The translations under genes were made by a program, and so were the position numbers. The notes beneath the pieces were generated by a model. The model was not told where the DNA came from. It made no database searches and was given only the letters and a program-made list of their open reading frames with translations. This document shows positions 1 through 32,000 of a stretch of 32,000 bases of DNA, piece by piece (within the stretch, counting starts at the first letter, position 1; the number at the start of each line of letters is the position of its first letter). Source of the stretch: Frigoribacterium faeni (GTDB lineage: Bacteria; Actinomycetota; Actinomycetes; Actinomycetales; Microbacteriaceae); assembly GCF_007988805.1 (NCBI RefSeq), contig NZ_BJUV01000033.1:1-32000 (forward strand), written 5' to 3'.

Positions 1-11
1 CCCCCCCCCCC
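1..11. repeat. Poly-C run at window edge
   Basis: Eleven consecutive C residues open the window, directly before the first palindromic element. It may continue to the left of the window. No gene can be assigned to it. Confidence 0.6.
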
Positions 12-12
12 G

Positions 13-76
13 GGATCGAGTGGTCGGAAGATGCTCTTCCGCGAGCCGGGACGAGCATCTTCGGACCACTCGATCC
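13..76. repeat. Palindromic repeat, copy A
   Basis: Two 24-bp arms (13-36 and 53-76) are inverted copies with one mismatch around a 16-nt spacer. The left arm contains TGGTCGGAAGATGCTC and the right arm GAGCATCTTC followed by GGACCACTCG. The same arms recur at 12288, 12437, 12586 and 14934. The element lies downstream of the hutH stop codon, so it could act as a 3' hairpin or terminator of that gene, or be a REP-like mobile palindrome. There is no T-tract. Confidence 0.85.
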
Positions 77-81
77 GCGGA

Positions 82-126
82 GGAGAGCGGAACGGGGGAG
101 AGCGGAGCGAGGGAGAGCGGAGCGGG
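82..126. repeat. Three tandem 15-bp repeats next to palindrome A
   Basis: A GGAGAGCGGA-type 15-bp unit is repeated three times without gaps (82-96, 97-111, 112-126) with one or two base changes per copy. It lies between palindrome A and the 3' end of the hutH-position gene. No function is evident. Confidence 0.75.
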
Positions 127-137
127 CGCGCCCGGCC

Positions 138-1661
138 CTACGCGGGGCAGTCGCGGAGGGCGGCCCCGAGCGTCGGCAGCTCGGCCTCCATCCGGGCGAT
201 GTCCGCGCCGAGCGGGCGGTCGTCGGTCGACGGGTCGATCAGCGCGACGAGTCGCTCGAACACCGGCAGGAGGCGCGTGCCGGCCACCCGGTCGGGCGCC
301 ATCTGCAAGGCGCGCACCGCCGCGAAGAGCTCGACGGCCAGCACCGCCCCCGACGACCGCACCATGCTGGTCAGGAGGCGCGTGCTCTGGATCGCGAAGC
401 TCGCGTGCTCCTCGAGCCCGAGCGAGACGCTGATGCTCGCGCTGGTCACGGGCGTCGCGTCGATGCGCATGTGGGCGAGGGCGTCCTGCGCCACGTACTC
501 GACGATCATCAGGCCCGAGCTGGTCGCGTTCCGCCGCGTGGCGGCCAGGAACGGCGGCAGCCCCGTCATGTCGGCCCGCATCAGCAGCCCCAGCCGACTG
601 GTCGACAGGCTGAAGACGGGGTGCAGGCCGATGCGCGCGGCGTCGAGCGACCAGGCCAGCGTCGCGAGATGGAACTGGCCGTGGTGCCGGACGCCGTCGT
701 CGACGACGAGCGGGTTCTCGGCCGGGCCGCCGAGCTCGCGGTCGAGCGCGTCGAGCAGCACGCCGAGCGCCGTCCGGGCCGGGGCGTGCACCTGCGGCGA
801 CGCGCGCAGGCCGAACGGGTCCTGCAGGCGGGCGACCGGCAACGGCTCGCCGTCGAGCGGCTCGGTCAACCAGCGCAGCCGCGCCGCCTCGCGCACCTGA
901 CCGGGGTGCGGTCGGGCCGCGTGCACCTGCGGGTCGAAGGCTTCGGGCGAGCCGCGCAGGGCGCGGAAGCTCAGCGCCGCCACGACCGTCGCGGCGTCGA
1001 GCTGGCGCGCCGCGACGTCGGCGGCCAGCGCGGTCGTCGCCAGCGTGACCGCGCTCGAGCTCATGAACGGCAGCGAGTCGGTCTCGGTGAACACCACCGG
1101 GGGCACGCCTCCGCTCCGCCACGGGAACTCGCCGATCAGCGTCAGCGCCAGCTCGGCCAACGCGGTGAGGTCGCCGGTGCCGATCGAGCCCGTGCGGTGC
1201 AGGGTCGGCAGCGAGTCGCTCCGGACCGCGGCCAGCAGGCCCTGGACCACGCCGGGGCTGATCCCCGAGCCGCCCGCGAGCAGCTGGTTCAGCCGGACGA
1301 CGAGGGCCGCGCGGGTGACGCGGTCGTCCTCGACCTCGCCGATGCCGGAGGCGTGGGAGCGCAGCAGGCGCAGTCCGTGGGCGGCCTGCTCGCGACGCTC
1401 CTCGTCGGGGGTGAGGTCGTCCGCGTCGTCGACGACCGGCACGCCCCGGTTCGCCCCGACCCCCGTGTTGGCGCCGTAGACGATGCCCGAGTCGCGGGCG
1501 GCCAACAGGGTGCGGTGCGCTCTCTCGACCGTCTCGAGCGTGTGATCGGGCACGAAGACCCGGGCCCGACGGTCGGCGAGGGCCACCAGATCGGCCACTC
1601 GCAACGGGGTGCCGTCTAGGGTGACCCGGGGGAGATCGTTGCTGGCGTCCATGTCGGTCAC
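138..1661 (-). CDS. hutH: Aromatic amino acid lyase in hutH position, altered MIO motif
   Basis: This 507-residue protein is of the histidine/phenylalanine ammonia-lyase fold; histidine lyase (histidine to urocanate plus ammonia) is the role its hut context suggests. Family landmarks are YGANTGVG (about 62-69), SHASGIGE, GSP..FDPQVHAAR, ENPLV, LPPFL, SGLMI and LEEH. The loop that normally carries Ala-Ser-Gly (SVGASGDL), which cyclises to the MIO cofactor, reads GSIGTGDLTALAE (158-170), one residue shorter and with no ASG. From memory of bacterial HutH, two other pocket motifs also differ: QDPYSLR reads QDPFGLR, and the NG of GLALxNG reads SS. It may be a divergent HAL subfamily, another lyase, or an enzyme of altered chemistry. 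The GTG start at 1661 has GGAGG only 4 nt upstream; an ATG at 1652 is the alternative. It is transcribed divergently from the importer. Confidence 0.85.
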   Translation of the reverse strand: MTDMDASNDLPRVTLDGTPLRVADLVALADRRARVFVPDHTLETVERAHRTLLAARDSGIVYGANTGVGANRGVPVVDDADDLTPDEERREQAAHGLRLLRSHASGIGEVEDDRVTRAALVVRLNQLLAGGSGISPGVVQGLLAAVRSDSLPTLHRTGSIGTGDLTALAELALTLIGEFPWRSGGVPPVVFTETDSLPFMSSSAVTLATTALAADVAARQLDAATVVAALSFRALRGSPEAFDPQVHAARPHPGQVREAARLRWLTEPLDGEPLPVARLQDPFGLRASPQVHAPARTALGVLLDALDRELGGPAENPLVVDDGVRHHGQFHLATLAWSLDAARIGLHPVFSLSTSRLGLLMRADMTGLPPFLAATRRNATSSGLMIVEYVAQDALAHMRIDATPVTSASISVSLGLEEHASFAIQSTRLLTSMVRSSGAVLAVELFAAVRALQMAPDRVAGTRLLPVFERLVALIDPSTDDRPLGADIARMEAELPTLGAALRDCPA

Positions 1662-1809
1662 TGTGCCTCCCTCGTGTTTCGGTCTCGTAAAAAGGCCGAA
1701 GCGGTCATTGACGAAGTATTCATCGGTTCCGCATGATGAATCAACTTATTCACGAATCGTCGGGCACCCGAGCGTCACGAGCCCCGACATCGCGACAGGA
1801 GAACGCCCC
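1662..1809. promoter_or_regulatory. Divergent hut promoter region with ATTCA operator half-sites
   Basis: This AT-richer stretch separates the lyase gene from the importer operon. ATTCATC (1718-1724) and GATGAAT (1735-1741) form a perfect 7-bp inverted repeat. The second arm pairs again as TGAAT (1737-1741) with ATTCA (1748-1752). A plus-strand promoter can be drawn as TTGACG (1708-1713), an 18-bp spacer and CATGAT (1732-1737). On the minus strand, TTGATT lies about 18 bp from AATACT over the same bases. One regulator bound here would cover both promoters. AGGAG (1797-1801) lies 8 nt before the importer ATG. No hutC-like regulator gene is in the window. Confidence 0.5.
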
Positions 1810-2868
1810 ATGATCACCTTCGACGGCGTCAGCAAGGTCTACCCCGACGGGACGGTGGCCGTCGACGGCCTCGATCTCGAACTGCCCACGGGCGAGCTGA
1901 CCGTCTTCGTCGGCCCATCGGGTTGCGGCAAGACGACGTCGCTGCGCATGATCAACCGCATGGTCGAGCCGACGAAGGGCCGCGTGCTGATCGACGGCGT
2001 CGACGTCGCCACCGGCGACTCGGCCGAGCTGCGCCGGGGGATCGGCTACGTGATCCAGGCCGCGGGGCTGTTCCCGCACCGCACCATCGTCGAGAACATC
2101 ATGACCGTGCCCGCCCTGGTCGGCACGAGCAAGAAGAAGGCGCGCAGCACCGCTCTCGAGCTGATGGACCGCGTCGGCCTCTCCGAGTCGATGGCCGACC
2201 GCTACCCCGTGCAGCTCTCGGGCGGCCAGCAGCAGCGCGTCGGCGTCGCCCGCGCCCTCGCCGCCGACCCGCCCGTGATGATCATGGACGAGCCCTTCAG
2301 CGCCGTCGACCCGATCGTGCGGGAGGGCCTGCAGGCCGAGTTCCTCCGCCTGCAGCGCGACCTCGGCAAGACCATCGCGATGGTCACCCACGACATCGAC
2401 GAGGCCATCAAGATGGGCGACCGCGTCGCCGTCTTCCGCGAGGGCGGGCACCTCGCCCAGTTCGCCACGCCCCGCGAGCTGCTCTCGAACCCGGCCGACG
2501 ACTTCGTCGCCGGCTTCGTCGGACGCGACCGCGGGTTCCGCAGCCTGTCGTTCGACTCGGCCGGGAGCCTCGAGGTCGAGCCGGTCTCCGCCGTGCTCTC
2601 CGGCCCCGAGCAGCTCGTGCTCGACGACGCCGGCCGCCCCCTCGGCTGGACGGGCCCCGGGCTCGGCTCGCCGTCTGCTCCGACGCTGCCGGGCGGGTGG
2701 TTCACGACCACCGACTCCCTCCGCCTCGTCACCGACCTCGCGATCACGTCGCCGGTCGGCATCGTGATCCGCGTCGACGCGGACGGCGTCGCCGACGGCG
2801 TCATCCGCCACACCGGCCTCATGACGCAGTTGGAGGCGCGTCGTCGTCGCGAGGTGGACGCCGCGTGA
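1810..2868 (+). CDS. OpuC/ProV-type ABC importer ATPase
   Basis: This is the ATP-binding subunit of a quaternary-amine-type (OpuC/ProU) importer, 352 residues. The Walker A motif GPSGCGKTT is at 35-43, Q-loop region VIQAAGLFPH near 81-90, signature LSGGQQQR near 136-143, Walker B VMIMDEP near 156-162, and switch His in MVTHD near 194. The last 110 residues are the accessory C-terminal region that in this family often carries CBS-like domains. The ATG at 1810 was chosen because AGGAG precedes it by 8 nt and the ABC fold begins there; the reading frame extends further upstream without homology. Histidine or urocanate is the probable substrate from the neighbouring hut genes. Related importers (HutXWV of Sinorhizobium) carry histidine. 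Confidence 0.9.
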   Translation: MITFDGVSKVYPDGTVAVDGLDLELPTGELTVFVGPSGCGKTTSLRMINRMVEPTKGRVLIDGVDVATGDSAELRRGIGYVIQAAGLFPHRTIVENIMTVPALVGTSKKKARSTALELMDRVGLSESMADRYPVQLSGGQQQRVGVARALAADPPVMIMDEPFSAVDPIVREGLQAEFLRLQRDLGKTIAMVTHDIDEAIKMGDRVAVFREGGHLAQFATPRELLSNPADDFVAGFVGRDRGFRSLSFDSAGSLEVEPVSAVLSGPEQLVLDDAGRPLGWTGPGLGSPSAPTLPGGWFTTTDSLRLVTDLAITSPVGIVIRVDADGVADGVIRHTGLMTQLEARRRREVDAA

Positions 2869-3518
2869 TCCAGTACCTCCAGAACAACGGGCCGGTCATC
2901 CAGGCCGCCCTGTCGCAGCACGTGTACCTCGCGCTGCTCCCGGTGCTGCTCGGGATCGTGGTGTCGCTGCCGATCGGCTACCTGGCCGTGCGCTTCAACT
3001 TCCTGTACCACCCGCTGCTCAACCTCAGCGGGATCCTCTACGCGGTCCCCTCGCTGGCCCTGATCGTGCTGATCCCGTCGATCCTCGGCATCCAGATCCT
3101 GTCGCCGCTCAACATCATCGTCGCGCTCACCGTCTACACGGTGGCGCTGCTCGTGCGGGTCGTGGCCGACGGCCTCAAGTCGGTCGACCCGCTGATCACC
3201 GAGGCGGCGTCGGCCATGGGCTACCGCCGGCTGCGCCGTCTGCTGAGCGTCGAGCTGCCCATCGCCCTGCCCGTCATGCTCGCCGGACTCCGGGTCGCGA
3301 CCGTGGCGAACGTCAGCCTGGTCAGCGTCGGCGCGCTGATCGGCGTCGGCGGCCTCGGCACCCTGTTCACCCGCGGGCAGCAGCTCAACTACGCGCCGCC
3401 GATCGTCGTCGGCATCGTGCTCTCGGTGCTCCTCGCCGCGATCTGCGACGGCATCATCGTCCTGATCCAGCGGCGCGCGACCCCCTGGGTCCGCGCGGCG
3501 GGAAGGATCGCCTCGTGA
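2865..3518 (+). CDS. OpuC-type ABC importer permease 1
   Basis: This is an inner-membrane permease of the binding-protein-dependent type, 217 residues with about five hydrophobic segments. The EAA-loop region, which contacts the ATPase, reads EAASAMGYRRLRRLLSVELP (about residues 113-132). The domain ends in the typical LIGVGGLGTLF segment. The GTG start overlaps the ATPase stop codon in a GTGA, so the two are translationally coupled. It would pair with the next permease as a heterodimer, as in OpuCB/OpuCD and YehW/YehY systems. Confidence 0.88.
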   Translation: MIQYLQNNGPVIQAALSQHVYLALLPVLLGIVVSLPIGYLAVRFNFLYHPLLNLSGILYAVPSLALIVLIPSILGIQILSPLNIIVALTVYTVALLVRVVADGLKSVDPLITEAASAMGYRRLRRLLSVELPIALPVMLAGLRVATVANVSLVSVGALIGVGGLGTLFTRGQQLNYAPPIVVGIVLSVLLAAICDGIIVLIQRRATPWVRAAGRIAS

Positions 3519-4252
3519 ACGACGGACTCTTCTCGTACCTGCTCGACGGCTCCCACTGGCAGTTCGGCGGCACCGCCTCGATCCCCTCGCTGATCCTGAC
3601 CCACCTCTGGTACACGATCCAGGCCGTCGTCGTGGCCGCGGCCATCGCCCTGCCCCTCGGCCTCTACATCGGCCACACCGGTCGCCTGTCGTTCATCGCG
3701 ATCAACGCGGCGAACGCCGGCCGGTCGCTGCCGACGCTCGGCCTGATCATCCTGCTGGTCGTGCTCATGGGCCGCGGGTTCCTGCCCGTGCTGATCGCGC
3801 TGGTCATCCTCGCGATCCCGCCGATCCTCACCACGACGTACGCGGGCATCCGCGCCGTCGACCCGGCGGCCATCGACGCCGCCAAGGGGATGGGCATGCG
3901 TCCGCTCCAGGTGCTGTTCAAGCTCGAGGTCCCGATGGCCCTGCCGCTGATCTCGAGCGGCCTCCGCAACGCGCTCCTCCAGGTGATCGCCACCTCGACG
4001 GTCGCCGCCTACGTCGGCATCGGGGGCCTCGGTCGACTGCTGGTCGACGGCATCGCGCTGAACGCGTACGAGCGGGTCGTGGCCGGAGCGGTCGTCGTGG
4101 CCGCTCTCGCCATCGTGGTCGACCTCGTGGCGGCGCTCGTGCAACGATCAGTCATCTCGCCCGGCATCAGCGGCCGTCGCGTCTCCCGTCGTCCCACCCG
4201 CTCCACTCCTGCACCCTCCACCGCACCCGCCCCGACCGGACAGCCCGGCTGA
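3515..4252 (+). CDS. OpuC-type ABC importer permease 2
   Basis: This is the second permease subunit of the same importer, 245 residues. It carries the EAA-like loop DAAKGMGMRPLQVLFKLEVP and the conserved AYVGIGGLGRLLVDG segment, with about five or six membrane spans. The start is again a GTG overlapping the previous stop in GTGA. The last 30 residues are a Ser/Thr/Pro-rich tail beyond the family core and probably disordered. Gene order ATPase-permease-permease-binding protein supports one operon. Confidence 0.88.
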   Translation: MNDGLFSYLLDGSHWQFGGTASIPSLILTHLWYTIQAVVVAAAIALPLGLYIGHTGRLSFIAINAANAGRSLPTLGLIILLVVLMGRGFLPVLIALVILAIPPILTTTYAGIRAVDPAAIDAAKGMGMRPLQVLFKLEVPMALPLISSGLRNALLQVIATSTVAAYVGIGGLGRLLVDGIALNAYERVVAGAVVVAALAIVVDLVAALVQRSVISPGISGRRVSRRPTRSTPAPSTAPAPTGQPG

Positions 4253-4279
4253 GGCACCGAGAACGAAAGCCCCCACACC

Positions 4280-5209
4280 ATGAAGAAGAAGAACCTCCTC
4301 GGCGCCGTCGGCGTCCTCGGCGTCGGCATGCTCGTGCTCTCCGGCTGCTCCGACCCGACCGAGTCGACCGGCGGCGCGTCCGGCGGGAACGGCAGCGAGA
4401 CGATCACCGTCGGCTCGGCGAACTTCCCCGAGAGCGAGCTGCTCGCCGAGATCTACGCCCAGGCGCTCGAGGCCCAGGGCGTCGACGTCGACCGCAAGTT
4501 CAACATCGGCGCCCGCGAGGTGTACCTCCAGGCCCTCGAGGACGGCTCGATCGACCTGCTGCCCGAGTACAACGGCGCCCTGCTCTCGGCCCTGGTCGAC
4601 GGCGGCGCACCCGCCGACGTCACCTCGCCCGAGGACGTCTACGACGCTCTCCAGGACGTCCTGCCCGACGGCATCATCTCGCTGCCGCAGTCCGACGCCG
4701 AGGACAAGGACACCCTCACGGTGACCCGCGCCACGGCCGACGAGTACGACCTGGAGACGATCGAGGACCTCGAGCCCGTCGCCGACCAGCTCAAGATCGC
4801 CGCCGGCCCCGAGTTCGCCGAGCGCCAGCAGGGCATCGTCGGCCTCGAGTCGGTCTACGGCCTGACCTTCAAGGAGTTCGTGCCGCTCGACGCCGGCGGA
4901 CCGCTGACCCTCGCCGCCTTGAACGACGGCGACGTCGAGGTCGCGAACCTCTTCTCGACCGACTCGGCCATCGAGACGAACGACCTCGTCACGCTCGACG
5001 ACACCAAGCAGCTGTTCCTGTCGGAGAACATCCTTCCGATCATCCGCGAGGACAAGAGCGACCAGACCGTCGAGGACGCGCTGAACGCCGTCTCGGAGGC
5101 CCTGACCACCGAGAACCTGACCAAGTACCTCGCCGAGGTGCAGGTCGACAAGAAGGACTCGGCGAGCGTCGCCACCGAGTTCCTCACCGAGTTCGACCTG
5201 GCCTCCTAG
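4280..5209 (+). CDS. OpuAC/OsmF-type substrate-binding lipoprotein
   Basis: This is the extracellular ligand-binding subunit, 309 residues. An N-terminal KKKN signal, a hydrophobic stretch and the lipobox LSGC (Cys near residue 23) mark it as a lipoprotein anchored outside the membrane. The mature part begins with ITVGSANFPESELLAEIYAQ, typical of the glycine betaine/choline (OpuAC) family, followed by ARE and LPEYNG motifs. The family usually binds quaternary amines through an aromatic cage. In this hut context histidine, urocanate or a betaine derivative such as ergothioneine or hercynine are all possible ligands. No strong ribosome site precedes the ATG; the 27-nt gap contains a GAGAACGAAAG purine run. 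Confidence 0.85.
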   Translation: MKKKNLLGAVGVLGVGMLVLSGCSDPTESTGGASGGNGSETITVGSANFPESELLAEIYAQALEAQGVDVDRKFNIGAREVYLQALEDGSIDLLPEYNGALLSALVDGGAPADVTSPEDVYDALQDVLPDGIISLPQSDAEDKDTLTVTRATADEYDLETIEDLEPVADQLKIAAGPEFAERQQGIVGLESVYGLTFKEFVPLDAGGPLTLAALNDGDVEVANLFSTDSAIETNDLVTLDDTKQLFLSENILPIIREDKSDQTVEDALNAVSEALTTENLTKYLAEVQVDKKDSASVATEFLTEFDLAS

Positions 5210-5216
5210 GTCGCCC

Positions 5217-5249
5217 GCCGGCGATCGGGCGCTCCGCCCGATCGCCGGC
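5217..5249 (+). terminator. Strong hairpin after importer operon
   Basis: A perfect 15-bp inverted repeat (5217-5231 with 5235-5249; arm GCCGGCGATCGGGCG) encloses a 3-nt loop 7 nt after the lipoprotein stop. There is no T-run, which is common for actinobacterial terminators. It may stop or attenuate readthrough from the importer into hutU, or protect the 3' end of the message. Confidence 0.7.
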
Positions 5250-5422
5250 ACCGCACCACACGAACACCGCAGCACCCGCACCACCACAACCGAAGAGCCC
5301 CATCCGGTGCCCCGACAACGGGCACACGGCCGATCGGCGTGCCCGCAGATCGCCCGCACCCCGGCCGCACGCCGCCCCCACCCCGTCAGAACCACAGATC
5401 GACCTCGAACGGAAGCCTCCTC
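5250..5422 (+). promoter_or_regulatory. C-rich, G-poor leader before hutU
   Basis: This gap starts with a stretch (about 5250-5290) made largely of C and A with few G, like a Rho-loading (rut) region. It is followed by the small inverted repeat GTGCCC (5307-5312)/GGGCAC (5320-5325) and the palindrome GCCGATCGGC (5329-5338). No convincing -35/-10 pair was found. hutU could be transcribed from the importer promoter with attenuation here, or from a weak promoter of its own. Confidence 0.35.
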
Positions 5423-7267
5423 GTGACCCTCGACACCGAGACCGCCGGCACCACCGCCCCGTCCTCCTCCGACTCGACCCGCGCCTCCTCGGCTCCCTCG
5501 GGCCCCCGCCCGGTGCGCGCCCCGCGCGGCACCGAGCTCAGCTGCCTCGGCTGGCAGCAGGAGGCGGCGATGCGCATGCTGATGAACAACCTCGACCCCG
5601 AGGTCGCCGAGCACCCCGACGACCTCGTCGTCTACGGCGGCACCGGCAAGGCGGCGCGCACCTGGGAGGCCTTCGACGCGATGATCGCGACGCTGAAGAC
5701 CCTGAAGGACGACGAGACCATGCTCGTGCAGTCGGGCAAGCCGGTCGGCGTCTTCCGCACCAACGAGTGGTCGCCCCGCGTGCTGATCGCCAACTCGAAC
5801 CTCGTCGGCGACTGGGCCAACTGGGAGGACTTCCGCAAGCTCGACGCCATGGGCCTCATGATGTACGGCCAGATGACGGCCGGGTCGTGGATCTACATCG
5901 GCACCCAGGGCATCCTGCAGGGCACCTACGAGACCTTCTCGGCCGTCGCGAACGCCAGCTTCGGCGGCACCCTCGCCGGCACGATCACGCTCACCGCGGG
6001 CGTCGGCGGCATGGGCGGCGCGCAGCCGCTCGCCGTGACCATGAACGACGGCGTGGCCATCTGCATCGACGTCGACCGCACCCGCATCGACCGCCGGGTC
6101 GAGCACCGCTACCTCGACGTCGCCGCCTCGAGCCTGGACGAGGCCCTCGAGCTGGCGATCGCCGCGCGCGACGAGAAGCGCGCCCTGTCGATCGGCGTCG
6201 TCGGCAACGCCGCCGAGATGGTGCCCGAGCTGCTCGCCCGCAAGGCCCCGATCGACATCGTCACCGACCAGACCTCGGCGCACGACCCGCTCTCGTACCT
6301 GCCGATCGGCACGCGCTTCGAGGACATGGCCGCCGAGGCCGCCGCCGACCCGGCCGGCTTCACGCTCCGCTCGCAGGCCGCGATGCGCGCCCACGTCGAG
6401 GCGATGGTCGGGTTCCAGGACGCCGGCGCGATCGTCTTCGACTACGGCAACAGCATCCGCGGCGAGGCGCAGACCGCGGGCTACGACCGCGCGTTCGCGT
6501 TCCCCGGCTTCGTGCCGGCCTACATCCGTCCGCTCTTCGCCGAGGGGAAGGGCCCGTTCCGCTGGGCGGCCCTCTCGGGCGACCCGGCCGACATCGCGGC
6601 GACCGACAAGGCGATCCTCGAGCTGTTCCCCGAGAACGAGTCGCTCAGGAAGTGGATCACCATGGCGGGCGAGCGCGTGGCGTTCCAGGGCCTGCCGGCC
6701 CGCATCTGCTGGCTGGGCTACGGCGAACGTCACCTCGCCGGCCTCAAGTTCAACGAGATGGTGGCCTCGGGCGAGCTCTCGGCGCCGATCGTGATCGGTC
6801 GCGACCACCTCGACTCCGGCTCGGTCGCGTCGCCGTACCGCGAGACCGAGGCCATGCTCGACGGGTCGGACGCGATCGCCGACTGGCCGCTGCTCAACGC
6901 GATGGTCAACGTCGCGTCGGGGGCCACCTGGGTCTCGATCCACCAGGGCGGCGGCGTCGGCATGGGCCGCTCGATCCACGCCGGCCAGGTGATCGTCGCC
7001 GACGGCACCGACCTCGCCGCCGAGAAGCTCGGCCGCGTGCTGGTCGCGGACCCCGGCATGGGCGTCATCCGTCACGCCGACGCGGGCTACGAGATCGCGG
7101 TCGACGTCGCCGCCGAGCGCGGCGTCCGCCTCCCAATGCGCGAGCAGGACGGGACCGCAGGAGGCGCGGGTCCGGTCGCCGGGACCGCTCCCGCCGCCGA
7201 GGGCGCCGGCTCCGAGAGCATCGAGACGGAGAGCTTCGAGGGCGTCGCCGATGGCCTCCGCCCGTAG
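5423..7267 (+). CDS. hutU: Urocanate hydratase
   Basis: Urocanase adds water to urocanate to give 4-imidazolone-5-propionate, using tightly bound NAD+. The protein has 614 residues against about 555 in most homologues. [10 protein letters not shown] (72-81), [13 protein letters not shown]-type central motifs, [13 protein letters not shown] (the usual catalytic Cys is Cys429) and the C-terminal [16 protein letters not shown] are all present. The GTG at 5423 is preferred because GGAAG lies 7 nt upstream. An upstream in-frame start would only add a Pro/Arg-rich stretch. The first 35 residues (Ser/Thr/Ala-rich) and last 50 (Gly/Ala/Glu-rich) are low-complexity extensions. The gene overlaps the next by 17 nt. 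Confidence 0.95.
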
Positions 7268-8555
7268 CGGGGCGCCCGTCGACCGCCCGGTGCTGCGCAG
7301 CTCGTTCGACGGCCTGTGGTCCGACCTCGACGGGGTCGGCCGCGACCCGCGCTCGGGCGGCTACGACCGCTTCTCGTGGACCGGCGTCGATCTGGGGCTG
7401 CGCGAGTGGTTCGCCGCCGAGGCGTCCCGTCGCGGGCTCTCGGTCGAGACCGACCGCAACGGCAACCAGTGGGCCTGGTGGGGCGAGCCGGCCGACGGCG
7501 CCGTCGTCACCGGCAGCCACCTCGACAGCGTGCCCGGAGGCGGCGCGTTCGACGGGCCGCTCGGGGTCGTCGCCGCGCTGCTCGCGGTCGACGCGCTGCA
7601 GGCCGCCGGGGTCGAGCCGACCAGGCCGCTCGCCGTGGTCAACTTCGTCGAGGAGGAGGGCGCGCGCTTCGGCCTCGCCTGCCTGGGCTCGCGGCTGATG
7701 ACCGGAGCGGTCGACGCGTCGCACGCCCTGGCGCTCACCGACGACGACGGCACGAGCCTGGCCGAGGCGATGACCCGTGCCGGGCACGCGGCCGAGCACG
7801 TCGGCGTGGACGAGGCCGCCCTGGCCCGCATCGGCGTCTTCGTCGAGCTGCACGTCGAGCAGGGCCGGCACCTGGCCCTCGGCGACGAGTCGGTGGGCGT
7901 GGCGAGCTCGATCCTGCCGCACGGCCGCTGGCACTTCTGCTTCGAGGGCGAGGGCAACCACGCGGGCACCACGCGACTCGTCGACCGGCACGACCCGATG
8001 CTGCCCTTCGCCGAGGTGGTGGGCGCCGCGCGACGCCTCGCCGCCGAGGCGCAGGCCGTGACGACGTTCGGCCGGGTCCGGGTCGACCCCAACGGCACCA
8101 ACGCGATCCCGTCGCGGGTCGACGCCTGGCTCGACGCCCGCGGGGCCGAGCAGGGCGGCGTCACCCGGCTGGTCGACGACCTGCAGCGCTTCGCCGAGGA
8201 GGCGGCGGCCGGCCACGGCGTCCGCCTCACCGTGACGAACGACAGCTTCACCCCGGTGGTCGACTTCGACGCCTCGTTGAGCGACCGGCTGCGGTCGTCG
8301 CTCGGCGCGGCCTCGATCGCGGCGCCGACCCTGCCGACGGCCGCCGGGCACGACGCCGGCATCCTCGCCGCGCGGGTGCCGACGGCCATGCTGTTCGTGC
8401 GGAACCCCACCGGCGTCAGCCACAGCCCGTACGAGCAGGCCGACGAGTCCGACTGCGTCGACGGCGTGGAGGCGCTGACCGTCGTGCTACGGGACCTCCT
8501 GGTCCAGCCGCTCGAGGTCGTGTCGGCCGCGGGCGCACCGGCCGGGGTGGCGTGA
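7251..8555 (+). CDS. M20-family amidohydrolase (allantoate/N-carbamoyl type) in hut operon
   Basis: This 434-residue zinc-dependent M20 hydrolase is of the hydantoinase/carbamoylase (allantoate amidohydrolase) branch. Metal and substrate motifs are [15 protein letters not shown] (His90, Asp92), [30 protein letters not shown] and GVSHSPYE. In five-step histidine pathways using HutF, the final step is removal of the formyl group from N-formylglutamate. No HutG-type enzyme is present and this gene sits between hutU and hutF, so I infer that it takes that step. The family normally cleaves N-carbamoyl, ureido or allantoate substrates, so the assignment is unproven. The ATG lies inside the 3' end of hutU and the stop overlaps hutF, showing tight coupling. 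Confidence 0.85.
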
Positions 8556-10111
8556 TGACGCGGGCCCGTCGCCCCGAGGCCGATCGCCCGGCCGAGCCGA
8601 GCGGGTCGGTCTTCTGGGCCGAGCACCTCTGGACCGGCGACGGGGAGGTGCGGCACGGCGTCGTCGTCGAGGTCGCGGGAGACCGGATCGCGACGGTCGA
8701 GGCCGAGGTCGACGCGCCTCCTGCGGGATCCGTGGCCCTGCCGGGGCTGACGCTGCCCGGGCTGGTCAACGCGCACTCGCACGCCTTCCATCGGGCGCTG
8801 CGCGGGCGGACGCAGGTCGGCAGCGGCAGCTTCTGGACCTGGCGCGACGTCATGTACTCCGTGGCCGGGCGACTGACGCCCGAGAACTACGAGGCGCTGG
8901 CCGCGGCCGTCTTCACCGAGATGGTGCTGGCGGGCGTGACGACCGTCGGCGAGTTCCACTACGTGCACCACACCGTCGACGGCACGCCGCACGACGACCC
9001 GATCGCGATGTCGCGAGCGCTGGCCCGGGCGGCCGCCACCGCGGGCATCCGCCTGACGCTGCTCGACACCTGCTACCTCATGGGCGGATTCACGCCCGCG
9101 CCGGCTTCCGACGCCTCGGCCGACACCTCGTCCGACACCTCGTCCGACGACGAGCCCGACGTGGAGCCCGTGCACGTGCCGCTGTCCGCCGCGCAGCTCC
9201 GCTTCGGCGACGGGACCGGCGCGGCCTGGGCCCGACGGGCGACGGCCGTCCGCGACGCCCTGACCGGCCCGACCGTCGTGGTCGGCGCCGCCGTGCACTC
9301 CGTGCGGGCGGTGCCCGAGCGCGAGCTCGCCACGGTCGCGTCGTGGGCTCACGAGCGCGACGCCCCGCTGCACGTGCACGTCTCCGAGCAGCCGGCCGAG
9401 AACGCGGACTGCACGCGCCTCCTCGGCTCCACGCCCGTGGCCCTGCTGCGTCGGCACGGGGTCCTCGACCGGAGGGCGACCGCGGTGCACGCCACCCACC
9501 TCACCTCCGCCGACGTCGCCGACCTCGCCGCCGGCGATGCCTGGGCCTGCTTCTGCGTCACGACCGAGCGCGACCTCGCCGACGGCATCGGCCCGGCGGG
9601 CGAGCTGGTCGAGGCGGGCGTGCCGCTCACCGTCGGCAGCGACAGCCACGCCGTGATCGATCTGTTCGAGGAGGCGCGGGGCATCGAGTCCGGACAGCGC
9701 CTGGTGAGCAACCGGCGCGGCTGGTTCGGGGCCGCGGCGCTGCTGCGGGCGGCCACCGTCGAGGGCGCCCGATCGCTCGGCTGGGACGACGCCGGCGCGA
9801 TCGCGCCCGGCGCCCTGGCCGACTTCGTGACGGTGTCGCTCGATTCCGTGCGCCTGGCCGACGCGCGTTCGGACTCGCTGCTCGAGTCGATCGTGTTCGC
9901 GGCCACGGCCTCCGACGTCGCGACCGTGGTGGTGGGCGGCGAGATCGTCGTGCGCGACGGGGTCCACGCCCGGGTCGCCGCACCGGGCGCGGCCCTGCGC
10001 GACGCGATCGCCGCCGTGCTGCCGCCCGAGGCGTCGTCGCCCGATGACGCCTCCGCCGGATCCGCCGCGTCCGGCGCTTCGTCCGCGTCCGGTGCCTCCG
10101 AATCCCGCTGA
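8555..10111 (+). CDS. hutF: Formimidoylglutamate deiminase
   Basis: HutF deiminates N-formimino-L-glutamate to N-formyl-L-glutamate and ammonia. It belongs to the amidohydrolase superfamily. Metal ligands are visible as [13 protein letters not shown] (His74, His76), HVHVSEQ and [15 protein letters not shown]. The protein has 518 residues, longer than the usual 450 or so. The excess is an acidic Ser/Asp/Thr insertion ([18 protein letters not shown] region, about 180-205) and an Ala/Ser/Gly-rich tail of about 30 residues. The ATG overlaps the previous stop by 1 nt; a GTG one codon upstream would give a GTGA overlap and is equally possible. Confidence 0.93.
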
Positions 10112-10125
10112 GAGGATCCCTCCCC

Positions 10126-11328
10126 ATGACCGTCACCGCCCTGACCGGCATCTCGCAGCTGGTCACGAACGACCCCGCGCACGACCACGCCGAGGCCGCG
10201 AGCGGGCCGCTGGGCGTGGTGCGCGACGCGGCCGTCGTGCTCGACGGTGACCGGGTGCTCTGGTCGGGGCCCGCGGCGAACCTGCCCTCGTCGACGGCGG
10301 ACGTCGTGGTCGACCTCGGCGGTCGCGCCGTCGTCCCCGGGTTCGTCGACAGCCACAACCACCTGGCCTTCGCCGGCGACCGGTCCGACGAGTTCGCGGC
10401 GCGCATGGCCGGCGAGTCGTACTCCGCCGGAGGCATCCGCAGCACGGTGGCGCACACGCGGGCGGCGAGCGACGCCGACCTCGCGGGGTCGGTGCGCCGG
10501 CTCGCCGACGAGGCGCTGCGCCAGGGCACGACGACGATCGAGAGCAAGTCCGGCTACGGGCTCAGCGTCGACGACGAGCGTCGGAGTCTCGAGGCGATCG
10601 GCACGGTGACCCGCGAGGGCACGTTCCTCGGTGCGCACGTCGTGCCCGCCGACCACGCGGGTCGGGCCGACGAGTACGTCGCCCTGGTCGCCGGTGAGAT
10701 GCTCGACGCCTGCGCCCCGCTGGCGAAGTGGATCGACGTGTTCTGCGACGTGGGGGCGTTCGACGTCGATCAGTCGCGCGAGATCCTCACGGCGGGTATC
10801 GCCGCCGGCCTGCTGCCCCGCATCCACGCGGGTCAGCTCGCACCGGGCGGCGGCATCCAGCTGGCGGTCGAGCTCGGGGCCGCCTCGGCCGACCACGTGA
10901 CGCATGCCACCGACGACGACGTGGAGGCGCTGGCCGGGTCGACGACGGTCGCGACGCTCCTGCCCGGGGCCGAGTTCTCGACCCGCGCCGTCTACCCCGA
11001 CGCGCGCCGCCTGCTGGCGGCGGGTGTCACCGTGGCGCTGGCGGCGGACTGCAATCCCGGATCGAGCTACACGACGAGCCTGCCGTTCTGCATCGCGGTC
11101 GCGGTGCGCGACATGGGGATGACCCCGGCCGAGGCGCTCTGGTCGGCGACCGCCGGGGGAGCGGCGGCGCTGCGGCGCACCGACGTCGGACATCTCGCGG
11201 TGGGCGCGGCGGCCGACCTGGTCGTGCTCGACGCCCCCTCCTTCGTGCACCTCGCGTACCGGCCGGGGGTGCCGCTGGTGGAGGCCGTGTGGCGCGGCGG
11301 CGTGCGCGTGGCGGGGCGCGCCTCCTGA
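10126..11328 (+). CDS. hutI: Imidazolonepropionase
   Basis: HutI opens the ring of 4-imidazolone-5-propionate to give N-formiminoglutamate. The protein has 400 residues, the normal length. Amidohydrolase metal motif [12 protein letters not shown] (His77, His79) is followed by the family signatures [28 protein letters not shown], and [10 protein letters not shown]. The ATG at 10126 has GAGAGGA upstream, 14 nt after the hutF stop. Its stop overlaps the ATG of hutD. Confidence 0.95.
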
Positions 11329-12245
11329 TGGGGTCGGGGTCGGGGCCCGGGCCCGAGCCCAGGCCCGGGCCGGGGTCGACGTCGGGGGCCGGGTCGGGCT
11401 CGGGGTCGGAGTCGGGTCGCGGTTTCGTTTCCGAGCCCGGGTCCGGGTCCGGGTCCGGTTCAGGTTCCGCCGCCGAGGTGCGGGTGCTGCGGGCGGCGTC
11501 GCGGCCGGTCGTGCCGTGGCGGAACGGCGCCGGGACGACGACCGTCGTGGCCGAGGGGTCGTTCGACGCTGCGGGCGGTTCCGGCGGTGCGAGCGGCGCG
11601 GACGGCGTGAGCGATGCGGACGGCGCGGACGGCGCGGACGGCGCGGGCGGCGCGAGCGATGCGGACGGCGCGAGCGATGCGGACGGCGCGGGCGGCGCGA
11701 GCCATGCGGACGGCGCGGACGGTGCGGGCGGTGCGGACCACGCGGGTCAGTCGAGCGAGCCGGCCTGGCGGATCAGCATCGCGACGATCGACCGGTCGGC
11801 CCCGTTCTCGGAGTTCGCCGGAGTCGACCGCCTGCTGATGCCCCTGTCGCCCGCCGGTCTCGATCTCGTGGTCGACGGCGGGCGGGTCCGGGGTGAGGCG
11901 TTCGACGTGCTCCCCTTCGCGGGCGAGTCGGCCGTCGAAGCCGTCGATGTGCGGGGGACGGGCCTCGACCTCAACCTGATGACGCGGCGAGGGGCGGCGG
12001 TCGGCACGCTCGTCGCGCAGGACCTCGACGGCGAGCTGACGCTCGGGTCGCCGTCGGCCGCCTCCTCGGACCGGACGTCGGCCTGGACGGTCGCCGTCGT
12101 CCTCGAGGGTCGCGTCGTGTCGCTCGCGCACGGACCGTTCGTCGTGCACGACGCGGTCGTCGTCCCTCCAGGAGGCGCACTGCAGGTCACCGGCCGCGCC
12201 GCGGTGATCGCGCTGGCCGTGATCGAGCCCACCCGCGCCTCCTAG
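11328..12245 (+). CDS. hutD: HutD family protein with low-complexity expansions
   Basis: HutD is a cupin-like protein of hut operons, proposed to bind formylglutamate or urocanate and tune pathway flux. Family signatures are PWRNGAGTTTVV (63-74) and WRISIATIDRSAPFSEFAGV (147-166), then LMPLSPAGLDL and a C-terminal cupin-type segment. At 305 residues it is much longer than the usual 190-200. Residues 2-48 are a Gly/Ser/Pro tract encoded by GGGTCGGG-type DNA repeats. Residues about 81-145 are an Ala/Asp/Gly/Ser tract (ADGADGAGG, ASDADG units) inserted between the two signatures, where homologues have a short loop. The reading frame stays open through both. The ATG overlaps the hutI stop (TGATG). 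Confidence 0.85.
   Translation: MGSGSGPGPEPRPGPGSTSGAGSGSGSESGRGFVSEPGSGSGSGSGSAAEVRVLRAASRPVVPWRNGAGTTTVVAEGSFDAAGGSGGASGADGVSDADGADGADGAGGASDADGASDADGAGGASHADGADGAGGADHAGQSSEPAWRISIATIDRSAPFSEFAGVDRLLMPLSPAGLDLVVDGGRVRGEAFDVLPFAGESAVEAVDVRGTGLDLNLMTRRGAAVGTLVAQDLDGELTLGSPSAASSDRTSAWTVAVVLEGRVVSLAHGPFVVHDAVVVPPGGALQVTGRAAVIALAVIEPTRAS
11331..11467 (+). repeat. GGGTCG/GGGCCC-rich simple repeat at hutD 5' end
   Basis: Degenerate 6-bp units (TCGGGG, GCCCGG, TCCGGG) run from the second codon to about codon 47 of hutD, encoding Gly-Ser, Gly-Pro and Glu-Pro pairs. Because the unit is a multiple of three, length change would preserve the frame. Confidence 0.75.
11584..11745 (+). repeat. In-frame minisatellite inside hutD
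   Basis: Units related to GCGGACGGC (9 bp) and GCGAGCGATGCGGACGGC (18 bp) repeat many times with little divergence. They encode ADG and ASDADG. All unit lengths are multiples of three and the frame is intact. Near-identity of copies suggests recent expansion by slippage. Confidence 0.85.
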
Positions 12246-12287
12246 GTTCCTTCGCGCCCCTCTTGAGCTCATTCGCGGCTCGCCGTC

Positions 12288-12349
12288 GATCCATTGGTCG
12301 GAAGATGCTCTTGGTCGGGTCGGGAGGAGCATCTTCTGACCACTCGATC
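12288..12349. repeat. Palindromic repeat, copy B
   Basis: The left arm contains TTGGTCGGAAGATGCTC and the right arm GAGCATCTTCTGACCACTCG. The outer bases of the left arm (GATCCAT) have drifted from the right arm (GATCGAG complement). In the transcript the central G/T position would be a G-U wobble. This is the first palindrome of the tandem array. Confidence 0.85.
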
Positions 12350-12436
12350 CCGCTGGGTCCTCTCGCGAGCTATTACGCATGGGTGCGTAAGAGCTCGCGC
12401 GCGATCGCTCTCCCCGAGAGGCCCATGGCTCGCGTC

Positions 12437-12498
12437 GATCCAGTGGTCGGAAGATGCTCTTGGTCGGATCGGGAGGAGCATCTTCTGACCACTCGATC
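12437..12498. repeat. Palindromic repeat, copy C
   Basis: Same arms as copy B, with GTGGTC in the left arm, which restores pairing there. It is the second palindrome of the tandem array; the spacer is TTGGTCGGATCGGGAG. Confidence 0.85.
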
Positions 12499-12585
12499 CC
12501 GCTGGGTCCTCTCTCGAGCTATTACACATGGGTGCGTAAGAGTTAGCGCGCGAACGCTCTCCCCGAGAGGCCCATGGCGCCCGTC

Positions 12586-12647
12586 GATCCATTGGTCGGA
12601 AGATGCTCTTCGTCGGTTCGGGAGGAGCATCTTCTGACCACTCGATC
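12586..12647. repeat. Palindromic repeat, copy D
   Basis: Third palindrome of the tandem array. It has the same arms as copy B and a slightly changed spacer (TTCGTCGGTTCGGGAG). Conserved arms with a variable spacer are what selection for the hairpin, rather than for the loop, would produce. Confidence 0.85.
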
Positions 12648-12746
12648 CCGCTGGGTCCTCTCTCGAGCTATTACGCATGAGTGCGTAAGAGTTAGCGCGC
12701 GAACGCTCTCCCCGCGAGGCTCATGGCCCCCGTCTCGGCCCCCGGG

Positions 12747-14120
12747 TCAGGGCAGCTCAGCGGTGCGGAGGCGCGCATCGAACAGTGCCGCCGCTCCGAC
12801 CAACGTGACCGCGACACCGCTCACGACGAAGGTCGTTCCGGCGGACGTGAGGTCGGCGAGCACCCCCGTGACCGCGTAGGCGATCGGGGCCCCGCCGAAG
12901 CTCGCGAAGCTCATCAGCCCCATGACCCGACCGAGCTGCGCCGGGTCGGAGGAGGTCAGCACGAACGTGCTGAGCAGCGTCGCGCACACTCCGCTGCCGA
13001 GCCCGGCGACCCCGGCGGCCACCACGGCTCCGCCCAGGGTCGACGACGCCCCGATCGCGCCCAGCGACGGACCCATCACCATCACGGCCACCAGCGAGAT
13101 CCGTCCGGCGTGCGGCACGCGACCGACGATGGTGATGGTGAGCGCCGTCGCCGTCGCCCCGGCCCCGAACCCCGCGAGGATCCACCCCACCCCCGCAGCG
13201 CCCCAGCCCTGCGACGACGAGAGCAGCGGCAGCCCGGTGTTGAGCGGCCCGGCGATCGCGATCTCGGCGATCGCCACCACCACGAGCATGGGCAGCAGGA
13301 GGCGGTGGCCGGCCACGTAGCGCAGCCCCTCGAGCGTGTCGGCGAGGAGCCCCGGGCGGGCCGCGCGTGCGGATCCGTCGCCCGGCGGCACCACGGGTCC
13401 GTCGCGGGGGGAGGCCGGAGCATCGGTCGGCTCGACGCCCGCGCCCGCGTCAGCCCCCGCGCGTGCTTCTGCGTGCGCGTGAGCCCCCGGGCTCGAGCTC
13501 GCACCCGCAGGCACGAGCAACCGGGTCGCCGCCAGCGCCGCGACCGACACCGCGAACAGCAGCACCGTCGCGCCGAACGCGACCACGACGCCGTGCTGCG
13601 CCACCAGGAACCCGGCGAGCGGCGGCCCGCCCACCAGCGCCATGCGCTGCAGCAGCGACCGCATCGACTGCACGCGGGCGAGCTCGGTCGGGCTGACGAT
13701 GCGGGGCGGCAGCGCTCCGGCGGCCGGGAGGAAGAGCGCGTCGATGACCCCGAACACGATCGTCAGGCCGACGAGCAGGGCGATGGACGGGGCGTCCGCC
13801 AGCACGACGAGCGTGACCGCGGCCATCACCAGCACCCGGGCGGCGTCGCTGAGGAGCGCGGTGCGCTTGGCTCCGTAGCGGTCCGCCACCGCGCCTCCCA
13901 CGATCAGGAGCGCCGCGCGCGGCACCGCCCCCGCCGCCAGGATCAGGCCCACCTGGGTGGGTGTCGCGATCTGCACGGCCGTCCACGACAGCGTTACGTA
14001 GTAGACCTGGTCGCCCAGCAGGCCCGTGCCGTAGCCGAGCAGCCAGCGCAGCACGTTCGCGTCGCGGAACGCCGGCCGGACCGAGGGGATCGGGCCGGCG
14101 GCCGAGCGGCCGGCGCTCAC
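12747..14120 (-). CDS. MFS transporter, downstream of ArsR regulator (pair 1)
   Basis: This 457-residue major facilitator protein is of the MFS_3/EntS-like exporter type, with about twelve hydrophobic segments. DANVLRWLLGYGTGLLGDQ forms the first span, followed by the loop GGAVADRYGAKR, a typical MFS motif A. The central cytoplasmic loop (about residues 205-250) is low complexity (Ala/Gly/Ser/Pro). The GTG at 14120 overlaps the ArsR stop in GTGA, so the pair is co-translated. The reading frame is open further upstream, but that is only a shadow of the ArsR gene. Substrate unknown; a drug or metabolite exporter controlled by its ArsR partner is likely. Confidence 0.85.
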   Translation of the reverse strand: MSAGRSAAGPIPSVRPAFRDANVLRWLLGYGTGLLGDQVYYVTLSWTAVQIATPTQVGLILAAGAVPRAALLIVGGAVADRYGAKRTALLSDAARVLVMAAVTLVVLADAPSIALLVGLTIVFGVIDALFLPAAGALPPRIVSPTELARVQSMRSLLQRMALVGGPPLAGFLVAQHGVVVAFGATVLLFAVSVAALAATRLLVPAGASSSPGAHAHAEARAGADAGAGVEPTDAPASPRDGPVVPPGDGSARAARPGLLADTLEGLRYVAGHRLLLPMLVVVAIAEIAIAGPLNTGLPLLSSSQGWGAAGVGWILAGFGAGATATALTITIVGRVPHAGRISLVAVMVMGPSLGAIGASSTLGGAVVAAGVAGLGSGVCATLLSTFVLTSSDPAQLGRVMGLMSFASFGGAPIAYAVTGVLADLTSAGTTFVVSGVAVTLVGAAALFDARLRTAELP

Positions 14121-14854
14121 GGGACGACCGGGAATCCGTGGGCGAACACCATCACGTGCTCGCGCGGATCCGACTCCGAGGAGGCGCGGGTCGGCTCGTC
14201 GACGCCGCGACCGCGCTCCGCCCACCGGGCGAGGAGCTCGTGCAGCTCGGTCGAGAACTCGTCGAGCTCGGGCGCCGTCAGTCGGAGCAGGGTGTCGCTC
14301 GAGAAGGCCGCCCGGCGCCAGTCCGTGCTCCAGTCGTCGGGATGATCGAGGAAGTCGGTCAGTCGCGTCACCTGGTTGTCCAGCGCGACCGCCTGCAGGC
14401 TCCGGGCGGCGGTCCGCGCCTCGGGCGAGGTCGCCGACGCGGGGGAGTAGGTGAAGCCTCGCGACGTCGGGCGCCACCAGCGCTCGCGGTGGTCGCGGCC
14501 GGGGCCGGACCGGATGGTCGCGGCCCGATCGCCGGTATCTCCGGTGTCTCCGGTGGGGGCGGTGTGGGCGGTGGGGGTGGTGGCGGCGGTGGCCACGGGA
14601 CCGGCGTCGCCGTCGTCCGATGGGGGCGCGTGCTCGATGAAGTCGTGCGCGGCGAGCTGGCGCAGGTGGTAGCTGACGAGGGCGGGCGATTCGCCGACCC
14701 GGGCGGCGAGGCGACTCGCCGTCGAGGGCGACTCGGCCGACAGGGCGTAGTACAGCCGGACGCGCAAGGGGTGGGCCATGGCCCGCAGGGCCCGGACGTC
14801 GTCGATCGGACGCGGCGCCCCCGTGGGCGTCCCTGGTTCGCGAGCATCGCTCAT
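14117..14854 (-). CDS. ArsR-type winged-helix regulator (pair 1)
   Basis: This 245-residue DNA-binding protein has an N-terminal ArsR/HTH_20 domain: VRALRAMAHPLRVRLYYAL, then SRLAARVGESPALVSYHLRQ as the recognition helix. After the wing-start region comes a Thr/Ala/Gly/Asp-rich insert (about residues 80-110), then a C-terminal effector region ending ELDEFSTELHELLARW. There is no CxC metal-binding pair, so arsenic or metal sensing is not supported. The ATG at 14854 was chosen at the start of homology and 7 nt after a TAGGCT -10 box, implying a leaderless message. It is co-translated with the MFS exporter. Confidence 0.85.
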   Translation of the reverse strand: MSDAREPGTPTGAPRPIDDVRALRAMAHPLRVRLYYALSAESPSTASRLAARVGESPALVSYHLRQLAAHDFIEHAPPSDDGDAGPVATAATTPTAHTAPTGDTGDTGDRAATIRSGPGRDHRERWWRPTSRGFTYSPASATSPEARTAARSLQAVALDNQVTRLTDFLDHPDDWSTDWRRAAFSSDTLLRLTAPELDEFSTELHELLARWAERGRGVDEPTRASSESDPREHVMVFAHGFPVVP

Positions 14855-14861
14855 GAGGACG

Positions 14862-14893
14862 AGCCTAGATCCGAAAGAAGTCTTTCGCAATAG
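14862..14893 (-). promoter_or_regulatory. ArsR pair 1 promoter and operator
   Basis: CGAAAGA (14872-14878) and TCTTTCG (14881-14887) form a perfect 7-bp inverted repeat with a 2-bp centre. Read on the minus strand it lies between a TTGCGA -35-like box (about 14885-14890) and a TAGGCT -10 (14867-14862), with 17 bp between them. Occupancy would block RNA polymerase, so autorepression by the ArsR protein is likely. The -10 box ends 7 nt before the ATG. Confidence 0.65.
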
Positions 14894-14900
14894 TCCCATC

Positions 14901-14933
14901 GCTCGTGCCGCTCGTGCCGCTCGTGCCGCTCGT
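14901..14933. repeat. 9-bp tandem repeat (GCTCGTGCC) beside palindrome E
   Basis: Three full copies and one partial copy of GCTCGTGCC directly abut palindrome copy E. It lies in the gap between the ArsR promoter and the 3' end of the next minus-strand gene. Confidence 0.8.
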
Positions 14934-14995
14934 GGATCGAGTGGTCGGAAGATGCTCGTCATCGCGCGACGAAGAGCATCTTCTGACCACTCGAG
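14934..14995. repeat. Palindromic repeat, copy E
   Basis: The left arm is GGATCGAG followed by TGGTCGGAAGATGCTC; the right arm is GAGCATCTTCTGACCACTCG. The 15-16-nt spacer contains GTC/GAC and can fold further. It is downstream of the 15055-16521 gene and upstream of the ArsR promoter on the same strand. It is followed by GC-only sequence rich in CCCGGGC and GGGGCGG (about 15000-15050). Confidence 0.85.
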
Positions 14996-15054
14996 CGGGC
15001 CGGCGCGCGCCCGGGCGCGCCCGGGCTCGCGCGGGCGGGGCGGGCGGGGCGGAC

Positions 15055-16521
15055 TCAGCGGCGGACGCCCGGGAAGCGCTCGTCCAGCTCGGCGTCGATC
15101 GCCTCGGCGATGACGTCGCCCAGGTCGTCGAGCAGCCACTGGCCGGGCTCGGACATCGAGTACCCGAGGGGCTCGTCCGGGTCGGGGGTCTCCGTCTCGC
15201 CGGAGTAGTCGCCGTAGCGTCCGCCGCGGCGCTCCCTCAGGGTCTGCGCCGCGTCGATGAGCAGCCTCGACGTGTGGCCGTCCCGCCCGAGTCCGTCGAT
15301 CACGTCGCCCAGCACGGCAGGCGTGACGGCGTCGAGGGTGCGTGGCCAGAGGTCGTCGTGCTCCGCGTCGTCGAGCAGCGCGTAGTCGCCCGAGCGCAGC
15401 TGCTGCAGCACGGCGGGCTCGACGTACGAGAGGATCGTGCGCCAGGCCGGCGCGTCCGCGACCGGCAGCAACGAGGCCGGCGGCCCGGCGGAGGGACGGG
15501 CGACGGCCGCTCCGATCCGCGTCCGGTCGAACGGCGTCGACGCCCGCAGCTCGGCCTTCCGACGCTCGGAGGCGACGACCTCGGCGTACCACGGCGGGAG
15601 GTGCTCGGGGTCCCGCGGGTGGGTCTCGAGGTCGGCGACCCAGGCGGCGTCGCCGGGCATCGCCCACGACGTGCGCTCGGGTGCCGTCCATCGGTCGCCG
15701 CCGAGCTGCGTGTACGGCCGGGCGTCGTGATTGAACCGCAGGTCGAACGACGCGTCGGGGTTCACGGTGAGGAACGCGCTCAGCCAGGTGCCGCGTCCCG
15801 GCTCGGTCATCACCTGCCGCAGCTCGCGGACGAGGTCGTGGCCCCGGCGCGCGAACAGCGGATCGCCCCGGAACGGCGTCCCGTCGCGGAGGATCGCCTC
15901 GCCGGTGCTCCACGAGCTCCGGTCGAGCACGACGAACTCGTGCTCGATCCGCGACCAGGGGATGCCCCGGTGGGCGTCGACGACGTCCATGACCAGCTGG
16001 CGGGTGAGGAGGCGCGCCTCACCGCGCCTCCCCGGCTCCAGCAGTTCGTCGTCGTGGCTCTGCGGGCGCTTGACGGCACGGGCCAACCAGGCGGGCGTGT
16101 GCTTCCTGGACCGCGGGTGGTCGGCGAGGTCGAGGACGAAGTCGGTGTCGTAGGGGAGCGGGGGGACCGGGAGGGGGCCCGCGAGGCCCGTGTCGCGGAG
16201 GAAGGCGGGGCGGTCGTCCCAGTGGTACGTGAAGGTCTCGTGCACGGTCTCGCCGGTCAGCCGCCGGCTGATGTGCAGGGAGGCGACGAACCAGGCGCCC
16301 CGGTCGGCGGTCGCCGTGTCGCGGCGCAGGTCGACGAACGCCGCGCGCAGCTCGTCGGGCACGGGGACCGTCCGGCGCCCGTGCTGCGGGTGGGCGGCGA
16401 TGATGCGGCACGTGGTGATCTCGGCGACCTCGCCGAAGACGACGTCGAGGCCGTCCCACGGGACGCGGGTCCCGGCGGCGCGGCGCGCGAGCCGGATGAT
16501 CGTCTGCTCGATGGGGTGCAC
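15055..16521 (-). CDS. Protein with two YezG/DUF600-like repeats; possible toxin-immunity relative
   Basis: The 488-residue protein contains two similar regions. In the first, ADRGAWFVASLHIS leads to ETFTYHWDDRPAF and later LADHPRSRKHTPAWL. In the second, PGRGTWLSAFLTVNPDASFD leads to LRFNHDARPY and LETHPRDPEHLPPWYAEVV. The pattern GxGTWxSAxLTVxPDGxF then FNxDxxP resembles actinobacterial YezG/DUF600-like proteins, found as antitoxins or immunity proteins of polymorphic toxins. A unique C-terminal 130 residues has no family I recognise. No toxin gene is next to it, so this may be an orphan. The GTG at 16521 fits the start of similarity; a GTG at 16593 would add 24 residues. No signal peptide or membrane segment is seen. 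Confidence 0.5.
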   Translation of the reverse strand: MHPIEQTIIRLARRAAGTRVPWDGLDVVFGEVAEITTCRIIAAHPQHGRRTVPVPDELRAAFVDLRRDTATADRGAWFVASLHISRRLTGETVHETFTYHWDDRPAFLRDTGLAGPLPVPPLPYDTDFVLDLADHPRSRKHTPAWLARAVKRPQSHDDELLEPGRRGEARLLTRQLVMDVVDAHRGIPWSRIEHEFVVLDRSSWSTGEAILRDGTPFRGDPLFARRGHDLVRELRQVMTEPGRGTWLSAFLTVNPDASFDLRFNHDARPYTQLGGDRWTAPERTSWAMPGDAAWVADLETHPRDPEHLPPWYAEVVASERRKAELRASTPFDRTRIGAAVARPSAGPPASLLPVADAPAWRTILSYVEPAVLQQLRSGDYALLDDAEHDDLWPRTLDAVTPAVLGDVIDGLGRDGHTSRLLIDAAQTLRERRGGRYGDYSGETETPDPDEPLGYSMSEPGQWLLDDLGDVIAEAIDAELDERFPGVRR

Positions 16522-16644
16522 GGCCCCACCGTAGTCATCGGAGCCGCTGCCGCGGGTCGTGTGCGCGGGGCGGCGCGGTAGCGTGGCGTTCACGAGGCGG
16601 GGGCCGGATTGGGCGGGACGAGCGGGCGGGGAGTCGAGCAGCCG

Positions 16645-17112
16645 GTGGGCACGTATCTGCGGCGTGGAGCCGGGCTGGGTCTGCTGCTCGGCTTCGTCAC
16701 CGCCGGCGGAGGATTCCTGATCGGCCTCGCCCTGACCGCCGACGGCGAGCCGATCGGGTCGGGGTCGATGCTGTCGCCGAGCTTCCTCGTCACCGTGGCC
16801 GCCGTCGTCGGGCTGCCCGTCGGGTCGGTCGTGGGTCTCCTCTCCGCCTGCGGTTGCCTGCTGGCGCGCGAGCCCCTTGAGGCGGTGTCGTCATCGATGC
16901 GGACGGCCGTGATGGCGATCGTCGGCGCCGTCGTCGCCGGAGCATGCACCTGGGCGGCCGCGCGATCGCTGGCGGAGCTGAGCGGGCCGGTCGCCCCGTA
17001 CGTGGTGATCGCAACGCTGGTGGGCGGGCTCGTGTCCGCCCGCACCGAGCACCTCTGGACGCGGCGTCAGCACGACGGCGGCCGTCGAGCCTCCGCCGAC
17101 GGGGATCGGTGA
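16645..17112 (+). CDS. Small membrane protein, four predicted spans
   Basis: A hypothetical protein of 155 residues with about four hydrophobic segments (GAGLGLLLGFVTAGGGFLIG; FLVTVAAVVGLPVGSVVGLL; AVMAIVGAVVAGACTWAAA; APYVVIATLVGGLVSA) and a charged Arg/His C-terminus. The GTG at 16645 follows GGGGAG by about 11 nt. A TTG at 16609 preceded by GAGGCGGGGG would add 12 residues and cannot be excluded. It is divergent from the YezG-like gene. Function unknown. Confidence 0.55.
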   Translation: MGTYLRRGAGLGLLLGFVTAGGGFLIGLALTADGEPIGSGSMLSPSFLVTVAAVVGLPVGSVVGLLSACGCLLAREPLEAVSSSMRTAVMAIVGAVVAGACTWAAARSLAELSGPVAPYVVIATLVGGLVSARTEHLWTRRQHDGGRRASADGDR

Positions 17113-17153
17113 GGGAGGCGCGGCTCACCGCCCGGACCGCACCCCGCCGCCGC

Positions 17154-17918
17154 TCACCTCCGGGAGGCGCGGTCGCGGAACCGGCGTTCGCGTTCCGCGC
17201 GCCACTCCTCGTCGGTGCCCTGTCGCGCGAGGCGTGCGGCGCGGAGCGCGGCACGCTTCTCCTCGCGCCGCTCGAACGCGGCCTGCTCGAGAGGGGTCCG
17301 AGCGCGGTGCCGCTTGATGTAGCGGACGGGCTTCGGCGGCTTCGGCGGTTTCGGATGCCTCCTGCGGTACCACAGGTGCAGCAGGGGCCCGACGATGCCG
17401 ACGACGGTGAGCGCCTGCATGCCGACGATGGCGCGGATGCGGTCGTCGAGCTCCTCCGTGATCCCGGGGATGTCCGGGATGGCCTCCTCCGGCCGATCCG
17501 TGTCGTAGAGCACGTCGATGCGCTGGCCCACCGCCCAGTCGTCCTCGGAGCGGGTGTGGTAGCGCGGGTTGTCGGTGACCCGGGTCCGCCCGTCGATGGT
17601 GGTCTCGAACACGGGGTACCAGTAGGGGCGCGAGACGTGGATCCTGGTGCCCGACCCGGTGAACCCCTTCTCGACGCGGACGACCGTCGCGGTGGTCTCG
17701 CCTCCGCTCGCGTGGATGGCGTGGTCGTAGCGCGCCGGCGGGATCGCGTCGCTCAACCCGATGAAGCCGACCGCCAGGAGGCTCGCGCTCCAGAGGGGCC
17801 AGAAGAACGGGCCGAAACCCGACTTCGACGACGACTTCGACTTCGACGACGACGGCGTGCGGCCGGCCGTCGGTCGTGTGATGTCCTGCTGCCCGACCGC
17901 CTTCTCCTGCTCGGTCAT
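17154..17918 (-). CDS. DUF3592-like membrane protein with basic tail
   Basis: A 254-residue protein with two membrane spans (FFWPLWSASLLAVGFIGL, about 40-57, and MQALTVVGIVGPLLHLWY). The extracytoplasmic loop between them has GETTATVVRVE, WYPVFETTIDGRTR and GQRIDVLYDTDRPEEA. This is the pattern of DUF3592, a widespread actinobacterial family of unknown function. The N-terminus is a Ser/Lys-rich cytoplasmic segment and the last 70 residues are strongly Arg/Lys-rich. The ATG at 17918 has AAGGGGCGG upstream. It lies 47 nt after the MFS gene on the same strand, possibly in one transcript. Convergent with 16645-17112. Confidence 0.65.
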   Translation of the reverse strand: MTEQEKAVGQQDITRPTAGRTPSSSKSKSSSKSGFGPFFWPLWSASLLAVGFIGLSDAIPPARYDHAIHASGGETTATVVRVEKGFTGSGTRIHVSRPYWYPVFETTIDGRTRVTDNPRYHTRSEDDWAVGQRIDVLYDTDRPEEAIPDIPGITEELDDRIRAIVGMQALTVVGIVGPLLHLWYRRRHPKPPKPPKPVRYIKRHRARTPLEQAAFERREEKRAALRAARLARQGTDEEWRAERERRFRDRASRR

Positions 17919-17965
17919 CGATCCGCCCCTTCGTCGTGGCCCGTCCCCTCGGCCACGTTCCGAAC

Positions 17966-19282
17966 CTACCGGGCCGGCGGTCCGCCCGTGTGCGACGAGA
18001 CGCGGCGCACGCTCGCGGTGGACAGCGCCGCGGCCGTCGCCACGACGATGATCGCCGCGCAGGTCAGGAGCGTCGTCCCGGTGCCGAAGGCGTGCGCCGC
18101 CGGTCCGACGAGGACCTCGCCGAGAGGGATCGCGACGAAGGAGCCCACCATGTCGTACGAGTAGACGCGGGCGAGCGCCTCGCGCGGGATTCGGCTCTGC
18201 AGCGACTGGTCCCACGAGATCGCGAAGATCTCCAACGCGACGCCGCCGAGCGCGAAGGCGGCGATCAGGGCGGGCAGCACGGGAGCCAGCCCGAGCGTGA
18301 CGACCGGCACCGCCGTCAGGGCCATCAGCCCGACGCCGATCGCGAGCCCTCGTCGGGGTCGCCAGCGCAGGGCGATCACCGCGCCGATCGCCAGGCCCAC
18401 GGTCTGAGCCGCGACGACGAGACCCCAGCCCGCGCGCCCGAACGACTCGTCGGCGACGACGGGGCCGAGCACCGTCGTCGCCCCCACGAAGGCCGCGTTC
18501 AGCACCGCGAACTGAGCCACCACGATCCACACCCAGGAGCGGCGGGTGAACTCCTGCCATCCCTCACGCAGGTCGGCCACGACGGACGTCCCGCCCGCAC
18601 GAGCCGCACCCGAGTCGGCCCCTGACCCTGATCCTGCCCCTGACTCCGTGCCCGACGCCCTCGGCAGTCGCAGCCGGGCGAACAGCGCACCGGCCAACGC
18701 GAATCCCGCCGCGTCGACGGCCAGACCCCAGCCGGGTCCGACGAGCGCGACGATCCCCGCGCCCGCCGAGGCGCCGACGACGCTCCCGCCGTTCACGCTC
18801 AGGCGCAGCAGCGCGTTCGCCGGTCGCAGCAGGTCGACGGGCACCGTCTCGGGCACGAGGGCCGCCGCCGCCGGGAGGCTGACGGCCGCCACCGCGCCGT
18901 TCAGGACGCTCATCACCACGAGCGACGGGATCGTCGCCGTCCCCGAGATCACCAGCGCCGCGACCACGCCCTGGGTGGCCGCCGCGGCCGCCGACGTCCC
19001 GACCAGCACGACGTCGCGAGGCAGCCGGTCGGCGATCACGCCGCCGAACAGCAGCACCGCCACGTTGGCGACGGAGCGCGCCGCCACCACCAGCCCCAGG
19101 TCGGCCGCCGAGCCCGTCAGGTCGAGCACCGCGAACGCGAGCGCGATCGGAGCGACCGCGTTGCCGAGGATGCTCGTCGTCCGTGCCGCGAGCAGCCAGC
19201 GGAACGGACGGTGTGCGAGGGGGCCGCGACGGTCATGCGATCTCCGCGGAACTGAGGAGGCGCCTCCTCGGTCATCGGTCAC
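17966..19282 (-). CDS. MFS transporter, downstream of ArsR regulator (pair 2)
   Basis: A 438-residue MFS_3-type exporter with about twelve spans. Motif A is GGVIADRLPRD; RFRWLL-like and TTSILGNAVAPIALAFAVLD segments form the first span. The central loop (about 195-230) is Gly/Ser/Ala-rich and low in complexity. GTG at 19282 overlaps the upstream ArsR stop in GTGA, the same arrangement as pair 1. The two exporters are similar in type, but I could not measure their identity. Substrate unknown. Confidence 0.85.
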   Translation of the reverse strand: MTDDRGGASSVPRRSHDRRGPLAHRPFRWLLAARTTSILGNAVAPIALAFAVLDLTGSAADLGLVVAARSVANVAVLLFGGVIADRLPRDVVLVGTSAAAAATQGVVAALVISGTATIPSLVVMSVLNGAVAAVSLPAAAALVPETVPVDLLRPANALLRLSVNGGSVVGASAGAGIVALVGPGWGLAVDAAGFALAGALFARLRLPRASGTESGAGSGSGADSGAARAGGTSVVADLREGWQEFTRRSWVWIVVAQFAVLNAAFVGATTVLGPVVADESFGRAGWGLVVAAQTVGLAIGAVIALRWRPRRGLAIGVGLMALTAVPVVTLGLAPVLPALIAAFALGGVALEIFAISWDQSLQSRIPREALARVYSYDMVGSFVAIPLGEVLVGPAAHAFGTGTTLLTCAAIIVVATAAALSTASVRRVSSHTGGPPAR

Positions 19283-19800
19283 GGTCGCCTCATCGGGAAC
19301 AGGGCCGCCGTCATCGAGACGGGGCTGGTGCCCGGCGTCCGGGGGGCCCGGGCGGCGGCGTGCAGGAGGGCCGAGGCCTGGCCCACGTGGTGCACCACCC
19401 GGCGCCACGTCTCGGGGTCGACCCAGAGCTCGGCGTCGGTCGAGACCTGGTGCCCCGCGATCCGCCGATGCGACCGTCGGCGCAGCTCGTCGATCAGGGC
19501 CTCGACGTACTGGGCGCGCTCCTCGTCGGCCGTCGCCGCGTCGCTCGGCTCGAGCGGGAAGGGCCGGGACGACGACAGATGCCGATAGCGCTTGGCCTCG
19601 CCGCCGCGGATCCGCACGACCTCGACGACGGTCACCAGCCCGACCCGCTCGAGGACCCGCAGGTGGTAGCTCGCCGTCGCCTGCGAGAGGCCGAGCTCGC
19701 GGCCGGCCTCCGCGGCGCTCATCGCGGCACCCGTCAGCAGCGAGAGCAGGCGGAGGCGGATCGGATGAGCCGTGGCGCGGAGTTCGTCGAGTGCGGACAT
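19279..19800 (-). CDS. ArsR-type winged-helix regulator (pair 2)
   Basis: A 173-residue regulator. The HTH reads ELRATAHPIRLRLLSLL, AEAGRELGLSQATASYHLRV, then LERVGLVTVVE and the wing GGEAKRYRHL. The C-terminal half is helical with DEERAQYVEALIDELRRR, a form often found with MFS_3 exporters. No metal-binding Cys pair. The ATG at 19800 starts the domain. An in-frame TTG at 19836 is rejected because it coincides with the predicted -35 box TTGACG (19831-19836). With a CACGAT -10 (19807-19812) ending 6 nt before the ATG, the message would be leaderless. Confidence 0.85.
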   Translation of the reverse strand: MSALDELRATAHPIRLRLLSLLTGAAMSAAEAGRELGLSQATASYHLRVLERVGLVTVVEVVRIRGGEAKRYRHLSSSRPFPLEPSDAATADEERAQYVEALIDELRRRSHRRIAGHQVSTDAELWVDPETWRRVVHHVGQASALLHAAARAPRTPGTSPVSMTAALFPMRRP

Positions 19801-19806
19801 GCCGTC

Positions 19807-19836
19807 ATCGTGGTCGTGCGGCCCCACGACCGTCAA
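19807..19836 (-). promoter_or_regulatory. ArsR pair 2 promoter
   Basis: On the minus strand, TTGACG (19836-19831), an 18-bp spacer and CACGAT (19812-19807) precede the ATG by 6 nt. A weak inverted motif CAAA-N6-TTTG overlaps the -35 region and may be the ArsR operator. Confidence 0.5.
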
Positions 19837-19945
19837 ATGGATCTTTGGGGGTCGGGGCCCGACGATCAGCGTCGCGAGACGAGACGCGGCGCTGCCGCGA
19901 GGAGCGCGACGGTGACCCGCGGGACCCGGCGGCGCGACGCGACCG

Positions 19946-20572
19946 TCAGACGACGTCGGTGCTCGACCGCCAGGCCTCGATGAACCGGTGGGCCCGGCCC
20001 GTGACCAGGGCGGTCCGGCCGTGCAGCAGCAGGGCGATCGCGAACACGAGCAGGCTGAGCGGGACCACCAGGGAGGCGCGGGTCACCGCGAGGAGGATCG
20101 GGAGGTCCGCGAGGGGCACGAAGGCGAGGGCGGCGAACACGACCCGGGCGGCGACCACGACCATCAGCGCTCGCGCGGTCCAGACCTCGAGGAGGTGTCG
20201 CCGGACGACGAGGACGGCGCCGGTGACGCCCCCCGCCAGCGCGAGCACCTGCAGCACGGCGACGACGAGCCCCACGGATCGGAGCGCGGCGGCGTCGCCG
20301 TCGCGGGACAGCGACAGCAGCGATCGCGAGACCACGTCGGACAGGGCGAAGAGGATCAGCCCCGTCGAGGCGACGGTCGAGGCCCGGGCCAGGCCCGGCT
20401 CGCCTCGAGAGCCGACGATCAGCACCGCGATGCCCGCGAGGAAGGCGACGGACGCCGCCGTCGCGGCGATCGGATGCGGATCCGCCTGCGACCACAGTCC
20501 CAGGGCTGCCGATGCGAGGACGAGCATCCCCGCCAGCACCGTCGTCCGGTTCGAGTCGGTCATCTGCGACAC
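19946..20572 (-). CDS. Six-span membrane protein of unknown function
   Basis: A 208-residue hydrophobic protein with six predicted spans, including VLAGMLVLASAALGLWS, TAASVAFLAGIAVLIVG, GLVVAVLQVLALAGGVTG, LMVVVAARVVFAALAF and SLVVPLSLLVFAIALLLHG. I do not recognise a family. The GTG at 20572 is chosen for a GGGGGG ribosome site 7 nt upstream. An ATG three codons downstream (20563) or a GTG at 20611 are alternatives. It ends 146 nt before the ArsR gene of pair 2 on the same strand. Confidence 0.6.
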   Translation of the reverse strand: MSQMTDSNRTTVLAGMLVLASAALGLWSQADPHPIAATAASVAFLAGIAVLIVGSRGEPGLARASTVASTGLILFALSDVVSRSLLSLSRDGDAAALRSVGLVVAVLQVLALAGGVTGAVLVVRRHLLEVWTARALMVVVAARVVFAALAFVPLADLPILLAVTRASLVVPLSLLVFAIALLLHGRTALVTGRAHRFIEAWRSSTDVV

Positions 20573-20679
20573 GTGAACGCCCCCCTCGGCCGAATCCGTC
20601 GTGTCCGTCACGCTAGACCCCGCCGGGCACCGTGCCAAGAGCGCGGGCCGCTCGTCCGGCCCTCGGCACGTCCTCCCGG

Positions 20680-21144
20680 TCAGGAGGCGGCGGGCGCCGC
20701 GACGCTGAGGATCCAGGTCACGCCGAACCGGTCGGTCAGCATGCCGAACCCGGCGCTCCAGGCCGACGCGGCCAGCGGCTCGACGATCGATGCCCCGTCC
20801 GAGAGCGCCTCCCAGCAGACCGCGACCTCGTCGAGGGTCTCGCCGTCGACGGCGACGAAGAACGGCTGGTCGGTGATCGTCATGCCGTTCTCGCGGCGGG
20901 TCGACCCGGCTTCGCCGACCGCGCCGCCCGACTGTCCGGGGACGTCGTACGCCAGGAGTCGGAAGCCGTCGACCGTCGCGACCCGACCGAAGACGACCTT
21001 GTCGGCGTCGGGTGCGTCCGCGGGCATCCCGACGTCGCCGTAGGTCGTGATCGCGGTCGTGCCGCCGAAGGCCGACTGGTAGAAGTCCAGCGCGGCACGG
21101 GCGTCGCCGGGGAAGTTCAGGTGGGTGGTCGTCGTGAGGGTCAT
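20680..21144 (-). CDS. PhnB-like VOC family protein
   Basis: A 154-residue vicinal-oxygen-chelate fold protein of the PhnB/3-demethylubiquinone methyltransferase-like group. It has THLNFPGDARAALDFYQSAF at the N-terminus, LLAYDV, the loop around PFFVAV and the C-terminal AFGMLTDRFGVTW-type motif. Proteins of this group often have unknown substrates, some in antibiotic or aldehyde resistance. The ATG has AGGAG 5 nt upstream. It is divergent from the WYL regulator, which probably controls it. Confidence 0.85.
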   Translation of the reverse strand: MTLTTTTHLNFPGDARAALDFYQSAFGGTTAITTYGDVGMPADAPDADKVVFGRVATVDGFRLLAYDVPGQSGGAVGEAGSTRRENGMTITDQPFFVAVDGETLDEVAVCWEALSDGASIVEPLAASAWSAGFGMLTDRFGVTWILSVAAPAAS

Positions 21145-21205
21145 GTCTGCTCCTGAGAAGGTCGTCGTCGGGTCTCTCCCGGACGATCACGACGCTACGA
21201 GCCGA

Positions 21206-21240
21206 CTAGGTCAGTTCCTGTCCTAGATCGGAACTACTCT
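21206..21240. promoter_or_regulatory. Interlocked inverted repeats between VOC gene and WYL regulator
   Basis: CTAGG (21206-21210)/CCTAG (21222-21226) and AGTTCC (21213-21218)/GGAACT (21230-21235) are two overlapping inverted repeats. TACTCT (21235-21240) is a -10-like box ending 6 nt before the regulator ATG, so binding would block the regulator's own promoter. The first repeat is also close to the divergent VOC gene's promoter region. Confidence 0.55.
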
Positions 21241-21246
21241 CGACGG

Positions 21247-22257
21247 ATGACGACCACGGCCACCTCTCGACTGCTGAGCCTGCTCTCGCTGCTGCAGACC
21301 CGTCGCGACTGGCCGGGACCGCTGCTCGCCGAGAGGTTGGCGGTCAGCCATCGCACCGTGCGCCGAGACGTCGACCGTCTTCGGGAGATGGGCTACAGCA
21401 TCCAGGCCACGATGGGCGTCGACGGCGGCTACCGCCTCGACGCGGGCAGCGAGCTGCCGCCTCTCCTCTTCGATGACGATCAGGTCGTCGCGCTCGCCGT
21501 CGCCCTGCAGGCGGCCGCCGTCACCGGTGTCGGCATCGAGGAGGCCGCACTGCGCGCCCTCACCACCGTGCGGCAGGTGATGCCGTCGCGCCTCCGGCAC
21601 CGGCTGAACGCCCTCGAGTTCACCACGATCCCCGGTCGACCAGGAGGCGCGGTGCCGGACGCGCTCTCACCCGACGTCCTCATCGCCCTGTCGTCCGCCG
21701 TGCGCGGCCAGGAGGTGCTCCGCTTCGACTACGCCGAGCCCGACCGGGACCCGGCTGCGGAACCGCGCCCGCCGCGCCGGGTCGAGCCGCACCACCTGGT
21801 CACCTCGCACGGCCGCTGGTACCTCGTGGCCTGGGACCTGGGGCGCGACGACTGGCGCATCTTCCGCGCCGACCGGATCACGCCCCGGACGCCGACGGGG
21901 CTCCGGTTCGCTCCGCGCACCGTGCCGGGCGGGGACGCCGCGGGCTTCGTCTCCGCTCGCTTCACGGGCTCGTCGGACGCCGACCAGTGGCCCTGCATCG
22001 GCAGGGCCATCCTCCATCTCCCCGCCGGCGCCGTGCGTCCCTTCGCCGGCGACGGCGTCGTCGGCGACCTCGGCCCCGACCGATGCAGCATCGAACTCGG
22101 CTCCTGGTCGTGGCTCGCCCTCGCCGCCGCTCTGAACCTCTTCGACACCGAGGTCGAGGTCGTCCAGCCGCCCGAGCTCCGGCAGGCGTTCGCGCGCCTC
22201 GCCGCTCGCAACGCCGCGACCGCGACTCACGCCGTCCCTTCGGCCGACGCTCCGTGA
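21247..22257 (+). CDS. YafY-type HTH-WYL transcriptional regulator
   Basis: A 336-residue regulator. The N-terminal HTH_11 domain (about 5-62) reads LLSLLQTRRDWPG then ERLAVSHRTVRRDVDRLREM. The middle WYL domain contains HHLVTSHGRWYLVAWDLGRD and DWRIFRADRI. A C-terminal WCX-like region ends in VVQPPELRQAF. WYL proteins sense ligands or nucleotides and regulate neighbouring genes. The divergent VOC gene, 102 bp away, is the obvious target. ATG chosen at the start of the HTH, 6 nt after a TACTCT box. Confidence 0.9.
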   Translation: MTTTATSRLLSLLSLLQTRRDWPGPLLAERLAVSHRTVRRDVDRLREMGYSIQATMGVDGGYRLDAGSELPPLLFDDDQVVALAVALQAAAVTGVGIEEAALRALTTVRQVMPSRLRHRLNALEFTTIPGRPGGAVPDALSPDVLIALSSAVRGQEVLRFDYAEPDRDPAAEPRPPRRVEPHHLVTSHGRWYLVAWDLGRDDWRIFRADRITPRTPTGLRFAPRTVPGGDAAGFVSARFTGSSDADQWPCIGRAILHLPAGAVRPFAGDGVVGDLGPDRCSIELGSWSWLALAAALNLFDTEVEVVQPPELRQAFARLAARNAATATHAVPSADAP

Positions 22258-22308
22258 CCACGGGGAGGCGGAGCGCCGCCGACGCAGGCCTGCTCCGGCG
22301 CCAGGGTG

Positions 22309-22794
22309 TCAGGGTGTCAGCGCGAGGCTCACGTCGTCGTCGTCGAACTGCAGCGTGACGCCCACCGTCTCCGCCGGGTCGCGCGGCTCGGGCAGATCCA
22401 GCGCGTAGCTGGTGGGGCCGTAGTCCGCCGTGCAGACCTCTCCGCCGATCATGGTCATCTCGACCACGAGGTCGCCGCCGTCCTCAGCGATGCCGGTGGG
22501 AGCCGCCGGGCAGCTCGACGATCCGTAGGTGGTCACGAAGAAGCTCTCGCCGGGCTCGACCCATCCGACCGCGGGGCTCGTGTCGCCGGGCCCGTCGACG
22601 CTCAGCTCTCCCGCGCCGGCCCCGGTGTACACGTCGCCGATCACCACGGGCTCCTCCGCACCGGTGCACCCGGTCAGGAGCACACCGCAGACGACGACCA
22701 CTCCGGCCGCCGCGGCGATCCGCGACGTCGCCGAGCGCCGCGACGAGCGACGACGGCCAGGCCCCGCGCGCTCCGCCTCCGTCCCTCTGCCCAT
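22309..22794 (-). CDS. Small secreted lipoprotein, unknown function
   Basis: A 161-residue protein with an Arg-rich start (GRRRSSRRSATSR), a hydrophobic stretch (IAAAAGVVVVCGVLLTG) and lipobox LTGC (Cys near 43). The mature part contains Cys residues at SSSCPAAPTG and GGEVCTADYG that could form a disulfide. It ends in an acidic beta-type segment (TLQFDDDDVSLAL). No family recognised. A TTGAGG (22829-22824)/CAGACT (22806-22801) promoter with a 17-bp spacer ends 6 nt before the ATG. Confidence 0.65.
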   Translation of the reverse strand: MGRGTEAERAGPGRRRSSRRSATSRIAAAAGVVVVCGVLLTGCTGAEEPVVIGDVYTGAGAGELSVDGPGDTSPAVGWVEPGESFFVTTYGSSSCPAAPTGIAEDGGDLVVEMTMIGGEVCTADYGPTSYALDLPEPRDPAETVGVTLQFDDDDVSLALTP

Positions 22795-22906
22795 GATCGA
22801 AGTCTGGCCTATCAGCCCGACCGCCTCAAGAGATCGCGACGACCGGACCCGGTCGCACGACCCGAGGATGACGCGCGGCCCCTCGGCGGACTGATGCACT
22901 GACGAG

Positions 22907-23518
22907 ATGCGTTCCACAGCCGCCCGAGCCCGATCTCGCGCCCGCATCGTCGTCCTCGTCGTCGGCTCGCTCATGGCCATCGTCACGGCCGGCGGGCCCG
23001 TCTTCCTGGCCGTCGATGTCCTCGAGAGGTCGACCGGCTATCGTCCCGACGGCATCGGCCTGATCGTGCCCGGCCTCGTGGTCACCGCCCTGACCGTGTT
23101 CCTGGTCGGCATCGCGTTCCTCTGCGTGTTCGTCCGCAGCGACGGTCGCACGCCGCGCGGCCGAGCCCGAGGCGGTTCCGGGATCGCGATCCTGCCGGTG
23201 CTGCTGACCGGCTGGACGGCGGTGATCGGCGTCCGGTACCTGTCGTCGCAGGTGAGCATCGGGGCGCTGTCCGTCTGGCTCGACACCGCGCTCGCGGCCG
23301 CCGTCCTGTTCGCGGGCGCCTGCGGGGCGTTCGTGGTCGCGGCGGTCGTGCGCCGCGCCTCCTCCCGGCTCGTCGCTCTCGGTCTCGCCGTCGCAGCCCT
23401 CGTCGCGGCGGCGGTCGCTCAGCCGTATCTCGTGTCGGGGGTCGTGCTCAGCGTCTCACTGGCGATCTGCGCGGGGCTGCTCAGCCTCGACCGCGAGCAG
23501 CCCGAGCCCGCTCCTTGA
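22907..23518 (+). CDS. Multi-span membrane protein, unknown function
   Basis: A 203-residue protein with about six hydrophobic segments, beginning with a basic stretch (RSTAARARSRAR) and then IVVLVVGSLMAIVTAGGPVF. Later spans are around GLIVPGLVVTALTVFLVG, ILPVLLTGWTAVIG, ALAAAVLFAGACGAFVV and VALGLAVAALVAAA. No family recognised. Divergent from the lipoprotein gene. Its last 38 nt overlap the 3' end of the GrpB-family gene on the other strand. Confidence 0.6.
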   Translation: MRSTAARARSRARIVVLVVGSLMAIVTAGGPVFLAVDVLERSTGYRPDGIGLIVPGLVVTALTVFLVGIAFLCVFVRSDGRTPRGRARGGSGIAILPVLLTGWTAVIGVRYLSSQVSIGALSVWLDTALAAAVLFAGACGAFVVAAVVRRASSRLVALGLAVAALVAAAVAQPYLVSGVVLSVSLAICAGLLSLDREQPEPAP

Positions 23519-24056
23519 TCGCCAGGATCACCTGGGTCTTCGCGTCGGCGTAGTCGTTCATGTCGTCCCACCGCCGGGACAGCAGCTCTCGCTTCGTGTT
23601 CTCGTAGAGGGCGCGGTCGTCGGCGTCCGAGCGCAGGTGATCCCGCAGGAGGCGGTACTCGTCGACCGCAGGATGCCCACGTTCGTAGATGTGCACGTGC
23701 GCGTCGCGCGCCGGGGTCCGCACGAGGCGATGCCCCGGCTCGCGCACGCGCAGCAGGTAGCCGGCGGCGAGGAGGGGTTCCAGGTAGTCCTCCTCGGCGG
23801 TGATGTCGTCGACCGCCACCACGATGTCGACGATCGGCTTGGCGGCCAGCCCGGGGACGGACGTGGAGCCGATGTGCTCGATCTCGACCTCGACGCCCGA
23901 CGCGACCAGCGCCTCCTCGATCCGCCGGCGGTGCTCGCGGAAGATCTCGGGCCAGCGTCCGTCGTAGTCGTGGAGTCGGACCTCGACCTTCTCGGCGCCC
24001 CCGACCAGGTCGAGCGACGTGACGTCGGGGCGGCGGGGGGTGCGGTCTGTGCTCAC
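23481..24056 (-). CDS. GrpB family (UPF0157) protein
   Basis: A 191-residue member of the GrpB/UPF0157 family, which has a nucleotidyltransferase-like fold and no firm biochemical role. Signatures are VRLHDYDGRWPEIFREHR, IEHIGSTSVPGLAAKPIVDI and HVHIYERG followed by YRLLRDHLRSD. The GTG at 24056 is chosen because CAGGAT (24068-24063) ends 6 nt upstream, suggesting a leaderless message. The frame is open further upstream without homology. Convergent overlap with the preceding membrane gene. Confidence 0.85.
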   Translation of the reverse strand: MSTDRTPRRPDVTSLDLVGGAEKVEVRLHDYDGRWPEIFREHRRRIEEALVASGVEVEIEHIGSTSVPGLAAKPIVDIVVAVDDITAEEDYLEPLLAAGYLLRVREPGHRLVRTPARDAHVHIYERGHPAVDEYRLLRDHLRSDADDRALYENTKRELLSRRWDDMNDYADAKTQVILAIKERARAARGRG

Positions 24057-24109
24057 TCGGCCATCCTGCCAGGAGCCTCGGACACCGCAGGGACGAGGGG
24101 GTGTTAGTC

Positions 24110-24146
24110 GGGCCGGAGGCGTGACCGAGGTCACGCGTTCCGGCCC
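24110..24146 (-). terminator. Strong hairpin between VOC and GrpB genes
   Basis: GGGCCGG (24110-24116) pairs with CCGGCCC (24140-24146), and inside it GCGTGACC (24119-24126) pairs with GGTCACGC (24129-24136), with small mismatches between the two stems. It lies about 150 nt after the stop of the VOC gene and upstream of GrpB on the minus strand. It could be the VOC terminator or an operator. The rest of the 235-bp gap, including an AT-richer patch near 24170-24205, shows nothing I can name. Confidence 0.45.
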
Positions 24147-24291
24147 GATGACCGCATCGGACCCGAATCCGATGTGGTTCTCCGATTGCATTGCTTACCC
24201 GTCATGAGTTCGGTGCGGCCCGGGGCGAGGATTGTGCCCAGTTGGGGGCACCCCCGGTCGAGGGTCGCGCGGCGTCGCGCTCCGGCCGATT

Positions 24292-24648
24292 TCAGGCGCG
24301 GTCGTGCAGCGTGATCAGGTAGCCGTCCGGGTCGACGAAGGTGAACGTGCGGCCGAAGGGTCCGTCGATCGGGGACGACGAGATCTCGACGCCCGCCTCG
24401 ACCATGGCGTCGTGGATCGCCTGCGCCTCGGGCGCGTGCATCCAGACGCCCACCCCGACGCCCAGGGGGCCCGCCTCGAGGTCGACGCCGGGCAGGGGGC
24501 CGCGGACGGCGAAGGCGGCGGGCGCCGTGTCGAACACGACGGCGTGCGGCGGGCCCGCCTGGCGCGTCAGGCCGAGGTGCTCCTCGTAGAAGGCGGCCGA
24601 TCGGTCGATGTCGCGGACCTGCAGGGAGATGAAGCTGGGGCCGGTCAT
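24292..24648 (-). CDS. Glyoxalase/VOC family protein
   Basis: A 118-residue single VOC domain protein. It reads FISLQVRDIDRSAAFYEEHL at the start and GRTFTFVDPDGYLITLHD at the end, the usual last strand with the DPDG turn and a possible metal-binding end. Function of such stand-alone VOC proteins ranges from glyoxalase to resistance. The ATG follows AGGAGG. It is divergent from a MarR regulator with two identical operators between them, so it is very probably the MarR target. Confidence 0.85.
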   Translation of the reverse strand: MTGPSFISLQVRDIDRSAAFYEEHLGLTRQAGPPHAVVFDTAPAAFAVRGPLPGVDLEAGPLGVGVGVWMHAPEAQAIHDAMVEAGVEISSSPIDGPFGRTFTFVDPDGYLITLHDRA

Positions 24649-24694
24649 GAGGTTCCTCCTGTGTCGAGCGACTCCCGTCGAGTCGCTACCTGTA

Positions 24695-24738
24695 TGTCAG
24701 TCAACTGACACGTACGAGGCTATGTCAGACTACTGACA
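24695..24738. promoter_or_regulatory. Two identical MarR operators
   Basis: TGTCAG-N4-CTGACA occurs twice, at 24695-24710 and 24723-24738, with 28 bp between centres. The second copy runs into the A of the MarR start codon and overlaps a CAGACT -10-like box (24726-24731). The first lies on the side of the divergent VOC gene. One regulator binding both sites could silence both genes and be released by its ligand. Confidence 0.75.
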
Positions 24739-25178
24739 TGAGTCAAGAGGGACCCTCGATCGACCTGGCGACGTCCGTCGGCTACCTGCTGAAGGAGACG
24801 TCGAGCGCGCTCCGCGCCGCGATGGAGGCCGAGCTGCGCCCCCTCGGGATGACGATCACGCACTACTCGTGCCTCGAGCTGCTGGCCCAGCGGCCCGGTC
24901 TGTCCAACTCCGAGCTGGCCCGCGGCGCGTTCGTCACGCGGCAGTCCATGAACGTCCTGCTGCAGTCCCTCGAGAGCGAGGGGCTCGTGCGGCGGGCGGA
25001 GCGCGCATCGACCGGGCGGGCCCTCCCGACCGAGCTGACCGACGCCGGTCGCCGTCAGCTCGCGCAGGCCAGCGCGGCCGTGCGCTCGGTGGAGGATCGG
25101 ATGACCGCAGGGCTCACCGCTGCCGACCGCGCGCGTTTCGCCGAGATGCTGCGCGGCTGCGCGGTCGCCCTCCGCTGA
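24738..25178 (+). CDS. MarR family transcriptional regulator
   Basis: A 146-residue winged-helix regulator, full length for the family. LGMTITHYSCLELLAQRPGL leads into the HTH SNSELARGAFVTRQSMNVLL, then LESEGLVRRAERA and the wing TGRALPTELTDAG. The C-terminal helix (LTAADRARFAEMLRG) completes the dimer interface. Its start codon lies within the second operator, so it is probably autorepressed and leaderless. The divergent VOC gene is the likely co-target. Confidence 0.9.
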   Translation: MSQEGPSIDLATSVGYLLKETSSALRAAMEAELRPLGMTITHYSCLELLAQRPGLSNSELARGAFVTRQSMNVLLQSLESEGLVRRAERASTGRALPTELTDAGRRQLAQASAAVRSVEDRMTAGLTAADRARFAEMLRGCAVALR

Positions 25179-25194
25179 GGGCGACGGCGTCCGC

Positions 25195-25668
25195 TCACGA
25201 CAGGGTGCGGCCGAAGCAGAGCGAGTCGTCGCTGCCGATGTAGGAGCCGAACAGGGGGATGGCCTCGTAGCCCTCGCGTTCGTAGAACCGGATCGCGTCG
25301 GGCTGCAGGACACCCGTCTCGAGGATCACCTGCCGAGCTCCGAGATCGCCGGCGGCCGCCTCGAGCGCACGCAGCACCGCGGTCGCCACGCCCGTCCCCC
25401 GCGCCTCGGGCGCGACGTACATCCGCTTGATCTCGACCGAACCCGGCCCGGCGACGGCGTCGGCCAGGGGGCGCAGGCCGCCGCAGGCGATCGCCCGGCC
25501 GTCCGCGGTGCGGGCGACGAGGAACACCGGGACGTCCGCCGCCGACGGGGGAGTGCCCGGCTCGTGGTCGTCGCTGCCGTAGCGCGCGTCGAGCTCGCGC
25601 CGCTGCTCGCGTCGCAGGGCGTCGGCGTCGGGGTGGTCGAACGGGGTGGAGGCGATCTGCCAGGTCAT
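25195..25668 (-). CDS. GNAT family N-acetyltransferase
   Basis: A 157-residue GCN5-related acetyltransferase, using acetyl-CoA. Motif A is visible as VEIKRMYVAPEARGTGVATA, with the pyrophosphate-binding RGTGVA, followed by VILETGVLQPDAIRFYEREG (motif B). Substrate unknown. The ATG at 25668 has AAAGG 7 nt upstream. It is divergent from the TetR-PhzF gene with 75 bp between starts, so the TetR domain may control it. Confidence 0.88.
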   Translation of the reverse strand: MTWQIASTPFDHPDADALRREQRRELDARYGSDDHEPGTPPSAADVPVFLVARTADGRAIACGGLRPLADAVAGPGSVEIKRMYVAPEARGTGVATAVLRALEAAAGDLGARQVILETGVLQPDAIRFYEREGYEAIPLFGSYIGSDDSLCFGRTLS

Positions 25669-25714
25669 GGTCGACCTTTCGGTGAGGAGGCGGTCCGGAG
25701 ATCCGGTGACGAAC

Positions 25715-25737
25715 GTTACGGTAACAGGCGTTACGCT
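25715..25737 (+). promoter_or_regulatory. TetR operator and -10 box
   Basis: GTTAC (25715-25719), GTAAC (25721-25725) and GTTAC (25730-25734) are three copies of one half-site, the first two forming a perfect palindrome around a single G. TACGCT (25732-25737) is a -10-like box ending 6 nt before the fusion gene's ATG. Binding would repress the fusion gene and possibly the divergent GNAT gene. Confidence 0.65.
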
Positions 25738-25743
25738 CGAACC

Positions 25744-27282
25744 ATGCCCCGTACCCGAGACACGAGCGAGACCCGACGCCGCCTGTCCGAGGCCGTCTTC
25801 ACGACCCTGGCCGAGCTCGGCCCGACCGGGCTCACCCTGCGCGCGGTGGCCGAGCGCGCCGGCTGCACCACGGGTCTCGTCCTCCACACCTTCCGCGACA
25901 AGCAGGCGCTGCTGCTGCACGCCCGGGATGTCCTGCACGAGCGCACGCGCATCCGCTCCGACGCGCTCGAGGCGGCCGCGTCCGGTCCGGTCGAGGCGCT
26001 CAGCGCCGTCCTCGGGGGAGCCCTGCCGACCGACCCAGAGAAGCTCGCCGAGGCGCGGGTCTGGGTCGGGTTCCTCGCGGCGGCCCTCGGCGACCCCGTG
26101 CTGGCCGAACGCCATGCCGTCAACAGCCGCGCGTTCGCCACCCGACTCGAGCGGCTGCTGATCGCGGCCCACCCGATCGGGCCGATCGACGCGAGCGACC
26201 GGTCGGCAGCGCTCGCGGCCGCCGTGGAGGGGATCGCCGGCCTCGCCGCCGGCGACCAAGAACGGTGGACGCCCGCCCGGCAACGCGCCGCCCTCGACCT
26301 CGTGATCGACTCCACCGGCCCCGCTGCCTCGGCTCCCGTCACCGCGATCCCTCTGGCCCCGCCCCCTCCGGCCGAGCCGCCCGTCGAGGTGCTGCGTCTC
26401 ACGGCCTTCGCGGCCGGACCCGGCGGCGGCAACCCGGCCGGGGTCGTGCTCGACGCCTCGGGTCTGACCGACGAGCGGATGCAGCGCATCGCGGCCGAGG
26501 TGGGCTACGCCGAGACGGCCTTCGTCGTCGACCCGGGCATCGACGACGGTGCCCGGCACGTCGCCGTCCGCTACTTCTCACCCGGTGCCGAGGTCCCGTT
26601 CTGCGGGCACGCGACCATCGCGACGGCGGTCGCGCTCGCCGAGCGTCGCGGAGTCGGCGCCTTCACCCTCGACACGGCGGTCGGCCCCGTCGTGATCGAG
26701 ACCGCACGATCGTCGGGAGGCGCGGGCGACGCCGGTCACGCGCCTCCCGGTGACGAGTCGGTGACGGCCGCGTTCACGAGCGTGGAGCCCGCGGTGCGCG
26801 ACCTCGACGCTCTCGTGGCGGACCGCCTCCTGGGTCTCCTCGGTCTCGAGCGCGCCGACCTCGACGAGCGCTGGCCGCTGCGCGAGGCGTTCGCCGGCAA
26901 CTGGCACCCCGTCGTGGCCGTCCGCGAGCAGGCCGTCTTCGACGCGTTCCGCTTCGATCCGAGGGAGGTGCGGGTGCTGATGGACGAACGGGGCTGGGCC
27001 GGCACGGTCACCGTCGTCCATCGGCAGGGCGTCGACGAGTCCGGCGGCCTTCTCGTCGAGACCCGCAACCTGTTCCCGGTCGGCGACATCACGGAGGACC
27101 CGGCCACGGGGTCGGCGGCCGCGTCGCTCGGCGGGTACCTGCGGGCCCTCGGCGAGGTCGCGCCTCCCGCCCGGATCGTCGTGAGGCAGGGGCAGCACGT
27201 CGGGCGACCGAGCCTGCTCGTGGTCGACGTCCCGCCCGTCGGCGGCATCACGGTGACGGGCACGGCGCGGCCGATCGACTGA
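25744..27282 (+). CDS. TetR regulator fused to PhzF-type isomerase
   Basis: A single 512-residue reading frame. Residues 1-200 form a TetR-family repressor: SEAVFTTLAELGPTGLTLRA, VAERAGCTTGLVLHTFRDK as HTH, then a helical ligand domain. A Pro-rich linker (PLAPPPPAEPP, about 202-212) leads to a full PhzF domain (214-512): AAGPGGGNPAGVVL, YAETAFV (family catalytic Glu is Glu257), YFSPGAEVPFCGHATIATA and DITEDPATGSAAASLGGYL. PhzF isomerises dihydro-hydroxyanthranilate in phenazine synthesis; most homologues have unknown substrates. The sequence has no stop or frameshift between the parts and the linker has normal local codon use. A regulator joined to a metabolic enzyme could link catalysis or ligand binding to repression. 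A sequencing frameshift that removed a stop remains possible. Divergent GNAT gene; GTTAC operator upstream. Confidence 0.85.
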   Translation: MPRTRDTSETRRRLSEAVFTTLAELGPTGLTLRAVAERAGCTTGLVLHTFRDKQALLLHARDVLHERTRIRSDALEAAASGPVEALSAVLGGALPTDPEKLAEARVWVGFLAAALGDPVLAERHAVNSRAFATRLERLLIAAHPIGPIDASDRSAALAAAVEGIAGLAAGDQERWTPARQRAALDLVIDSTGPAASAPVTAIPLAPPPPAEPPVEVLRLTAFAAGPGGGNPAGVVLDASGLTDERMQRIAAEVGYAETAFVVDPGIDDGARHVAVRYFSPGAEVPFCGHATIATAVALAERRGVGAFTLDTAVGPVVIETARSSGGAGDAGHAPPGDESVTAAFTSVEPAVRDLDALVADRLLGLLGLERADLDERWPLREAFAGNWHPVVAVREQAVFDAFRFDPREVRVLMDERGWAGTVTVVHRQGVDESGGLLVETRNLFPVGDITEDPATGSAAASLGGYLRALGEVAPPARIVVRQGQHVGRPSLLVVDVPPVGGITVTGTARPID

Positions 27283-27300
27283 GCGCGGCCGACGGTCCAC

Positions 27301-27367
27301 GGCACCAGAGGATGGGCATGGCACCACGGGAAATCGTGGCGCCGTGCCCATCCTCTGGCGCGGTGCC
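27301..27367. repeat. Large imperfect palindrome between fusion gene and kinase
   Basis: CCAGAGGATGGGCA (27305-27318) pairs perfectly with TGCCCATCCTCTGG (27345-27358). Inside it CCACG (27324-27328) pairs with CGTGG (27335-27339), and GGCACC (27301-27306) can alternatively pair with GGTGCC (27362-27367). It lies 18 nt after the fusion gene stop. It may terminate that transcript. Its size and perfect arms also resemble a repeat element unrelated to copies A-E. The rest of the 223-bp gap holds a TAGCAT box near 27434 that may start the kinase transcript. Confidence 0.7.
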
Positions 27368-27505
27368 CGCCTTCGCCGGTGCGTGTCGTGCGGCGGCGAC
27401 GGCGTCGTGCGGCGTCGGGCACGGCGGGCGGCGATAGCATCGCGGGGGTGCCCGGCGGGTGCGACGTGATGGGCGTCGACCGCCGCGCCGCGACCAGGAG
27501 GAACC

Positions 27506-28459
27506 ATGGCCCCGCACACCGTCCACGTCGTCGGCAGCGTCAACGACGACCTGCGCCTCACCGTCGTCACGCACGCCGCCCCGGGCGAGACCATCACGGC
27601 GACGAGCGCTCTGCGTGAGCTCGGAGGCAAGGGCGCGAACCAGGCCGTGGCCGCGAGCCGCGCCGGGGCCACCGTGCGATTCGTCGGGGCCGTCGGCACC
27701 GATCCGGCCGGCGACGAGCTCGTCGCCGCCCTCGCCGCCGAGGGCATCGACACCTCGGGCGTCGCCCGCGTCGACCACGAGCTCACCGGACGCGCCATCG
27801 TGTCGGTCGACTCGTCCGGCGAGAACCTCATCACCGTCGTCCCCGGCGCCAACGGGGCGATCGACGTCGACGCGGTCCGCGCGTCGCTGCAGACCGTCGA
27901 GCGCGGCGACATCGTCGTGCTGCAGCTCGAGGTGCCGTTCGCCGTCAACGCCGCCGCCGCCCGAGCCGGGCGCGACCGCGGCGCTCTCGTCGTGCTCAAC
28001 TCGGCGCCGTCCGACCCGCGCGTCCTCTCGCTCGTCGACGACCTCGACCTGCTCGTCGTCAACGCGAGCGAGCTGGCCGACCTGCTCGCAGCCGAGGGCG
28101 CGGGCGACGACGTGCCCGATGCCACGGACGCCGGCACCGACGCCCCCGCCGACGTCCGCGCCGCGGCCGCCGCGCTCGCCGACCGTCTCGGCGTCCGCCT
28201 CCTGTGCACGTTCGGCGCCGACGGCTCGACGCTGGTCGGCGAGGGCACCCCGATCGAGCAGGAGGCGCACCGCGTCGAGGCCGTCGACACGACCGCCGCC
28301 GGCGACACGTTCATCGGCTACGTGGCCGCCTCGCTCGCCGACGACGAGACCTGGGCCGACGCCCTCGCGATCGCGACGCGGGCCTCGGCCGTCGCCGTCG
28401 GGCGCGAGGGCGCCGCCCGCTCGGTCCCCACCCGCGCCGAGGTCGACGCGCTCGTCTGA
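27506..28459 (+). CDS. Ribokinase-like PfkB family sugar kinase
   Basis: A 317-residue ATP-dependent carbohydrate kinase of the PfkB family, closest in motifs to ribokinase (ribose to ribose 5-phosphate). The N-terminal motif GGKGANQAVAASRAGA (about 41-56) binds sugar; the C-terminal DTTAAGDTFIGY (about 261-272) carries the catalytic Asp and anion hole, in the ribokinase form. An Asp/Ala-rich stretch (about 200-215) is a loop expansion. AGGAGG lies just before the ATG. It is followed 68 nt later by a flavoenzyme gene. Ribose, another pentose or a nucleoside are possible substrates. Confidence 0.88.
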   Translation: MAPHTVHVVGSVNDDLRLTVVTHAAPGETITATSALRELGGKGANQAVAASRAGATVRFVGAVGTDPAGDELVAALAAEGIDTSGVARVDHELTGRAIVSVDSSGENLITVVPGANGAIDVDAVRASLQTVERGDIVVLQLEVPFAVNAAAARAGRDRGALVVLNSAPSDPRVLSLVDDLDLLVVNASELADLLAAEGAGDDVPDATDAGTDAPADVRAAAAALADRLGVRLLCTFGADGSTLVGEGTPIEQEAHRVEAVDTTAAGDTFIGYVAASLADDETWADALAIATRASAVAVGREGAARSVPTRAEVDALV

Positions 28460-28527
28460 CCCGCGCGGCTCCCGCACGCAGCAGCACCGCAAGCAGCAGC
28501 ACCGAACAGCCCTCAGGAGGCGCAGCC

Positions 28528-29649
28528 ATGGCACGCAAGGTCGATCTCGTCGTCGTCGGGGGAGGCGCGATGGGCCTCGCCACCGCCTGGCAGGCCGCCG
28601 TGCGCGGTCACGACGTCGTGCTGCTCGAGCGCTTCGAGCGAGGCCACCTGCAGGGCGCCTCCCACGGCTCCACCCGGAACTTCAACATCGCCTACGACGA
28701 CGGCGAGTACGTCGATCTCGTCGCCCGCGCCCGCAGCCTGTGGGACGAGCTCGCCGCGGTCTCCGACGCTCCGCTGCTCGACCTGGTCGGCGTCGTCAAC
28801 CACGGGAGGTCGGACATGCTCGGCCGCATGCGCGAGCTGCACGCCGAGCGCGGCATCGAGAGCGAGCTCCTCCCGCCGGCCGACGCGGGCGCGCGCTGGA
28901 CGGGCCTGCGCTTCGAGACCGAGGTGCTCTGGGTGCCCGACAGCGGCCGGATCCGCGCCGCCGACACGCTCGCCACGTTCGAGCGGATCGCGACCGGGCT
29001 GGGCGCCGAGGTGAGCTGGTCGACCCCGGTCGAGCGCATCGAGGTCGAGGGCGACGACAGCGCCCGCGTCGTCACCGCCGACGAGGAGTACGTCGCGCCC
29101 CGGGTCGTCGTGACGGCGGGTGCGTGGACGGAAGGCCTCGTCGGGGGCCTCGCGCGCCTCCCTCGCCTCGTGGTGACGCAGGAGCAGCCGGCGCACTTCC
29201 GGGTGACCGACGCCGACGCGGTGTGGCCCGGCTTCAACCACCGACCCGACCCGGACGCGGCGGCGGAGGCCTGGTGGTACGGGCCGGTCTACGGGATGCT
29301 GACCCCGGGCGAGGGCGTCAAGGCGGGCTGGCACGGCACGGGCCCCGTCACCGATCCCGACGCTCGCACCTTCGAGCCCGAGGCGCGGCAGTTCGAGGCG
29401 CTGCGCCGGTACGCGCGCGAGTGGCTGCCCGGCGTCGACGCCGAGACGGCCGACCCGATCAGCTGCACCTACACGTCGACCGACACCGAGGACTTCGTCC
29501 TCGACCGCGTCGGCCCGCTCGTGGTCGGGGCCGGCTTCTCGGGTCACGGCTTCAAGTTCACGCCCCTGATCGGCGAGATCCTCGTCGACCTGGTCGAGGA
29601 CGGCGAGGCCCCGGCGCGGTTCCGGCAGCTCGGACGCCCCGCCGCCTGA
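28528..29649 (+). CDS. Sarcosine oxidase/N-methyltryptophan oxidase-like flavoprotein
   Basis: A 373-residue DAO-family flavoprotein. The FAD-binding Rossmann motif VDLVVVGGGAMGLATAW is at 5-21. Monomeric sarcosine oxidase features are present: Cys313 in SCTYTSTDTEDFVLD matches the Cys that carries covalent FAD (Cys315 of MSOX), with GFSGHGFKFTPLIGE behind it, including Lys. However, where MSOX has TRIIRHAY, this reads TRNFNIAY, so the residue equivalent to the substrate-binding Arg52 is Asn53. Substrate may differ from sarcosine or N-methyl amino acids. The ATG at 28528 follows CAGGAGGCGC. It probably shares a transcript with the kinase. Confidence 0.85.
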   Translation: MARKVDLVVVGGGAMGLATAWQAAVRGHDVVLLERFERGHLQGASHGSTRNFNIAYDDGEYVDLVARARSLWDELAAVSDAPLLDLVGVVNHGRSDMLGRMRELHAERGIESELLPPADAGARWTGLRFETEVLWVPDSGRIRAADTLATFERIATGLGAEVSWSTPVERIEVEGDDSARVVTADEEYVAPRVVVTAGAWTEGLVGGLARLPRLVVTQEQPAHFRVTDADAVWPGFNHRPDPDAAAEAWWYGPVYGMLTPGEGVKAGWHGTGPVTDPDARTFEPEARQFEALRRYAREWLPGVDAETADPISCTYTSTDTEDFVLDRVGPLVVGAGFSGHGFKFTPLIGEILVDLVEDGEAPARFRQLGRPAA

Positions 29650-29752
29650 GGGCCGGCCGTGCCGGACGCGCCGGTCGTCCTCGACGCCGCGCCCGCGCCT
29701 CCTCGGCCCGCGCCTCCTCGGCCCTCGATCGACGCTCCCGGCAGCGGCTCGG

Positions 29753-30703
29753 TCAGCGCTGGAGAGTCTCACCCGGATACTCGCCGTAGCGTGCGTGGTA
29801 GGCCGCGGCGAACCGGCCGGGGTGGCCGAAGCCCCAGCCGCGCGCGATCTCGGCCACGGTCGTCTGCCGGGGATCCGAGATCGTCAGCTCGATCCGGACG
29901 CGGTCGAGGCGGATCGAGCGCAGGTAGGCCGACGGGGTCTGCCCGAGCGAGCGCTGCAGCGCGGCCTGGAGGCCTCGTGCGCTGAGGTCGACGGCCGCCG
30001 CGACGTCGCTGACGGTGAGCGGCAGGTGGGCGTGGGCGTGCATGTAGTCGACGGCGTCGCGGACCCGGCTCGACCCGACGGCGGTCTCGGTCGCCGACGG
30101 GGCGTCGGATTCGTGGGCGAACGTGTCGAGCACGGCCATCGCGATCCGACGGTCGGCCTCGCGTCGCAGCAGCGGCGGCGTGCCCGGAGCGACCACGTGC
30201 GGGACGGCCTCGCGCAGCACGCCGGCCCACCCCACCCGCGCGGCGGGGGAGGGCACGGCCATGTGGTCGAAGCGCAGTCGTCCGCCCGCAGCCCCCTCGT
30301 GCTCGGCGGAGACGCGCTCGAGGTAGTCGGCGTCGAGGTGCACGAGGCTCTGCCGGTAGTCGACGAACTCGAAGTCGTAGGCCTCCGTCGGCGACATCCG
30401 CGGCACCCCGGCGGTGTACTCGGCCAGCTCGCCGGCGTGCTCGACGGTCGCGTGCCCCTCGTGCAGCCACGACACGATGTACTCGCGGCTGGCGTCGGAC
30501 GAGCCGCGGGCCCGGCCGCGGAACTCCGAGGTGCGGACGCTCACGTCGGGGCCGCCGCGCGCGGTGTAGCGGTAGCGGAAGGGCGTCCCGTCGACGTCCA
30601 TCAGGGCGCGGTCGCCGGGGTAGTGCGTCCCGTAGAGGTCGCGGGCGTCGTCGAGGTCCGTCCCGGAGGTCTCCGAGCCCATCACCGCGTCGTCGTCACC
30701 CAT
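29753..30703 (-). CDS. AraC family transcriptional regulator
   Basis: A 316-residue regulator with an N-terminal cupin-like AraC_binding_2 region (about 30-180) and a C-terminal HTH_18 domain. The first helix-turn-helix is LTVSDVAAAVDLSARGLQAA, followed by FQR-like LQRSLGQTPSAYLRSIRLDR and the second motif VAEIARGWGFGHPGRFAAAY, ending in YGEYPGE. It faces the kinase/oxidase genes convergently, with 103 bp between stops. A CATCAT -10-like box ends 8 nt before the ATG. Target unknown. Confidence 0.88.
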   Translation of the reverse strand: MGDDDAVMGSETSGTDLDDARDLYGTHYPGDRALMDVDGTPFRYRYTARGGPDVSVRTSEFRGRARGSSDASREYIVSWLHEGHATVEHAGELAEYTAGVPRMSPTEAYDFEFVDYRQSLVHLDADYLERVSAEHEGAAGGRLRFDHMAVPSPAARVGWAGVLREAVPHVVAPGTPPLLRREADRRIAMAVLDTFAHESDAPSATETAVGSSRVRDAVDYMHAHAHLPLTVSDVAAAVDLSARGLQAALQRSLGQTPSAYLRSIRLDRVRIELTISDPRQTTVAEIARGWGFGHPGRFAAAYHARYGEYPGETLQR

Positions 30704-30775
30704 CAGCGTTCATGATGCCACTGCGCGGGGGCTCGGTGGGGCGGGTCGACGGCTCAGGAGGCGCTGGCCGGCGGC

Positions 30776-31780
30776 TCAGGAGGCGCGGGTCGACTCGGCG
30801 AGCAGGGCCCGTGCCGTCACGGTGTCCGTGACCAGCTCGTTGACCAGGCGCGCCCGGACCGCCCCGAGGATGCTCGGCACCTTCTCGAGACCGACCGCGA
30901 CCCCGACGGCGTGCGGGACCCGCTGCAGCACCGAGCGGGAGGTGCGGACCATGCGGTCGCTCCCGGGGAACTCCAGGGCGTCCCCGTCGGCGTCGAAGAA
31001 GTTGAGGCACACGTCGCCGACGGCGTCGTCGAAGCTGCCCTCGGCGACGGGGATGAACCGCGAGATGGTGTCGCGGGTGACCGTCGGCGCGCCGATGCCG
31101 AGCAGGGCGCCCTTCGCGGTCTCCCACAGGCCGACGACGTGCTGGAAGGCGGGGTCGACGTCGAGCGAGCGGCGCATGTCGACGCTCGGCAGGGCCTGCG
31201 CGAACAGGAACGCCGGGAACCCACCGCTGCGCTCGGCGGCGCGCAGCGTGATCTCGTTGGTCTGGAACCACGGCGAGGGCTCGGTCAGCCCGCCGACGGT
31301 CGGGGCGAGCTGCACCCCCGGCAGGGATGGGAGCGGCCCTCGGGCGACGTCGTGCATGGTGCGCCCGGACGACACGAGCAGCACGTCGCCGGCCTTGAGC
31401 GACATGTTCTCGAGGGCGGCGGCGACGGCCCCCGACAGGTTGTCGCCGAGCGTCGTCGCGTGGGTCGTGGCCGCGAGCCAGACGTCGTGGAGGCCCAGCG
31501 CCGTCTTGAGCTGCGAGCCGAGCTCGATGTTCTCGTCGTGGTAGGGGTCGGTGACCTCGATCCGCACCAGTCCGAGGCGACGCGCCTCCGAGACGAGCCG
31601 GCTGACGGTCGGGCGCGAGACGCCGAGGCGGGAGGCGATCTCGACCTGCGTGGCCTCCTCGACGTAGTACATCCGCGCGGCCTGGTAGACGACGTCGATC
31701 GAGAAGCGCGGCGGGCGCTGGCCCGTGCCGGTCGGCACGGCCTCGGAGGCGTCGGCGGTCGTCGTCGGATCGTCGCTCAC
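30776..31780 (-). CDS. SorC/DeoR-type sugar-binding transcriptional regulator
   Basis: A 334-residue SorC family regulator. The N-terminal HTH reads VYQAARMYYVEEATQVEIAS then RLGVSRPTVSRLVSEARRLG (about 42-76). The rest is the sugar-binding domain, with LLVSSGRTMHDVA and SRFIPVAEGSFDDAVGDVC. Such proteins bind sugar phosphates or polyols and control a neighbouring catabolic operon. GTG at 31780 was chosen for AGGAGG 4 nt upstream; the open frame extends about 40 residues further without homology. It is divergent from the truncated gene at the window end. Confidence 0.88.
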   Translation of the reverse strand: MSDDPTTTADASEAVPTGTGQRPPRFSIDVVYQAARMYYVEEATQVEIASRLGVSRPTVSRLVSEARRLGLVRIEVTDPYHDENIELGSQLKTALGLHDVWLAATTHATTLGDNLSGAVAAALENMSLKAGDVLLVSSGRTMHDVARGPLPSLPGVQLAPTVGGLTEPSPWFQTNEITLRAAERSGGFPAFLFAQALPSVDMRRSLDVDPAFQHVVGLWETAKGALLGIGAPTVTRDTISRFIPVAEGSFDDAVGDVCLNFFDADGDALEFPGSDRMVRTSRSVLQRVPHAVGVAVGLEKVPSILGAVRARLVNELVTDTVTARALLAESTRAS

Positions 31781-31824
31781 GTGGCCTCCTCGCGCCCCTG
31801 CCGGCGCCTGCTCTACGGTGATCG

Positions 31825-31888
31825 ATCCTAGTCTCACGATCGTGAGCGGAAATTGTGTTCTTGACTTCCGTTCTGCCTGTTGTAACCT
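31825..31888. promoter_or_regulatory. SorC operator and divergent promoters
   Basis: CTCACGATCGTGAG (31833-31846) is a perfect 14-bp palindrome. On the minus strand it lies between a TTTCCG box and a TAGGAT -10 (31830-31825) serving the SorC gene. On the plus strand a good promoter is TTGACT (31861-31866), 16 bp, TAACCT (31883-31888), serving the gene at 31958. One bound SorC tetramer would control both directions. Confidence 0.65.
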
Positions 31889-31957
31889 CCAAGGAGGCCG
31901 CATCGACGCGGCCAGGCCGCACAGTCGCGGCCGCGAGACTCATGGAGGCCATCAGCG

Positions 31958-32000
31958 ATGACCACGACGACCACTCCCGCGACCGGCAGCACGGAGACCG
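31958..32000 (+). CDS. Start of a gene cut by the window edge
   Basis: The ATG at 31958 lies 9 nt after GGAGG and about 63 nt after the predicted start of transcription. Only 14 residues (MTTTTTPATGSTET) are visible, so the product cannot be named. Its position beside the SorC regulator suggests a sugar or polyol uptake or catabolism gene. Confidence 0.55.
   Translation, partial: MTTTTTPATGSTET

Follow-up and report, generated by a model that had tools for sequence, protein, structure and literature searches.

An in-frame joining of a TetR repressor and a complete PhzF-family isomerase in Frigoribacterium faeni

The window analysed here, a 32,000-nucleotide stretch of the Frigoribacterium faeni genome, contains a gene in which a TetR repressor runs on into a PhzF-family isomerase. 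Such a gene raises the questions of whether the two halves are made as one protein, how they came to be joined and whether the enzyme could act on the compound that the repressor senses. Single-chain repressor-enzymes are already known, since PutA and BirA are described as enzymes that also act as repressors (PMC6978683), and in these proteins, as here, repressor and enzyme share one chain. In the present protein, by contrast, the repressor half has its own ligand domain, and control of DNA binding by the enzyme half would be hypothetical. The pairing of TetR with PhzF was not found elsewhere in the searches described below.

Translation of the plus strand gave one open frame of 512 residues with no internal stop, and a protein search of the own genome returned a single match to the fused protein, the window itself. 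The parts of the gene are as follows.

25744-27282, plus strand: fused gene TetR(BetI-type)-PhzF, stop codon included (open frame, Pfam matches, sole match in its own genome)
25744-26313, plus strand: TetR repressor part, residues 1-190 (helix-turn-helix 22-59; ligand/dimer part 82-190)
26314-26382, plus strand: linker, residues 191-213, with 9 Pro and 6 Ala in 23 residues
26338-26340, plus strand: GTC codon (V199), the likely position of the PhzF start codon in relatives (N-terminal sides compared by eye)
26383-27279, plus strand: PhzF isomerase domain, residues 214-512 (Pfam, NCBIfam, structure model)

In the repressor half, the Pfam family TetR_N (PF00440) matched residues 22-59 of the fusion with 33.4 bits, against a curated cut-off of 24, and the BetI-type family TetR_C_6 (PF13977) matched residues 82-190 with 59.2 bits (curated cut-off 27). 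The C domain is BetI-like, but assignment of this half as BetI, the choline-binding repressor, was rejected because TIGR03384 scored 58.6 bits, below its cut-off of 201.3. The enzyme half matched PhzC-PhzF (PF02567) at residues 220-507 with 176.6 bits (cut-off 27), covering positions 2-274 of the 281 in the profile, and the NCBIfam model TIGR00654 with 156.5 bits (cut-off 76.2). The structure models, for which each half was folded separately from its own alignment (A4 and A5) so that the relative placement of the halves lies outside them, were confident: the TetR half formed nine helices with a mean pLDDT of 93.7 and the PhzF half had a mean pLDDT of 94.2. Two mixed alignments, in which the fusion stood together with unfused TetR and PhzF sequences, were kept out of the folding; in one (A3) MAFFT had put TetR rows across the PhzF part, and in the other (A2) three TetR rows were just 25-26% identical to the fusion. 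The best PDB matches of the TetR model were TetR regulators, with 2np5 at the top, and those of the PhzF model were PhzF-family proteins (3edn, E. coli YddE and Pseudomonas fluorescens PhzF; PF02567). These share the fold and the four aligned active-site residues with the fused enzyme, whose identity to the first-listed solved members is about 18-28%; unlike it, they have no attached repressor. The active-site side chains of PhzF are given as E45, H74, D208 and S213 (PMC5524880), and alignment to Pseudomonas PhzF (1t6k) placed E257, H289, D452 and S457 of the fusion at these positions. The initial annotation, which had described an in-frame fusion of two complete domains with a full-length PhzF that keeps the catalytic Glu, was therefore upheld by the open frame, the Pfam scores above cut-off, the confident models, the nearly complete profile match and the alignment of E257 with E45. 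The fusion of a TetR repressor with a complete PhzF enzyme looks real.

As judged from the alignments, neither half shows any sign of decay. Of the PhzF positions with at least 95% identity among the other 35 rows of a 36-row alignment, 70 of 70 are kept in the window, and the TetR half, which is 48-74% identical to the same repressor in the 19 rows aligned with it, keeps 41 of 41 such positions in its 20-row alignment; the other rows deviate at 0-12 (PhzF) and 0-7 (TetR) near-invariant positions. Among the pairs listed, dN/dS was 0.16-0.38 for TetR pairs that included the window versus 0.17-0.39 for unfused pairs, and the corresponding values for PhzF were 0.17-0.38 and 0.17-0.36. Most of this low dN/dS and conservation signal may predate the fusion.

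The Pro-rich linker reported between the halves was only partly sustained. A Pro/Ala-rich segment of 23 residues is present, but it is largely the native N-terminal tail of the Frigoribacterium PhzF, to which it corresponds from residue 199 onward when relatives are compared by eye. All 11 of the 11 Frigoribacterium PhzF loci have GTG-ACC or ATG-ACC at the likely start of PhzF, which is predicted and unannotated, and a Pro/Ala-rich tail often lies between this start and the sequence VEVLRLTAF or a similar one. The MLRL starts in some PhzF rows were set by the script and are no evidence of a start there. On the 5' side of the GTC codon the DNA of the window differs, again by eye, from that of the Frigoribacterium PhzF loci. 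The open in-frame junction is by itself weak evidence, because by our estimate only about 10-20 codons lie outside both homologies, in DNA of about 75% GC. Since the TetR stop and the likely PhzF start have both been lost, PhzF is probably translated solely as the C-terminal part of the 512-residue protein.

Separate genes in related strains, with a stop near the junction, had been named at the outset as the finding that would speak against a fusion. The repressor does end after 193-222 residues in 22 of the 28 full-length loci of the same TetR (a 29th, L039, is a fragment and was left out of the count). In relatives, however, TetR and PhzF lie at distant loci and are not neighbours split by a stop, which argues that the fusion is derived and local and not a misread stop. 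At least one half was matched at E<=1e-30 in 14 of the 15 other Frigoribacterium genomes, and none of the 15 has both halves as one gene. Five of them (G003, G007, G011, G013 and G015) have both genes, in every case at different loci; G004 contains PhzF plus a TetR fragment. From identical DNA at the PhzF loci, G003 is Frigoribacterium sp. CFBP 13712, G010 is VKM Ac-2836, G011 is PhB116 and G013 is Leaf8. In the last of these the two genes lie on one strand, PhzF then TetR, about 133 kb apart. A simple deletion between neighbouring genes was ruled out as the origin for G013, where the strand is the same but the order is wrong, so that the fusion is not explained in this way.

Wider searches gave the same picture. 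No TetR-PhzF protein was present among the matches listed from 397 other genomes of the family, 395 of the order and 393 of the class (overlapping samples with one genome per species and at most three candidates scored per genome), nor in the best 80 of 505 relatives among the named genomes, and 0 of 219 matching plasmid records covered 80% of the fusion query. Likewise, no report of a TetR-PhzF or MarR-PhzF fusion was found among the matches listed in the literature, which was searched by title and the start of the abstract. Within these genome and plasmid matches and at this level of the literature, the initial statement that no TetR-PhzF fusion has been described holds. Matches extending beyond PhzF into the query's TetR part were obtained in G271 (residues 120-508), G376 (150-511), G639 (147-509) and G449 (187-511); none of these loci contained a match to the TetR half, and the upstream frames in the latter three gave no Pfam match. 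At least 60 open codons lie upstream of PhzF in 41 of 101 distinct PhzF loci (G271 is outside the 101). No N-terminal partner of PhzF was recognized by Pfam in these 41 upstream frames of at most 300 residues each, the overhangs of L047, L048, L109 and L154 being among the frames scanned.

The region upstream of the fused gene contains two further features.

25195-25668, minus strand: divergent GNAT acetyltransferase, neighbour of the TetR gene (Pfam Acetyltransf_1)
25715-25735, plus strand: operator-like site GTTACGGTAACAGGCGTTACG, an inverted repeat GTTAC-G-GTAAC plus a third GTTAC half-site

Of the 28 loci of the same TetR, 15 have, like the window from which the consensus was taken, 17 of the 17 bases specified in the operator consensus GTTACNGTAACANNNGTTACG; the other 13 loci have 16 of these bases (two loci), 15 (six), 14 (four) or 13 (one). 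The loci of G013 and G015 are near-identical. In 28 of 28 full-length loci the TetR gene has a GNAT neighbour encoded on the other strand at a distance of 49-148 bases. The fused gene thus shares its repressor domains (PF00440 and PF13977), operator-like site and GNAT neighbour with the lone TetR/BetI-type repressors of the Microbacteriaceae. On the strength of this conservation across the TetR loci, the operator-like site and the divergent GNAT gene are ancestral features of the repressor. A GTTAC operator does lie just upstream, as first annotated, but it belongs to the ancestral TetR/GNAT pair and not to the fusion as such. The natural reading is that the repressor would control both itself and the GNAT gene.

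This repressor has also acquired an enzyme elsewhere. It stands alone in the 22 loci mentioned above and is joined to PhzF in the window, whereas in 6 of the 28 loci (L038, L175, L176, L178, L182 and L184) it is fused C-terminally to a GNAT domain. All six are from the genus that includes Herbiconiux oxytropis (G380, equal to L069 by identical DNA); they are 6 of the 6 loci of this group that were read, further matches in G321, G380 and G426 lying outside the count. TetR_N, TetR_C_6 and Acetyltransf_1 all scored above cut-off in these proteins, and the fused GNAT differs from the divergent GNAT, which is present too. As in the window, the enzyme is attached at the same end via a low-complexity linker rich in small residues; it is, however, an acetyltransferase and hence of another family, and the arrangement is found in six genomes of the genus. 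The L184 protein exceeds that of L038 by 114 residues, mostly in the linker.

A different parallel is offered by G271, a member of the Microbacteriaceae from a genus other than Frigoribacterium, in which PhzF lies in frame behind MarR (L185; G271:C17:65000-68500, 1765-3129). The frame comprises 454 codons from a GTG and matched MarR_2 with 45.6 bits (cut-off 27) and PhzF with 199.9 bits. Here too a repressor-type helix-turn-helix precedes a complete PhzF in frame, but the regulator is of another family and the MarR/PhzF border carries AGGAG followed by an ATG, so that separate translation is possible there and the parallel may be two proteins, not one. The G271 gene may represent a fusion, two overlapping products, or both. 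Among the 129 loci inspected for MarR or TetR beside PhzF, the only other close case besides L185 was L135 (Arthrobacter sp. ov407), where a MarR-like match precedes the PhzF match by 161 bases on the same strand.

The setting of the fused gene was defined by comparison with two other Frigoribacterium genomes, G002 and G003.

24250-27410, no strand: block (glyoxalase, MarR, GNAT, TetR-PhzF) absent at the same site in G002 and G003 (collinear flanks)
27298-27365, no strand: palindromic repeat just 3' of the fused gene, with 31-nt arms that are 87% complementary and a fold z-score of -5.6

The left flank matched one contiguous locus from 6.8 kb (G002) or 7.9 kb (G003), which are the ends of the compared stretches, to 12.2 kb. 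The match resumed at 24.1-24.25 kb in the same order and orientation, and matching on the right flank began at 27.4 or 27.5 kb and reached 29.6 kb in both genomes; the G002 match extended as far as 31.9 kb, interrupted at 29.6-30.8 kb. The larger flank matches were 82-90% identical and a 150-base piece at 24.1 kb was 73% identical. By this comparison, 24.25-27.41 kb of the window is an insertion, 3.2 kb in size, relative to G002 and G003. Its parts, glyoxalase-MarR, GNAT-TetR and PhzF, match separate loci of other Frigoribacterium with 68-81% DNA identity. The block is a mosaic, and on the simplest account it would have been taken up from an unsampled relative. A search of the own genome with the 201 bases that surround the junction found no second copy, and the best other match spanned 32 columns at an E value of 0.001. 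No match to the GNAT-TetR pair was listed in the stretch of the own contig C13 that matches the G003 TetR locus, and the G003 PhzF locus matches the own genome in pieces on several contigs (C69, C14, C26 and others). At E<=0.001 the palindromic repeat of about 68 bases has 13 further occurrences in the own genome, and matches inside it were found in 6 of the 15 other Frigoribacterium genomes, with none in G002 or G003. It may end transcription or may have mediated rearrangement. In appearance the repeat is REP-like.

Other observations concern the remainder of the window. A stretch of 150 bases (24096-24249) stays beside the ribokinase gene in G002 and G003 despite the genes inserted around it. 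The preceding 12 kb or so (12250-24095) has no counterpart in the G002/G003 locus apart from a few short matches and is a second, larger insertion beside the block that carries the fusion. The gene of an AraC-type regulator (29753-30703) lies inside the gap in the G002 match (29636 to 30772) and appears to be absent there. The divergent glyoxalase-MarR pair (24292-25178) is a unit found at another locus in other Frigoribacterium, with about 80% identity in three loci aligned, and also on Streptomyces plasmids, with about 70-72%. There was no Rfam match in the window and no phz gene among the ten neighbouring genes of the fusion that were scanned. PHZA_PHZB gave no match in the own genome, and control genomes gave no match either.

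Could the junction be an artifact of assembly, with sequence from a TetR locus and sequence from a PhzF locus put together in error on one contig? The genome is available as a draft in 83 contigs, with this one listed at 32,000 bases, and the combination was found nowhere else among the matches listed. Both flanks, however, align with a single contiguous locus in each of G002 and G003, without change of order or orientation, and such collinearity would be lost if the join at 26.3 kb were wrong. Together with the single genome match to the protein and the junction without a second copy, this makes a chimera very improbable. Also very unlikely is that one frame yields two proteins, with PhzF translated separately from an internal start such as the GTG at residue 216 (26389). 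The in-frame GTG codons 187, 216 and 235 lack a Shine-Dalgarno-like site, and a promoter scan of 25100-27600 was empty, although the sigma-70 consensus on which it relied is a poor fit to this GC content; on the other side, codon 216 comes just ahead of the first strand predicted in the PhzF model, and the G271 frame has its ATG with AGGAG upstream at the corresponding border.

A recent accident has a better claim. A rearrangement would have joined the genes, leaving a TetR that works as before and PhzF as a tolerated passenger with no regulatory meaning. In-frame joining is possible by chance, since by our estimate about one frame in three would serve, the junction is short and stops are few at this GC. 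The occurrence of TetR-PhzF in one genome among the matches listed counts against a functional fusion; the best indication of function would be a fusion that is itself conserved, and this is lacking. The block moreover resembles an insertion whose modules are spread over three separate loci in relatives, and it ends in the palindromic repeat with its 13 other genomic places. The accident is nevertheless considered unlikely, though with a real chance of being correct, since every near-invariant residue is kept in both halves and such joinings recur, as TetR-GNAT in all of the Herbiconiux loci read and as PhzF behind MarR in G271.

On balance, it appears probable, with considerable room for doubt, that a PhzF gene was captured into an autoregulated repressor gene in a lineage-specific event and now yields a tethered enzyme, probably active, that is co-regulated with the repressor. 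The starting point would have been an ancestral TetR/BetI-type gene, divergent from a GNAT gene, with the conserved GTTAC operator between them, to whose 3' end a PhzF gene was joined in frame with loss of the TetR stop and of the likely PhzF start. The TetR half would repress the GNAT gene and its own promoter and would be released by its ancestral ligand. The PhzF half would be an active isomerase on a flexible tether, the level of which would follow the repressor's own feedback loop. Capture of this kind would put the enzyme under an existing switch, and a new sensor would not be required.

A one-protein metabolic switch, in which the PhzF half makes or removes the compound that the TetR half senses, would be a special case of a working, co-regulated fusion. 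It is improbable. The simpler guess is that the TetR half would still bind the ancestral ligand, since it keeps the ancestral operator, the divergent GNAT gene and the strongly conserved residues. The MarR-PhzF frame of G271 indicates that a repressor beside PhzF is not unique, which lends a little weight to the idea that a PhzF substrate or product might be sensed.

TetR proteins are a very large class of regulators. To our knowledge, the ligands of most of them are unknown, and for PhzF-family proteins that act outside phenazine synthesis the same holds, for the most part, of the substrates. A fused enzyme gives an immediate clue to the ligand or pathway of its TetR partner, and the TetR-GNAT and MarR-PhzF parallels allow a comparative test, in which a ligand or substrate common to two of TetR-PhzF, TetR-GNAT and MarR-PhzF would point to the pathway. 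If the one-protein switch were true, the repressor would set the level of its own ligand beside the operator and, taken with TetR-GNAT and MarR-PhzF, these bacteria would repeatedly build single-chain repressor-enzymes from PhzF and this TetR.
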